Source of the DNA: Actinostola sp. cb2023
Lineage: Eukaryota > Cnidaria > Anthozoa > Actiniaria > Actinostolidae
DNA: 64,000 bases
Reading direction: 5' to 3'
Assembly (NCBI GenBank): GCA_033675265.1
Contig: JAUJYZ010000026.1
Span: forward strand, 94,501 to 158,500
The notes under the pieces are model-generated. The model was not told the DNA's origin. It worked only from the letters and a program-made list of their open reading frames with translations, and made no database searches. Positions 1 to 64,000 of the stretch are shown here, piece after piece (positions within the stretch are counted from its first letter, which is position 1; every line of letters starts with the position of its first letter). The translations under genes were made by a program, and so were the position numbers.

Positions 1-327
1 ATATGGCGTTTTTCTAATTTTTTGCAACCATCATAATCGTTTCCGGTTAACATCCAAAAGGTTTTCCTCGAGACGCGAGTGACAAATAATGACGTAGACT
101 TGCACTTTTATTTAATTCAGCTAGTGAAGACACAAAAGGGATGACAAAAGGATCAGCTACAAGTGCATGAAAAAGTTTAACACACTTGAAAGTATATTTT
201 TATGAAAGTTGAATATAATTTCCGAAAGGATTTTTGAGTATTTTTCTTTTTTCACTTCAAAGTTCAAAACAAGCGAGATAAAATGAATAGTTTTTTCAAT
301 ATTTATGAAACCATTGTCATGGAACGA
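1..327. other. No gene seen; Crypton 3' flank
   Basis: AT-rich sequence with no convincing open frame. It lies downstream of the minus-strand Crypton-like gene and may hold its 3' UTR. Nothing else could be supported. Confidence 0.4.
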
Positions 328-925
328 TCAATCCTCGTCTTCGTCGCTTTCGATGATGTAGCATGGTCTCTTCTTGTGTTCAACTACTTCAGATGCCATC
401 AAGGAAACTGTCCCGTTGAAGACTTGGAACGTACAACTACTTATGGAGCTAACTAATATTGGCACCACAGAACATTTCTTTGGTTGGAGCTGAGGACAGT
501 AGAGGATCCGAAGAGCATGATTTCAACTCTATCGCTGAAGCTGTAGCTAGTTGTGTGTGTCCAATGACTGGTTGACTTGAAGATGTTTGCTCTCTGCTAC
601 ATATCTGGACCTCACTACATCTACTTAGTGTGGATGACATTTGTTGTTGTTGGATTGTACTTGCAGTTTTGTACGACTGTAAACTGTTGATGCTTTTGTG
701 TCCACTCAATTGAGCGACGAAGGTTTCTGGTACGTTTGCGTCTAAGAGTCTGGATATGCAGGTTTTTCTGACTGAATGGTTACTGACTTTCTTGCCAGCT
801 CGTTGAATGCCAACCTTTTCAGCAGCACTGGATAAGAACTTCCCTATTTCATTCTTTCCAAGAGGAGCCTTCATGTACCAAACCGGGTCGTTATCAGCTC
901 GATGATTTCGCACGGCTAAAAAAAA

Positions 926-939
926 GTCTGGAGTCTGGA
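926..939 (-). repeat. 7-bp tandem duplication breaking the Crypton frame
   Basis: GTCTGGA occurs twice head to tail. The two frames of the recombinase meet exactly here: the frame reading ...NAPDS and the frame reading APDFFLAV share the duplicated bases, so one extra 7-bp unit explains the frameshift. Confidence 0.75.
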
Positions 940-950
940 GCATTCATCTC

Positions 951-996
951 GACAGGATGAATGACAGGATGAATGACAGGATGAATGACAGGATGA
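951..996. repeat. 12-bp tandem repeat (GACAGGATGAAT, about 3.8 units)
   Basis: Perfect 12-bp units inside the Crypton recombinase region. Being a multiple of three, they insert HPVI repeats into the recombinase without shifting frame, at a place where related proteins have no such repeat. Confidence 0.85.
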
Positions 997-1877
997 CTTT
1001 CAAAGATCTGATAAAATCTCACAGGACACCTGTTGGTATTTGTGGCAAATGCTTTGGGCTGGAATGCTCTTTGATGGCCATGTTCCTTGCCAGTTCTAGT
1101 CTTGGTGCCTCGTTCTGCCACCCAAACGAGCATGTGATGACCATTAACTGGGTCCTGTTGGAGTTGAACGTCTCCCCAGCGAAGCTTTCTAGTTTCGTCC
1201 CTCGCTCGAAACTCAAAATGTAATGACAGCAGCCACCACACAGTTCGTTGTAGGGAAGCGGGAGATGATTCCCCAAATTCTCCAGACTGAAACAAAGCGT
1301 CTTCTTCTTCGTCAGTTATTGGTGTAGTAGCTTGTGGCTTGTTGCCTTTTCCACAATTGTGTACGAGGAGGCGACGTTTAGCTGCAAGGACTTTTCGTGA
1401 CTTTTGGAAAGCTTCATCTTTCAAAATGTTTGCCAAAGACTTTTTCTCGGTAAGATACCTTTGAATACTTCGCTGGAAACTTGAAATTGTGTCTGGTTCG
1501 TACTCTTCGCCGGTGGATTTGCGTACGCTCATGAAAAACTTTGCTAGGATGTGGTTGTTTATGCTTTTCAGTAGCGTTGTAAAGTGTTCATGTCAGTAAC
1601 AGTTTTTCTTACGGTGTTAGCACTTTTTTGATTGCAAATAAAGCGCTCAATTTCTTCTTGGCTCCCATGAACTTCATCAAGTTCGTGATTTTCGGCTTTC
1701 TCAATTTCCAGTTCGGGATAATTAATTTCAAAAAGAGAAAGATCTTCATCTTCTTCTTCCATGATTAACTTTTCAATCGTTTTCCTTTATTGTTTTCGAC
1801 TTTTTTTGCTTACAGGTAATCGCAAAAACTTAATTTTCAGTGAATGTTTTGAATTTTCCCGGTCTGAGCGAAATAAT

Positions 1878-1914
1878 CAAGTTGGACCGTTTCTATGGTA
1901 ACGGTCCAAACTTG
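1878..1914. repeat. 37-nt near-perfect palindrome
   Basis: CAAGTTGGACCGTT and AACGGTCCAAACTTG are inverted around a short centre. It lies about 115 bp upstream of the Crypton gene start, so it could be a terminal or regulatory hairpin. Its function is unknown. Confidence 0.5.
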
Positions 1915-2090
1915 CAAAATACGCCTTTGGACAGACCGCGCGTCGACCAATAAGAATCCAGGAAATTATCAAGCCATATAATAATATTGTATATCATATT
2001 GTGTGATTGCTTATCTATTATTTCACAATATTTGATTACAAAGTTTAAACTTTTGTTTTACTTATACACATACATCAACTTACATTACTG

Positions 2091-2276
2091 CTATCGTAGT
2101 AGCGGACCTTTCCCATGACAGCACTTTTGTCTTATAGCCTCAGGGCCGGCTTCATCATCACTGATATCGCTCCCATCACTACTTATGGACTCCTTTTTCA
2201 GTACTTGTTTGACAAGATTCTTTTTCTCTTCTGACCAACTGATCAGTTGCAATCCTTGGAGTCGCCTCTGAAGCTT
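2091..2276 (-). other. Possible terminal exon of an unknown gene
   Basis: On the minus strand a pyrimidine-rich TTTTTAG acceptor precedes an open frame of about 60 codons ending in TAG. It contains LISWSEEKKNLVKQVL and an acidic patch SSDGSDISDDE. The composition and acceptor look exonic, but no upstream exon was found and no family was recognised with confidence. It may be the last exon of a multicopy cnidarian gene. Confidence 0.35.
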
Positions 2277-2359
2277 CTAAAAATAATTAAATTTAATTCT
2301 GACGAGCCCTTGATACAGAATAGAATGGTTTCATTCTGAAGGTTCTCAAATTCACAGTA

Positions 2360-2777
2360 CAGTAAAAACCCGCATATAAGAAACTGCAGATTAAGAACCT
2401 CCAGGCTGAAATTTAGCCAATTTTAATGCTTAAAAGCATCCAATATACAAGAACCAGTTCAGCCTGACAAATGAAGCAGGTTCTTATGTGAAAAATGACT
2501 AAAGCTCAGAACACATAGGTACAGTCGGTGCTGAACTTGCAGAAATATTATATTTACTACAGTTGGGTTGTTAATGTTTAGTCTTTCAGGGTCAATAGTT
2601 CACTAATTAAAACAAATTGTAAGGAAATGTACCATATCAGGAACAATAGTGTTTTTCCCTGTAAATAAGAACCTGTTAAGAACCTATTCAGCCTGATTTC
2701 TCACTAGACACCCAATATATAAGAACCATTTCAGTCTGATTTGGAAAAATAGGGGTTCTTTTATGCGTTTTTTTCTG
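2360..2777. mobile_element. Pogo/Tigger-like MITE with TA duplication
   Basis: The left end CAGTAAAAACCCGCATATAAG mirrors the right end TATGCGTTTTTTTCTG, and both are flanked by TA. The interior repeats AAGAACC-type boxes (ATAAGAACC, TTAAGAACC). No coding capacity. TA duplication plus CAGT...ACTG-like ends is typical of pogo-group non-autonomous elements. Confidence 0.6.
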
Positions 2778-2874
2778 TATAGTAAACTCTCATATAAGAT
2801 AATAATAAATCTGATGATCTTCCGAGAGGTAAACTCTGACATGTTTAGGGAAACAAAACAAATGTATATAAAAA

Positions 2875-2945
2875 ATCACATTCAAACCCATGATACCCCA
2901 ATCTCATGACAGCTCACGGCTGTAACCACTGAGCTATTGAGGTAA
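2875..2945 (-). repeat. tRNA-derived SINE-like fragment
   Basis: On the minus strand TAGCTCAGTGG (2937-2927) matches a Pol III A box, and GGGTTTGAA (2889-2881) resembles a B box at the right spacing. No cloverleaf with an intact acceptor stem was found, so it is probably a SINE head, not a tRNA gene. Confidence 0.45.
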
Positions 2946-3715
2946 TCTGATGATCATTGGGACGAAACATGCAATGTATTTCATAACATCTGGTATTGAG
3001 TGGATTGAGGTACGATGAGTGTAGCTTGACAACCAACAGAAGTAATGAGATTGGGGTGTCTCATCACTATGCCTGATGAAGACTAGGCGGTCATAGTTGA
3101 AACGTTGCAAACCAACTTAACGATGATAGTCCAGTATGAGATTTATTATTATCTTATATTTATACTACTGGATGGCTAACCTACACCAATTTAGCTCGAC
3201 TTATCTTGGCCCCCTTCAGACCATCTTATTTACCGTAAATGCTATATTAAGCCCCCTGTCTCTATTATGCCCCCATTTATATAATAATATAATAATAATA
3301 TATTTACACTCTAAGTTTTAAATAAGCCCCCCTCCCTACCCCTCCTAAACAATATTCAAATGAGTTGAGGCTGTAAACATTTAACATGTAACCATATTAT
3401 TTACTCGAACTCTAACATATATGCGTGTGCAGATCAAATAACAAAACTTTGAAAACAAATTTTTAATAAGTCATTGAAATTTGGCATTAAAGTTTTGAGC
3501 TTTTAGGGAGCCCAAATAGAGTAAAAATATTTATTTTGCACAGAAAAGCAATTTCATTATTTTTTCTTGCTTATTTTGTATTTCGTCAAGCTACATATAA
3601 GTATATTTTAACTATTGTAAAAAAGTTATATTGTATTTGTTGTCTATGTTCATATTTCACCAAAGGAAGCCCACAAGCACAGTTTGAGAAATTTACCAGT
3701 AATTCATTGAAACCT
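2946..3715. other. No gene seen
   Basis: AT-rich non-coding sequence. A segment near 3070-3110 (CTGATGAAGACTAGGCGG...GAAACGTTGC) resembles stem sequences often found near Penelope-like and other retroelement ends, but no element boundary could be drawn. Confidence 0.3.
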
Positions 3716-3824
3716 GGGCCCGGTTGTTCGAAAGGCGATTAGTGCTAATCCTGGATTAGCGTCAATAGATTTCTTAAGATTTAATCCTGGATTAGCCCTA
3801 ATCGCCTTTTGAACAACCGGGCCC
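3716..3824. mobile_element. Short palindromic MITE (109 bp)
   Basis: Ends GGGCCCGGTTGTTC and GAACAACCGGGCCC are inverted repeats, and the interior repeats CTGGATTAG. It is nearly all hairpin, with no coding sequence. It resembles abundant GGGCCCGGTTG-ended MITEs in marine animals, but the superfamily is unassigned. Confidence 0.6.
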
Positions 3825-3863
3825 TGATTATTAAGTTTCTAACATGATGTGAAATGTACTTAA

Positions 3864-4874
3864 CCCATTGACTCCTACACCGGCCGAAACCGGCCGTAAA
3901 CATCGATACTGCTTTGAAAAATTCTAACTTTCTGCATTTTCGTAACATCGATCTCATGGCCAGTTATTAGTGACAACTAGATAACTCTTCATATTTTAAC
4001 CTCAAGTAAACTGACTTACAGGTCCGATTTCTGGGCATTAGTTCAATTTGTTTGCCATAAAAATCAAAAATGCGTGTTTTTGACGCAATTTTACACCTCG
4101 AAAATGAACGACATTTGACTTGGATTTTCTTCCAAAATACATCCTTGCGAAACAAAACGGCACTTTCTCAGCAAACTTCCATCTCTCTTCTTGATATATT
4201 CGTGAATTTTTCCCTCTCTCTTCCTTAACTCGCCGAACAATAGCCATTTCCTTAGGACCACTTTCGCTAACACGTGTTTTCCTTCTGCACGCCCGAAAAG
4301 GATGCCGGGAACACCCTGGAATTTTCGACAGAAATCCTCCCGCCATTTCCGTTTTTTAAGAATATATAGAGTGTCGAGCCACTCGGTCCTACAGGCAAAA
4401 TATTGCACCGGTTGCATTCTTTTCAAGTTCAAAGTCGCCAAAAATGCCTTTGTAGGCCCTGGAATCCACCACAGAAAGACCAGAGAGACGATTTCACTTT
4501 GAGTCCGCCATTTTGGAAAATCTCAACAGCTGCCGAAATGTGTTCGTGAATTCGTATCTTCCTCCTGAGTTCTTCCAGGAGAACGGTCTCTACCACACCA
4601 GTCAAGCTTAATGATGCTGTCCTGGGGACTTCTGTGGTGAATAATGGCTATAAACACTCTAAAAATGCAAAATTGGCCTCTTCGAGTAGTAATCACTACT
4701 AGCCCCTATGAGCTCCCAAGAAGAAAGGCAGCACACGTGAAGACGCGAGCCCACAGGCATTCAGAACTGTCAAGATTTCCATGGAAACCCCTTATATGGA
4801 ATCGAAATTTCCTACGACGTGATTAGGTCCAGAAAATCGCTAAAAAAACTCAAAATAGCTCAGGAGCGAATGGG
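3864..4874. mobile_element. piggyBac-like non-autonomous element with TTAA duplications
   Basis: TTAA at 3860-3863 and 4875-4878 flank a 1,011-bp segment starting CCCATTGACTCCT and ending AGGAGCGAATGGG, an imperfect inverted repeat. A TTAA target and CCC ends fit piggyBac. The short open frames inside have no recognisable transposase. Confidence 0.55.
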
Positions 4875-4916
4875 TTAAATATCGCTTTCATTTATTTATC
4901 GAATAACTGCATACCT

Positions 4917-7405
4917 TTAGAAAGCATCACTTATTAGGTATTCATCTATAAGGTCTGGCACTGGTGAGTTGGTACAACTTTGACCTCTGCAAACCTCGCA
5001 AATGACTGAACAATCGAATCCGTGCTTCTTGCAGCTACATCTGGCTGTGTTGCAATCTGTTTTGCAATTACAACGGATCACTTCCAATAAGGAGTTACTT
5101 GCTGGTGGTAGGTTTGTCTGTATTGGAAGTAGCTTTCCTTCCGTTACCTTCCAACACCAGTGTTCTGGCTTCAGCTGTTCTGCTCCCTTCCATTCCTGAA
5201 TTTGGAGATATACCCGTTGACTATGATAAGCTGCCGCTGCTGAAGTAGGTGGAAGACTCTCTGGCTGTACACTTGTGGTACGTGTGGCTGCTTTCTGGCG
5301 GAAACGACTCGTCGCTTTCTTCTGAGTCACTGATGCAGGTCAAGCCGTTCTTGCATGCTTCATTGTCTGCCACGCAGTAGCACCCTTCTGTGCAAGCAAG
5401 TCCTGTGTTGTTGCAGGAGCAGTTTCGCAAGCAGGCAGACTTCTTGCACTTGCACATCGTCAGCTCGAGAAGGCTTTCCGGTGCCGGTGCTTTTGTGATT
5501 AGCAATGGTATAATATATCTCTGTCCCTCACCCATCCATGTCCCTCTGGTGATTCAAGATATTGAATCGCTTCAAGAGCATGCCTCCACACGAATGCCTG
5601 TTAGTTTGATCGCTTTAGATGTTGAAGCAGACAATCAGACGTCGGTGGAAACATTTCGTTTTTCTGCTTTTTCTGGCAGAACATGAGGTAACGCAGCTCA
5701 TCTGAGGTGCTTGTCTTCTTGGATGCTGTATATAGGCTGCAAACATAGGCTTCGCACTTGCCAGCAGTGGTTACATTCAACTCTTGTTCCTCTACGAGAA
5801 GAGACATACTATCTTGGTGGCCAGTACTATGACAGAAACTATCCCACGCCTTTTTGTTTCCAATACCGCCAAAGAGCTGGTCGAATCACAGCCTGTGATT
5901 GCATGGAATCCAGGAAGAGAACTACACATCTTTTCACCCAAAGCATGGGCGATGTCATGGTGCGAGACCACACCTCTGTGCAGTCCAAACTTCTGAAGTG
6001 GCTGACGCTTAGGACGAGGACATCAGTATCCGGCGACTGGATAATGAGTCGTCTATCTGCCCGTACTGCGTGGTTGGCATGCAAGATCATCCTGGTGTCA
6101 GCTTCTTCATGGTTTGATCTGAGTGCTTGGACCTCCCTGCACTGACCTTTTGTCACAGGCACAACTTTCTCACCGTCTCTGAAGCTCCTGTGGGGGGAGC
6201 TTTTCATGACCGAGTCTGCAGAGCGCAGCCGACAGGATTCGCACAGGTTTACCTGGTGTTAAAATATGTAGCACAAATCTGAAAATCTGAATCTATTATG
6301 AAAGGTCAAACTTAGATCAAACGCAACAAATGTCGATTACAACTTCAAACTGCCAATAACGAAACAGGAAGTTAGTATTAAGAGTAAAACTTGTTAAATT
6401 AAGTAATTTAATCCATACCTTATTCTTAGGATTGGCGATGTACTTTCCCCATTGCCTGGGTACTGGAGTGACAGAACCTCCGATCTGCATTTCGAGACCA
6501 ATGTCCGCGTTAACAGTGACTAGTTTGTCGCTGGATTTGACGCAGATCTTCTTATTTACGCTGCTGAACGTCTTGATCTTCAAGTTGGAAATCGGTTCCC
6601 AGAAACCCACGGCGTTGCTGTTAATGCGCTTCTCGACGAAGGCATTCATTTGCTGCCGGCCTTTGTCGGTACTGCGGACTAGATTCTGGGCCACATCTTC
6701 TGGCAGAACTACTCCGGTGGCGATATTAAGAAACGCATCCGGATCGTGAGTAAAAGGATATGTGATCAAGCCTGAAGAATAGCAATCAATCCTCTTCTTG
6801 ACGTCTTCCTCCTCTCGTTTAACTCTCCTCAGAGCTGCTTCCTTGTGCGATGCTCGTTCTCCATCTTGGAGCCCATACATTGCCTTCAGAGCTGAAGTAC
6901 TAGATGCTCGCTCATGGATAGCGTTAAGAATATCGAGTAAACCAGTTCAGAATGTCTCCGGTTGGCTGGTTCATGGAATACAATCGCACTGGAGAAATGC
7001 TTCTACAAGCGTATCTTGAGATTTTGGGTGGTGTAGCTTTCTGGATTAGCGCCTTTCCGTGTGAGAATATCCCGATATTTGCCTAGTAGTGACATCATAT
7101 CATATGCTCTGCCTTGTTCGATACCAGCGGCTAGATCAATTACAAGTTATTGGAAAATGGGGTGAATCTACGGCTTCTCCATTGGCCAGGCAAAGCATGC
7201 TTTTCTTACTGACATATGTCGCTACACAGTTCTTGTGATATTTAGCCTCATTCTCCGTTTACACCATTCAAAATGTCCTTTTCTTTCTGCCGCTAATCGG
7301 CTGCTTTGACAGGCCTCGAATGTGCACACATTAGTCAGATCTCTACTCTTTTTATAAGTCTTGTTGTTACATATCAAACACTTAGACCAATCCACCGGGC
7401 CATCC
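4917..7405 (-). pseudogene. HEEADTR / CXC-domain multicopy gene, broken
   Basis: Fragments in several minus-strand frames line up as one protein of a multicopy family seen in many cnidarians and fishes. In order they are: an N-terminal Cys pair in KCLICNN with STFEAC-like CTFEAC (about 7405-7240), a helical region (6880-6317), a nuclease-like block with HEEADTRM and QSPDTDVLVLSVSHF (6207-5839), a SDELRYLMFCQK block (5807-5601), and two cysteine-rich CXC-type units, CKCKKSACLRNCSC and CNCKTDCNTARCSCKKHG (5535-4917). The acidic HEEAD/PDTDV motifs recall PIN/FEN-type nucleases, but the function is unknown. Frame breaks and missing joins make it a pseudogene, though some gaps may be introns. Confidence 0.65.
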
Positions 7406-7424
7406 CTGGCGGAAATGTCCGTCC

Positions 7425-8555
7425 GTAACTTCTGTAGTTATTTTTCAAATTTGATTTAAAAAAAGGGATACTGAGCGCCATGAACGGAACGTTGAAATTG
7501 AGGCAATGTTTGAGGTACGAAAAAGGAATCTGAAGAAAATGCCATTCCCCAGGAGAGCTTCACTTCTGCTCTTTCAGTTTAGAAAGTTTCAAGCTTGGAA
7601 ATTCAATGTAGCATTTTTGAGAAATAAAACTATTATGCTTGGAACTGTCAAAATTAGCATAATTTTCGACCTGTCTCGGACATTTTTGTCATTAAAACAC
7701 AAAACGTAATGCAAAAACACGACTATATTGCACTTTTACATGATCGCTGCCAACGGATAACAATTTTGGAGTTAATAGGAGTGATTTTCAACCATATTTA
7801 AGCTATTTCAGCCACATAAGCTACTAAAATAGTGACAATTAGCATATTCATTGATCAAATAAACACCGTAGTCTGGCAGGTTCCGAAAATTGTGGTTCTT
7901 CACTCTAAAATGCTTAGAATTTGCTCCAAATAAGATATACAAACAATTAAACTGAGTTCTACTTAAAACTGGCGCTTATTCATGAAGAGTTCGGATATTT
8001 TGACACGCGATCACCGCGATGCTCTACTTTGTTGACAAGCCAATTATGTAACGCAATGTAACTGCTGCAAGTCACGCTACTGCCCTTCGAATAACATTTT
8101 TGCGGCATGAAATAATAGTTTTAATCATAAAATATAATACTAAACAGAATTCATACTTGCTTGAAAGGGTGGAATTTCGTATAGACGTTGTTTAGACAAA
8201 ATTCGTATTTTGCTGTTATCTGATCGACAATCTAAACTAATTTTTACTTTTGCGAGAGTTATTTACGACTGTCGAAACTCAAACATTGTTCAAAATCATT
8301 CCTGTTGACTCGAAGATTGCTTTACACCAGCAGCAATCAACTAAAAGTGCAAGATAGTCGTATTTTGGCATTAAGTTTTGTGTTTGGACGACAAAAATAA
8401 CCGTGAAGCTTTCCTGGGGAATGGCGTTTTCTTCAAATATTTATGTACCATATTCCTTTTTCGTACCTCCAACATTGCCTATATTTCAACGTTCCGTTCA
8501 TGGCGCTCAGTATACCTTTTTAAAGCCAAATTTGAAAAATAACTACAGAAGTTAC
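7425..8555. mobile_element. Long-TIR MITE (about 1.13 kb)
   Basis: The left arm from GTAACTTCTGTAGTTATTTT is repeated inverted at the right end. The arms stay alignable for about 370 bp each, including GCGCCATGAACGGAACGTTG and CATTCCCCAGGAGAGCTTCAC with mismatches. No transposase, and no clear target duplication. It sits just upstream of the HEEADTR-family gene start. Confidence 0.65.
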
Positions 8556-8740
8556 AGAAAAATAAATTATACAGTGGAAAAGAACAAGAAACGTTTATTA
8601 AGTGTACTGAATGTCATTGTTGTAGTGCTAGAGGTGAACACACACAGACAGACTGTTCAAAGTTGCCTTATAATTTAGCCGAAAATGTTCAGTTGTCAGA
8701 CGGGTTTTAAAAAATCGCTGGAACTTTTTAGTATTTTTCC

Positions 8741-9560
8741 CTAAAAGAGGTCATTGAAAGGAATGATATGGCGAAAGAATATTAAATTCGATTTTTTTGA
8801 ATTGACGAAATAGTCTCGATCCTTACTGACGTCCTCTCTTAACAACTTCACAACCTTCTTTGTGTTTTTTTTTTTTTTAGTTTCATACAGCTCTTTCATG
8901 GCATCTATAGAGGCTAACTCTGGTTGACTCTTCAATGAAACAATAATTGGCTTCCAACAATTAGATATGTACTTTGGCTTCTGTATAAGCTCCTGATGAA
9001 CAAGTTGACTTATGATTTGTGAAATATTTTCTTTAGTTCGACTTCTAAAACACTTATAGCTACTCAGTAAGTCAAGAAGGTCTTCATCATATGGGTCAAA
9101 CTCACCCTGTTTACATATATTCAAAACTTCTGCCTCATCTTTAGCTACGTATAATTCAAAAGCTTCAAGAAGGAAATCTTCACTAACAGATGGAATTCTC
9201 ATCAAACAAACAATACCCCATGAATACCCCAGAAATTTCAACTGGGAAATACTTTACCCTATGATACCCATAAACTAGAATTTTGCCTATGGCTTCCCAT
9301 TCTTGGCACCGGAAGTCTAACTTGTCTAACTGACGGCACTTTGTCAGATGCACCTATTGATAGGGATGTAAAAAAATGCTTCCAAAATAGGCTTATGACC
9401 TCACGTAGAACCCCAGAACCTCTACCATTCTCTTACTGTCCACGTTCATTAATGATGACTACATCTAAGTTGTAATTCAAGATGTCAGTATTCTTGAATT
9501 CTTCAATGAGATCCTTCAGTACATCTGTGAATAACCACTTCCTTGACTGGCAGGGATCCT
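8741..9560 (-). pseudogene. HECT-like multicopy gene fragment
   Basis: A 166-codon frame (9241-8741) and broken upstream frames to 9560 match the middle of an expanded animal family related to HECT-type E3 ligases. Recognisable blocks are VVIINERGQ, VLREV...FWK.FFTSL, and further on FELYVAKDE, DEDLLDLLSSYKCF and the QELIQKPKYISNCW block. The family usually continues into a HECT-like GGP.RE.F region, which is absent here, so this is a piece of a gene. A related C-terminal part occurs at 50.8-53 kb. Stops at about 9440 and frame changes support decay. Confidence 0.5.
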
Positions 9561-9603
9561 AAAATAATATAAATGATAACAGTTTGATTTTACATGACAT
9601 AAC

Positions 9604-10952
9604 CAGGAGCCCATTACTAGGAGGTTCATACGACATCATTTGCACAAATTGTGCTATTTTTAGATATGCAAATTTCCGAAGAATTTCAAAATTGAAAAAT
9701 AAAAGGCGGCCAAACGGAAGACGCGCGGACTTGATCCAAAATATTGATATTCTTATTCCATGGAAGTCCAAGTCTTTTCCCTTGCACAAGAACGAGACGA
9801 ACTGTGTACAATGAATGTATCACATGTATCAATAAACTGACATACTGCCAGAGCGCTTAGTGGCGACGTTTAGTTTGGCGACTCACGATGTCGCGAAATT
9901 CTTCTACGTTCTTATACCTATCGCTTCATGTCTATGTGCCGCAAGAATGAAGAGTTTTCTCACAGTGATTTCGACTCTGATGAAGCAAAATCCATCACCT
10001 TCATCATCACTGATATAGTTTTGGATAGCGACGCCAACATATAAGATATTAAACCAACCATACAAATGTGCACTTTGCTAAAGAACTTCTTCGCCAAAAG
10101 ATTGTCGAAAAACAACTGAAACTTTCATCCGATGAACCGTGCCTTAAAGAGCGGCAAAGAACACTAAAACAAGAGGGTTATCTCTGAGTGTATGCGAAGT
10201 TCTTTCACCAAAGGCATCTTCAGTTCAAAGAAGGCAAGAAAGCCGGCACTCCAAGATCAGGAAATAAAATCTCTCTCCAATAAAATCTTCATTCAGGCCA
10301 CAGAAAAAGAAGCTCCCCCCCTGTATATCACTTCGCTGTTTTAGAAGGAACTTTGTGTCAATGTCGAGAATGTTCGACAAAATCCTACTTCAATTAGCTT
10401 TCAAAATTCGTGATTCATTTTGCTGCGTTTCAGACAACAAATGCTAATTACTGCAAAACACACCGGCGGTTTGGAATATTCATAGCTTGGTTCTCACTGC
10501 TAGTCCTGCACACATTTAATTAGGTTCTTCGTAAGAGATTATCCATGATACCAGATCGTTGAATTCCTTCTCAGAAAGAGCCGAAGATGTTCGTTTTTTG
10601 AAGTTTTGATATCAATAATAATACCTGGAGTTAGTTTTTCTGTTTTGTTTTTAATGTTTTCAATCATTGTTCTTCCTCGCTTGATGAAGTACTGAAGTCA
10701 GACGACGAAACTGATCTGAAATTTCACTAGATTCTGATTCTTAACTAGAATCACTGGAATTACACGGTACGCTTTCGGCCGACAAAAGCAAAACAGTGTT
10801 GAATCTTACGTCAAATTCCTATTGTGTAAGACAAGACATGATTGGTTAATCGCGCGGAATTTATAATGAGTGTTCTATTTTTAGCTCAATTTGTGCAAAT
10901 GATGTCGTACAAACCTATTATAGGAGAGGAAGGCTCCTAGTAATGGGCTCCT
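9604..10952. mobile_element. hAT-like non-autonomous element with 8-bp duplication
   Basis: GACATAAC occurs on both sides (9596-9603 and 10953-10960). The ends CAGGAGCCCATTACTAGGAG and its inverted counterpart (TAGTAATGGGCTCCT) are terminal inverted repeats that continue with a shared ATCATTTGCACAAATTG box. CAG-type ends and 8-bp duplications are typical of hAT. No intact transposase in the 1,349-bp body. Confidence 0.75.
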
Positions 10953-11156
10953 GACATAACTTATATAATAGACAATAGAAATAGCACTATACTTAAATAA
11001 AGTTAGTACTATTTCACGCTTTTCTAAATTGCACTCTAGCATGACTTGTGTGAAATTATTGGTAAATCAATAATTGGCTTTCCTTGAAATGGTTTGGGAT
11101 CCCTGTCTCTGCTCAATCCTGGCTTTGGCTTTTCGAGTGGTATCTTTCCCCTGAAT

Positions 11157-11300
11157 TGTGTTTCACGAAACTTTGTTGTGATTTACTAAATTGTTGTGTT
11201 TTACGAATGATTGTTGTGCTTTATGAAAGACTGTTGTGTTTCACGAATGATTGTTGTGTTTCACGAAAAACTTGTGTTTCATGAATGATTGTTGTGCTCG
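11157..11300. repeat. Degenerate tandem repeat (TTGTTGTGTTTCACGAATGA)
   Basis: About six imperfect units of 20-25 bp with the core TTGTTGTG(T/C)TT(C/T)ACGAA. Non-coding. Confidence 0.65.
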
Positions 11301-11393
11301 TGATCAATATTCGGTTATCAATCCATTGTTAAACATGCATTTATGGAAAAATCAATCATGCTAAATTAGAGTTTTCCAAGATTTCCTTGAATA

Positions 11394-11520
11394 AGCGCCC
11401 CCCTCAAATAAGCGCCCCCTCGAATAAGCACCCCCCTCGAATAAGCGCCCCCTCGAATAAGTGCCCCCTCGAATAAGCACCCCCCACCTTTTGACCAAAT
11501 TGTGAAATAAGCGCTCCCCT
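11394..11520. repeat. G/C-tract tandem repeat (AATAAGCGCCCCCTCG)
   Basis: Six to seven units of about 17-20 bp differing in the length of the C tract. An isolated further copy lies at 12766-12786 beyond the fold-back element, suggesting both are edges of one older repeat that was split by that insertion. Confidence 0.75.
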
Positions 11521-11633
11521 CCTCCCCCGTTTTTTCTGGGCTATTACAAAGACCTGAAAACTCGATGTTAGCGTGTCGTGCTTATCATACGTCATTGCCA
11601 TTTACAAACTGTGCCACATATGTCTTGTACAGT

Positions 11634-12701
11634 CACAGGTAGCCCAAGCTCACTGTTTGTGGCTATTTATTAGAGATATATTTGACTAAACGAAACATGG
11701 AATAACATCGTTGAATTTTAATAAAATCCAATAAGACTTACATGGTGTCTTCTTTATATACTTGGTTATCCTCCTGCTGAGTTACAGCGAATTTCGTTAA
11801 GGTTTAGCTGCTTTTCCCTTGCCACTCATAAGAGGAGGAAAGGTAGGAAGCGAACGCCGCCAAGACGCCATCGGAGTGCTCAAGTCAATGTCAAATATCT
11901 CGTCGAAAAATGCTTCCAGCCCAAATATTCCTTCGCAGAGGTTTGAAGGGATAAATTCGCCACGCTTTCATGCCAACAGAATAAAACCGGCCGCTTTTTA
12001 AAAGCCACAAGCCCCCAACGCGTTCCAGAAATCGGCTCCTCAAAATCCCAAATTGTTCGCGACGCTGAAAACTATGGACAGCAAAAGCCGTTAAAAAGAA
12101 GAGAGAGCCTGGACCGAGGACAATCATAACTCTTACGGGTGGTGGCTGTTGCCCAAAACTATACACTCCCCTACCCCCAAATTAACAGCCACCACCCGTA
12201 AGAGTTATGATTTGTCCTCGGTCCATGCTCTCTCTTCTTTTTAACGGCTTTTGCTGTCCATAGTTTTCGGCGTCGCGAACAATTTGGGATTTTGAGGAGC
12301 CGATTTCTGGAACGCGTTGGGGGCTTGTGGCTTTTAAAAAGCGGCCGGTTTTATTCTGTTGGCATGAAAGCGTGGCGAATTTATCCCTTCAAACCTCTGC
12401 GAAGGAATATTTGGGCTGGAAGCATTTTTCGACGAGATATTTGACATTGACTTGAGCACTCCGATGGCGTCTTGGCGGCGTTCGCTTCCTACCTTTCCTC
12501 CTCTTATGAGTGGCAAGGGAAAAGCAGCTAAACCTTAACGAAATTCGCTGTAACTCAGCAGGAGGATAACCAAGTATATAAAGAAGACACCATGTAAGTC
12601 TTATTGGATTTTATTAAAATTCAACGATGTTATTCCATGTTTCGTTTAGTCAAATATATCTCTAATAAATAGCCACAAACAGTGAGCTTGGGCTACCTGT
12701 G
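11634..12701. mobile_element. Near-perfect fold-back element (about 517-bp arms)
   Basis: The left arm (11634-12150) and right arm (12184-12701) are inverted copies with a 33-bp loop. The two 60-codon open frames they contain (11819-12001 plus, 12334-12516 minus) translate identically. The ends are CACAGGTAGCC...GGCTACCTGTG, and GTACAGT occurs on both sides as a probable 7-8 bp target duplication, compatible with a hAT-mobilised element. No transposase. High arm identity implies recent insertion or gene conversion. Confidence 0.85.
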
Positions 12702-13342
12702 GTACAGTATGTTATGTTTATGCGCAGGAATAAAGGACCACATGGCCAAACATTATGAAAATGGAATAAGTGCCCCCCTCGAATAAGCTGATAGGGACTA
12801 TTGCATAATTTTGTATCGACAATTTCGCTGTTATCTTCAACATGTTTCACACATAATTTATCATAATTTATCTTCCGAGAAATGCACGGCTATTGGCAGA
12901 TGGTGGATACGCAGGACGAGTGCCACTCGTAACACCTCACACCTCACCTCGCTAGAAATCATCGTCAGAGAAGAGCTAATCGACATCTGAGGAGTATCAG
13001 GGTACAAATAGAGCACATTATCGGGGCACTGAAAATCTACAGGTCAATTAGTCAAGTTTTTCGTCAAAAACGGGCGTTTTTACCTATTGTTGTTGGTGTT
13101 TGTGGTTCGTTTGTGAATCGACGACGATTAATTATACGAAGATTACGACGGCAATAGCTGCATTGCTATCATCTTGGTTAACTTGCACTTTTCCAAACTA
13201 CACACCAAGTGCTTTTGTTTTCATTGTCGTTGTTATTGTTATTTTATTTCAGATTTATTAATAAAAATAGTTAAATAAACGTCAATTTATTCACACGTGC
13301 CTTTTGAGGGGCTTTTGTAAACGAAAAACGTGGGGCCATAAT
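12702..13342. other. No gene seen
   Basis: Non-coding sequence containing one AATAAGTGCCCCCCTCG unit near 12770. No exon-like frame was found. Confidence 0.4.
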
Positions 13343-13492
13343 CCCGGCAATTCGACCGGCATTTCCGCCGGCAATTCGACCGCGAAAACGGCAATTCGAC
13401 CGGGGACCGGCAATTCGACCGTGCTTACCCCAGGGTTATTTATTATGGTCCTCGACCTGCAATCCGACCTTGCATGCGGCAATTCGACCGGG
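13343..13492. repeat. Iteron-like cluster of GGCAATTCGACCG boxes
   Basis: At least five copies of (C/G)GGCAATTCGACCG, with one diverged CTGCAATCCGACC, at irregular spacing (about 15-60 bp). The spacers are not repeated, so this looks more like a cluster of protein-binding boxes or subterminal transposon repeats than a plain satellite. The unit contains an ATTCGA(C/A) core and is GC-rich against AT-rich surroundings. Confidence 0.7.
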
Positions 13493-13837
13493 ACCATAAT
13501 TTTTCAAAATGTTTGTGTTTTGATTTTTTTCTTATTATGTTTGTCGATTTTTTACGAAGTGGATTTTACGTTTTTGTAAGATCTTTCTATTGGATTGTAT
13601 AGTATGTTAACTGTTCTATTACGTGATTTTTTATACTGTCTGATACCTCATAGTAACGGAGTTACGTTGCCTCAAATATCGTCCATTTCAACTTTTGGTC
13701 GATATTTAGGTCGATTTTTTATTGAGAAATATTCAAAATTTATTAGACATTTTTGATAATTATGTAGCTCTGGCGATGGAGATTCCACTCATGGGAAGGA
13801 TATTCGATTTGTTTATAAGGAATACTTAGATATTTGG

Positions 13838-15457
13838 CGTTGATTTTCAAGAAGTATTGGTGCATATTTGATGTCTTTCCTTGCCTTGAATAATAAAAGT
13901 GAGGATACAGTTGTGTAGCCCACCTTCGGTTCTGGGTAACGTACTAGTTAGTTTGTTAGTTTTTTTGGCAAGATTTCGAAATATTTCCCTCTGAAAATGG
14001 GTCAGAAGTGATTTTATACAACATTTCACCTTTCGTATCTCAACGACTATTGCTGTTATCTATGCGACCTTCCAGGTTTGAGATTAGTGGTCGATGGTGC
14101 TAATTGTCAGTATTGCAGAGTTTCAAACAATTCAAAGTATCAGTGCCAAAATGACCATTAGTTCTTCAAATATGACTAGCCAAAAAATGCAAGAAGACGA
14201 AGTCCCATGGGAAATTTATGGGGATGAAATATGTTGCATTTCAGACGTGCTATCCAATGGTGTAGGAGTTTGATGTGTTTGAGTTAAAGATTTATTTTTA
14301 ATAGAAGTGGTAGGTACGAAGATTAGTACCCTCAAAAGCATAGAAGCTTATAAGATACAACCATGAAACTGACTGTGTGCTATGTCCACATACCGCTCTC
14401 CAAAGGCTATTTACAGCATCGCCAGATATGGTAAGCAAAGGATACAGCGATATCCCAAACATCGGTACTTCGACTTTGAGAATTGAAAAATCGAAAAAAC
14501 TCTTGAAAAATCCGGTGTTCAATCGTTCATATGTCAGCAGATTTTCACATTTTTCATGTATGTCAGATCAATATCAGCAAATAGTCCATCGACTCTAGTT
14601 TCTAGTCAGTAAGGCAGCTCTGCTAGGTTAGGCTTGGTTACCAAGCTATTAACCGCTGAAAAAAAGGTTTTCCCCAAATTGAGGCTTGTTTCCCCCCGAA
14701 TTCTAAAAGCATATGTATGCTAAAAATGTAGATCTCGAGCAGCGCTTCTAGATCAACCTTTCAATTTCGTCGATCACCAACTTACTTCTCGAGATATCGC
14801 AGTTAGAATTTTTCGATTTTTCAATTCTCAAAGTCGAAGTACCGATGTTTGGGATATTGATGTATCCTTTGCTTACCATATCTGGCGATGCTGTAAATAG
14901 CCTTTGGAGAGCGGTATGTGGACATAGCACACAGTCAGTTTCATGGTTGTATCTTATAAGCTTCTATGCTTTTGAGGGTACTAATCTTCTTACCTACCAC
15001 TTCTATTAACTCAAACACATCAAACTCCTACACCATTGGATAGCACGTCTGAAATGCAACATATTTCATCCCCATAAATTTCCCATGGGACTTCGTCTTC
15101 TTGCATTTTTTTGGCTAGTCATATTTGAAGAACTAATGGTCATTTTGGCATTGATACTTTGAATTGTTTGAAACTCTGCCTTACTGATAAGTACGACCAT
15201 TGACCACTAATCTCAAACCTGGAAGATCGCATAGATAGCAGCAATAGTCGTCGAGATACGAAAAGTCAAACTTTGTATAAAATCACTTCTGACCCATTTT
15301 CAGAGGGAAATAATTAGAAATTATGCCTACTAAAGCAGCGAACTAACTAATAAATTAAGCACCAGAGGACATGGGCTACACAACTGTGTCCTCAGATTTA
15401 TAACTAAAGGTCAGAAAAGTTAACAAAAATGGACGAATACTTCTTGAAAATTAACCA
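13838..15457. mobile_element. Older fold-back element (about 650-bp arms)
   Basis: The segment 13838-14497 reappears inverted at 14808-15457 with scattered mismatches and small indels (for example CTGACTGTGTGCTATGTCC and GAAGACGAAGTCCCATGGGA in both arms). A unique centre of about 300 bp separates the arms. No transposase or target duplication was identified. Arm divergence is clearly higher than in the element at 11.6-12.7 kb. Confidence 0.75.
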
Positions 15458-15480
15458 AATTGTACTCAGGGGAGGAACAT

Positions 15481-15540
15481 GAGTCCTGGTGGAGTCGAAC
15501 CACCGGCCCATTTCTGAGCCCTCCAAGGACTTTGGAACCT
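15481..15540 (-). repeat. tRNA T-arm-like / Pol III B-box fragment
   Basis: On the minus strand GGTGG-TTCGACT-CCACC forms a perfect 5-bp stem with a 7-nt loop and contains GGTTCGACTCC, a perfect B box, followed by AGGACT. An AGTCCT lies only about 50 nt upstream and no A box is present, so it is a tRNA-derived remnant or SINE piece, not an intact tRNA. Confidence 0.4.
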
Positions 15541-15579
15541 TGGCAAACAATTTTGGTTCACCCGAAATTATTATTATTT

Positions 15580-15690
15580 AATATTTAGTATATACAGATT
15601 ATATCAAAATTATAGACAGATTATAGACATTATATACAGATAATATGAAAAATTATATACAGATTATGGAGATTATATATATTTGAACTC
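15580..15690. repeat. AT-rich degenerate repeat (TATACAGATTATA)
   Basis: Several imperfect copies of (T)ATACAGATTATA and related ATAGACAGATTATAGAC. Low-complexity, non-coding. Confidence 0.55.
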
Positions 15691-15738
15691 GAACGTATAT
15701 GTTCAGCTTATATGTTCTTTTCTTGTATTTACACCCAG

Positions 15739-17618
15739 TTAGTTGTTGGCAGTGTGCTTTTTCTTCAGGGCTTTGATTTTTTGAAAGAGCCTTTCCTCCC
15801 CTTCCCTGCTTGCGATTGCCGTTAGGATTCGTGACTTCGATATCTTATGCATGATATTTGCCTTGGTGGCTTCCACGAGGCCGCAGATAATGCTACTCGC
15901 ATTTTGTGTAATGACTTCCTCGTCGATCTTGCTCCACTGCGTTCTCCTCGCCACAGACTGGATGATTTCTGTGGTGGGGGCTGGTGACGGTGGCACTGTG
16001 TTGACGCTCTCCTCGTCGTCCATTCTCTCGCCAACCACCTTCGTTGGCGAGCCAAACAGGGCCCTTACGGTGTCGTGCCCACCACTACTTTGCAATACTC
16101 TGTTTTGGATACTGTAACTCCTTTCTGCTGTTGCGTGAGAGTGCACCATCAATGTTGCCAGATTTTTTTTTCTGCGTCGGACTTCCCCCTCGTGTTTGTG
16201 ACACAAACTTTCCTCACCATGGTCGAACAGAATTTCTGGACAACCGCATCCTGAAGCACGAGAGTCTTGCCAGCAAAGGATTTCAGCGCCCTGTGTATGT
16301 AGGACACGCTCAATGAATTCCCATATTGGCCAAGGAAGAGGTGGCCAGGATCGGGCTTGTTGTCTTTGAGGAATACCAGCCTACACCCTCTGATATATCT
16401 CCAGACATCTCTGAACAATTCCTCTGACATGTTAACTAGCGCTCCGCCATACGTGGCCGTGGTCTTATGCTTGGCCACGTGTATGATCCGCTTCCCCTCT
16501 AGTTGCTCATTATCCTTAACGTCCGTCACCGTCATCGCGTGGATGGGCCCGGCTCGCGACCCGTTCTCGATGCAGAGCCGGAACACCAGGGAATTCCTGG
16601 CGTCCACGGCTTCCTCCAGTGTGTATCTTTCCTCTCTAACCCCTCTAAGGATTTGGATACAGTATTTGGAATGAGGGCACCCTTTCATCTGAATGATTTG
16701 GTCGGGAGTGACCAAGAGTTTTCTCTCCTGCCACTCCCGGGTGGCCTTCTGTTCCATTCTATTTTTTTTTACAGATTCCCTCCACCCTGGCAGGGCATCC
16801 ACCAGTTTGTCGATGGTTTCTCTCAACTGCAATAGAAGGCATACCCTTAGTGTAATAATGCATCTGATGGCATAGCTACGATATTCTGTACCTCTTGGGA
16901 GAGCTGTGGCGATCGCTGTTTCACGTAAATGGCGAAAAGTCGGAAGTGATGTATGTAGACCAGGAGAGTGTTGCAAGACATGCCCTTGGTCTTGTCAGCC
17001 AGACGCGCCTGCATGTTGCACTTGAAAAACCTAGTAAGTAAGCAATAGTTAGCATTGCTATTAATAATCACTGCCCATCACTACTTCTTACCTGTCATAT
17101 ATAATGTCTTTGTCGAAAATGTCCGGCATGGTGGACGGACGGCCAATCGAAGCATAGATAGTCTCAACCTAAAGAGAACAATTTGGTTAGTACACCTCGT
17201 AATAATCATTCAATGGATGACATCACCTTCCAGTTACCTGTTGGCACATCTGCCTGATAATATTCGGAGCTTTGCAACCCCCATCAGGGGTACTAAGATG
17301 AATGTTGAAGCTTTTTATTAGTGCCTCCATTACATTACGTTAACTGGTTTGTACTCTGGGCCGTATTTGTCCCTTCCCTTGCCCTGTTTATCAAATAAAA
17401 AAAGTGATGAAGCAGGGTTCAGAATCAGTTGAAAGAGATAGCATAAGAACAATACCTCTTCCCCGTCACTTTCGTCTTCGCTGAACTCCCCTTCTTCTTC
17501 GTCCTCTTTTTCCTCTTCGCCCTCTTCTTCCTCTTCGTCCTCTTCTTCCTCTTCGTCCTCTTCTTCTTCTTCGTTCTGTTCTTCGCGTTCCTGCCCGATG
17601 TTCTCAATGCTCCCGCTC
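15739..17618 (-). pseudogene. Spliced tyrosine-recombinase-fold gene with one frameshift
   Basis: Minus-strand exons with good GT/AG ends: a Glu/Asp-rich exon 17618-17456; 17393-17238; 17168-17092 (VETIYASIGRPS); 17030-16892; and a long exon from 16826 to the stop at 15739. The last exon carries a tyrosine-recombinase core: CIENGSRAGPI (box-I Arg), HKTTATYG (Lys), MVRKVCVT (second Arg) and LMVHSHATAERSY (His and candidate Tyr). The only clear defect is a one-base frame change in a run of nine A near 16163. The frame also stops soon after the second exon's acceptor, so the first exon may belong to another transcript. It could be a Crypton-related element or a domesticated recombinase. The first exon abuts the Polinton-like element. 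Confidence 0.6.
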
Positions 17619-17671
17619 TGTGAAAGAGAAGGAAAGTTAAAAAGCAAGAGAATGATGGTAATTGTAGTAGA

Positions 17672-20487
17672 GTGATGAACACTAACCAGAATGCAGAAGA
17701 GTTAGATTGGAGCGGTCTTGAGTTTCCAGTGCAGGTGGATAAGATTTCAATCTTTGAAAAGAATAACCCCAGGTTTGCAATCAATGTTTATGGGTGGAAA
17801 GAACGCATCTATCCGTTGAGAATAAGTGAAAACAACAATCGCAGGCAAACAATTAATTTGCTGTTGATAACAAATCATTATTGTTGGATAAAAAATATGA
17901 GTAGATTGCTGGCAGCACAGATTACAAGCCACAAGGGAAAGAGGTATTTCTGTGAAAGATGTTTGATTTCATTTAGTACAGAGATTTCATTGGATAAACA
18001 TTCTGAATACTGCGAGAAACACAATTCGATTAAGATTACTATGCCAAAGAAAGGTAGCACAATCTCATTCAAGAATTACAATAGAAGTATGAGAGTGCCT
18101 TTTGTAGTTTATGCTGATTTCGAATGCTTCACAGAAACTATCAGACAGGAAGAGGAGCATAAGGAAGACGAATCTTATACAGAAAAGTATCAGCGGCATA
18201 AACCGTCTGGATTTCGTTATATTATTAAATGTTACGATGATAATTTGTTCCAGCCAAAGACTGTTGGTTATACGGCAACAGATGAAGATGAAGATATTGG
18301 TAAGATGTTTGTAGAATGTTTGGAGAAAGATGTTAGAAAACTTGCTGAGATAAAAACAGATCTGCCTCTTGTGATGACAAAAGAGAATAGGAAAGATTAT
18401 GAGAATGCAGTTGACTGTTTCATCTGTAATCAAAAGTTGAAAGAAGATAAATATAAAGATCACGATCATTTGACAGGAAAGTATCGTGGAGCTGCTCATA
18501 ATGATTGTAATTTAAACTATAGAATTCCTAAACACATTCCAGTGATATTTCATAATTTGGCTGGATATGACGCGCATTTGTTTATAAAGAGTTTAGGATT
18601 TTCAGAAGGCAAGATTGATTGTATTCCAAATAATGAGGAGAAGTACATTTCATTTAAGAAGGATATAGGTGTCGGATCTTGGATTAAAGATGGTAAAACA
18701 ATTTTCATCAAACGCGAACTTAGATTTATCGATAGTTTTAAGTTCATGGCTTCAGGTTTGGACCGTCTGGTGGCAAATCTAAAAAAAGAAGAGTTCATAA
18801 ATATGAAGAAGTTCTTTACAGGTGAAAAACTCGACTTGTTGTTGAGAAAAGGAGTTTATCCTTATGACTATGTGAACTGTTTGTCAAAGCTTATGGAAAC
18901 CAGATTGCCAAAGAAGGAAGAGTTCTTCAGCAGACTTAATGACAGCGATATTTCAACCGCCGACTACAAGCATGCGTTGAAAGTTTGGCAAGTTTTCAAA
19001 ATGAAGACTATGAGGGATTACCACGATTTGTATCTTCTTTCAGATGTAATTATACTGATGGATGTGTTTGAAACCTTTCGCGGTGTGTGCATGGATAATT
19101 ATAAGTTAGATCCCTGTTGGTATTTTACAGCTCCAGGTTTGAGCTGGGATGCTATGTTGAAGATGACGGAGATAGAACTTGAACTTTTAACTGATGTGGA
19201 TATGCTTTTAATGATTGAAAAAGGAACTAGAGGTGGTGTTAGCATGATTACTAAACGGTATGCAAAGGGGAATAACAAGTATATGAAAGATTATAAGAAG
19301 GATAAGAAGGATATCTTTATTAAGTATCTTGATGCAAATAATCTATATGGTTGGGCCATGTCAGAACCACTTCCCACCGGCGATTTCAAATGGATGAATA
19401 AAGATAAACTACTTCATTGGTACAATTATCCATGTATTTTAAAAGTGGATTTAGAGTATCCAGAAGAGTTGCATGATTTGCACAATGAATATCCTTTAGC
19501 GCCAGAACATTTGATGCTGAACAAAGTTGAAAGCTAGTTCCTACGACTAGAAATAAAAAAAAATATGTTGTGCATCATGCAATTCTGAAGTTGTATGAAA
19601 GTTTAGGAATGGAAATAGTTAAAATACGCAGAGGAATTACCTTTAATGAATCAGACTGGCTGAAAAAGTATATAAACTTAAACACAGAACTTAGAACGGC
19701 GGCAACAAATGACTTTGAGAAAGATTTCTTCAAGTTGATGAACAACAGCGTGTTTGGTAAAACTATGGAAAATATCCGTAACAGACAGGATATTAAACTG
19801 GTAACTAATGAGAAACAAGCGGCAAGACTAATTGCACAACCGAATTATCATAGAAGAACCATATTTTCAGAACATTTGTGTGCTATTCACATGCTTAAAA
19901 CAGAATTGATCTTTAACAAACCGGTCTATCTTGGCATGACTATTCTTGATCAGTCGAAAGCGCTCATGTACGAGTTCCACTACAACTACTTTAAAAAGAA
20001 GTTCAAAAGTAGTAAGTTGCTGTTTACAGATACAGACAGTCTTATGTGTGAGATAAAAATAGAAGATTTCTATAAAGATATTAAAGATGATATCGATAGA
20101 TGGTTTGATACTAGCACTTATCCAAAAGATCATGCAATTGGCCAGTGGGCTAATAAGAAAGTAATAGGAATGATGAAAGATGAAACTGCTGCTCAAGGGG
20201 AAATAACTGAGTTCGTTGGTTTGAGAAGTAAACTGTACGCTTACAAAATAGATGAAAAAGAGGAAAAGAAATGCAAAGGTATTAAGAAGTCTGTTGTAAA
20301 GAATGATATTGAATTTGATGATTATAAGAATTGTCTGTTCTCTGGAGTTAAAGTCATGCGAAAGATGAATGTGATTAGAAGTTACAAGCACCAACTCTTT
20401 TCAGAAACAGTAAATAAAGTAGCTTTGAGTAGAGAAGATGATAAAAGGATTATTCTTTCAGACGGAATTCACACCCACTCTATCTGA
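17672..20487 (+). pseudogene. Protein-primed-type DNA polymerase B, one frameshift
   Basis: The replicative polymerase of the element. From the ATG at 17672: exonuclease motif I VVYADFECF (about residues 145-153), a Cys/His endonuclease-VII-like insert with DHDHLTGKYRGAAH (263-276), Exo II FHNLAGYDAH (293-302), Exo III YLLSD (454-458), and polymerase motif A DANNLYG (554-560). After a break at about 19,535 a second frame (to 20487) carries motif B NNSVFGKTME and motif C FTDTDS. All catalytic residues are present. Similar Polinton polymerases have a longer N-terminus, so the left part is probably missing. A one-base frameshift in an A-rich stretch separates the halves. It ends 22 bp from the convergent integrase gene. 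Confidence 0.9.
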
Positions 20488-20509
20488 GGAAGGATTATTC
20501 TGCGAGAAG

Positions 20510-21494
20510 TTATAAAACACTATCTGGTGGTAACTGAGTGTCTGCAGGAACGACTTGTAATTCCTCGAGGACAAAAGAACGTTTTGGAGCCCCGTCAGAA
20601 AGGAAATATAATAGAGGTTGATTGGATGATATCTGGATTCTAGTTATATCATACATCTCCATAGACCAAATTGGATCAGTGGCACGTCTTTTTTCACCAC
20701 CCTCCAATTCACCAGGAGCATATAAATATCTAACTTTTACACCTGCTGGTAATCTTTTCTCTTTTAATCCAACAGGTCTTTTATAATTAACCTCTTTAGA
20801 ATCAACTTTTTTTAGCTTTATTGATTCCCTAGGTGTGTCTCCAGTAATTATCTTTACTCCACTGTTAATAGATTTTATGACAGCAGGTAATCTTTCAACC
20901 CATTCACGGGATCTATCATCTTCTAACATTTCTTGAGCATATTGATGACTGAATAACTTTTCAGAAATAGTTCGATTAGCACGCTCAACTAATGATTGCG
21001 CTCTATGATTTCCAGCTTCTGATCTTTGTAATTCTCCCCTCCTGTTTTTTCATAATCGATGTAACTTCTCCCATAAATTCTGTACCAGGATCTACCATCA
21101 TTGTTTCAGGCCATTGTAATTTTCTAGAATATATTTTATTAAAAGCTTTAGATACTTCTGTTGAGTACTTAGACGTCAAAGGTTCAGCATCAACATATCT
21201 GCTAGCTACATCAACTACTACTAGAGCATATTTGTAAGTCTTTCTTTTAACAGTATCATGTGGTAAAAATAAAAGATCCGCTTGATGTATTTCATTTGGT
21301 TTTGAAATATTCCAATGTGGTCTAGGAATGTATTTCGGAGGCGATAAATATATCTGCCACAGTGCTTGTTTTTCTAACCAATTCTTTACAATATTTTTAT
21401 CAACTGTCGCAGCATCTGCTAATTTATTGATAGCATCATAACCTTTCCAATATCCAACAGCTGAATAGTATAATTTTGAAAGTTTCTTGTCCAT
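20510..21494 (-). pseudogene. Retroviral-type (rve) integrase, one frameshift
   Basis: Inserts the element into host DNA. From the ATG at 21494 (MDKKLSKLYY) come an HTH-like N-terminus, IHQADLLFLP (first Asp), VDPGTEFMG (second Asp), then, after a frame change near 21,000, SLVERANRT (catalytic Glu). A C-terminal SH3/chromo-like tail (KRPVGLKEKRLPAG, PIWSMEMYDI) is typical of Polinton integrases. The open frame could extend to 21509, but 21494 is preferred because it carries the element's TATATAATG start motif, shared with the divergent capsid gene. The frameshift lies between the second Asp and the Glu, so the present copy is probably inactive. Confidence 0.85.
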
Positions 21495-21503
21495 TATATA
21501 ATG
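21492..21503. promoter_or_regulatory. Palindromic bidirectional start box CATTATATAATG
   Basis: A perfect 12-bp palindrome whose two ends are the start codons of the integrase (minus) and capsid-ATPase (plus) genes. The 6 bp between the ATGs are TATATA. The same box, without the mirror ATG, precedes nearly every other gene of the element, so it probably acts as a promoter/initiator in both directions. Confidence 0.6.
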
Positions 21504-23372
21504 ACGCAATCTATTCCAGAAATATTAGATGTAAATCGAGAATACAAACAGCCTTATGGTTTGAAAGCTGAAAAAACTGTTCATCGCGTGACTTTTAATC
21601 CAAGCACAGCGAACCCTGGGGAGACGTTGTACATCCATATTCCAAAGTTGGCTGATAATGTTGTATACGTCCCAGGTTCAATCGCATTGACTTTCAAACT
21701 AAATCTTGTTGCCGCTGGGCATGTAAATAATACAGTCGTCAATAATTTAAGTAGAGCTCTAAAATCTCATATGAGGGTTTTGTATGGTGGGGAGACTCTT
21801 CAAGACACACATCGCATCGATCTGTTTGAAACCTATAATGATCTCTATTTTTCGAAAAGAGAACGGGAGAATATGTTGAGGGAGGGTATTTCAACGGTTA
21901 ATATGCGAAAGCTTAGAACAGCTGCAGGTGATAAAGTGTCTACAGATGCAAGCGAGGTAGCTCTGGCAGCTGTTTATGGAGATAGATATCGAATGCCAAT
22001 CAATCACCCTATTTTAGACGCTCATGGCAGTTTCTATGCAAAAGCACTCTCTCAGAATCTGACATTTGAGATTACACTTCCACAAAGCAAAGAAGTTACA
22101 ATAACATCTGATACAACTAAAGCATACACTTACAGTCTTTCAAATATCGAGCTTGAATATGAGTGTATTGCTAGTGATTATCTTGCACGTGAGGCCCTAT
22201 CAGCATATCAAGTCGGTAAAGGTTTTTATTATGAGAACATTCTTCTCCATAAGACATTCACGATTAATAAAGCCACTGACAGTGTGATTAAGGAACATGT
22301 TAATATTCCCCGGCGGTCGATGAGTGGTATTTTAATGCTATTTACTGATGTGTATGCTGTAGGTGCTAGAGATAGTGAAAAGTTTGTATCTCCTAGTATC
22401 CTACAAGTCAATATCAACGTTGACGGAATGCCAAATAAATTATTCAGTAAAGGTATGGTACCAACTGATTTTTGGAATTCGATTAGATCAAGATTTGGTG
22501 AGACTGATAATATCACACCTAAAGACTTTTATTCAGATAAATTCGCCCTATGGATTGATTTGAGGACCTTCCCCGATAACAACATTCATGGTAATGGTTT
22601 GGTTTTGAATAGCACAAAAGACGGTGTTAAACTGGAGATGAAGAGGAAAGTTGGCGGGTCAGGAAATATAACATGTTATATGTTTGTCATTGCCGATGCT
22701 CTTATGGAAATTCAAGGCGGCAATTTGAAATCGATTCTGTATTATATGGAAGAATTGAAAGATCAAGTACCATTTCACTGTATTATAGTAGGACCGACGA
22801 ATTGCGGCAAAACAAAATATTTAGTTGAGACTCTAAGAGGAGTATATAGAAATGTTTTTGAATACGTTGTTCTTATTTGTCCAACCTATTCGAAAAACAA
22901 AACTTACCAAGGTTTCGCAAATAAGGATCCAAGATTTATTGTTCTATCACCAGAATCTGATAATACAGATGAGATAAATGATTTACTTTCATGTTGTCAA
23001 ACAGTATTCTCTGGCACGAACACATTAATAATATTAGACGATTGCGCATTTTCAAAAGATCTCAAACAAAGATCAAACAAGTTTATTAAATTAGCATTCA
23101 GTGGGAGACATGAATTGTTATCCCTATGGGTATTAACTCAACAATTATCATCTATAGCTAAACCATTTCGAGAAAATGTTGGATGTATTATTTCATTTTA
23201 TAATCCTAATCTGTTGTGCGAAAAAACTCTGTTTGAGGAATATGGGGGAAATATGCAGCTTGAAGAACGTAAGTCTTTTATTAAAACATTAAAATCAGAA
23301 AAATACTCAAGAATGTGCTTTTGTTTAAGACATCCTTATAATCATTATTTGGAAATTCCGGGTAATATATAA
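21501..23372 (+). CDS. Capsid-like protein fused to packaging ATPase
   Basis: A 623-residue open frame. Residues 1-415 resemble a double-jelly-roll major capsid protein of Polinton type: beta-rich, with NNLSRALKSHMRVLYGGETL, a mid-protein DAHGSFYAKALSQNLTFEITLP and ITCYMFVIADALMEI near its end. Residues 416-623 are an FtsK/HerA-like (A32-type) packaging ATPase with Walker A GPTNCGKT (431-438), Walker B LIILDD (509-514), and sensor-like LWVLTQQ. Met416 is preceded by TATTATATG, matching the element's start box, so the ATPase was probably a separate gene whose upstream neighbour lost its stop. Alternatively it is a true fusion with internal initiation. The frame is intact; its stop overlaps the next ATG (TAATG). 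Confidence 0.75.
   Translation: MTQSIPEILDVNREYKQPYGLKAEKTVHRVTFNPSTANPGETLYIHIPKLADNVVYVPGSIALTFKLNLVAAGHVNNTVVNNLSRALKSHMRVLYGGETLQDTHRIDLFETYNDLYFSKRERENMLREGISTVNMRKLRTAAGDKVSTDASEVALAAVYGDRYRMPINHPILDAHGSFYAKALSQNLTFEITLPQSKEVTITSDTTKAYTYSLSNIELEYECIASDYLAREALSAYQVGKGFYYENILLHKTFTINKATDSVIKEHVNIPRRSMSGILMLFTDVYAVGARDSEKFVSPSILQVNINVDGMPNKLFSKGMVPTDFWNSIRSRFGETDNITPKDFYSDKFALWIDLRTFPDNNIHGNGLVLNSTKDGVKLEMKRKVGGSGNITCYMFVIADALMEIQGGNLKSILYYMEELKDQVPFHCIIVGPTNCGKTKYLVETLRGVYRNVFEYVVLICPTYSKNKTYQGFANKDPRFIVLSPESDNTDEINDLLSCCQTVFSGTNTLIILDDCAFSKDLKQRSNKFIKLAFSGRHELLSLWVLTQQLSSIAKPFRENVGCIISFYNPNLLCEKTLFEEYGGNMQLEERKSFIKTLKSEKYSRMCFCLRHPYNHYLEIPGNI
22737..22748 (+). promoter_or_regulatory. Internal start box before the ATPase domain
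   Basis: TATTATATG lies in the fused frame exactly where the ATPase domain begins (ATG 22746). It matches the start boxes of the other genes and could allow separate expression of the ATPase. Confidence 0.4.
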
Positions 23373-24034
23373 TGACATCAATTCTTGACCAATATGATGT
23401 AGAAGTTCCAACAGTGGAAAAGAAAAAGAAAAAACCAGTTGTGAAAAATGATACCTCTGAAGAAGTGGAAGAAAAGAGAGAACAACTTTCAATTCTCTCA
23501 GTACTTGGTACTATTGACCAATACACGGGTATTAAAATGAGTCTAGGAGATGTTAAGAAGTTATCAGCAAAAGATGTGGATAAGTACTTTAATAGATATC
23601 AAGCTGTATTAGGAAATAAAATAACTAATGGATTGGTTGATGCGGCACTGGAACTTGCTGTTGCTATTGGATCTTATGTTGTTCCTATTGATAATAATAA
23701 GGAATTGTGTGATGATCTGCAAAATAATGAGATGTTGAAACAGGAATTGAATAATATCGCGGGATATTTTCTCCTCAAAGGCGGTAGATTGGTAGCTCTT
23801 AGCAGCTGTTTAGTTCAAGTAGTAAAACATGTTAATTTCAAAGTAGATGCTATTGAGGATATAGAACATGGAACTGCAACTCTATGAAAACTTTGAATTG
23901 TTGCAGAGCCTTTAGAATATATTCGCCCTCGAAAAGCAATAATGGATCATGTTGATGGAGGAATATCAACAAGGGCCCCAAAACAATTGCATCCACAGAC
24001 TATTTTCATAGAATCTGTTGAAGCATTGTTCTAA
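23372..24034 (+). pseudogene. Unknown element protein, 2 in-frame TGA codons near the end
   Basis: 171 codons are open to TGA at 23885. A second TGA lies three codons on (23894), then the same frame stays open for 45 codons to TAA at 24032. The tail (EYIRPRKAIMDHVDGG) looks coding, so the original protein was probably about 220 residues. A Lys-rich N-terminus (KKKKKP near residue 18) is followed by a mostly helical region. It starts at TAATATATAATG, overlapping the upstream stop. Its 3' end overlaps the convergent clamp-like gene. Function unknown; position between ATPase and clamp suggests a morphogenesis or DNA-handling role. Confidence 0.6.
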
Positions 24035-24698
24035 TGACTATTGCAGATGATGAAAGCTGCAGGACATCTTTTGAACAGCTTATAGTAAGTTTCTTACAAG
24101 GCAAGCTAAGATTCCTTTTAATTAGATCTAAACTTATAAGAACCGTTGATTCATCCGCCGCAGACTTATCATATAAAGTTTCCTTGCAGATGACATGATG
24201 TGCTTTATTTGTCTCTAGCTGTATTTGTCCTGCAGCGGTGCTGGTGATACGAATATATCTTTCAATCTGCCCTTGATTTGAGAAGCTTTTCTTGAAAGCC
24301 TTCTGTGTCATTGACCAGGATAAAGGAAAGTATATTTTTTCCCACATCGACGGTGGCTGTACAAGTTGGTAAAGAATACTGACTCGTATTGTTCTCATAG
24401 GAAAAGTAATCGACGCTTCCAACATCTGCATCTCCAGATTAAGATCAATTTTCAATTCTGACACTTCTCTATCAATACTGCTGAATACTTCTTTAAGATC
24501 TTCCAATCTAACTTTTATAGCACAGATAATAGGAAGATCTTGTTTTATTTTTACTTTTGCTTTAAGAAAGTTGATAGATTCAACGCTGGCATAAATCTCC
24601 AGAATATCAGAATCGAAACTAAGTATTACTTGATGAGCTCTAAAAGTTCGCAAAAAAGATACGATTGATTTTAAATACGCAGGGTTGGTTATAATCAT
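24006..24698 (-). CDS. Putative sliding clamp (PCNA-like)
   Basis: 230 residues with no stop. The alternating strand/helix pattern resembles the two-domain PCNA fold: an N-terminal LKSIVSFLRTF helix, then VILSFDSDILEIYA (compare the PCNA F.f...Gi.i.a pattern), a central DLNLEMQMLEASI strand, and a C-terminal half with LTISCSKDVLQLSSSA. A clamp would tether the element's polymerase to DNA. Sequence identity to known clamps is not obvious by eye, so this is an inference from the fold pattern. It starts at CTAATATATG on the minus strand, diverging from the VLTF3-like gene 30 bp away. Its 3' end overlaps the tail of the convergent gene at 23372. Confidence 0.4.
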   Translation of the reverse strand: MIITNPAYLKSIVSFLRTFRAHQVILSFDSDILEIYASVESINFLKAKVKIKQDLPIICAIKVRLEDLKEVFSSIDREVSELKIDLNLEMQMLEASITFPMRTIRVSILYQLVQPPSMWEKIYFPLSWSMTQKAFKKSFSNQGQIERYIRITSTAAGQIQLETNKAHHVICKETLYDKSAADESTVLISLDLIKRNLSLPCKKLTISCSKDVLQLSSSAIVIRTMLQQIL

Positions 24699-24728
24699 AT
24701 ATTAGGATAGCACAATGTGTCTCAATAT

Positions 24729-25670
24729 ATGGAGTCTGTGACAGCTTATCTTAGAACACTTAAACGAATGGCGAAAAAATATGATGTGCCGGCGGTGGAT
24801 GAAATAATATCTGAGTTTTATTTAGAGTTATTGGGAGGAGATCTATCAGAGAATTACTTTTTTATGGTGTGGGGTAAATATGAAGATAGAACAAACATAT
24901 TTAATAAACTGCCGGAAGATTTAGAAATAGTTCAGCTGAGGAAAATGTTAAACACTCTCCCACATGCGCTGGAAAATGAATATGAAATATGTATTTGCGG
25001 CGATGAGATGACCATGGATAGAGAAGAATTGCAAATGAGGTGTTCTTGTGGAAGAGAAGTTTCCATGCCCGCATCTGTTAATGATGCTCAATTTTATGGT
25101 CAAGAAGGGCAGTCGGCTAAGCCTAGCATTTTTAATCCCAGCAAACATTATCGTAATTGGATGAATCTTATTCTAGGGCAGTCGGTAGTAATTCCCGACG
25201 ATGTAATAAATAACTGTAAGGATCAATTAATTGGCAATACAATTCAAGATGTCAGAATAGCTCTAAAAGATATTGGCCGTGCAGATTTGAATAAACACGC
25301 TTCTGCAGTTTGGAGCAGAGTCACTGGCAACCCTATACCAAAAGTATCTGCTGATGTGCTTGTTAAAGGAGAACATCTTTTTATACAAGTTTTAGAAGCT
25401 AGAAATCATATCAAGGAATTGCGTAATAGAAATAGAAGATATTACCCTTATTACATTTTTAAGATATTAGACCTCTTAATACCCAAGGGAGAAGACCGCA
25501 GTATTCTACGCTTTATTCATCTGCAAGGTTCTGACACAGTAGAAAATAATGACGATGAATGGCGGCTTATTTGTAAGAAAGTTCCTCTGGAGTGGAGAAG
25601 CACCTGCAGCACTTTAAGAAATGAATTTGGTCCATCTGTTGGTAGTTGGAACTCTGTTGAAAGCTGTTGA
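24729..25670 (+). CDS. VLTF3-like late transcription factor
   Basis: From the ATG at 24729 (preceded by AATAT; an upstream in-frame GTG at 24717 is less likely), 313 residues. The N-terminal helical part is followed by a zinc-ribbon-like ICICGDEMTMD...RCSCGR. Then come the VLTF3 hallmarks HYRNWMNLILG, VIPDDVI, a helical middle, RNRNRRYYPYYIFKILDLL, and near the end RFIHLQGSDTVENNDDEWRLIC. In poxviruses and other large DNA viruses VLTF3/A2L-type proteins switch on late genes; here the partner sites could be the TATATA-ATG boxes. The last 15 residues run into a 21-bp repeat and may be acquired. Assignment is from motif recognition. Confidence 0.65.
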   Translation: MESVTAYLRTLKRMAKKYDVPAVDEIISEFYLELLGGDLSENYFFMVWGKYEDRTNIFNKLPEDLEIVQLRKMLNTLPHALENEYEICICGDEMTMDREELQMRCSCGREVSMPASVNDAQFYGQEGQSAKPSIFNPSKHYRNWMNLILGQSVVIPDDVINNCKDQLIGNTIQDVRIALKDIGRADLNKHASAVWSRVTGNPIPKVSADVLVKGEHLFIQVLEARNHIKELRNRNRRYYPYYIFKILDLLIPKGEDRSILRFIHLQGSDTVENNDDEWRLICKKVPLEWRSTCSTLRNEFGPSVGSWNSVESC

Positions 25671-25712
25671 ACATCTGTTGAAAGCTGTTGAACATCTGTT
25701 GGAAGCTGTTGG
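25640..25712 (+). repeat. 21-bp tandem repeat at the end of the VLTF3-like gene
   Basis: About three imperfect units of CTGTTGAAAGCTGTTGAACAT overlap the gene's last codons and continue to just before the next start box. It may have altered the C-terminus. Confidence 0.65.
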
Positions 25713-25723
25713 AATATTATTAT

Positions 25724-26051
25724 ATGTATATGTCTGAAGCCGCAGATGATCAAATAACCAAAGAACCAGAAACTCCAATTGTTAAGCAAAAGGATCCTAA
25801 GAAAATAGCAGCTGGAAAAAAAACTGGCTGAATATCATAGGAACGCTAAAAAGGCTCTAGAAAAGAGTGAAGTTCATGAAACTACCAACATGCCATCACT
25901 AACAACAGCATTGACACTAGTTGGAATAGGTTTAACAGCTTTAGATTTATATTTTCGATGGAGGAAAGTAGATGCTACACCTACTGTTAAAATAGCACCT
26001 GCTGCTCCTGAACAAATTACAGCAGCTTCTTCGCGAGGAGGCATGGAATAA
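25724..26051 (+). pseudogene. Small single-pass membrane protein, frameshifted in an A run
   Basis: Starts at ATTATTATATG. It is open for about 37 codons (acidic/lysine-rich: KQKDPKKIAAGKK), then shifts frame in a run of eight A (about 25818). The second frame runs to TAA at 26051 and has one hydrophobic segment (about 25887-25940). The original product was a little over 100 residues with a basic N-terminal half and one membrane span. The A-run could be a mutation, an assembly error, or a slippage site. Probably a virion or membrane protein of the element. Confidence 0.6.
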
Positions 26052-26064
26052 AATATATATATAT

Positions 26065-26289
26065 ATGGCAACAGAAAACAAAATGATTAAAACTATTACA
26101 GACGCTTCTGTAGTTGTTGGCATCGCAGCCGGCATTGGCTACATTGGTAAGAAAGCTATGAAAGAGTCATTTATTAATGATCCTAGTAACAGTTTATCAA
26201 ACTATGGTAAATGGGTGGTGGTTCTAGCCGGCTCTATGTATTTGAAGCAATATCTAGAAGATCAAAAAATTCTGCCTAAATATCTATAA
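26065..26289 (+). CDS. Small membrane protein
   Basis: 74 residues starting at TATATATATATATG. Two hydrophobic stretches are visible: VVVGIAAGIGYIG near residue 15 and WVVVLAGSMYL near residue 53. A basic/charged tail follows. The start box, compact size and placement among similar genes support a real virion-associated membrane protein. No homologue can be named. Confidence 0.65.
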   Translation: MATENKMIKTITDASVVVGIAAGIGYIGKKAMKESFINDPSNSLSNYGKWVVVLAGSMYLKQYLEDQKILPKYL

Positions 26290-26294
26290 TATAA

Positions 26295-26495
26295 ATGGCA
26301 AGTGCAGTAGTTATGATGGTTGCTGGGGCTGTTCTGAATGCTACGGCCTTCACAGGCTCGATGTATTTAGCGAAAGCCCTAAGTTCTAAGAAACATACCG
26401 ATGAAGAGAAAATTCGGCATGATAAGGCACTTGAAAAAACCAACATGATATGGGTGAATTTGAAAAGAAGCGTCAGCAGTATCAAGATTGGTTAA
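26295..26495 (+). CDS. Small membrane protein
   Basis: 66 residues, starting at TATAATATAAATG five bases after the previous stop. An N-terminal hydrophobic segment (VVMMVAGAVLNATAFTGSMYL) is followed by a charged, lysine-rich tail. It overlaps the next gene by 46 bp in another frame. Likely an element membrane protein; function unknown. Confidence 0.6.
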   Translation: MASAVVMMVAGAVLNATAFTGSMYLAKALSSKKHTDEEKIRHDKALEKTNMIWVNLKRSVSSIKIG

Positions 26496-26710
26496 CAACA
26501 CGTTATATGAACAAAAAATTAGCGGATGGTAACTTACATGATACGGATTACGCGTTCGCATTATACTCAAAGGCTTATCCTAATTTTAATCTAGAAGAAC
26601 CTCAATTTTCTGATTATTATAAACCTAGCAACAAACATAAGCAATATCAAATGATGTATGTTGGTGGCGGGATGCTGACAGCTGGTTATCTAGCATCAAA
26701 AATTATATAG
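26450..26710 (+). CDS. Small protein with C-terminal membrane anchor
   Basis: 86 residues. A polar tyrosine-rich body (EKKRQQYQDWL, YAFALYSKAYPNFN) ends with a hydrophobic anchor MMYVGGGMLTAGYLASKII. The ATG lies in GATATG, a weaker version of the start box. It overlaps the end of the preceding gene, which suggests compact viral-style packing. Confidence 0.6.
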   Translation: MGEFEKKRQQYQDWLTTRYMNKKLADGNLHDTDYAFALYSKAYPNFNLEEPQFSDYYKPSNKHKQYQMMYVGGGMLTAGYLASKII

Positions 26711-26718
26711 TTTATATA

Positions 26719-28439
26719 ATGGAAGGAGGGGATGTCGATTTTGACCCACTTACACCGGAAGGTAGGACTGATATAAATGAAGATACTGATGAGAGGCAAC
26801 CGCTGCTTGAGAGTGATAGGGGTAATAGAATATCAAGGGCTCTACGTAGAATTAGAAACCCACGGGCAAGACGACGAATTATGAGTTTAGGCCCTACGAG
26901 GGAGGAGTTTGAGTTACAAGATCTTTCTAGACCTGTAGAAGATCTTAATAATGGATTACAGAATATCATAACTGCTGTGGCTAATATTAAAGACCCGCGG
27001 GCAAGAGAAATTCTAGGTTTAGATCGTCCTCAATCTATAGAAGATCTTAATAATGGATTACAGAATCTCATAACTAATGATCCGCATCTTTCTAGACTTG
27101 TAGAAGATCTTAATAATAGATTACAGAATCTCATAACTGCTGTGCATAATATTAATGATCCGCGGGCAAGAGAAATTCTAGGTTTAGATCGTCCTCAATC
27201 TATAGAAGATCTTAATAATAGAGTGCAGAATCTCACACAGACCAGACAAATTCTAGAGCGTTCTCAATCTGCTGACCCACAGATAGGCCGTTCTAGATAT
27301 GATGATTTATTACAGAATCATGCAGCTGCTGAAGAAAGAATCAAATAATTATATCCAGAGTGGGATCCATCAAAAGCTAACTTTACTTATGGTCTTGATG
27401 AATATGATAGGGCTACTGTTAGACTAAGAAATCGTGGGGCGAAAACACATTTATTAACATCACCAGAGCTGCCACAAACAATATTAAACAATTTAGGCCG
27501 ATCGGCTGAAAATATTGAAATGTATAATAGAGCTAAAAAAGATCTTGATATTTATTACACGGATAATACGATTAGTAGGGAAAACGGGTTTGATGTCAGA
27601 ATCAATGAAAGAGATGCTCTTGAGGTCTATGACAGCGACAAGAACAAGTGGTATCCGATTAGCACTAAAATAGGTGACGAATTCAGTGAAAAATCTTTTG
27701 GAAAAATAACAAATAAAATTAAAAATGCTTTAGGCGAGTCTAGTGAATCCAAGTTAAAACGATTAGCTACTTCTAAAGCTGAATATGGTGGAAAACTGTC
27801 AACGTTATATCCTGAAGTAGTTGCCATAAGCGATAGGATAGATGGTAACAATAGAAGACTTACTTCAATTAGTTCACAAATATCAGAAGCTGAGTCGGAT
27901 TATGAGATGTACCATAATTCTCAAAGACAGACAGATGAAACTGTACAACAAATGGAAACTATACGTGAGAAAAGAGATGAGCTAATTGTTGAAATAATAA
28001 GTTAATTGATGATAATGTTGCTCTAAGGGATGCAAAAAATATTTTAGAATCACAAATTTACGAGTTAGAGGATAATAGACAAGAACTTGAAGATGAAATG
28101 GAAATTATAGAAGAAAAATTACCATTGAAAGAAAGGATAAAACTTATCTTTAAAAAATATGGATTCACCGTCTTTGCTATTGTTTCTGCTGTTGGTTTAG
28201 TCATTGGCGTCATTATTAATAGTTTAAAAAGTGGGTTATCTTCGGTTGCACAAGGTCTTGGTAAAGGTTTGAAAACAATAGGTGAAAAATTAGCTCAGAT
28301 ATTACCAGGTATGGTAGGAGCAATAGCCTCCTTTATATTTAAAACTGCTGGTCAGGCTATTGGTTTCCTTGCTAAACATGCCTGGCTATTGATAGTAGCT
28401 GTTGTTTTGTATGTCGTTGAAAGATATAAAAAGAAATAA
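26719..28439 (+). pseudogene. Long coiled-coil protein with C-terminal membrane region, broken
   Basis: Starts at TTTATATAATG. Three stretches belong to one gene. 26719-27348 ends at an in-frame TAA. The same frame continues to 28005. A frame change just before 28005 leads into the last part, ending at 28439. The original protein would be about 570 residues. Features: an acidic N-terminus, an internal duplication of about 60 residues (VEDLNNGLQN, DPRAREILGLDRPQSIEDLN), long helical coiled-coil segments, then a hydrophobic C-terminus (FTVFAIVSAVGLVIGVII; WLLIVAVVLYVVE) with a Gly/Lys-rich linker. Probably a virion or membrane-remodelling protein. The breaks are described only. Confidence 0.65.
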
Positions 28440-28447
28440 TATATATC

Positions 28448-29086
28448 ATGGTAATCCTATACATTGAACAAACAAAAGCTGATCAAACTATTTGGAGTCT
28501 TACTCCTATTAAGGGCACAAAGATATCGCTTGTAAGTTGTAGTTTTTATAATCGTTTGTATAATCTTCCAAGCGAAGGAACTATTTCATATGGAAACGGT
28601 ATTGTCTTAATTCGTATTCCAAAAGGAAACTACACCAATAATAGTTTTAAAAATACACTTGATAACACTATTTCTATTGGTGATAAAAAAGTTTCAATCG
28701 CTATTGAAAATAATAAATATAATATCACTCCGACAACGAGTGTCATGTTAAACCAGAGTTTAGCTAAATTATTAAACCTTGAAACAGCGGCCCTTGAAAT
28801 AAACAACACATATGCTATCAATATTATACCACCTACTCAAGATGTCTGCATTAATTGCGATCTTATTGATTCTACGCAGGTTTTATTAAATAATAAATAT
28901 TCACAAATATTAGCATGTGTTGAATTAAGCAAGGTTGGAGAAAAGACATCGTATAATCCCAATAATTCATTGCATGTACCTATTAAAAATGATTATATTA
29001 ATAGTATTAGAGTTTGGGTGACCGCAGATTCTAAAAACATTAACACTGGAATTTATCCTATGCGAATGGTAATAGAAATAATATAA
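28448..29086 (+). CDS. Penton/minor-capsid-like beta protein
   Basis: 212 residues, intact, starting at AATATATATCATG. It is rich in short beta-type stretches and Asn (VILYIEQTKADQTIW, GNGIVLIRIPKG, SIRVWVTADSKN). The last residues, MRMVIEII, resemble the edge of a jelly-roll or C-terminal strand. It lies in the structural block next to other virion-type genes. A penton or minor capsid role is an inference from composition and context; no specific motif proves it. Confidence 0.45.
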   Translation: MVILYIEQTKADQTIWSLTPIKGTKISLVSCSFYNRLYNLPSEGTISYGNGIVLIRIPKGNYTNNSFKNTLDNTISIGDKKVSIAIENNKYNITPTTSVMLNQSLAKLLNLETAALEINNTYAINIIPPTQDVCINCDLIDSTQVLLNNKYSQILACVELSKVGEKTSYNPNNSLHVPIKNDYINSIRVWVTADSKNINTGIYPMRMVIEII

Positions 29087-29091
29087 TATAT

Positions 29092-29676
29092 ATGGACTAC
29101 AATGAGATTTATCCTGATCTAACAACTGGTGAAAACTTCAGATTACACAAAGTAAATACAGTTTTGTCTCAACTAGGGTCAGAAATAAAACATTATGAAA
29201 ACGGCAGGAAAAAATATGCTAAGATACGCGGAATATTTCATAAAACAGCAGTAGCAACAGGAACTTTGTCTGTAATTTTAACCGGCTCTGGTGTGGCCAC
29301 AAGTTTAACAGGGCCTGGGATCGTTGTCGGTGTTCCTTTATCAGCTGTTGGCGGCCTGTTAGGTTTAATATCAGCTAGTTGCACAGTTTTCACGAAAAAA
29401 CTTACTAAAAAGGTAACAAAACATGAAAATACTATTCAGCTTGCAAAATCAAAAGAAGATAGTATAAGTGATCTTGTATCAAAAGCCTTGAGTGATAACA
29501 AGATTGATGAGAAAGAATTTGAACACATTATGACTGAGTTACAGAAGTATGAAAAACTAAAGAGTAGCATCAGAGTGAAGCAGAATAAGTTAAAAAACGA
29601 TGTTCCAGATGTTCAAAAGTTGAAAGAGGAACTGAGAAAGGAGATTGTAGATCAGCTCGTAAATCCAAAGAAATAA
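29092..29676 (+). CDS. Membrane-active-like helical protein
   Basis: 194 residues, intact, starting at ATAATATATATG five bases after the previous stop. A helical N-terminus is followed by a hydrophobic Gly-rich hairpin (GTLSVILTGSGVATSLTG and VPLSAVGGLLGLISASC, about residues 63-101). Then comes a long charged helical tail (KKLTKKVTKHEN, LKEELRKEIVDQL). The layout of a glycine-rich hydrophobic hairpin between helices recalls membrane-inserting proteins. The function is otherwise unknown. Confidence 0.55.
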   Translation: MDYNEIYPDLTTGENFRLHKVNTVLSQLGSEIKHYENGRKKYAKIRGIFHKTAVATGTLSVILTGSGVATSLTGPGIVVGVPLSAVGGLLGLISASCTVFTKKLTKKVTKHENTIQLAKSKEDSISDLVSKALSDNKIDEKEFEHIMTELQKYEKLKSSIRVKQNKLKNDVPDVQKLKEELRKEIVDQLVNPKK

Positions 29677-29814
29677 CTTTATCCTTTGATAGAACACCTT
29701 ATGGCTATATCTACAAGTGGTGATATGAAAAACAATAATATATATGGTGACAAAAGAAGATATTTATCACTAACGATTTAGATGTACATAATGTTATAAA
29801 TATAAAGGAAATTA

Positions 29815-31447
29815 TGGCGACGTTTCGGTGTCGACTAGGCACCATTATCAAGCGAAATGAGTAGAAAGTCAATGTCATCAATTAAGAGTATAACAGTAAA
29901 TTAGCATAGCACTAAGTAAATAGTTTGGCCCTTAGGGAATCAGATTGTACATTAAGAGTAGGTCGTCTTTCTCTAATTAACAGCATTTCATAGAGTAAAC
30001 AATCAAATTTAGTCTTGCACTTTTTTAGGATCTTAACATTATTATTAATGTCTCTTGGGACAATGTCATGATTCATCCTATAGTGTTTGCCGATGCTGGA
30101 AGACATGCCTTTGTGTTCTTCGATGCGCTCGTGCAGGTGTCTGTAGGTGTACCCCACATAACTCGCATCACACGAGTCACATTTGAAATTATAAACCACT
30201 CGTTGTTGGTTGATGATAAGTGGTTTCTTTTCTTGCACTTTAAGCGATTCGTTTAGCTTACGGCTCACAAAGACTGGTTGTACGGTGGTGTTTATCTTGT
30301 GGCTTAGGTCTTGTAGTTTCCTTCGAACGACATCAGCTGATCGTTGGTCTATAAATGGTATGGTAATTCTGATGTTTTCATCTGGTTCATCGGCTCCTGG
30401 CATATTTGGTTGTTGACTGAGGTTTGCGTCTACAAACCGTTTGATAGCGGTGTTGATTAAGTCATGGGGATACTTAAGACGCAAGAACATTACTTTTAGG
30501 CGGTCGCATTCCTCAATAAAGTAAGACCATGAAGATGATAGGCGATATGCCCGATCGAGCATTGTTGTTACTAGGCCGCGTTTATAACGTTCATCAACAT
30601 GGCTTTCGTGGTGTAGGAGAAGACCGGTGTTAGTAGGTTTGATGTAAACTTTTGTCTCAATATGATGAGATCTGTTTAGCAGTTGCATGCCGAGAAAGGG
30701 GAGCATGCCATTCTCTATTTCCATAGTGAACTTTAGAGAGGTGTGGCATCCATTGAGGTCGTCCAAGAAATCGTTGGCTTCTACTGTACTCGGCATTATT
30801 ACAAGGGTGTCATCAACGTACCTCCGGTAGTATGCGGGCATTTTTCCATCAAGCTGGAGGGTATATTCGATTGAGCACAGAAACACGTTGGCTAGTAGAG
30901 GCCCGAGCGGGGAGCCCATAGCGACTCCGTCGATCTGTTCATATAATGTTCCATTTAGTTGAAACAGTTGGTCTTTAGTAGCGATGTTAAGAAGGTCGAC
31001 AAGGTCCGTTCTGCTTAAATTTAGGCCATGAGTAGCATTGAACCAATTTCTTTCGAAGGCTCTGTTTACTAGTATCTCTATGGTTTCATCCAGCGGGACG
31101 TTTGTGAATAAAGAGGCGACATCGTATGATATCAACATTTCACCACTATTGATTCTTGTAGTACGGATTTCTTCTGCAAACTTGAAAATATCACTTATAG
31201 TGTACTGGTTATAGGACAAGGGCTTTAATCTTTCCTCGAGCCACTTTGACAAGGCAAAATTGTAAGTTGCAGTACCAGATAATATGGGACGCATGGCGAG
31301 GGTTTCCTTGTGGGTTTTGGATAGACCGTACAGATGTGCAAGCCTGGATCCTTTTGGACGGACATAATCAGCGATCGACTTTGGAAGGATTCTCTGCACT
31401 ATGGAAGTAAGAATCTTTTCTTTTTGAATTAAAAAAATATTATCCAC
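29815..31447 (-). mobile_element. 5'-truncated Penelope-like element
   Basis: A minus-oriented insertion inside the split virion-type gene. The left edge near 29815 carries CGACGTTTCGGTGTCGAC. The right edge lies around 31445, where the viral frame resumes. The coding region begins mid-domain, as expected for 5' truncation during target-primed insertion. No clear target duplication was seen. Confidence 0.75.
29912..31447 (-). CDS. Penelope-like reverse transcriptase with GIY-YIG endonuclease
   Basis: 511 codons uninterrupted. The RT part begins at RPKGSRLAHLYGLSKTHK, contains SYDVASLFTNVP and GVAMGSPLGPLLANVF, and has the catalytic YRRYVDDT near the middle. The C-terminus has VVYNFKCDSCDASYVGYTYRHLHERIEEH spread over a GIY-YIG nuclease module (the Cys pair CDSC, then YVGYT), typical of Penelope-like elements. 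The apparent GTG start at 31447 is just the first codon after a stop at the junction; the true N-terminus is lost. An intact long frame indicates a fairly young insertion. Confidence 0.9.
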   Translation of the reverse strand: MDNIFLIQKEKILTSIVQRILPKSIADYVRPKGSRLAHLYGLSKTHKETLAMRPILSGTATYNFALSKWLEERLKPLSYNQYTISDIFKFAEEIRTTRINSGEMLISYDVASLFTNVPLDETIEILVNRAFERNWFNATHGLNLSRTDLVDLLNIATKDQLFQLNGTLYEQIDGVAMGSPLGPLLANVFLCSIEYTLQLDGKMPAYYRRYVDDTLVIMPSTVEANDFLDDLNGCHTSLKFTMEIENGMLPFLGMQLLNRSHHIETKVYIKPTNTGLLLHHESHVDERYKRGLVTTMLDRAYRLSSSWSYFIEECDRLKVMFLRLKYPHDLINTAIKRFVDANLSQQPNMPGADEPDENIRITIPFIDQRSADVVRRKLQDLSHKINTTVQPVFVSRKLNESLKVQEKKPLIINQQRVVYNFKCDSCDASYVGYTYRHLHERIEEHKGMSSSIGKHYRMNHDIVPRDINNNVKILKKCKTKFDCLLYEMLLIRERRPTLNVQSDSLRAKLFT

Positions 31448-32830
31448 ACTCTATAGGTTTTCATGCTTATAGAGGTGGTATTAATTTCGATTGGGGTGGT
31501 GTGGCATATGATGTTTTCATAAAAGATATAGATGGTCCTGTACATCACTATGATGGTATTGTTGAACATGCATTAACTAAAGCATTGGGAAAACGAATTG
31601 ATACAGAAGTTCACAACAATTTCCCAAAAGAATACATGTTAACAAATAAAACATATCCAATTCCTGCTGTTGCTGTAGATGCGGATGTAAATGATGTGGC
31701 GGCAATCTTATCCACACTGAAAATATTTATTACGCCTGGTAAAAGCTTTGATATCCGTCCTAATGATGTTTTTCAACTAACCCCACAATCAATTTCTAAT
31801 ATATCTGAATATAGCACCTGGCTTGAAGAACCAAATATGCGATTTTGGTCTCAACAACTAAACTTTGCTGTGTGGTGTGCAACAAGTGGCTGTGGGATTT
31901 CATATAATATGTTCAAACCAGATAACCAAATTGGATGTATTTTAAGATTCCATGTTCTTTACACAATTAGATCTATTCTAAGTCAGCTAGAAGTGCCGCT
32001 GCCGTGGAATAACACCTTTGTTTGGAATGGCACTCGATACAACTCTTCTGCTTTGAATAGACTTTGTAATGAGTTTGGTGTCACCGCTGTCGATTTCCGT
32101 TTTAAAGGCGAATCAACAAATGCTGACAAGTTCAGTTTTCATTATACGAGTCCAAAGGATAACTCTCTTACAGCATATTATCTTTCCACTCATAAAGATA
32201 GAAGTCAGTATAATTGGTTTGTTCCCCAGTCGTCAAAAGGTCTAACAAAAGCTGGAGTTGCTAGATTAAATAAAAGTATTGAATCCTTTGTTTATTGTAT
32301 TTTAGGTAGTCAAGTAAATACAAGATCTACAATACTAGGAGAATTAGGTTCAGCTGTAGAGACTCAAAGGGTATTTCTACAATTATTTGAAAGTTCTATT
32401 ATTGAGAGAGATATTTCCAAAAGTATCCAAAGATATCAACTAGCAATTCAAGAAGCGAAACTTGATTTAGCTATTTCACCTGGCTGTTGGTTATTGCCGT
32501 CGAATCTTGTAATAAACACAAATTCAATCGTTGGATACAACAATAAATTATTAAAAGCAACCGTGAATATGAAGTTTGGCGTGAATGATATTAATGCTGA
32601 AACAAATTCTATTGGTATAAAACACATGAGTCATTCAAAGATACAATTACCACATCAAAATACAAACGATGAATCCGCAAGGCAAGACACTGCGAATAAC
32701 TTTAGTAAAAATGTAAAACCTACTAAATCATCTAATACTCACGGTACTAATCTAGCAACTATAACAATTGGCGCTGCTGGTCTATCTTGGCTTATGTTTC
32801 GGTAATGGTTAAAAAGTTCAAGTCTTGGTT

Positions 32831-33238
32831 TTAATCGCACAGTTCTTGAGAAGAATCGATTTCATCAGCCTTCAACTTCTCCATTCGCCGCTTGGCCTTT
32901 CGTTCTTTCTTGGAATGGACTTGATACTTATGACGCAGCTTTACAGCTGTTTCTTTCATCTTTTTCCCAATATCAGCCTGATATTTCCTTCTTCTTACCT
33001 CTTCAGTCGCAGCTTGTCGAGATAAATCTAATATCTTAGGTAGTTGGGGAAATACATCGAGAAAATCTTTGATCTGTTTATCACTCATTTCAGCCAATCC
33101 TTCAAAAAAGTTGATGGCGTTAAATGAAACAGAACACATGGCAGCTCCACCAATTTCAAAGGCCACTGTCTTATGCTCCCCAATCTTCTCTAAACACTGG
33201 TCACGACGATTTTGTAGTTGCTTCAGAGAAAGAGGCAT
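32831..33238 (-). CDS. Small basic coiled-coil protein of the element
   Basis: From the ATG at 33238 (an upstream GTG at 33244 is possible), 135 residues. A helical, charged protein with LKQLQNRRDQCLEKIGEH, a central hydrophobic GGAAMCSVSFNAINFFEGL, and a very basic C-terminal helix (KKERKAKRRMEKLK). Convergent with the split virion-type gene, ending 26 bp from it. It lies next to the right-hand palindromic repeats and could be a DNA-binding or core protein. No family recognised. Confidence 0.5.
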   Translation of the reverse strand: MPLSLKQLQNRRDQCLEKIGEHKTVAFEIGGAAMCSVSFNAINFFEGLAEMSDKQIKDFLDVFPQLPKILDLSRQAATEEVRRRKYQADIGKKMKETAVKLRHKYQVHSKKERKAKRRMEKLKADEIDSSQELCD

Positions 33239-33239
33239 T

Positions 33240-33340
33240 TTCACAACATATTACTCAAAATGTTATACGCGCTGCGTCGTCTTCACAACATATTACTCAA
33301 CTGAGTAAAAACTTGAGTAATATTACTCAGCTGAGTTTTT
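33240..33340. repeat. Right-end palindromes and 19-bp direct repeat
   Basis: TTCACAACATATTACTCAA is repeated directly at 33240-33258 and 33282-33300. It is followed by interleaved palindromes: TTACTCAACTGAGTAA (imperfect, 33293-33308), GAGTAATATTACTC (perfect, 33315-33328) and ACTCAGCTGAGT (perfect, 33325-33336). The cluster probably marks the right end or origin region of the Polinton-like element, but without the left end this is not proven. Confidence 0.55.
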
Positions 33341-33345
33341 GATTG

Positions 33346-35125
33346 GTCCAATGAGTTTTAATTGACAGAAGACGCTATTGACACAAGAAAGAAATAGTCC
33401 CTCATTATTATTCATAGACTTGACACGCTCAATATGCAAATTAAAACCTGTCTGGTTTCGTTCGAAATGAATATTTAATGAGCAGCGAGTTTTTGTTTGA
33501 TTTCTTGCACCGCTTCGTTGTAAATTTTCTTTCGTAATTTGGGTATCCCCTTGGTCCAAAATATGACTTGTTATAATAGTAGTAAGACTCCAAAATGGTC
33601 AAGGGGGATGGCCGGGATTTTATTGCGCTAGAACTCTTTATCCGTATATACAAATCATATTTAATAGCCTCATACTGGCGCAACTTTTTGATCATTTTTG
33701 ATCAATTTTTGATCAATCTAGTTATTTTTCTTCAAGGGGGGCTGTTGACCAATGTGACTATTAAGTATAAGTAGTAGGGATTTTACAAAGGTGGTCAAGG
33801 GGGCCCTGCCGGGATTTCACTGCGCTAGAGCCCGCCTTTTACTACTGCTCGAGAGAATGCACCGAAAGTTATTAGCAGTCGAAAATAGGCTATGTTTGGG
33901 GCACTTTTTGAAAGGGAAGGACTTGGCCGATTTTCTCGAGCCATACGTTATTTTAAAGGTCTTCTCAAGGAGAATATCCTACATGTTTCGATAGATGTAG
34001 TTAGATAGATGTAGTTTTAAGGGTGAAAATGACCCTCAAAGTTAAATCTACGAAAAAACACAATTAATTTATGTTAATTTATTCAAGCTCCACACACGAT
34101 GTGAACAGTCTGCGTTAGTAACCTGTGGTGGTATATCGGTCGCCCACCTCCAATACACAAGGGAGATATGATTTTTCAACCGACTTTTCACTTTTTCTCA
34201 AATAAACAACTTTTTTTCATCGAATTGCCCTATACCACTATGACGTCACATCAAAACAATCTATTGTTTAAACGCTAAGGATCATGGTCGCTAGAGGGGG
34301 ACAAAACAGCAACAACACAAAAGATTACCCAAAGAAATGTATTTTACAGACGGTCTGAAAGCGATAAAAGTCACCAAACACAGTAAATATTGTGGGAAAA
34401 GCATCGATGAACATAATATCTGCAGAGCAGATTTAGTTCAAATTTCTATTGTTCTTCACGATTCTGTCCCCCTCATAAATAAGCTGTTACGTCATAATGG
34501 TATAGGGCAATTCACAGGAAAGATGTATGTGGCATATGTTGCCAGGGGGGAGGCCGTTCAGGTGCTTGTGAAAACTAAGTGGTTTAGTAACTTATTTCTC
34601 GAGATATCTCAATTTTGGTGAATGATTTTTCCTCGAAAAATTGAAATCAACTTTTATCCCACTTTTCTCAACTTTTCGAATATGACGCAATACTGGGCAT
34701 GACCCCCTCTTGAAACGTCACACTTTAGTACAGAAACTTTTAAAGAAAGTCAAATATTTCATAAGTTATTCAGGTTTATGTGTCTTTTTTAGGCCAAAAG
34801 CAAAAAATCATCAACTATTCGCATTTAGAGTATTCTCCTTTCTGTTTGTGCAGTTATGCTAAGAACGTCAAGAGGTACATCCCTATTTTTTTGGGATGGC
34901 ACATTAGCATATTTTCATCGAGTAATTAAATGTCGGATCTTACTTTGATTTAGACAAAAAGTGTCACATATATTGCTTTAATAACGTTCTGCAAAACCAA
35001 AAAAATTACCATAGAATTTGCATATATTTTTTCATTTTGGCCCATGTTTGGTCCATTATAGCTTCGTAAACAAGCCGTTTCAGAAGTGCTCTTTCAGGAA
35101 AAAAAATTATATCATCCATGTGCTA
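33346..35125. other. No gene seen; repeats only
   Basis: No convincing coding sequence. It contains a direct repeat (next entry) and a 28-bp inverted repeat GAATTGCCCTATACCACTAT (34219-34247) against its complement near 34489-34517, with AGGGGGACA also mirrored. This is possibly an old MITE. Confidence 0.4.
33596..33829. repeat. Direct repeat pair about 195 bp apart
   Basis: GGTCAAGGGGG...GCCGGGATTT.A.TGCGCTAGA occurs at 33596-33632 and 33792-33829 with a few differences. It is a local duplication or subterminal repeats of an unknown element. Confidence 0.6.
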
Positions 35126-35375
35126 GAGCGCAAGCACCAAAACCGTGAAATAAAATCAAAGTTGTTAGTGCGTAATAGTTGTTATTTAGTGACTATTAGT
35201 CACTATCACTCGACCAGAACAGTTTTTATACCAATACACAGGAGACATTAAATACACAAGAGATTTGGGTTTATTAATAACTTTGTATTTTATAAATATT
35301 ACTTTATTCATGAATCAGGTTCAACACTTGTTCAACAGATAAAAGAACCAAAATTGGGATGAATTCAGAGTATAC

Positions 35376-36410
35376 TTAATTATTGTGGGACAAACAATCT
35401 AAACGCAAAATTTTCCATGCTTTCCGGTAATACCTTCTCACGGTCTGGACATTAATGCCCAGGAAAGCATTCACTATAGCTATCATCATGTTCTCTTGTA
35501 ATGCACCTGGATTTTGTCTTGAAATGGATTTAGCAAGACCAAAGGCCATTTCTATCGGGTTCAAATCGTAGCTATATGCTGGTAACTTTACAAGTGTTAT
35601 GTTCTTAATTGCCAATATTCTTGCCAAATCAGCCTCATTGTGTACACTGGCATTGTCACATATTAAGAAGGTATCTCTTGGTATTAAAGGCAGCATTTGA
35701 TATTCTATAACTTCATTTACCAAAATGGTGTTGAAGTTTCCTTCAATAGGGATTGCTTGAATAAATCCTTCGTTGAATCCACACAGACCCAGAACTGAAT
35801 GTTTTGCAGCCCTTTGATTTTTGCTCCGAAAAGAAGCTAGACGATATCCGAATTCTGTTCGTCCATATTCGCGTTGGTCAGTCTCAGTTGTAAACGATGT
35901 TTCATCAAAGAAATACATTCGAACTGGATCTATGGTCATACGCCAACGTATATAATCTTGACGGCGTTGTAAAACGTACGGAGAGTACCGTTCCCTTGCG
36001 ACATGAATGCATTTTTTTCTCGTGATGTGAAGTTTCTTGAGCAGCGATCTTACAGCTGAGTAGGTAGGAACATCATTAGGCCGAAAGTTGAAATGTTCAG
36101 CAATCATTTGGACACATTCGCGTATATATAATAAAGGATAGATTATTATAAGAGCCTCAATATAGACTTTCATCCATATAGGAATACGGTTTGGTCTTCT
36201 GTTGCCGAAAGAGCGAGCACCAAACTGAGCGTTTTGTTGGAACTGCGTTAGTAATTTTGAAACGCTATTATAAGATATTTTTTCAATTCTGCAAGTGGCA
36301 GCAATTGAACTTGTATTGACGTACGTTAAGATAATCTGTATCCTTTTCTTCATGAGATACGAAGCTCCGTTTTGAAATACTCCTCCTTTAGCATTTATTG
36401 TCCAAGACAT
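35376..36410 (-). CDS. DD34E transposase (DDE_3, Tc1/mariner-IS630 type)
   Basis: 344 residues, intact. An N-terminal HTH region (MKKRIQIILTYVN...RIEKISYNSVSKLLTQF) precedes the DDE core: FFDETSF (Asp169), LICDNASVH (Asp252), YSYDLNPIEMAFG (Glu287). The last two are separated by 34 residues, the Tc1-type spacing. It cuts and pastes the surrounding TIR unit at TA sites. Its last codons lie inside the left TIR, and the right TIR contains a matching decayed copy of the same C-terminus. An open frame without damage suggests the element may be recently active. Confidence 0.9.
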   Translation of the reverse strand: MSWTINAKGGVFQNGASYLMKKRIQIILTYVNTSSIAATCRIEKISYNSVSKLLTQFQQNAQFGARSFGNRRPNRIPIWMKVYIEALIIIYPLLYIRECVQMIAEHFNFRPNDVPTYSAVRSLLKKLHITRKKCIHVARERYSPYVLQRRQDYIRWRMTIDPVRMYFFDETSFTTETDQREYGRTEFGYRLASFRSKNQRAAKHSVLGLCGFNEGFIQAIPIEGNFNTILVNEVIEYQMLPLIPRDTFLICDNASVHNEADLARILAIKNITLVKLPAYSYDLNPIEMAFGLAKSISRQNPGALQENMMIAIVNAFLGINVQTVRRYYRKAWKILRLDCLSHNN

Positions 36411-36778
36411 GTTGGCGCTAGAAAAATATTGGTCTTTACGGAATAACTTTATAAGAATGTGGTAGGATGGGCATGCAGGTTTTAATTCAGATGTAATTAA
36501 GTGAGTGCCTCACATTTTTGCGCTTCTATTTAATTTGGTATAATGATGTAACAAAAACTGATATCCCTTGAATCTAGTTATAAAATTAGTGAGACATAAG
36601 AAACGGGCCACACAGACCCCATGAGAGATGCAGCAATGTCGGAGGAACAATAAAACAACCGTTAATGAAAAATCGGCTTTGTTGAAGTTTGACTTGAAGT
36701 TTCATGATTGCAATCCAGCAGTTGAGGGGGCGGGTTTCGTGTACAGTCTCAACGAAACAATTGAGCTAATCAAGTAAG

Positions 36779-36787
36779 TATATAAAA
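36779..36787 (+). promoter_or_regulatory. TATA box of the DM-domain gene
   Basis: TATATAAAA lies about 75 bp upstream of the DM gene ATG (36860) in the 449-bp divergent region between the two genes. Position and sequence fit a Pol II core promoter. Confidence 0.5.
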
Positions 36788-36859
36788 TGACTGACTTCGC
36801 TCACTGGTAGACTAGTCAACAACTTCTACGAGAGACGAAAAAGCTGTTTTTCTAACGGT

Positions 36860-37967
36860 ATGCTTACTACAAGAACCTGCGCTAAGTGCAAGCTGCACGG
36901 CAAGTACAGCATATTACGGGGACACAAAAGAAACTGCCCGTACCAACACTATTCTTGCTCTAAATGTGCTTCTCACGAGAATATGAAAGACCTGAAAGAA
37001 CAACGCATCCAAAGTACTGCTACAAATACTGTCACAAGAGAAGATAATGTGAGCCAACAATCCGCCATAATACCATTTCCAACCGTCATCCAACTTGCTA
37101 ATTTGGAAACAGAAACTACGTCTATCAGAAGAAGCCGCACTGCTGCAGAAAAACGAGAAGGTACGTAGACAAATCAGAAACAGAATAATACTAAAATTAT
37201 TTGGCAATCAGCCTTTAAAATATTTTCTTATTTTCAGAGGAAAGGCAAAAGAAACTAGAACGCCACAGGGAATTTTACAGCAGCATAAACATATTATCCG
37301 CAGATATCATAAGAACGGAACCCAACTGCATCAGCAACACATTCAAATTAATTCGTCGAAAGATCCAATTTTAATGATGCCAACAGATATACCACGAATG
37401 GAAGGGAAAAGCGCCGATTTAAAGTTCTTCGAGAATATGCTGAAACTAAAATAAATATTTCCCAACACCGACGCTGACACTCTTGCAGCCCTCCTAAAAG
37501 AAGAAAATAACAGTATGGAAGCAGTAGTCGGCATAGTTTTACACAAAACAGAGGAAGAAGACGAAGAAAGAAAATCGATGTATTCAACCGGGGATTCAAG
37601 TTTCTTGGCCGTATCGGAACAGGTAGAGAAGCATAAAATTAAAGAACTGAGTTCTCTTCCTGTGGACTCTGACGGTTTAAAAGAAATTCTTCTAAACGTG
37701 GCATCAATTGAAAGTGAAAAAGCTCAAGACAGAGAACAGAGCACAAAGAACCACAACGTCCTCTCATTTAACAGAGAGGGAGCTTATTCAATCTTATGTG
37801 CGCCTCACCCCAAATCACTGGCCCTTGGTACAAGCCCACAGCCATTAGATCATGATGATCCACATGCACCTGTAAAGTGTTCTTCTTGCCTAAATGTGAT
37901 AAATGGCAAATGCAACTTTTGTTCTTTTTGTGGAAAATTACTCCAAAAGAATTATGGAAGGCTGTAA
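36860..37967 (+). pseudogene. DM (doublesex/mab-3) domain gene carried by the transposon
   Basis: Exon 1 (36860-37160) encodes a DM zinc module: CAKCKLHG, ILRGHKRNC, CSKC. The residues line up with site I C7, C10, H22, C26 and site II H13, C33, C36; the usual first Cys of the C-x-C pair is Tyr31, with His30 next to it. A 77-bp GT/AG intron leads to a coiled-coil exon (from 37238) open to 37374. In another frame the region ADLKFFENML, an in-frame TAA at 37452, then IFPNTDADTLAALL resembles a DMA/CUE-like ubiquitin-binding domain of DMRT proteins. A last Cys-rich tail (CSSCLNVINGKCNFCSFCGK) ends at 37967. DM proteins bind the DNA minor groove and regulate transcription. The frame change and stop suggest damage or unrecognised splicing. 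Confidence 0.7.
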
Positions 37968-37974
37968 CTAACGG

Positions 37975-38272
37975 AAAACATGGGAAATTTTGCGTTAAGA
38001 TTGTTTGTCCCACAATAATTAAGTATACTCTGAATTCATCCCAATTTTGGTTATTTTATCTGTTGAACAAGTGTTGAACAATTCATGAATAAACGGTAAT
38101 ATTTATAAAATACAAAGTTATTAATAAACTCAAATCTCTTGTGTATTTAATGTCTCCTGTGTATTGACATAAAAACTGTTCTGGTTGAGTGATAGTGACT
38201 AATAGTCACTAAATAACAACTATTACGCACTAACAACTTTGATTTTATTTCACGGTTTTAGTGCTTGCGCTC
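37975..38272. repeat. Right TIR, including a decayed transposase C-terminus
   Basis: The inverted counterpart of 35126-35420. In one plus-strand frame it reads RKTWEILR-stop-DCLSHNN, matching the transposase end RKAWKILRLDCLSHNN. The TIR therefore arose from, or was corrected by, the transposase end. Confidence 0.7.
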
Positions 38273-39027
38273 TATACAACTGTGCTAACTGTTAGGACTA
38301 GCTATCTAATCTAGCTGAGCTAACAATCGTCAAAATTCAGAAAAATATTCAAAAAAAAGGTAAACAACTTTTTTCGATATTTGGTCGATGCGCAGTACTA
38401 CACGTTACACAATATCGATGCGCATAGACGAGTCTTACATAGGACAGACAGTAGTATATCATGTATCGATAACTGCTTCACAGCTTTCTTATTTACTAAG
38501 ATATGGAGCCATGAAATAGGCCCAAATTGCATGTTTTTAACTTTGTTCGATATTGTGATTTTCGTATCTCGGTCAGATTAGAGAAGACTAGATCTACAGT
38601 GATTTTGTTCAATAGGCCACGGACCGTAGTCTATTTGTGCTTCTGAAATCCTATCCGATAAGAGGCTTGGTTAACGAGATATGAAGTACCAATAATGCTC
38701 CAATTGTTTTCAAATTCGACGAAACTTTGTACAGGTATAGTAAATTAATACCACAAGACACCAAGATAGTTTCAAGACTGTTGTTACAGTATTTATAGAA
38801 AAACAAATTAAGTTATAATCCACAAAATTCCAGCTTGGGCTTCCTGTGCCGTTCAATATCAAACAAAATACGAATTTTGTGAATAGCCAGTACTGTGTAG
38901 TGAAAAGCCAGAATTAAATTAACATTTGACTATATTAAGCATTTTTGTCGAACTCTGATGATCAAAATAGCAACAGAATAAAACCTTATTACTATAATCG
39001 GTTTTTGTGCTTCCGAAATTACGCTTT

Positions 39028-39105
39028 TATGGTCCAGCGGTTAAGCGCATGCTCATGCAAATTTCCCTCCTGTTCTCGCCGTCAGCATTTCAAATCCGTT
39101 GACAG
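39028..39105 (+). repeat. tRNA-derived SINE-like head
   Basis: TGGTCCAGCGG (39030-39040) is a good Pol III A box and TTTCAAATCCG (39089-39098) a B-box-like element about 50 bp later. No clear acceptor stem, so SINE-derived. Confidence 0.4.
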
Positions 39106-39897
39106 ATTTGAAATATTTGCATATCTGAATAAATTATTATTTTTTGACTGAAAACTACTAAAAAATCGATAAAATATTCTGATTTTATCTGAGGGTCAGC
39201 GGTCCTGAACCAAAAAATTCACAGTCATCCCATACAGCCGCTCTATGAACATACTAGGTCTAGACAATTTGCTTCGAGAGTTAGAGCCAAAATTGCAAGT
39301 CCGAAAATCTCGAAAATGTTCGAAAAAGTTGAAAGTCGATTTTGACCGTGAAGGACTGGGTTTACCACCCCTATCACTATATTTCATCGAAAAGAGAACG
39401 GTCCCCGGCATCCAACGAGACTTTCGACGTTCCAATCGGTTCAATCCCTAATGAGTTATAGATAAAACAAAAAACTGTAAAAGTGCATACTTCATCTCAA
39501 AAAGTCTACCTATGTCTAACTTCGGTGTTTCTATAGGCCCTTGTGCTCCAGCTTGGCTAAAAAATGTTTGAGTGCCAGGGTAACCTAGATTTTCTGGATT
39601 CAGATACTAGAGGGATAGACGGTCATGATAGACTTTCCGATCGGACCAATAGGTCAACGTAGGTGAGACTTTGAAAAATCGCCTTTTTTTTCTCAATTGC
39701 ACGTCTTCAACCTCTCAGGTCTCCCTGGGTTTTCAACCGATCTGGATTATCTTCTACCCTAGGATACTACATCTCAAAAGGAAGAATTTGACAAAAAAAA
39801 ATCAATAAATTATTAATTTTTATTAATTTTTGCAGACCAAAGGTCGAATTACCATACTTAGGGTTAGAGTCCCCTCACTGATATATTAAACCTAAAC

Positions 39898-40085
39898 TAC
39901 GGGTATGTGCCGCGGGATAGGGTATGGTTTTAGAGCTTATGTCTGGGATAGGGCATGGTTAGTACAGAGAACCAAGTAAAAATACTAAATCTGAGCCTCA
40001 AATTGGGCATGAATTTTCAATGTTAGGTCTGGAATAGGGTATCGATTTTCGCGTTTATGTCTGGGACTAAGGGTATGGAAGATCG
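39898..40085. repeat. Degenerate repeat (TCTGGGATAGGGTATGG)
   Basis: Four to five diverged copies of (T)CTGG(G/A)ATAGGG(T/C)ATGG with irregular spacing. Confidence 0.5.
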
Positions 40086-40734
40086 TGTATACCTATTTCA
40101 AAAAACGTTGACAACGGGCGATCTGAAATGGATGATCTGAGATGAAGACAAATTATGGGAAACTGAGAGTGTTTCGTTAGTAACATGCGAAATTCATTCA
40201 TTTTACCTCAAGTTTGGAATCACGCTTGGTGTTCGAATGACATATGGTGGTTGTTAACGTGAATTTTCAGAATTTTCAAACGTTTCAGATCATCCAATTC
40301 AGATCGACCGTTGTCAACGTTTTTGGAAATATGTGTATATAGGGTCAGGGTTTTTGGGTCTCTGAGGCACACCCCTACCCAAATTTTTTTGGAGAACCCC
40401 CTCCCTCTCCCCGATGTTAGAGAACATTCATGAGAGAATGCTCATCAAAATGCATTTGTCTATCATTTGTTCAAAATATAAGAAGAAATCTGACAATGTC
40501 ATAAGCTGCATGAATTGAGTTTTAAGCTTGTCAATGACCATGTTTAGGCCATGCGTGTTTCGAATTACGCTTGAGAGGGTGACTCAAGTGTTAGAATTTG
40601 ACTGACTAGGGTTGTTTTGCACGAGTGAGATAATAAATACGGTGCTAAAAAATCAATGTTAATTTGAACAAAAGAACAAAATAAGTGTTTGGCAATATTT
40701 CTAAAATAGCCGCTAAATCGGCAAACAATTAAAT

Positions 40735-40900
40735 ATCGCAATGCAAACAAAAAAATATCGCACTGCAAATAAAAAAAATTCGGACTACAAACAAATAAAA
40801 TATCGCACTGCAAATAAAAAAATATCGCACTACAAATAAATATCGCACTGCAAAAAATAATAATATTGCATTGCGAACAAAATAAAACATCGCACAATAA
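40735..40900. repeat. Tandem repeat (AAAAATATCGCACTGCAAAT)
   Basis: Six to seven imperfect units of about 20-25 bp with the core AATATCGCACT(G/A)CAAA. It creates a spurious open frame on the minus strand. Confidence 0.7.
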
Positions 40901-40980
40901 AACACACAAAACCTATGCGCGCGCACGCATAGTCTTGCAAGCCAGCGGTTGCATATATCCAGAAGTTCTCCAAAGCAAAA

Positions 40981-42145
40981 TGGCGAATGTGACTGTGAGT
41001 GCGAAGCATGAGTTAATACCGAATGGTTCAGAAAGGGAGTTAATTGAACACTACTTCCAATAACGATTTCGGTATAAGGATATCGTTCTTTTGCTGGAAA
41101 AATATCACAACATAAACATTAACATAAGAACCCTGAAACGTCTCGATGAAAATGAGCACATGGATTTTGTGCATTATGTCAAGGAACTAGTAGCTCGTGA
41201 AATAGCAAATGGACCAGATAGCCTCAATGGTTATGGTACTATGTGGCATATCCTGCAAATCAGATTTCACATTCATGTTCCACGGTTATGGTAGCGTCAT
41301 TATTACGCGAGATTGATCCTCGTGGTGTAGAAGCGAGGAAACACGGTGTTTTTCATCGTCGCACTTACGTATCACCTGGACCTAACTTTTGTTGGCACCT
41401 GGACGGATATGATAAACTCAAGCCGTTTGGATATTCAGTACATGGATGTGTTGACAGTTTCAGTAGAAGGATTTTATGGCTTGAGCTGCAACAGTCAAAT
41501 AAACATACTTCTTAGATTACGTTGAAGCTGCCAGAGGTTGCCCAGTACGTGTTTATACCGATCTTAGAACCGAGAACGGACTTGTTGCCGCCATGCAGTG
41601 CTATGTCCGTGCCGATGGATTGGATGAATATGCAGGGAGCAACGCTCACAAATACGTTCCAAGTACAAGGAATAAAATAATTGAATGTTTTTGGTCTTCC
41701 TTTAGAAAACAACGCTGATGCTGGTGGATTTATTTTTTCAATGACCTGCATGAATCTGACATTCTTGGCCTAACAAGTGAGATTCACAGAGGCTTTGTGG
41801 ATTTGCTTTGCTGATTTGCTCCAAAGTGACCTGAACAAAACCAAAGATTATTGGAATTCTCATCGAATCAGAAAGTCAAAGCATACTACATTTTCTCGTG
41901 TCCCCGATATTATGTACTTTCTGCCAGAGCATTACGGACAAACTGAGTGTTCGCTCGAGGTTTCTCCTCAAAAGCTGACAGAAATGAAAAACAGGTTGTA
42001 CTCTGATCCAGTTCAATACGACCAAGTATGGGAAGAATATTTCCTATATGTCATGAACAAAAATGGACTGTCAAAACCAGCTACTGTGCAAGAAGCAGGT
42101 ATGCTCTTTCAATCCCTGGTATCCTATGCCAAGCGAAGAGTATAA
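40981..42145 (+). pseudogene. Integrase-core (rve-type DDE) multicopy gene, broken
   Basis: Pieces in several frames form a protein family common in cnidarian and fish genomes. In order: MANVTVSAKHELIPNG, an LKRLDENEHMD region, then the RNase-H-fold core with NFCWHLDGYDKLKPFGYSVHG (first Asp), VYTDLRTENG (second Asp) and RNKIIECFWSSFR (Glu), then a C-terminal RKSKHTTFSRVPDIMYFLPEHYG. All three acidic residues are visible, but stops and frame changes (near 41063, 41294, 41515, 41715) make it non-functional. It probably derives from a retroelement or Ginger-like integrase. Confidence 0.7.
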
Positions 42146-42804
42146 TGAACTAATCATGTACATGAACAATATCATTCAAGGAACTTTAGAATGCCGGACC
42201 CCATAAAAAGTACTCTTTCAGGCTGGCAATTGGGCTACCAGTGACTACTATCTAAAGTATACTGTGCATGTCAATATTGTCTGATTGACATCCAACCATG
42301 TTCCAATCAGACAAGATGTGACACTTCAATGATGTAATCTTCATAATCATAGTTGTCTAAGGGTTTCAGGATTTGTACATCTGGAGGAGAACAGGCAAAA
42401 GCAGTGAATTAAACCCAAGAATAAATTTGTCACACAGGCTAAAGTAGGGTACAGAATGACACATACCCGGGCGGAGGGTTTTTTTAATTTAAATTTTTTG
42501 AACAATGTTATAAATGTACTGTATGTAAAAATTTAGTGAAAGTCATTTTATTTGCAGCACGAAAAGCAGTTGTGATTTCTGGACAAAAATTAAGAGGGAT
42601 TTATTATGATTGCACATATTGAACACCAAAAACCAATACCTAGGTTGGAGAATACCTTTTGTACAATGCTAAAACAGCTTTTATAGCAAACCATTCAAGT
42701 TATTGTGATGGTTTTTGACCTGTAAAAGTGAAACAGAGTGTTAATCCACATGCAGTCCAACCATTGCTCCTGAGGCTACTAAATAATACAAATATATTTG
42801 CGTC
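42146..42804. other. No gene seen
   Basis: AT-rich non-coding sequence downstream of the integrase-like pseudogene. Confidence 0.4.
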
Positions 42805-42980
42805 TTTTTGATGGGTTTCCTGTGGTAGAGCGCGCGCAATATATATAAAACTTAGATATGTTGGGTTCCCTGTGTATTGCGAGACACACAAGAAGCCCAA
42901 CATAGGACGTTACTCAGCACAGGGAGCCCGACAATACGCATTGTGCGCGTGCATTCTACCACAGGAAACCCACCAAAAAG
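42805..42980. mobile_element. Short MITE (about 176 bp)
   Basis: CTTTTTGATGGGTTTCCTGT and the inverted ACAGGAAACCCACCAAAAAG bound a palindromic body with GCGCGCGCAAT mirrored as ATTGTGCGCG, plus a second nested hairpin around TATGTTGGG. Confidence 0.65.
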
Positions 42981-43287
42981 TTGCAAAAAGTTTGAACTGA
43001 AAACTCTCGACATGGGCTAGATCTGTACTTTACCATTACGGACAATGTTTTCTCCTGGAATACCTCGAATTTGAAATAAAAGGTTGAACATGACTGGTAC
43101 AATGCTAAAACAGTTTTATCCAGACATTTTAGTTTGTTTTTAATAGTTTGTGCTTGGTTAAAACAAATTTAGAGTGTTAATCCCGGGTTAATCCAAAGCG
43201 AAAATTGAAATTCAAACTGTCCAAGAGGACAGCTATTTTTTTCCAGATATTACACGATGTTGAAATAAATTGTCTCTTAATATAGTA

Positions 43288-44053
43288 GAGTGGTTTTCAT
43301 AAACCCGTGAAATACACTTTAGCGTATTTAGCACTACTTCACTTAGTCCAGTCCCTGACTCACTTTCTATCCGCTCCGACAAGCTGAAGTCGCGGAGGAA
43401 AGAGAGTCCAGTATAACTTGTATGCGCATGGCAGCTTAGCAGCCAGGCGACCACCACAAATATGGCTCCAAGCCAATATGGCTCCAAGCAAATATGGCTC
43501 CAAGCCATTTTGGAAGCCGGTTGTTTTTGTTAATTTGAGTACAGGCTTTGGAAAGTCCCTGATTCATTCTTTATTAATGTGAACACGCTGTCAGACATTT
43601 CATTCCACATTTCATTTCATTCCTCATGTACAGCTCCGCGTACATGAGGTAAAATAGACTAAATCGGCCAAACGCAATGTTTACATTCTTTAACCCAATT
43701 CAAACCCTTTTTAAACAATATTTCCATTTCATTTCCATGTCTATTGAAATCGAAATACAACAGACAAATAACCGTATTATTCTCAAAAGATCTGAAATGG
43801 GTCAAAGAATGTAAACATTGTGTTAGTCGATTTGGTCTATTGAGCTCCGATCTGATTGGCTGCTAAACTGCCATGCGCATGCAAGTTATACTGGACTCTC
43901 TTTCCTCCGGGACTTCAGCTTGTCGGAGCGGATAGAAAGTTAGTCCGGGACTGGACATACTTCACTCTAATTCTTTTGTTTTCTATTGTGTTTATGTATG
44001 ACCATTACACTCTATTTATCATACTTTGTTTCACGGGTTAATGAAAACCACTC
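43288..44053. mobile_element. TA-flanked MITE (766 bp)
   Basis: GAGTGGTTTTCATAAACCCG at the left and CGGGTTAATGAAAACCACTC at the right are inverted repeats flanked by TA. Inner parts such as GTCCAGTATAACTTG mirror CAAGTTATACTGGAC. No coding sequence; Tc1/mariner-type mobilisation is likely. Confidence 0.65.
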
Positions 44054-44268
44054 TATAAGAAGTACAACAACCAAATATAATTCAATGGAATGTAACAACT
44101 TATGAGCCATCATTTAATGAAACAAGTTTATTGCATCACTTATTAATTAAATGTCACCCACTCATGGAAACAGTTTGTGCTAGGTTGGGTGCCATACCAA
44201 AACAGCCATATAAAACAATGCCATGAAAATATACATATTTATGCCACAAAACTCTATCCAAATAACAT

Positions 44269-44400
44269 CAAGTAGTATAATATGTGCTGAGCTTGTTCGT
44301 GCAGGAAACATAACAATTTTTTTTATAAAACAAATATAACAAAGATTAAAATTGCTAAAATAGGTGTTGCCCAGCGAAGGTGAGGGCCAAAACGCCATAT
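44269..44400 (-). repeat. Ngaro split repeat B2
   Basis: Matches B1 (44653-44832) over AGTAGTATAATATGTGCTG...CCAAAACGCCA. It lacks the roughly 45-bp hairpin insert present in B1. Confidence 0.75.
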
Positions 44401-44441
44401 GATGACATAAAGAGGTGGCCAAGACTGGGGAGGAGGCGGGT

Positions 44442-44651
44442 GAAGTTAAAACAGCTTAGATGAGAACGGGCTGTCAACTGAAAAAGCAAATGGCGCGTAC
44501 ATCATGTCACGCCATTTGTTGCGTATACCAAGAGGGGGGTCATTAAAATTAACAGAAATGCCCAACCCCTTGGCCATAGCTTTACGTCACACCGGAAGTA
44601 AATTTGCAAATCTAGTAAATATACGTTTCATGACATAAAATATTATTTTGG
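44442..44651 (-). repeat. Ngaro split repeat A2
   Basis: Nearly identical to 50391-50601 over about 210 bp; a single base difference was seen (TTTGCAAATC versus TATGCAAATC). Confidence 0.85.
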
Positions 44652-44652
44652 A

Positions 44653-44832
44653 AGTAGTATAATATGTGCTGAGCTTGTTCGCGCAGGAAACATAACAATT
44701 TTTTGGATAAAATATGGCTATGTCTAGGACATAGCCGCTTTTATTTTGTAAAAACAAATTATAAAACAAATATAACACAGATTAAAATTGCTAAAATAGG
44801 TGTTGCCCAGCGAAGGTGAGGGCCAAAACGCC
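44653..44832 (-). repeat. Ngaro split repeat B1 with internal hairpin
   Basis: A direct copy of B2 with an extra segment around 44703-44755 that contains GGCTATGTC-TAG-GACATAGCC, a perfect hairpin not found in B2. Confidence 0.75.
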
Positions 44833-45066
44833 ACCGCCCCTTGGTGCAAGGGGCAGCCCCACCCCAGCACATATTGAACTACTAATACCAAATACTGCTT
44901 AATTTAAAATAAATATTAAACAAATCAATAATAAATGTTTACTCAATAAATAACACTGCCGCACCTGCAAACAGTGCATTGACTCGCATAAACAAGGAAT
45001 TGACATATTTGCCGCCCCTGCTAGCAAACATTCAATTTCCTCATACAACACTAGAAATATTAGTGC

Positions 45067-45972
45067 TTAAACAGAAGGTAAGGAATGAGTCCTAATGTAT
45101 TTTTTAAATGCATCAGACTTCCAACGACCTAATAGCCTAATCTTGGAATCCGATAAACCTTGCTGAGCAGCATATGTCGCTGCCCCTATTCTAAAACTAT
45201 GTCCCTTATATATATTGGGATCAAGATTGCAAATCTTAAGAGATGTGTCAAGCAGTTTTGAAAACACAGTCCTTAACACTGGGATCCCCTCACTGTCAAT
45301 AAACAAAGGTCCATTCTCAATGCCACGAACTACAAGATAATGCAAAATAGTTTGCACTGGACAAACTGCAGGCTGCCGTGATACAACAATAGAAAATGGA
45401 GGTTGATTATAATTATGCTTATAGTTATGAAATGTAACCTTAAGGGAAATGACACGACCATCTGAGGCTGAAAGTTTGGTGACCTGACTAAATTGCAGCA
45501 CATCATTGATGTTTTGTTTATTATCACTTGTAATTTCGCCAATACGAAGAAAAGCGAAAAATGATAAAGAACACATGGCCTTAAACATAAGAGCCTGATA
45601 ATGCGAACTGCAAATAGCCACTCCAGACTAAGTAATACGCAACAAAATTGGTAGTGTTATAGGTAATCTAGAATCTAAAGTCTGACCTAACTTACCATAA
45701 CCCCTAAGCATTTCAATAACATAGCATATTTTAGATGGATCTTGCAAACCTGCAAGCCTGTGATAATAGCATAAAGCTGAAACATATGTGTTAACTGTAG
45801 ATGAAGCATATTTCTTGTCAAACAAATATGCTATAAATAAAGCTAAAGTGGTTGGGGGAACCGGAAGAGCAAGGACTGAATTTCCAAAACAACTAGAATA
45901 AAACTGCCCAAAAAGGCGCCAAGCCCTCTGATAGGTGGGAATGAAAGACTTCTGCAAGCTTGATGATAACAA
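45067..45972 (-). pseudogene. Ngaro tyrosine recombinase, in-frame TAG
   Basis: Integrates the retrotransposon's circular intermediate. The N-terminal SAM-like domain (45972-45628: TTLALFIAYLFDKKYASSTV) is separated by one in-frame TAG (about 45626) from the catalytic domain. That domain has FLRIGEI (Arg), GHSFRIGAATYAA (HxxR) and LLGRWKSDAFKKYIR (Trp/His position and nucleophile Tyr). Apart from the TAG both parts are in the same frame. Confidence 0.85.
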
Positions 45973-45980
45973 TTTATAAA

Positions 45981-47700
45981 CTAAAGGCTCCAGTTCGAAG
46001 GGAGTAACTGAGTTGGTACAATCGTGGGGGAATTGTCGAAGTAACCTGGGGCCAACTGTCTGAAACGCAGTATCTGTAAACGAGACAATGCATCTGCAAG
46101 ATGATTTTTAACTCCAGGTATGTGTTTAGCTTTAAAAAGAATATTATATTTCAAACACACCAAAACAAGCTTGCGAACAAAAACCATAAGTGTCTTATCC
46201 TTACATGTGCATCTATTTATCACATAAACTAAGGATTCATTGTCAGTTAAAAATGTAATGCATTGATTGCGCATCAGATTACCCCAAAGTAAAAGACTAA
46301 GTAAGAACTATTGGATAAAACTCTAAAATGGCTATGTTCTTATATTGCCATTCTCTGGGCCACTCCCCATAGCACCAATGAGATCCAAAAATTGCTCCAA
46401 AGCCTATTGCTCCAGAAGAATCTGTGAAAAGCTGCAAGGAATTACTATCCTGCCATATATCACTAAGAAAAAAGGACTTTCCATTAAATTGTTGAAATAA
46501 TTGCTGCCAAACAAGCAAATCTGCTTTATCCTCCTTTGTCAAACGAACAAGGTGCTTAGGATGTTTTAAACCTATTGTCAAATCAATAAGTCTGCGCAAA
46601 AATGCACGACCTGGCACAACAACTGAACAAGCAAAGTTCAAAGTGCCAATAAGGGACTGCAAGTCATGCAAAGTTGCTTTCTTTCTAAGCATGAAAAAAG
46701 AGATCAAATCCAAGCATTTAGATAATTTATCTTGAGGTAACCGAGCCTCTGATAACTGTGTGTCAAGCTCGATGCCTACAAAAGTTAAAGTTGTAGATGG
46801 ACCAAACGTTTTTTCTGGTGCCATGGGAACGCCCAGGTATTGACAAAGCTCTAAGAAAGATGCGAGGCCTCTATTACACTGCTGTATAGATGGTTCAATA
46901 ATAAGAAAATCATCCAACAAATGAATTATGTTGTGAATACCTAATTTGTTATATGCAATCCATTCAATTGCTGTACTGAAAGCCTCAAATGTTTTGCAGG
47001 AACTGGCACAACCCATAGGCATACATTTATCAAAATAATATTTACCCTTCCATTGCATACCTAACAAATGAAAATCTAATGGATTTATGGGTATAATTCT
47101 AAAAGCATGTTTTACGTCAGTTTTGGCTAAATAGGAACCAACACCAGCACGTTTTATACCACGAACTGCATCATCAATTGTAGCATAAGTAACTCTGGTG
47201 AAAGCTGATTAAATACCATCGTTAACTGACATGCCTTTAGGATAAGAAAGGTGATGAATCATGCGATATTCACCAGGAGTCTTTTTGGGAACAATACCCA
47301 AAGGTGATACCCTGAAATGAGGTAAAGGGTGTGAAGGGAAAGGACCAGCAAGCCTATGGGCCTCCAGCTCCTTAAAAAGTTTGCTTTCAACAATATGGGG
47401 GCTCTGTTGTGCAGACAGTAAATTTGGTCCTTCAAATGTTATATTGTCAATATCAGAAAAAATACGAAACCCATATGTAAAACCTTCGATAAGAAATTGT
47501 GACTTATCAAAATCATAATCAGAGAGCAAAAGCTTTAAATTATTTACTCTTACTGGTGTTGGCAAAGGTAGCACTGGCACTGGCATTATTGGATTGCTTC
47601 TCTTTTGAGCCACGAAAATTACACTTGTTAAGAGGGTGCCCAGACTTCTTACACTCTGGGCAAGAATGATTAAAAGCACAGCCAGAGCAAAAGTTACCCT
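45981..47700 (-). pseudogene. Ngaro reverse transcriptase-RNase H, broken
   Basis: The N-terminal RT part overlaps the gag 3' end in another frame (VESKLFKELEAHRLAGPF, PLGIVPKKTPGEYRMIHHLS) and runs to an in-frame TAA at about 47209. It then continues through TDVKHAFRIIP, PMGCASSCKTFE and the catalytic IHLLDDFLI (47067-46297). RNase H follows with LFTDSSGAIGFGA, and, after a one-base shift near 46290, TDNESLVYVIN and HIPGVKNHLADALSR. The domain order and LLDD box fit DIRS/Ngaro RTs. Confidence 0.85.
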
Positions 47701-48588
47701 TATGGTATTTCCAGCAAAATCCCTTTGGGACCAGCAACCTAGACTTATTCTCAACACCAGTAAGGGGCTTAGTGTTAGCCTTAAACTGTTGGAGAGGCTG
47801 TGAACGCATCCAAAGTTCAGCGTGAACTGCCCCCCAAGGGAATGCTTTAGGTTCACTCTGTCTGAGATATCTAAAATTCTCATCATAGTATCTCCAATTG
47901 TAACCCCTCATCGCATGATCTCTAATCCTGTCGCTATATTTCATAAAAGCTGGAGCCTCTTGTGGGTATTTTGATGTAAATATTCCCACAAACACTTGAA
48001 AAGCAGAGGTCCAAGCTTCAATATTAGCTATGTTCATTAAAGCTGGCAAACCAGGACTGTCTTTCTTCTCTGATACATAAAGGTGATAACCAGAGGAAGT
48101 TTTTGAGTGGCTGCTTATGAGTATACCAAAATCACTGTACTCGTTAGACCAAATTTTTGCCTTAATTTTGGCTGGTATTCCCATACCAATGGGAAGACTT
48201 TTAGAAAGAAAAATATTCCTGGGCTCAGCCATTACATTTGAGTCAGTCAACTCACCCGACAGGTTACCCAGGACAGCAGCTACCGACCCCTGTACAATAG
48301 CCGCTGCCCCGGAATCATCATCAGAGTGACCTGAACCAGACAAAGATAGTGTAGATTCATTTAAACTATTAACATTTGCACTAGTACTTGCTGCCTTGGA
48401 AGATTGAAGAGTAGCCAGGACAGACAGTGAACTTTTTGAACTAGCTGCTCCATATCTGCTGTACTGATGGTAGTAGTACTAGCAATTGTATTGGGGACTC
48501 CTGACGACGTGCGCCTTCTTCTTGCTAGAGGTGCTGCTTCCAATATAGCCGATGAAGGCCGTTTCACATGAGAACTTTTACGAGGCAT
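47540..48588 (-). pseudogene. Ngaro gag-like protein, one frameshift
   Basis: The start MPRKSSHVKRPSSAIL at 48588 begins a Ser/Thr-rich N-terminus. A frame change near 48,425 leads into the main frame (to 47540), which has WSNEYSDFGILI, WTSAFQVFVGIF and FMKYSDRIRDHAMRGYNWRYYD. A C-terminal Cys/His zinc-knuckle-like region follows (FCWKYHKGNFCSGCAFNHSC, CPECKKSGHPLNKC). Packages the element RNA. It overlaps the start of pol. Confidence 0.75.
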
Positions 48589-48800
48589 TCTGAAAGAAAA
48601 TGAACTTAAAGAAAATAGAGTGTAGTGCAAAATAAATATAATTAATAACAGACATACATTGAACAAAGGTACATTACCATAAAATATAACAACATCGACT
48701 TGTCACAATATACAACATTAAATATTAACTGGCAGGAGGTGACTTGGCAGACCTAAAACATTACACAGTCGCCGCTATAAATCGCCACCTCCTAACTGCC

Positions 48801-49520
48801 AAATTATGCCAAAACGTAGGCTGGACCAAATTATGCCAACACGTAGGTTGGACCAAATTATGCCAACACGTAGGTTGGACCAAATTATGCCAACACGTAG
48901 GTTGGACCAAATTATGCCAACACGTAGGTTGGACCAAATTATGCCAACACGTAGGTTGGACCAAATTATGCCAACACGTAGGTTGGACCAAATTATGCCA
49001 ACACGTAGGTTGGACCATATTATGCCAACACGTAGGTTGGACCAAATTATGCCAACACGTAGGTTGGACCAAATTATGCCAACACATAGGTTGGACCAAA
49101 TTATGCCAACACGTAGGTTGGACTAAAATATACAAACGACATTATACCACATGTATATAGGTTGAATCAAATTATGCCAACACATAAGTTGGACCAAATT
49201 ATGTCAACACGTAGGTTGGACCAAATTATGCCAACACGTAGGTTGGACCAAATTATGCCAACACGTAGGTTGGACCAAATTATGCCAACACGTAGGTTGG
49301 ACCAAATTATGCCAACACGTAGGTTGGACTAAAATATACAAACGGCATTATACAACATGTATATAGGATGAATCAAATTATGCCAACACATAAGTTTGAC
49401 CAAATTATGCCAACATGTAGATTGGACTAAAATATATAAACAACATATATATATACAAATGTAGTTGAATCTAATTATGTCAACCCATAAATTTGATCAA
49501 AATATGCCAACACATAGATT
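48801..49520. repeat. 27-bp minisatellite inside the Ngaro element
   Basis: Twelve consecutive units of AAATTATGCCAACACGTAGG plus TTGGACC (48801-49124), a spacer, about five more units (to 49330), then diverging copies to about 49520. The 27-bp period keeps all frames open on both strands, producing spurious ORFs of 106-138 codons. Central units are almost identical. Confidence 0.9.
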
Positions 49521-49789
49521 GGACTAATTAAAACAACATATATAATTTAGGTTGAACACATAGGTTGACTTTTAGCATAAAATTGATGACGACTAGAATT
49601 CTAGATTTATTTATCGACGTTTCGATACCTTCAAGCATAGTAGTTTGAATCAAATATGCCAACACATAATATTTAGTTTTATTAAAAATGAAGTCATGAC
49701 AATGACTTTACGAATTATTTTGAAAGAATGATATAAGAAATTTACGTTAACAATTTGTGCCATCAACTAAACAACCAAACAAGATAAAT

Positions 49790-50377
49790 CTATTCATCAT
49801 TGAGAGATTTAAGCAATTTTAAAGCATGCAAAATGGCACCACGATAACTACGATACAATTTATATTGGCCATTTGCATTTAAATGAACACCGTCCGGAAT
49901 TATAACTTCCTGTTTTGCATCGTTTAAACCTTTGTAAGACCAAAGGAAAATGTTTGAAATATCTCCTAAAACCACTTGAACATAGTCATTGTAGACTTTT
50001 GCTTTCTTATTAAATTGAACATTCTCTGCTGCTCGAGGGATGACCAAACATAAACAAACCACACGCACTGAAAACTTCGCAATCAAATCCTTGACCAATT
50101 CATCTACGTTGGAGCCAACAACCTCTGGTGCTAAAGACGAAAGGTCATTCGTGCCAATCTCCAATATCACGATGTCAGGAGCAAATCTGGACACGGTTTT
50201 AAAATCAAACTGACGAATATTTTCAACGGTTCGCCCGCCAACACCAAAAAGCCTTATATCAACATCTTTAACATTAAATTTCTTGTTTGCCCGTTCGTCG
50301 AAACCTTTTTGCAGATCACTTGCAAGTCGACGAACAAATGAGTGGCCCAATATCATAATTTTTGGATTGAAAATCAT
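49790..50377 (-). CDS. SGNH (GDSL-like) hydrolase of the Ngaro element
   Basis: From the ATG at 50377 (the frame is open into repeat A1 to 50440), about 196 residues, intact. SGNH blocks: ILGHSFVRRL (block I, nucleophile Ser), a block II-like GGRTVENI, EIGTNDLS (block III, Asn), and PDGVHLNANGQ (block V, Asp and His). A role as esterase is expected. Some Ngaro-group elements are known to carry SGNH domains, but their purpose in the life cycle is unclear. Unlike gag and pol in this copy, this frame shows no break. Confidence 0.85.
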   Translation of the reverse strand: MIFNPKIMILGHSFVRRLASDLQKGFDERANKKFNVKDVDIRLFGVGGRTVENIRQFDFKTVSRFAPDIVILEIGTNDLSSLAPEVVGSNVDELVKDLIAKFSVRVVCLCLVIPRAAENVQFNKKAKVYNDYVQVVLGDISNIFLWSYKGLNDAKQEVIIPDGVHLNANGQYKLYRSYRGAILHALKLLKSLNDE

Positions 50378-50390
50378 CGTAAAAAACTCA

Positions 50391-50601
50391 GTGAAGTTAA
50401 AACAGCTTAGATGAGAACGGGCTGTCAACTGAAAAAGCAAATGGCGCGTACATCATGTCACGCCATTTGTTGCGTATACCAAGAGGGGGGTCATTAAAAT
50501 TAACAGAAATGCCCAACCCCTTGGCCATAGCTTTACGTCACACCGGAAGTAAATATGCAAATCTAGTAAATATACGTTTCATGACATAAAATATTATTTT
50601 G
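50391..50601 (-). repeat. Ngaro split repeat A1
   Basis: Almost identical to 44442-44651; the 5' end of the element on the minus strand. The SGNH frame begins just inside it. Confidence 0.85.
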
Positions 50602-50805
50602 CTATAATATGTTGAAAATTAACAAAAATGTATTTTCCTATAAAAATATTAACTCAACATGAGAATTATTGCACTGAGTACTTTCACTTAATCCATGAAA
50701 CAGTACTTTTAACTATATTGTACATTGTGGTATAAGAAGAACACAAACATAATGTTCGTATCTTAGTGCAACAACTTTAAAAGTAACACATACATGTACT
50801 GTTAA

Positions 50806-52986
50806 TTAACATTTTCCTAACCCCTGGCATTCCTTTAGGGACTGGCAAACCAAAGTGTTGAACTTCTGTGGGTCATTGTTTCCTCTGGGAAGGTACAGAG
50901 ACAATGAACATGTGGATGACCAAGTGAGTCTTCTAGCTCCATCATGGTTGTCATAAAAGTCCACTGCAATAGATGTATCAAAGCCAAGAGGTGGGATATG
51001 GTCTGCACCTGTCAAAAAGATCAACAGGTCTTCCAGATTCAGGTCATCAACTTCGTTCTCTCTTGTTAGATCCAACCTCTGAGAAAGACACTTTGTAAAT
51101 TTCCTTGAAGGAATCAGTTGTCAACTTGTCTTCTGCATTGCTAAGAACTGTATGTGTCTACAAACCCTCCAATTTTGTTCATACCTTCACGGAACTGTTG
51201 CAATTCAGGAAACACACGGAAAAGAAATAACTGCTTAAGAAGGCAGTCCATTATATTTTCTGTGTCACCAAATTTGGATATGTAAATGCTTGAGTATCCA
51301 TATTCTGTGATCTCATCACCATGCTTTGCAATGACATCTGGAAAGTCTTCTATCTTTGGCTTTTTCTCTATGTCCCTCAAAATTTCTTTGAGCTTTACAT
51401 CCGACATAATCTCAATCACTTTCTCCTTTTCAATGGGTTTGTCCTGAGCAACACAGTAAGCCTCCACCACTAGACACTTTGGACCTGTGCCACCATGCAG
51501 GACACTCCATGAAACCAATTTACCTGCAAGCTCATATTTCTTGTTCTTCAGGGGATCCAGATCATGTGCTAACCAACCCCCATGAAATATTCCAATTTCT
51601 CTAATTTCAGTAGACGGAAATATTATCTCTTAGGGCCTCCTGCATCAATAGCGTCCTCTCCTGAGAATGGGACAAGTAAAGGCTTCAAATAACTAAAGCT
51701 CTTTCTTTCAATTGCCCTTAGGGTGGACTGGAAGACTGCCTTAAATCACAATATTCACCATGTCTCCATTCACGTCGTCTAAAGTTTTTGATATGAATCT
51801 CTGTAAGACATCAGTAGCACTTTCTTATTGGGGTAATGAAATCTGTAAATAGATATTGTGAAACCTGTTTAATATTGACACCTTTGGGTAATAATTATAA
51901 TAATTTAATTAGTACATGTAAGTCCATAAATCAGTATACTGAAAGCGGCTGTCAAGTGACTACATGTACATGTAGAACTAGTAGGTTGCTCATGCAATAT
52001 TATTTTCAGTTGTAAATATAAATAAATAAATAAATATAATGTGAAGGGATGCAATATTACAATAAATTTGTTATCATGAAACATTGTATGCGAGGTGCAT
52101 AGTTGCAGGATTTGATACTTTGCAATTTGGGGCTTTGCATCTGTGAGTAAGAAGGGTTTGACATTTCAAAATGCAAATGAAGTGATGTCAAAGGAGGCTG
52201 CATCATTTATTCTACAAAAAAACCCTAGTGTAAAATACCGGACATTTAAAAACTCAATTCCAGAAATGTTTCATATTTTTCATTTCATACCTCCTTAGAT
52301 ATTTTTTGCTATTTTAGTTCAAACCACTACTTGAGAAACACTTGATACATTATGGTAAATGCCTTCTTGATGTCATTTTATTTGCATTTTGAGATTTCAA
52401 ACCCTTATAACTCACAGATGCAAAGCTCCAAATCACAAAGTATCAATTCCTGCAACTGTTCATCTTATATAAATTATGTTCTCTCCCAAATGTATTGGAT
52501 GCATTAGACAGCTGTTTATCATAGATTAGCCAGGATTGGCTAACAGCTGGATGTCAATATGCAGCAGAGACTTACAAACAACTACCATATGGCTTAAAGA
52601 TGCATTGTACTAAATGATCCTTCCAATTACATTTTAAGCTTAGCCATAATGCTCCCAATATATGTATATAATTACCGATAATGCTCCAAATACATGTATA
52701 TAAGGTGGTCAAAATGTTTGCAAACAGCTATCTACTGAAACTGTACCATTAGACGTTTGTTCTAGGAGGTGTGCTTCAATTGTTGCTAAGTGATCCGGTT
52801 CATCATCTTCATCCCATCCTTCCATAACTTTCACATAATTACCATGGCTGCTTACAGATGGAGTAGAGATGTTCACATTTGAATTAATTGGCGATTTTCC
52901 TTTACCTGAAGAACCTTTAGGCTGAGATGATGAAGGTACTGGTTCAGTCAAGAAGACTGGCTTACTGAGATCGTCATCATTATCTG
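50806..52986 (-). pseudogene. HECT-like multicopy gene, C-terminal part
   Basis: Minus-strand exons with plausible splice sites. An acidic/Ser-rich exon starts at 52986 after TTTATTTGCTTCAG (WDEDDEPDHLATIEAHL). A region about 51845-51520 holds ATDVLQRFISKTLDD, AIERKSFSYLKPLLVPF and EDAIDAGGPKR, the G.DxGGPxRE signature start of a HECT fold. 51518-51141 reads LHGGTGPKCLVVEAY. The last exon (51095-50806) has LLIFLTGADHIPPLGF and RRLTWSSTCSLSLYLPRG, the HECT C-lobe-like end with a conserved Cys in STCSL. HECT enzymes pass ubiquitin through such a Cys. Stops and frame changes around 51640-51750 indicate decay. Confidence 0.6.
52095..52467. mobile_element. MITE (about 370 bp)
   Basis: AGTTGCAGGATTTGATACTT and its inverted partner AAGTATCAATTCCTGCAACT, with further mirrored TTTGCATCTGTGAGT / ACTCACAGATGCAAAG, bound a non-coding body. 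It lies in an intron of the HECT-like gene. Confidence 0.6.
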
Positions 52987-53060
52987 AAGCAAATAAAAAA
53001 TCTTAGTTTCATGACAAAGCAATGTAGGTTATCATGTTTTGAATATCAAGATTAAGCTTA

Positions 53061-53229
53061 CAGTGCGAATCGAAAAGCCATGGGCACCCAGAAATATTTC
53101 AGAAATCATTTTGTAGTAAAATAAACTTCTTGCCCCGGCTTCTTGCAGTTTCTGATTGTTCAACGAAGAACAATATTAAAACGATTTCTGAACTATTTCT
53201 GGGTGCCCACGGTTTGTCGATTCGCACTG
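53061..53229. mobile_element. Short MITE with CAGTG ends (169 bp)
   Basis: CAGTGCGAATCGAAAAGCC and the inverted GGTTTGTCGATTCGCACTG bound a hairpin in which GGGCACCCAGAAATA is mirrored. CAG...CTG ends suggest hAT; no clear target duplication. Confidence 0.6.
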
Positions 53230-53448
53230 AGGCTAAGTTCGCATTTAAGGATACGGTTCACCTTGACGGGTACGTCTCGGAAAGTAATAATAATAGTGAT
53301 ATTTTCTTTTAAATTAAAAATGGAGACGGCGCGGCTCATTGTTTTGAAAACGACCGTCTCCGTTTGACCGATTTAATAGACCTTGCGTTACATCCGACTC
53401 TATTGATCTTTATACCATATTAATCACGACACTTTGACCTGTCAAACT

Positions 53449-53586
53449 GTGTCAGGCTTTTGTCATATTCGATGTCGATAAAAAGTTGTGACGTGTTGAC
53501 TGAAGAAGAAACAACATTTATGATTGATTAAACTTCAACACGTTATAACTTTTGATCGACATCGAAGATGACAAAAGCCTGACACA
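53449..53586. mobile_element. Short MITE (138 bp)
   Basis: GTGTCAGGCTTTTGTCAT mirrors ATGACAAAAGCCTGACAC, and CGATGTCGATAAAAAG mirrors CTTTTGATCGACATCG. Confidence 0.6.
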
Positions 53587-53656
53587 GTCTTGTGCAGTTC
53601 ACATCATACAACGAGCACAACCGAACTCCGGTTACTTATCGGGATATGTTCTTATT

Positions 53657-53770
53657 AGACATTTCCGATTTAGCGGCATAGGCATAGTATATTCCACGCT
53701 CGATAACAATGACCGCCATACTACATGTATATGCCTATTCCGCTCATATGCCGCTAAATCGGAAATGTCT
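53657..53770. mobile_element. Short MITE (114 bp)
   Basis: AGACATTTCCGATTTAGCGG and CCGCTAAATCGGAAATGTCT are perfect inverted repeats, continuing into mirrored CATAGGCATA / TATGCCTAT. Possibly TA-flanked. Confidence 0.7.
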
Positions 53771-54242
53771 ATTACATTTAAATTGGAACGATACAGAGAA
53801 GATTAGCAAGTTATCAGTTCTAAAATCTAAGGTTCATTAGCGTGCACGTGAGAATGTTATGTTTGAGAGAGACACTTGATTGACACATGTTGTGTTAGCA
53901 CGTGAATCAACCCGCTCATCAATGAAAAACACTTTAGCAAACGTTAGGTCTTGTAGTAAACCCGTTAGCACAATTTAGCAAACCGTAATTAATTTTATGT
54001 AAATTTCTGGTACCAATTCCCGATGTTCTCGCAGATAAGCCGCACCCCCAATTTGGATCGCGATTTTCGGGAAAAAAAGTGCGAATTATACGCCGGTGAA
54101 TACGATATGCTGATAATTAGAAAACAGTATACAGATTATGCAAATATATATTATGCAAATATAAAGTGAGAATAAAAAAATGGAATTGAATATATAATTA
54201 TTGTATTTATTAAAATAAATTATTGATTGGTTGTTTATGTTA

Positions 54243-57114
54243 TTATAGGAGTTCCTGACACACCTTGACCTCATCCCACATGACTCCCAACCCCAATGGG
54301 CGGGGAGCCCCTTCGTTCTCCCTTTTGAACCGAAACGTGTTGTACTTTCCCTCCTGTGTAATCAAGTAATCTTCATCTATTCCAGATTTCTCTGATCCTT
54401 CCTTTAGGAACTTTTTAAGAACCTTGGAACATGGAAGCTGTAGTATTTTTAAACTCTTGAGACCCTCAAATGCAGATGGACTGTGGCTGTACACTGAAAG
54501 AGCTGAAGGTGTATTGTAATGCTTTGATCAATAATTTAATGCACTATTGTATTATGTTAAAATTGTTCTTGGACACTTCGGGTCCAATAAGTGATATTTT
54601 CACAAACCAACAACCAGTCCAATCATACTGCAAGGCGAAGTTGATCAAATAAAGCAGCTGATCAAATTAAAACGATGTAGAAATTTGATATAACGTACTT
54701 GTTTGGAACCAATATTAACATAGCCTGCGTATAGCACAGGGTTTTGTGTTTTTTTTTGGGGGGGGTTTTGGAAGGATTGGGGTTCCTGTGGAAGACCAAA
54801 ATCCCCCCCCCCCAAATTAAGACACAAAACGCAGTGCTACGCAAGCTATTAAAGGATTACATGGAACATTAAAACATTAAAAAACTCACCAACTCGTATT
54901 GTTGCCAGAGACCATCTGTTTCCTTTCTTCCCAGTAACTAGTAATTAATTAATTAACAATTAATTAGCATTTGTTTTAAAATAGCCTTGTGCTAACATGA
55001 ACATCCTAGCTGTTCATGAAGTTTCAAGTCACTTTGTTTTTTCAATATTGTGTGGTATTACCGCGCGTGATTGGTTCACAGGATATGATTGACAGCGAAA
55101 ATGACATTCTTTTGGTACATCTGGCTTTCAACTACAATGAGTATCTACAAACGCGATACAATTATATAGGACAGCAGTATTATGTTATGTGTATAAACAA
55201 GGCAGCTAAGGTCGATGTAAGGTGAGAAATGATTCTTTCAAACCTCACAGCTAAAATTTCTGAGGAACGAATTGAAAGCTACACACAAATGTACGACTCA
55301 AAATAACTCTAGTTTCTTGATAAAACTTGATGATGTGAGTTACAATCAGGCACGTGATGAAAAACTTGATCAGTTTAGACAATAAAACAGTTATTATAAT
55401 TATTTGGTCGTTTTTTTATTGCAGAATACATTGAATGAAGTGAAGTTGTTCTTTGACGTGAAATAAGCTAAGGAATCTTGTACTTTTTGTCTTTTGATCT
55501 AGCTATTTTCCACCCTGCATTGGACTTGACTTCGACTGACATATTGCAGTAGTTACATTTGCCCTTGTATATGCAGAAGATTGAAGAAATAAAACATCGT
55601 TGGATTTTCACGAAATTAATTTATATTTTCTGAATCGATTCACGAGCGGATCGTACCGGACAAGCGACGGTAAGCTTTGTTTGTTGTCATTCGCTTTTCT
55701 GCCAAAATAAGAGACGAAATATTTGTCATGATATAAAAGAGGAAGCTTGTCAATAGTTCTTTATAATCACTATCATGTTAACTGTCATTTTAACTTTTTT
55801 CTTCACTAAGCTTATATTTTTGTAGCAAAAACGTTTTCAAAAACTTCAAATAAGTTATGAGCTATTCGTAGCTACGCAAACGCGCTTAGAAAGGTGGTGA
55901 GAATTTGAACCATATCAGAATGCTTTCCTTGTTACTTTATTCAGTTTTTCTATCGAATTACTGTAAATACACTTATAAATATAAGCTTACCATTCCTTCT
56001 TTGATCTTTGAAGAACGTTTCCCGATCCCTTTTCCAGACTTCCATGACGCAGTCACCAGACTTTAACACTTTTTTCCCTTTGACTTTGTTGCAATTTTTC
56101 TTGATATTTTCTAAGGAATTCTGCCCACATTCTGATTCTTCTATTGCTTGCATCAGTTCACATAGTTCCTCCGATTGATCTTCAGGAAGTTCAACCTTTG
56201 TGCGTCGATACAACTTCGTGACATGTTTGCTCAATCGCGATAGTTGACTGCGAATATTTTGTCTTCGTTTGCTACGGCTCTTAGGGGAGAGGTATTTTCA
56301 ACCATAATTACTATTTGGCTGTTGACGTTGGTAGCGTTTCTTGTTCAGGTTTTTCTTTTTCAGCAGTCGTGTTTTGAGATACCTACGTGAAATCAAGCAT
56401 TCTCCACAGAGTCTGTTCCACCTTGGATCTGAAGCAGAAAGGTTTGCTTGCTTGGCAGATGGCACATGCCATATCTTGCACTTTGAAGAATGCACACTTT
56501 CTCTTCCCATTACTCTGAGTTCCCAGTTTGTCTTCAACTTCGTGTGATGTATTCATATACATACCAGGACACAAGGTGTGAGAAGAGGAAAGCCACGTCG
56601 CAGCCAGTGCTTGTATTTGTTCAACGTCAAAGTTTAGGAAAGTCCCTGAATCAATCACATAATGGTCAAAAAGTTCACATTGTAACTGCCACGAACCCTC
56701 TACGTATACGAGGAGTCGAACTGGACGAAAAGGACCGATCTCATCTGCATAGGTGTGGAGATTTGTTGGGAAAATTACCAAAACAGCCGAGGCCGAGGGT
56801 TGTTGCAAGGACGACGTACTACATGCACTTTGCGGGAAAGGAGAATGTTTGGACGTTAGATCAAGAATCTCGCATGTAAATCCACTTGACACCAGTTTAC
56901 CTATACATTCATCCAAGACTTTACGGTTGGAGCTCTGTACGTCAGATTTTCGTAAAAGTTTATGTCTTAGATTATCTCGTATAGCCGCGGAGCTGAGAGA
57001 TTTGCCGTCGTCTACGGCAGCGCTTAAAGAGACAAACTTCTGCTTTTTGCTTCGGCTGGCTTCTGCTTCATCTGATTCTGTATCAGATGAAGACCTTTTT
57101 TCTGAACTCATCTT
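54243..57114 (-). pseudogene. P-element/THAP9-like transposase gene, exon fragments
   Basis: Probable exons on the minus strand: 57114-56380 (a Ser/charged N-terminus SSSDTESDEAEASRSKKQKF, then a beta-rich domain VRLLVYVEGSWQLQCELFDHYVI and a Cys pair CAICQAS), 56540-56300 (basic LLKKKNLNKKRYQRQQ), 56234-55990 (ending VWKRDRETFFKDQRRN), and 54494-54243. The last has HSPSAFEGLKSLKILQLPC and, further on, the GLGVMWDEVK box. The latter motif order (fikdQ..., S..AYe.L...LQLPs, MWDE) is typical of P-element-like transposase N-terminal/RNase H regions. Whether 57114-56380 belongs to the same gene is uncertain. The catalytic C-terminus is absent. Confidence 0.45.
55240..55940. other. No gene seen (intron-like)
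   Basis: AT-rich sequence without coding character, lying between exon-like parts of the P-like transposase gene. Confidence 0.4.
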
Positions 57115-57341
57115 AGTCCATAAGCCGTATGCAAACGTAATGAGTTGCACTTCAAATCCTGTAAGTTTCAATTTCGTCGTCCGGCGCCATGTTTGTTTAT
57201 TTTGTGCGACTTATGTAGTGAGTTCTGATTGGCTAATTGCATCCTTGCTCTGATTGGTCGAGGAGTTTTTCGCGCGAATTCCTGATCTAAAAATAGATTT
57301 ATCTACTAATACGCTGTGACACATACCTATATTAGATGGAC

Positions 57342-57363
57342 GCTCCTATTAATGGGCTCCTGC
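57342..57363. repeat. Solo end of the hAT-like family
   Basis: CTCCTATTAATGGGCTCCTG differs by one base from the end of the element at 9604-10952. It is a fragment or edge of another copy. Confidence 0.6.
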
Positions 57364-57786
57364 AAATACCTATTAGCCAAATTGGGCCGCTATTCGCTTG
57401 TTAGGTGCCGCTATACGCTTGCACGCTTTTACCATATATGGAATACGTATTACAACCCCATCTGTATTTCACTTTGCGCATTAACCAGCCTGTCTTGCAC
57501 CTTTGATCTTGCCGTTAACCACAATTCCTTGCCTTTTGCAAGCAAAATGCCCAAAAGACCCCTGTGTATTGTTTATTCCTGATAAAAGTAATACAATTAT
57601 TATGTCAGTGTAAACAATTTGTAACAGTTTTCTACTATACTGTCAATTAGTTCTTTGGAGAATGCATGAGACATGGTTTTTCCAAAAAAAAAAAACACTG
57701 CAAGCGCTTGGCATTGAGTTTCTCAACCCACGAAAGGCCTCTCATGCATTATTTGTCTTCTGGCGGTACTGGCCTGATCACAGAGC

Positions 57787-59267
57787 TTAGTATTGCAGGT
57801 TCCTGGACCACAAAAACAAAGGTTTTGCACAGTTTGAACAGCAGTGTGCAATTCCTAATGGCTTTATAGTAGCATCAAATGGTTTACAACCTGTAACCCT
57901 GTAGCAATCCTGTGCTTTAACAAACCTCTTTACATCATCTTCGCAATATGCTAATTGTTGTCCATGATATAATATAACAATATGGGACTGCTTCCCATCA
58001 CGGCCTGCTCTTCCGGCTTCCTGGTGCTGGTCTAACAGTGATCTTGCAGGTCCCCAGTTCACCATGTAGCGTACATCTAAAAAGTTGACGCCCATGCGTA
58101 GAGCTGTGGTAGCAACTATAATCCTCTTACTCCCATTTTCAGCCATGGATTTCAAGATGTTCTCCTGGTTTCCCTTCTAGGTCACCGAATGATATATACC
58201 AAGTAACAAGTCTTCCTTTCTCGATGATGATGTTGGTAGGCAAAATTGCCTAACTGTACCAAAAGGTGGTTCACAACAATAGCCATTTCTTTCGTTGTAT
58301 TGCAGAATATGATGGTTTTAGGTACATCAATGCCCGTGTCCTTTGCCGTTTTAGCCAGCCAGTCTAACTTTATGTGTATTTCTTCGTTCTTACACTGAGA
58401 ATATTAAGTTCTCACGGAGGGGACTTACAAAGGTTACTGTAGCATCGACCATAAGCAGTTCTTTACAAATAGTATGATGTGTTGTGCTGTCTGCTGTTGC
58501 TGTTTGGGCAAGCACTGGTACACCTACAGGAACAAAACATACATGCATTAAAAACTGATGCAGTGATTGGAACATTTGCTCTTTCGTGGAGAAGTGAAGG
58601 TCTAGCAGAGAATCAAAATATGAAATATACATTCAACTATTTTAAAAATAACACACTAAATTACGTAGCCTCTTTACAAAGCGATCGTAGAGTTGATAGT
58701 TTCCCAGAAGCGCTCCTAATTGCCACCTCATGTTTGCCTTTACTTGACTTAGATCTAGACCTGAAAACAAGCAAAATATTTAGCCTGCGAGTATCAACAA
58801 CGATAGTTAATAATAAGTACCTATCTGATACGAATACGAAGTCGGTTTATCTTTTAACAGACCAAGTTTCCACTGTGGCATTCATCTACCACAATAGAGG
58901 CGCTTGTGAAGATCAATAGTGCTGTTTTTTAACTCGTCCTGAAACTCTGTCTTTAGAGCATCTTCAGCTGATCCAAATAAAATGTTGAAGTGAAAGTTTT
59001 CAGCTCTTCGGACTTAAGTTCTGAAAGTGCAGCAGTGGGATAACCTAAGGCATTCAACTGGGATATTTGGTCATTGATTATGCTCGTCAAAGGAACAACC
59101 ACGAAGACCACAACGCGGTCATTTTCTTCAGCATCTTTGACCCTTGCAAAGGCTTGAAATATCCTACTCTTTCCAAAACCAGTTGGAAGGACAGCTAACA
59201 CATATCTTGCGGATAGAAGTTCTCTTACAGCTTGTTCTTGTTCTTTCTTTAGTTTGCTGGCAGCCAT
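57787..59267 (-). pseudogene. RecQ-like ATP-dependent DNA helicase gene, broken
   Basis: Starts MAASKLKKEQEQAV at 59267. Motif I (Walker A) is VLPTGFGKSRIFQ. The next parts are in shifting frames: NILFGSAEDAL, then a DECH-type Walker B (VVDECHS) near 58890. After an intron a 3' exon (about 58514, acceptor TTCCTGTAG) carries GVPVLAQTATADSTT (motif III) and PLRENLIFSV. Further frames contain TIIFCNTTKEM. 58155-57787 has motif V/VI RIIVATTALRMGVNF and QEAGRAGRDGKQSH, then a Cys-bearing C-terminal zinc region (HCCSNCAKP). RecQ-type enzymes unwind DNA 3' to 5'. Frame changes near 58,980, 58,890 and 58,170 make it a pseudogene or a badly assembled gene. Confidence 0.75.
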
Positions 59268-59269
59268 TT

Positions 59270-60017
59270 TGGATACGTATACATAAATTTATTATGCAAT
59301 AAAACAAGTCAATCAAACGGATCAAGTAATTCGACCAATAGAAATTGGCCGCGGGTTTTCAAAAAACCCATGACTGAAATGATAGGAAAATAAAAAGCAA
59401 TTAAGGAAACCATATGGCGGAATCAAAACCCTGATATTGAAAGTAAAAGGATATAATTTAAGAGCCCTTATACTGAAAGTAAAAGGATATAATATAAGAG
59501 TCCTGATACAACCAAGTTCGTATACGTCCTGTTACAACCATTAAACCAGTAATTTAATGAGTGTATTAGGATGAATAATAGAGAGTTTTAGATTGAAGTT
59601 TTTTCTGTATGACCGGAAACCGGAAACCTCAAAATATCACGTGACCTAGGTCCTGAGGTCAGGTGGACGACTGCGGATCACGTTTTTACGTCGGGAACAG
59701 CTTCTAGAGGTAAGTGAAATACGGCAAGGTTTTATATAACTTTAAGTCAAGAAACCCACGTTTAAGGCTTGAATTAATGCTCTTATATATCTGTTCTTCT
59801 TAAATGACAATGTTTTACAATTCAACGATGAATCATGTATCAATTTTCGTCATTTTAAGTGAAGACATAACAACGAATGAAAAACAAACATGGCGGCTTT
59901 CAACAGGTGTTTGTGACTGATTAGAAGCCTTGACTTTAGTTATGTTTTATTTCACCATGTTGATATTTAGCTTCTGTGGCCGTGTTGTCGTTCATCATCC
60001 TTTCTTTTTCATAGAAG
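59270..60017. other. No gene seen; upstream region
   Basis: Non-coding. It contains a short direct repeat CTGAAAGTAAAAGGATATAA at about 59436-59493 and may include promoters for the divergent helicase-like and Myb-like genes. Confidence 0.4.
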
Positions 60018-60522
60018 ATGGCGCCTTTTAGATGGCCCTCAATGACCAATGATATTATGCTTGCAACTGAAGTTTCATCAAGAAAGCCGAAGACTTCTTC
60101 CGAATGGGAGCAAGTTGCAAGTATTCTAAGCCTAGCTTTCAGCACAAGCGAAAAACCTGTCGAATTAACTGGTAGAGCATGTAGAGAACGGCTTGATCGC
60201 CTAGTAAATAAATACAAAGTGGAAGACAAAAAGTCGCTAAAAAGGTAAAACTTCCGAAGGGCTTGTTTACTAATACACATGTTTATGTTACAGTCATCAT
60301 TTATATCTAGTATAATATTTATTTTATTTCAAGAGTGAAATCTTATGCCTTGATCTATTGATATATTGAAATACTGCTAGTAATGTCATTCATAAAATTT
60401 GTGAAGTATTAGTACATTTTAATTTCTATACATGACAGATCTGGTTCTGAAGAGGAATACACAGAACTCCAACAGATCTTAGAAGATATCTGCACGTTTA
60501 GGAGAGATCAAGTAGAGCTTAA

Positions 60523-61198
60523 GGTGGTTCCAGCATAATGAATGACCGGTTTGCCGTATTTATTTAACTCGCTCGCTCCGCGTCAATATTGCTTGGATTT
60601 TATTGTGCTTAACACAAATACTAATTCAACTATTCTGCCTTTCGACGGTGTATTCAAAATTATCATTGTAAGCCGCGTTTGTGAATGCCAGCTGATATTC
60701 AAACGACACTATTTTCACTAAAACTGCTGCCAAGCGTTATTCCCAAGTACGATTTTTTTTAAACTTCGTGAACGGCCTTTTAAGGTCGCTAGTAATGTTC
60801 TGACGAGGTAAGAAAAAAATTGTTCGAGCCGAAATCACGTAACAACCGATTTGTCCAAATTTTGACAACAAAAATATGAATTGATGATTTCGGCTCGATC
60901 AATTTCCTTCTTACCTCGTCAGAACATTACTAGGGACCTTAAAAGGTCGTTCACGAAGTTTAAAAAAAATCGTACTTGGGAATAACGCTTGGCAGCAGTT
61001 TTAGTGAAAATAGTGTCGTTTGAATATCAGCTGGCATTCACAAACGCGGCTTACAATGATAATTTTGAATAAACCTTCCAAAAGCAGAATAGTTGAATTA
61101 GTATTTGTGTTAAACATAATAAAATCCAAGCAATATTGACGCGGAGCGAGCGAGTTAAAAAATACGGCAAACCGGTCATTCATTATGCTGGAACCACC
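60523..61198. mobile_element. TTAA-flanked fold-back MITE (676 bp) in a coding exon
   Basis: TTAA at 60519-60522 and 61199-61202 flank ends GGTGGTTCCAGCATAATGAA and TTCATTATGCTGGAACCACC. The arms of about 315 bp are nearly identical. Removing the element plus one TTAA rejoins the Myb-like exon in frame (VELK then QKEK), so this is a clean insertion. A TTAA target fits piggyBac-type mobilisation. Confidence 0.85.
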
Positions 61199-61430
61199 TT
61201 AAGCAGAAAGAGAAACAAAACAAAATAAAGAAAGAGAAAGAGGACATACAGAAAGGTCTTGAAATGCGGGCAGCTGCACTAAGTGGAATGCATAGTAAGT
61301 GTTATACATCAACAATCAATTGTAACCTTATCAATTTAGTTTTCTGCAATTTTAAAAATATTTTTTAATAATCAATCTATTTGTCTGTCTTTCTCTCTAC
61401 CTACCTACCTATCTATCCATATCTATCTAT

Positions 61431-61721
<291 letters not shown>

Positions 61722-61822
61722 TTAATTGCATCAGTAATTTGTTTAAACTATGTCAACCTTTCAAAATGTTTCAGAAAGGAAACATGTTGCAAATACAAGT
61801 GATGATGACAATAGTTGCAGTT

Positions 61823-61827
61823 GATGA

Positions 61828-61859
<32 letters not shown>

Positions 61860-61860
61860 C
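61823..61860. repeat. (GAT)n(GGT)n run in exon 3 of the Myb-like gene
   Basis: Eight or so GAT units followed by GGT units. The frame entering it reads stop codons (TGA TGA); shifted by one base it would read Asp then Gly, so slippage here likely broke the frame. Confidence 0.75.
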
Positions 61861-62302
61861 TGGAACTAGTACCAGTAAAAGAAAAACTGAAGGTGCATAA
61901 CACAATTCAATATCAACATCGCATAAGTATTTTAGGCTAGAAAAGTGTTACGGTTGCTGTGAATATCATTTTCATAATCCTTCCCCTTCCCGCTCCACTG
62001 TTCATTCACTGACTAATAAATATTAATAAATATACAGGTTCAAAAAGGAAAGTTAAACAAAGAGCAAGCAAACTTACAGCACTGGAGATGCTTGCAGAGA
62101 AATATCAGCAGAAGTCTGAATTGAAAGACAAAGAACTGGAGTTACGCCGAATGGAACTTCAGTTTCAAAAGGAAAAGTTTGAGGCGGAGGCTAAAGAGAG
62201 AGAAGCAAAGTTGCAGTTGGAGCTCGAAGAACGAAGGCTCATGGTGTCTCTGATGAAGAACAGAATGTAGTTTGCAAATTCTGCAACATTTGTTCCAGTT
62301 CA

Positions 62303-62963
62303 CGGTGGTGAAAAAAGTACGCAAAATCGACAACGTTTGTATAACTTCTACAGTTTTAATCCAATCAAAATAAAACTTGGCAACGTGACAGCATATGTCA
62401 AGGCAACAAACTAGTTCTTTTTTGTTTTTTGTTTTTTATGATCTTTGGCGGGAAAATGACGTCCAGAACATGCCAACGAATTTCGAAATTCAAAACTACA
62501 CTAAATTAATCATTGCATTTGAAAGAACATGTAAAATTAGAGAAATAACTGAAATAATATCTCAGATATCGTTATTTAATCCAAAGATATGAATTTTTGA
62601 AATTTGAAATTTCCGCCATTTTGTGCTATTTTTAGTAACAAAATGGCGGATTTTCAAATTTCAAAAATTCATATCTTTGGATTGAATAACGATATCTGAG
62701 ATATTATTTCAGTTATTTCTCTAATTTTATATTTTCTTTCAAATGCAATGATTAATTTAGTGTAGTTTTGAATTTCAAAATTCGATGGCATGTTCTGGAC
62801 GTCATTTTCCCGCGCCAAAAAAAATCATAAAAATATAAAAATAAAAAAGAAGTAGTTTGTTGCCTTGACATATGCTGTCACGTTGCCAAGTTTTATTTTG
62901 ATTGGAATAAAACTGTAGAAGTTATACAAACGTTGTCGATTTCGCGTACTTTTTTGACCACCG
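62303..62963. mobile_element. Long-TIR MITE (about 660 bp)
   Basis: CGGTGGTGAAAAAAGTACGC mirrors GCGTACTTTTTTGACCACCG. Arms of about 310 bp (including CATATGTCAAGGCAACAAAC and its complement) meet near 62625. Non-coding; lies between the Myb-like gene and the transposase. Confidence 0.75.
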
Positions 62964-63214
62964 GTTACAAAACACAGCTATATGTTATAATTAGAAGGCC
63001 TTTATTATTGAAAGGTATTTCATGACAGAGGAATATATATTTATATTTTATATTATTTATTAAGGAAAACCTGATGCAGTTTACTTTTATGATACAGATT
63101 CAAAATGTCAAAAAATGTATGACTGACACATTTTGCTGACAACAAAGAGACATTGACATACACTTATGCAGTGCTTTGATTCATAGTGTTTTGTTGGCTT
63201 TCTTTGTATGATTC

Positions 63215-64000
63215 TTATTGATTGGACAGGTATGACTCTAGTGATGGTGGATTAAGGTCAAAAAAGCTGCTTACAAGAGAACCATACAAACATGTATGGC
63301 AATTAGTCAAGATGGTTGACACTAAATAGTATTTTGCAACAGGTTGCAGTAAAACTTTTAGATTTTTTTTGAAATCTAAGAAAGCAAAGTTCTGAACTAT
63401 TTTCCCGAAACCCCACTCCACGCTTACTCTGACTTTGCTCATGGCTCTGTTGAATTCTTGTTCATCAGCTGTCAAGTTGGCACCTCGAAAAGGTGCTAAT
63501 ATATTTTGTGAAATACCATATGCTGGGTCTCCATATAGCACATAGGGCTCGCCATTAGGTTTAACAAGCCTTTGCAACTCGGGTAACAGGTCACTCATTC
63601 CAAGCATAAATGCATCATGACACCTCCCCTCTATTGGACCAAACATGTGTGCAATCAAGCCAGTGGGGGCCTGAACTGACTGAAAGGAAAAATGTTTAAT
63701 TACATATACACCTGTTTTCAAAAACGTTGCCCATTTACAAAATACAAAATAGTAAACTAGCAAAAAAGGATTTAATTAGAGAAACAAAAGAAATACACTC
63801 AAGCTGAACTCTAGCTCATTGTTTCTCTAATGAATTCCTTTTTACTATTTTATTATTTTGTATTTTGTAAATGGGCAACGTTTTTGAAAACAGGTGTATT
63901 TATATAATACATATTTGTATATTCATCAGTGACAAAGAGTAATGAAATAAATGTGTGTTTATAATATATATCTTACCTGAAATTTTAGACAGTGAATTCT
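63215..64000 (-). CDS. PIF/Harbinger DDE transposase, 3' exons (partial at window edge)
   Basis: The last exon (63679-63215) has GLIAHMFGPIEGRCHDAFML, YGDPAYGIS (an Asp of the DDE triad), NRAMSKVRVSVEWGFGKI (the Glu in VEWGF) and a C-terminal NCHTCLYG. An intron (63976-63680, GTAAG donor, TTTTCCTTTCAG acceptor) precedes an exon running off the right edge whose last codons read HCLKFQ. This matches DDE_Tnp_4 Harbinger transposases, usually paired with a Myb-like protein as here. The N-terminal half lies outside the window, so integrity cannot be judged. Confidence 0.85.
63705..63899. mobile_element. Intronic inverted repeat (about 195 bp)
   Basis: TACACCTGTTTTCAAAAACG mirrors CGTTTTTGAAAACAGGTGTA, and ATTTACAAAATACAAAATAG is mirrored too. 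It is a short MITE inside the Harbinger transposase intron. Confidence 0.7.

Follow-up and report, generated by a model that had tools for sequence, protein, structure and literature searches.

The window analysed here (G000:C388:94501-158500) is a 64-kb stretch of the genome of the sea anemone Actinostola sp. cb2023, in an assembly of 424 Mb and 1594 contigs. It holds one copy of a two-gene DNA transposon of the IS630/Tc1/mariner type, which inserts at TA (Table 1).

Table 1 Features of the window element (family A) and the further families in which a DM exon lies head to head with the transposase
Feature	Location	Strand	Remarks
Whole element, family A copy	35126..38272	.	3147 bp; TA flanks, inverted ends, other copies
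TA target-site copy, left	35124..35125	.	
Left inverted repeat	35126..35429	+	about 304 bp, small indels
19-bp palindrome, central A/T	35187..35205; copy in right inverted repeat, 38193-38211	.	candidate protein-binding site
DDE_3 transposase ORF	35376..36410	-	344 aa, stop-free
Gap between divergent genes	36411..36859	.	449 bp; presumed shared promoter region
DM gene exon 1, DM domain	36860..37160	+	Pfam DM E = 9.4e-11, above cut-off
Intron	37161..37237	+	GT-AG, phase 1
DM gene exon 2: charged segment, CUE-like segment, Cys-rich tail	37238..37967	+	frame broken, one stop
Right inverted repeat	37969..38272	-	
TA target-site copy, right	38273..38274	.	
Family B	C767		transposase 65% identical to A
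Family C	C1335, C403		transposase 50-51% identical to A; the two 98% alike
Family D	C521, C1192		transposase pieces 29-63% identical to A
Family E	C1412		transposase 48-56% identical to A
Family F	C976		transposase 42-46% identical to A

A transposon with two divergent genes

The borders given in the initial annotation proved exact, with TA on either side and terminal inverted repeats (TIRs) whose arms align over 179 nt at 97% and over 111 nt at 95%. The transposase, rightly the only gene that the annotation called intact, matches Pfam DDE_3 (E = 4.5e-17) and has the DD34E spacing (34 residues, D252 to E287). For an N-terminal paired-like helix-turn-helix there is a PAX match below the cut-off (E = 0.0025); in family B (E = 5.1e-6) and in the protein P0002 the same match exceeds it. 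No DDE_Tnp_4 or Myb/SANT-like match was found by Pfam in the three ORFs of the element at E <= 1.

The divergent, spliced DM gene that had been proposed is also present; its two exons encode a DM domain followed by a CUE-like segment and a tail rich in Cys. The CUE-like segment is below the Pfam cut-off here (E = 0.0017) and above it (E = 1.5e-5) in P0040, an Actinostola sp. cb2023 protein whose letters are encoded on C1266, another copy of the element. Zinc-ribbon matches to the tail are all sub-threshold, and at E <= 1 Pfam gave no DMA/DMRTA match for the window ORFs, P0040 or the DM proteins of other families that were searched. The DM gene of the window copy is decaying. Its exon 1 is 95% identical to that of P0040; relative to P0040 a short stretch has been lost and the frame shifts near 37325, exon 2 is interrupted by a stop in frame at 37452, and in the DM module Tyr replaces one Cys. 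The eight positions that we take, from DSX, to be the zinc ligands of the module are all filled at C1270, C767 and C1335, with one altered in the window copy and a different one in P0040.

Elsewhere in the window, a Polinton/Maverick-like set (17672-33244) includes a Pox_A32-type ATPase (E = 1.9e-10), an rve integrase (E = 1.4e-6, below the cut-off) and an ORF that by eye is polymerase-like; inside this stretch lies a Penelope-like reverse transcriptase with a GIY-YIG domain (29912-31447, minus strand). We also found ORFs for a tyrosine recombinase (449-1532; E = 1.3e-9 to Phage_integrase) and for DIRS-like reverse transcriptase (45067-48343), a piece of a DDE_Tnp_4 transposase (63215-63763, minus strand; E = 3.3e-18) and a tandem repeat with units that encode LCQHVGWTK (48744-49160, plus strand). 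Rfam and tRNA scans of the 64-kb window returned nothing useful.

Copies and mobility of family A

A genome search recovered 11 copies of this element, which we call family A. C1127 and C1266 are 98.4% identical over 4.5 kb, flanks included, and C250 and C318 have an identical flank, so the copies represent 9 insertion loci. TA followed by GAGCGCAAGCAC occurs at all 15 visible ends of the 11 copies, and the four near-full copies share 97.2-99.0% identity. DM sequence is present in 9 of the 11; the exceptions, in which the transposase side alone was matched, are C250 and C318, the two that share a flank. None of the nine has a complete and unbroken DM gene. The window copy has the only near-full-length, stop-free transposase of the family: there is one stop in C643, two in C1127, three in C1266 and two in C1270, and the transposase of C1301 has no stop and is partly deleted. 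Because every family A DM gene that was read is broken, any recent movement would have needed an intact DM protein from elsewhere, or none.

Insertion is recorded at paralogous empty sites. Among the best 40 of 2045 candidates, the sequence made by joining the two flanks of the window insertion matches 13 other places at 77-81% identity, with the match running across the junction, and the joined flanks of C643 match 12 places at 90-96% and one shorter place at 93%. These sites, found for two of the four insertions tested, carry a single TA; none was found for C1127 or C767 among the best 40 of 2045. The paralogous empty sites indicate a transposon insertion, and we therefore rejected a nested host gene, which the initial annotation had raised as an alternative. 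Short MITE-like relatives with family A ends occur at more than 20 places in the genome, including L022 (C1301) and L023 (C1008). A public contig of 1426 bp (P0005, JGI) encodes a transposase with 97% identity across 69% of the query that continues into a PIN-domain end; this contig is possibly chimeric.

Association of the DM gene with one transposase clade

A PF00751 scan of the genome gave 48 DM hits, 40 of them above the cut-off, and a transposase search gave 113 matches, merged to 92 loci (in both cases among the matches listed). Of these loci, 27 were assigned by identity and tree to the clade of the window transposase, a membership that is our judgement. Among the matches listed, a DM hit lies within 3 kb at 13 of the 27 clade loci and at 0 of the 65 others, with a chance expectation of about 0.0007 per locus, and 14 of the 48 DM hits are within 3 kb of this transposase and 34 elsewhere. 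In all 13 pairs the two genes are head to head and divergent; at two, C643 (E = 0.018) and C1412 (E = 0.36), the DM hit is below the cut-off and the exon was confirmed by tblastn. DM exon 2 occurs at two further clade loci (C1162 and C543), and the DM gene lies farther away at three loci of family G, described below (C154, C1263 and C775). No DM gene was found in the stretch read at the remaining nine (C1145, C1424, C1527, C164, C250, C318 at two places, C364 and C864), of which C1145, C1527, C164, C364, C864 and C318:241 kb were judged without fetched sequence. At C1424 the upstream flank of the DM gene persists and the gene itself is gone.

Exon-2 probes against 13 DM loci of about 3.1 kb (host-type, L036 and L045) detected no exon at E <= 1, and viral-contig and genome-contig scans yielded nothing useful. 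The genome also has another set of DM domains away from this transposase, in at least three copies (L032, L033 and L036, on C418, C294 and C1572; CTRCRNHGL...CPHKGC), and three DM hits inside 1.8 kb at C744:157982-159772 (L029 and L034), perhaps tandem host genes or exons.

The initial annotation had read the locus as a Tc1/mariner-type element with its own DM gene, and this reading holds beyond the window: chance as the origin of the arrangement is excluded by the further copies, the diverged families and the empty sites.

Diverged families with the same gene pair

In five further families (B-F; Table 1) a DM exon and a transposase likewise lie head to head, and the transposase matches are 29-65% identical to A. 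Both DM exons were found in families A, B, C and D, and exon 1 alone, within the stretch read, in E and F. Identity of exon 2 to that of A falls from 37% in B (E = 1e-40) to 27% in C (E = 1e-30) and 26% in D (E = 2e-16). The position and phase of the intron are common to A, B and C; the C-terminal KNYxRL is present in these three and absent in D. Pfam gives a weak CUE match in B (E = 0.075) and, at E <= 1, lists none in C. In C1335 both DM exons are open and the transposase has one stop; the DM genes of C767, C521 and C403 have one stop each, and that of C1192 is strongly decayed. The divergent genes are separated by 449 bp in A, 317 bp in B and 182 bp in C.

The DM gene is enclosed by TIRs in families A and B, and in G at C154. 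The ends are GAGCGCAAGCACCAAAACCGTGAAATAAAAT in A and GAGTGCAATCCATATGTCCGTGAAATAAAAT at both ends of B, with TA outside; one end each was recognized for C (GAGTGCAATTTAGAAAAGCGTGAAAAG) and D (GAGTGATTCCAATAAACC). Terminal motifs are related among A, B and C, and a subterminal block of A recurs at the right end of B. Paired TA-flanked ends were not found by search for C1335, C403, C521, C1412 or C976, and a single end was recognized later for C1335 and for C521.

Public protein sets contain transposases that are 68-73% identical and are not recognized in this genome (P0001-P0003). An ENA contig of 1721 bp (P0041) encodes a DM exon that is 41% identical to that of the window, with AEKR as the common end of exon 1.

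In family G, the transposase is about 40% identical to A and lies apart from A-F with 100/100 support in a tree of 46 rows. The left ends of G are TA plus GAGTCGATTTCGTATGAG. At C154, GAGTCGATTTCGTATGAG occurs in inverted orientation at 74127 and 98459, TA included, and the stretch from one to the other is 24.3 kb; between these ends the transposase (minus strand) and the DM gene (plus strand) are convergent and far apart. A tyrosine-recombinase-like ORF, seen by eye in this span, suggests a nested element. At C1263 the same gene order fits inside about 9.5 kb, and the DM protein matches DM (E = 1.5e-9) and CUE (E = 3.4e-7, above the cut-off), with a sub-threshold zinc-ribbon-like tail. The right end of the C1263 element was not found. 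Two candidates for it were rejected: an inverted G-type end near C1263:17331, which looks like one end of a MITE of about 208 bp, and a homology border at C1263:21924, past which homology among the other copies continues, so that a MITE seems to have inserted in C1263. The gene order at C775 is known by coordinates only, and at C1424 the transposase side is joined straight to the DM upstream flank. G-type DM genes at C84, C1423, C1518 and C231 were not linked to a transposase, and MITE-like elements of about 215 bp have family G ends.

Constraint and relationship to host DMRT genes

In 12 comparisons of DM exons between families, pS is 0.74-0.87 and pN 0.34-0.50, with 11 of the 12 saturated; three comparisons of transposases gave pS of 0.72-0.75 and pN of 0.21-0.33. 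These values make constraint on the DM protein clear, at a level weaker than that on the transposase.

The comparison with host DMRT genes that the initial annotation had proposed sets the DM domains of A-F apart from eight host-type domains of this genome and pieces of DSX and DMRT1 at 88/90, a moderate value that is not starred and goes with long branches. All transposon DM domains fall on one side of the tree, weakly (64/76). Because the DM tree separates the DM domain of G from those of A-F, the transposase lineage may have met a DM gene once, ahead of the split between G and A-F, or on two occasions.

One-off capture was rejected, as DM exons occur in five further families and in further family A copies. 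The suggestion of a captured host gene now dispersed is, as a recent capture, too young a picture for a DM gene that sits in families 29-65% identical and in another at about 40%. A possible relative is the Nematostella Dmrt NvDmrtF, described in parts of PMC4433094 as having DM, DMA and zf-ribbon-3 domains, from which the transposon DM gene may have come, or which may itself be a former transposon gene. A broader proposal is that a deep anthozoan Tc1/mariner lineage has depended on a DM protein for its transposition, and that some anthozoan Dmrts derive from, or gave, the partner gene, an exchange between a family of sex regulators and a transposon; we regard this combination as doubtful.

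Possible roles of the DM protein

Because the gene is kept across distantly related families, the DM protein probably helps the element to move or to control itself. The likeliest reading, in which we have moderate confidence, is that it is a long-kept DNA-binding partner of the transposase, with a role in transposition analogous to that of the Myb-like protein of Harbinger. The pairing at 13/27 against 0/65 loci, the shared intron of A-C, the enclosure by TIRs and the conserved DM protein all support such a partner. The DM protein would recognize a palindromic site with an A/T centre within the inverted repeats, other parts of it would recruit the transposase or hold it at the ends, and it would thereby license excision or aid nuclear entry, as the Myb-like protein does in PIF/Harbinger. 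DM proteins bind A/T-centred palindromes, which makes the palindrome TAGTGACTATTAGTCACTA, present in both family A TIRs 62-80 bp from the end, a candidate site; at the corresponding place the right end of family B has TTTAGAGACTAATAG. It speaks against this site that, among the ends compared, the perfect palindrome is absent from those of B, D, G and the MITEs, and that of C lies elsewhere. Counting against a partner are the 9 of 27 clade loci with no DM gene in the stretch read and the weak or unlisted Pfam CUE match in B and C. With all nine family A DM genes broken and the window transposase not, the element may be able to do without the DM protein or may obtain it in trans; a partner is in general not needed by transposases of this superfamily, according to passages of PMC12242761.

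Ranked second, and in our view unlikely, is a protein with no role at the ends that regulates transcription of the element through the intergenic stretch and times the transposase to certain cells, perhaps the germline or one sex. The short distances between the divergent genes of A, B and C would suit such a regulator, and DM proteins are transcription factors, 7 of the 11 Nematostella Dmrts differing between the sexes in the account excerpted from PMC4433094. A shared promoter is not a general feature, however, because the two genes of family G are convergent and widely separated. Action on the host, by countering silencing or altering germ cells such that more copies are inherited, seems improbable; DMRT relatives act in germ cells, and long purifying selection is compatible with any useful function. 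That a host DM gene was captured once and is carried as a passenger without function would fit its breakage in all nine family A copies that hold it, but is contradicted by the several diverged families, the shared intron and the conserved protein, and is very improbable. That a DM gene family of host or foreign origin simply happens to be a neighbour of transposases, to which the 34 DM hits beyond 3 kb among the matches listed might point, is hardly credible given the DM gene between TIRs in A, B and G, the independent TA insertions and the empty sites at two of the four tested.

The reading of the DM protein as a partner of the transposase, if correct, would give DM domains a role outside development, and would offer an old DM DNA-binding system for comparison with DMRT1 and doublesex. 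Counts of cnidarian Dmrt genes may include transposon genes, as 14 of the 48 DM hits among the matches listed are within 3 kb of this transposase and the DM gene of family G lies inside a larger element.

Comparison with known systems

Tc1/mariner elements are textbook one-gene transposons, and a branch that keeps a DM partner through great divergence would add a two-component type to the superfamily. The initial annotation knew of no described Tc1/mariner family with a DM partner, and our literature search agrees: in titles and abstract openings, with Repbase and most subscription papers outside its scope, there was no DM-domain gene inside a transposon.

The element resembles IS630-Tc1-mariner (DD34E) transposons in its DDE_3 transposase, TA target site, inverted repeats and MITE-like relatives, and differs in its second conserved gene; members of the superfamily typically encode the transposase alone, with the telomere-bearing elements (TBEs) of Oxytricha as an exception, according to parts of PMC12242761. 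The TBEs are ciliate elements, no DM domain is mentioned in the parts of PMC12242761 that concern them, and they are set apart here by description. Compared with cnidarian DMRT proteins, the DM gene has a similar DM domain and CUE-like segment, with zf-ribbon-3 reported for NvDmrtF (PMC4433094, in part), which is likened by description only; unlike them it is transposon-borne, and the domains of A-F group apart.

PIF/Harbinger likewise has two genes, a DDE transposase and a partner, in that case a Myb-like protein that binds both the TIRs and the transposase and has a part in nuclear import (as excerpted from PMC9179366). That system has a DDE_Tnp_4 transposase and a Myb/SANT-like partner, whereas ours has DDE_3 and DM. 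According to sections of the same source, the Harbinger partner evolves faster than its transposase (PMC9179366), and the DM gene is, in the same way, less constrained than the transposase beside it.
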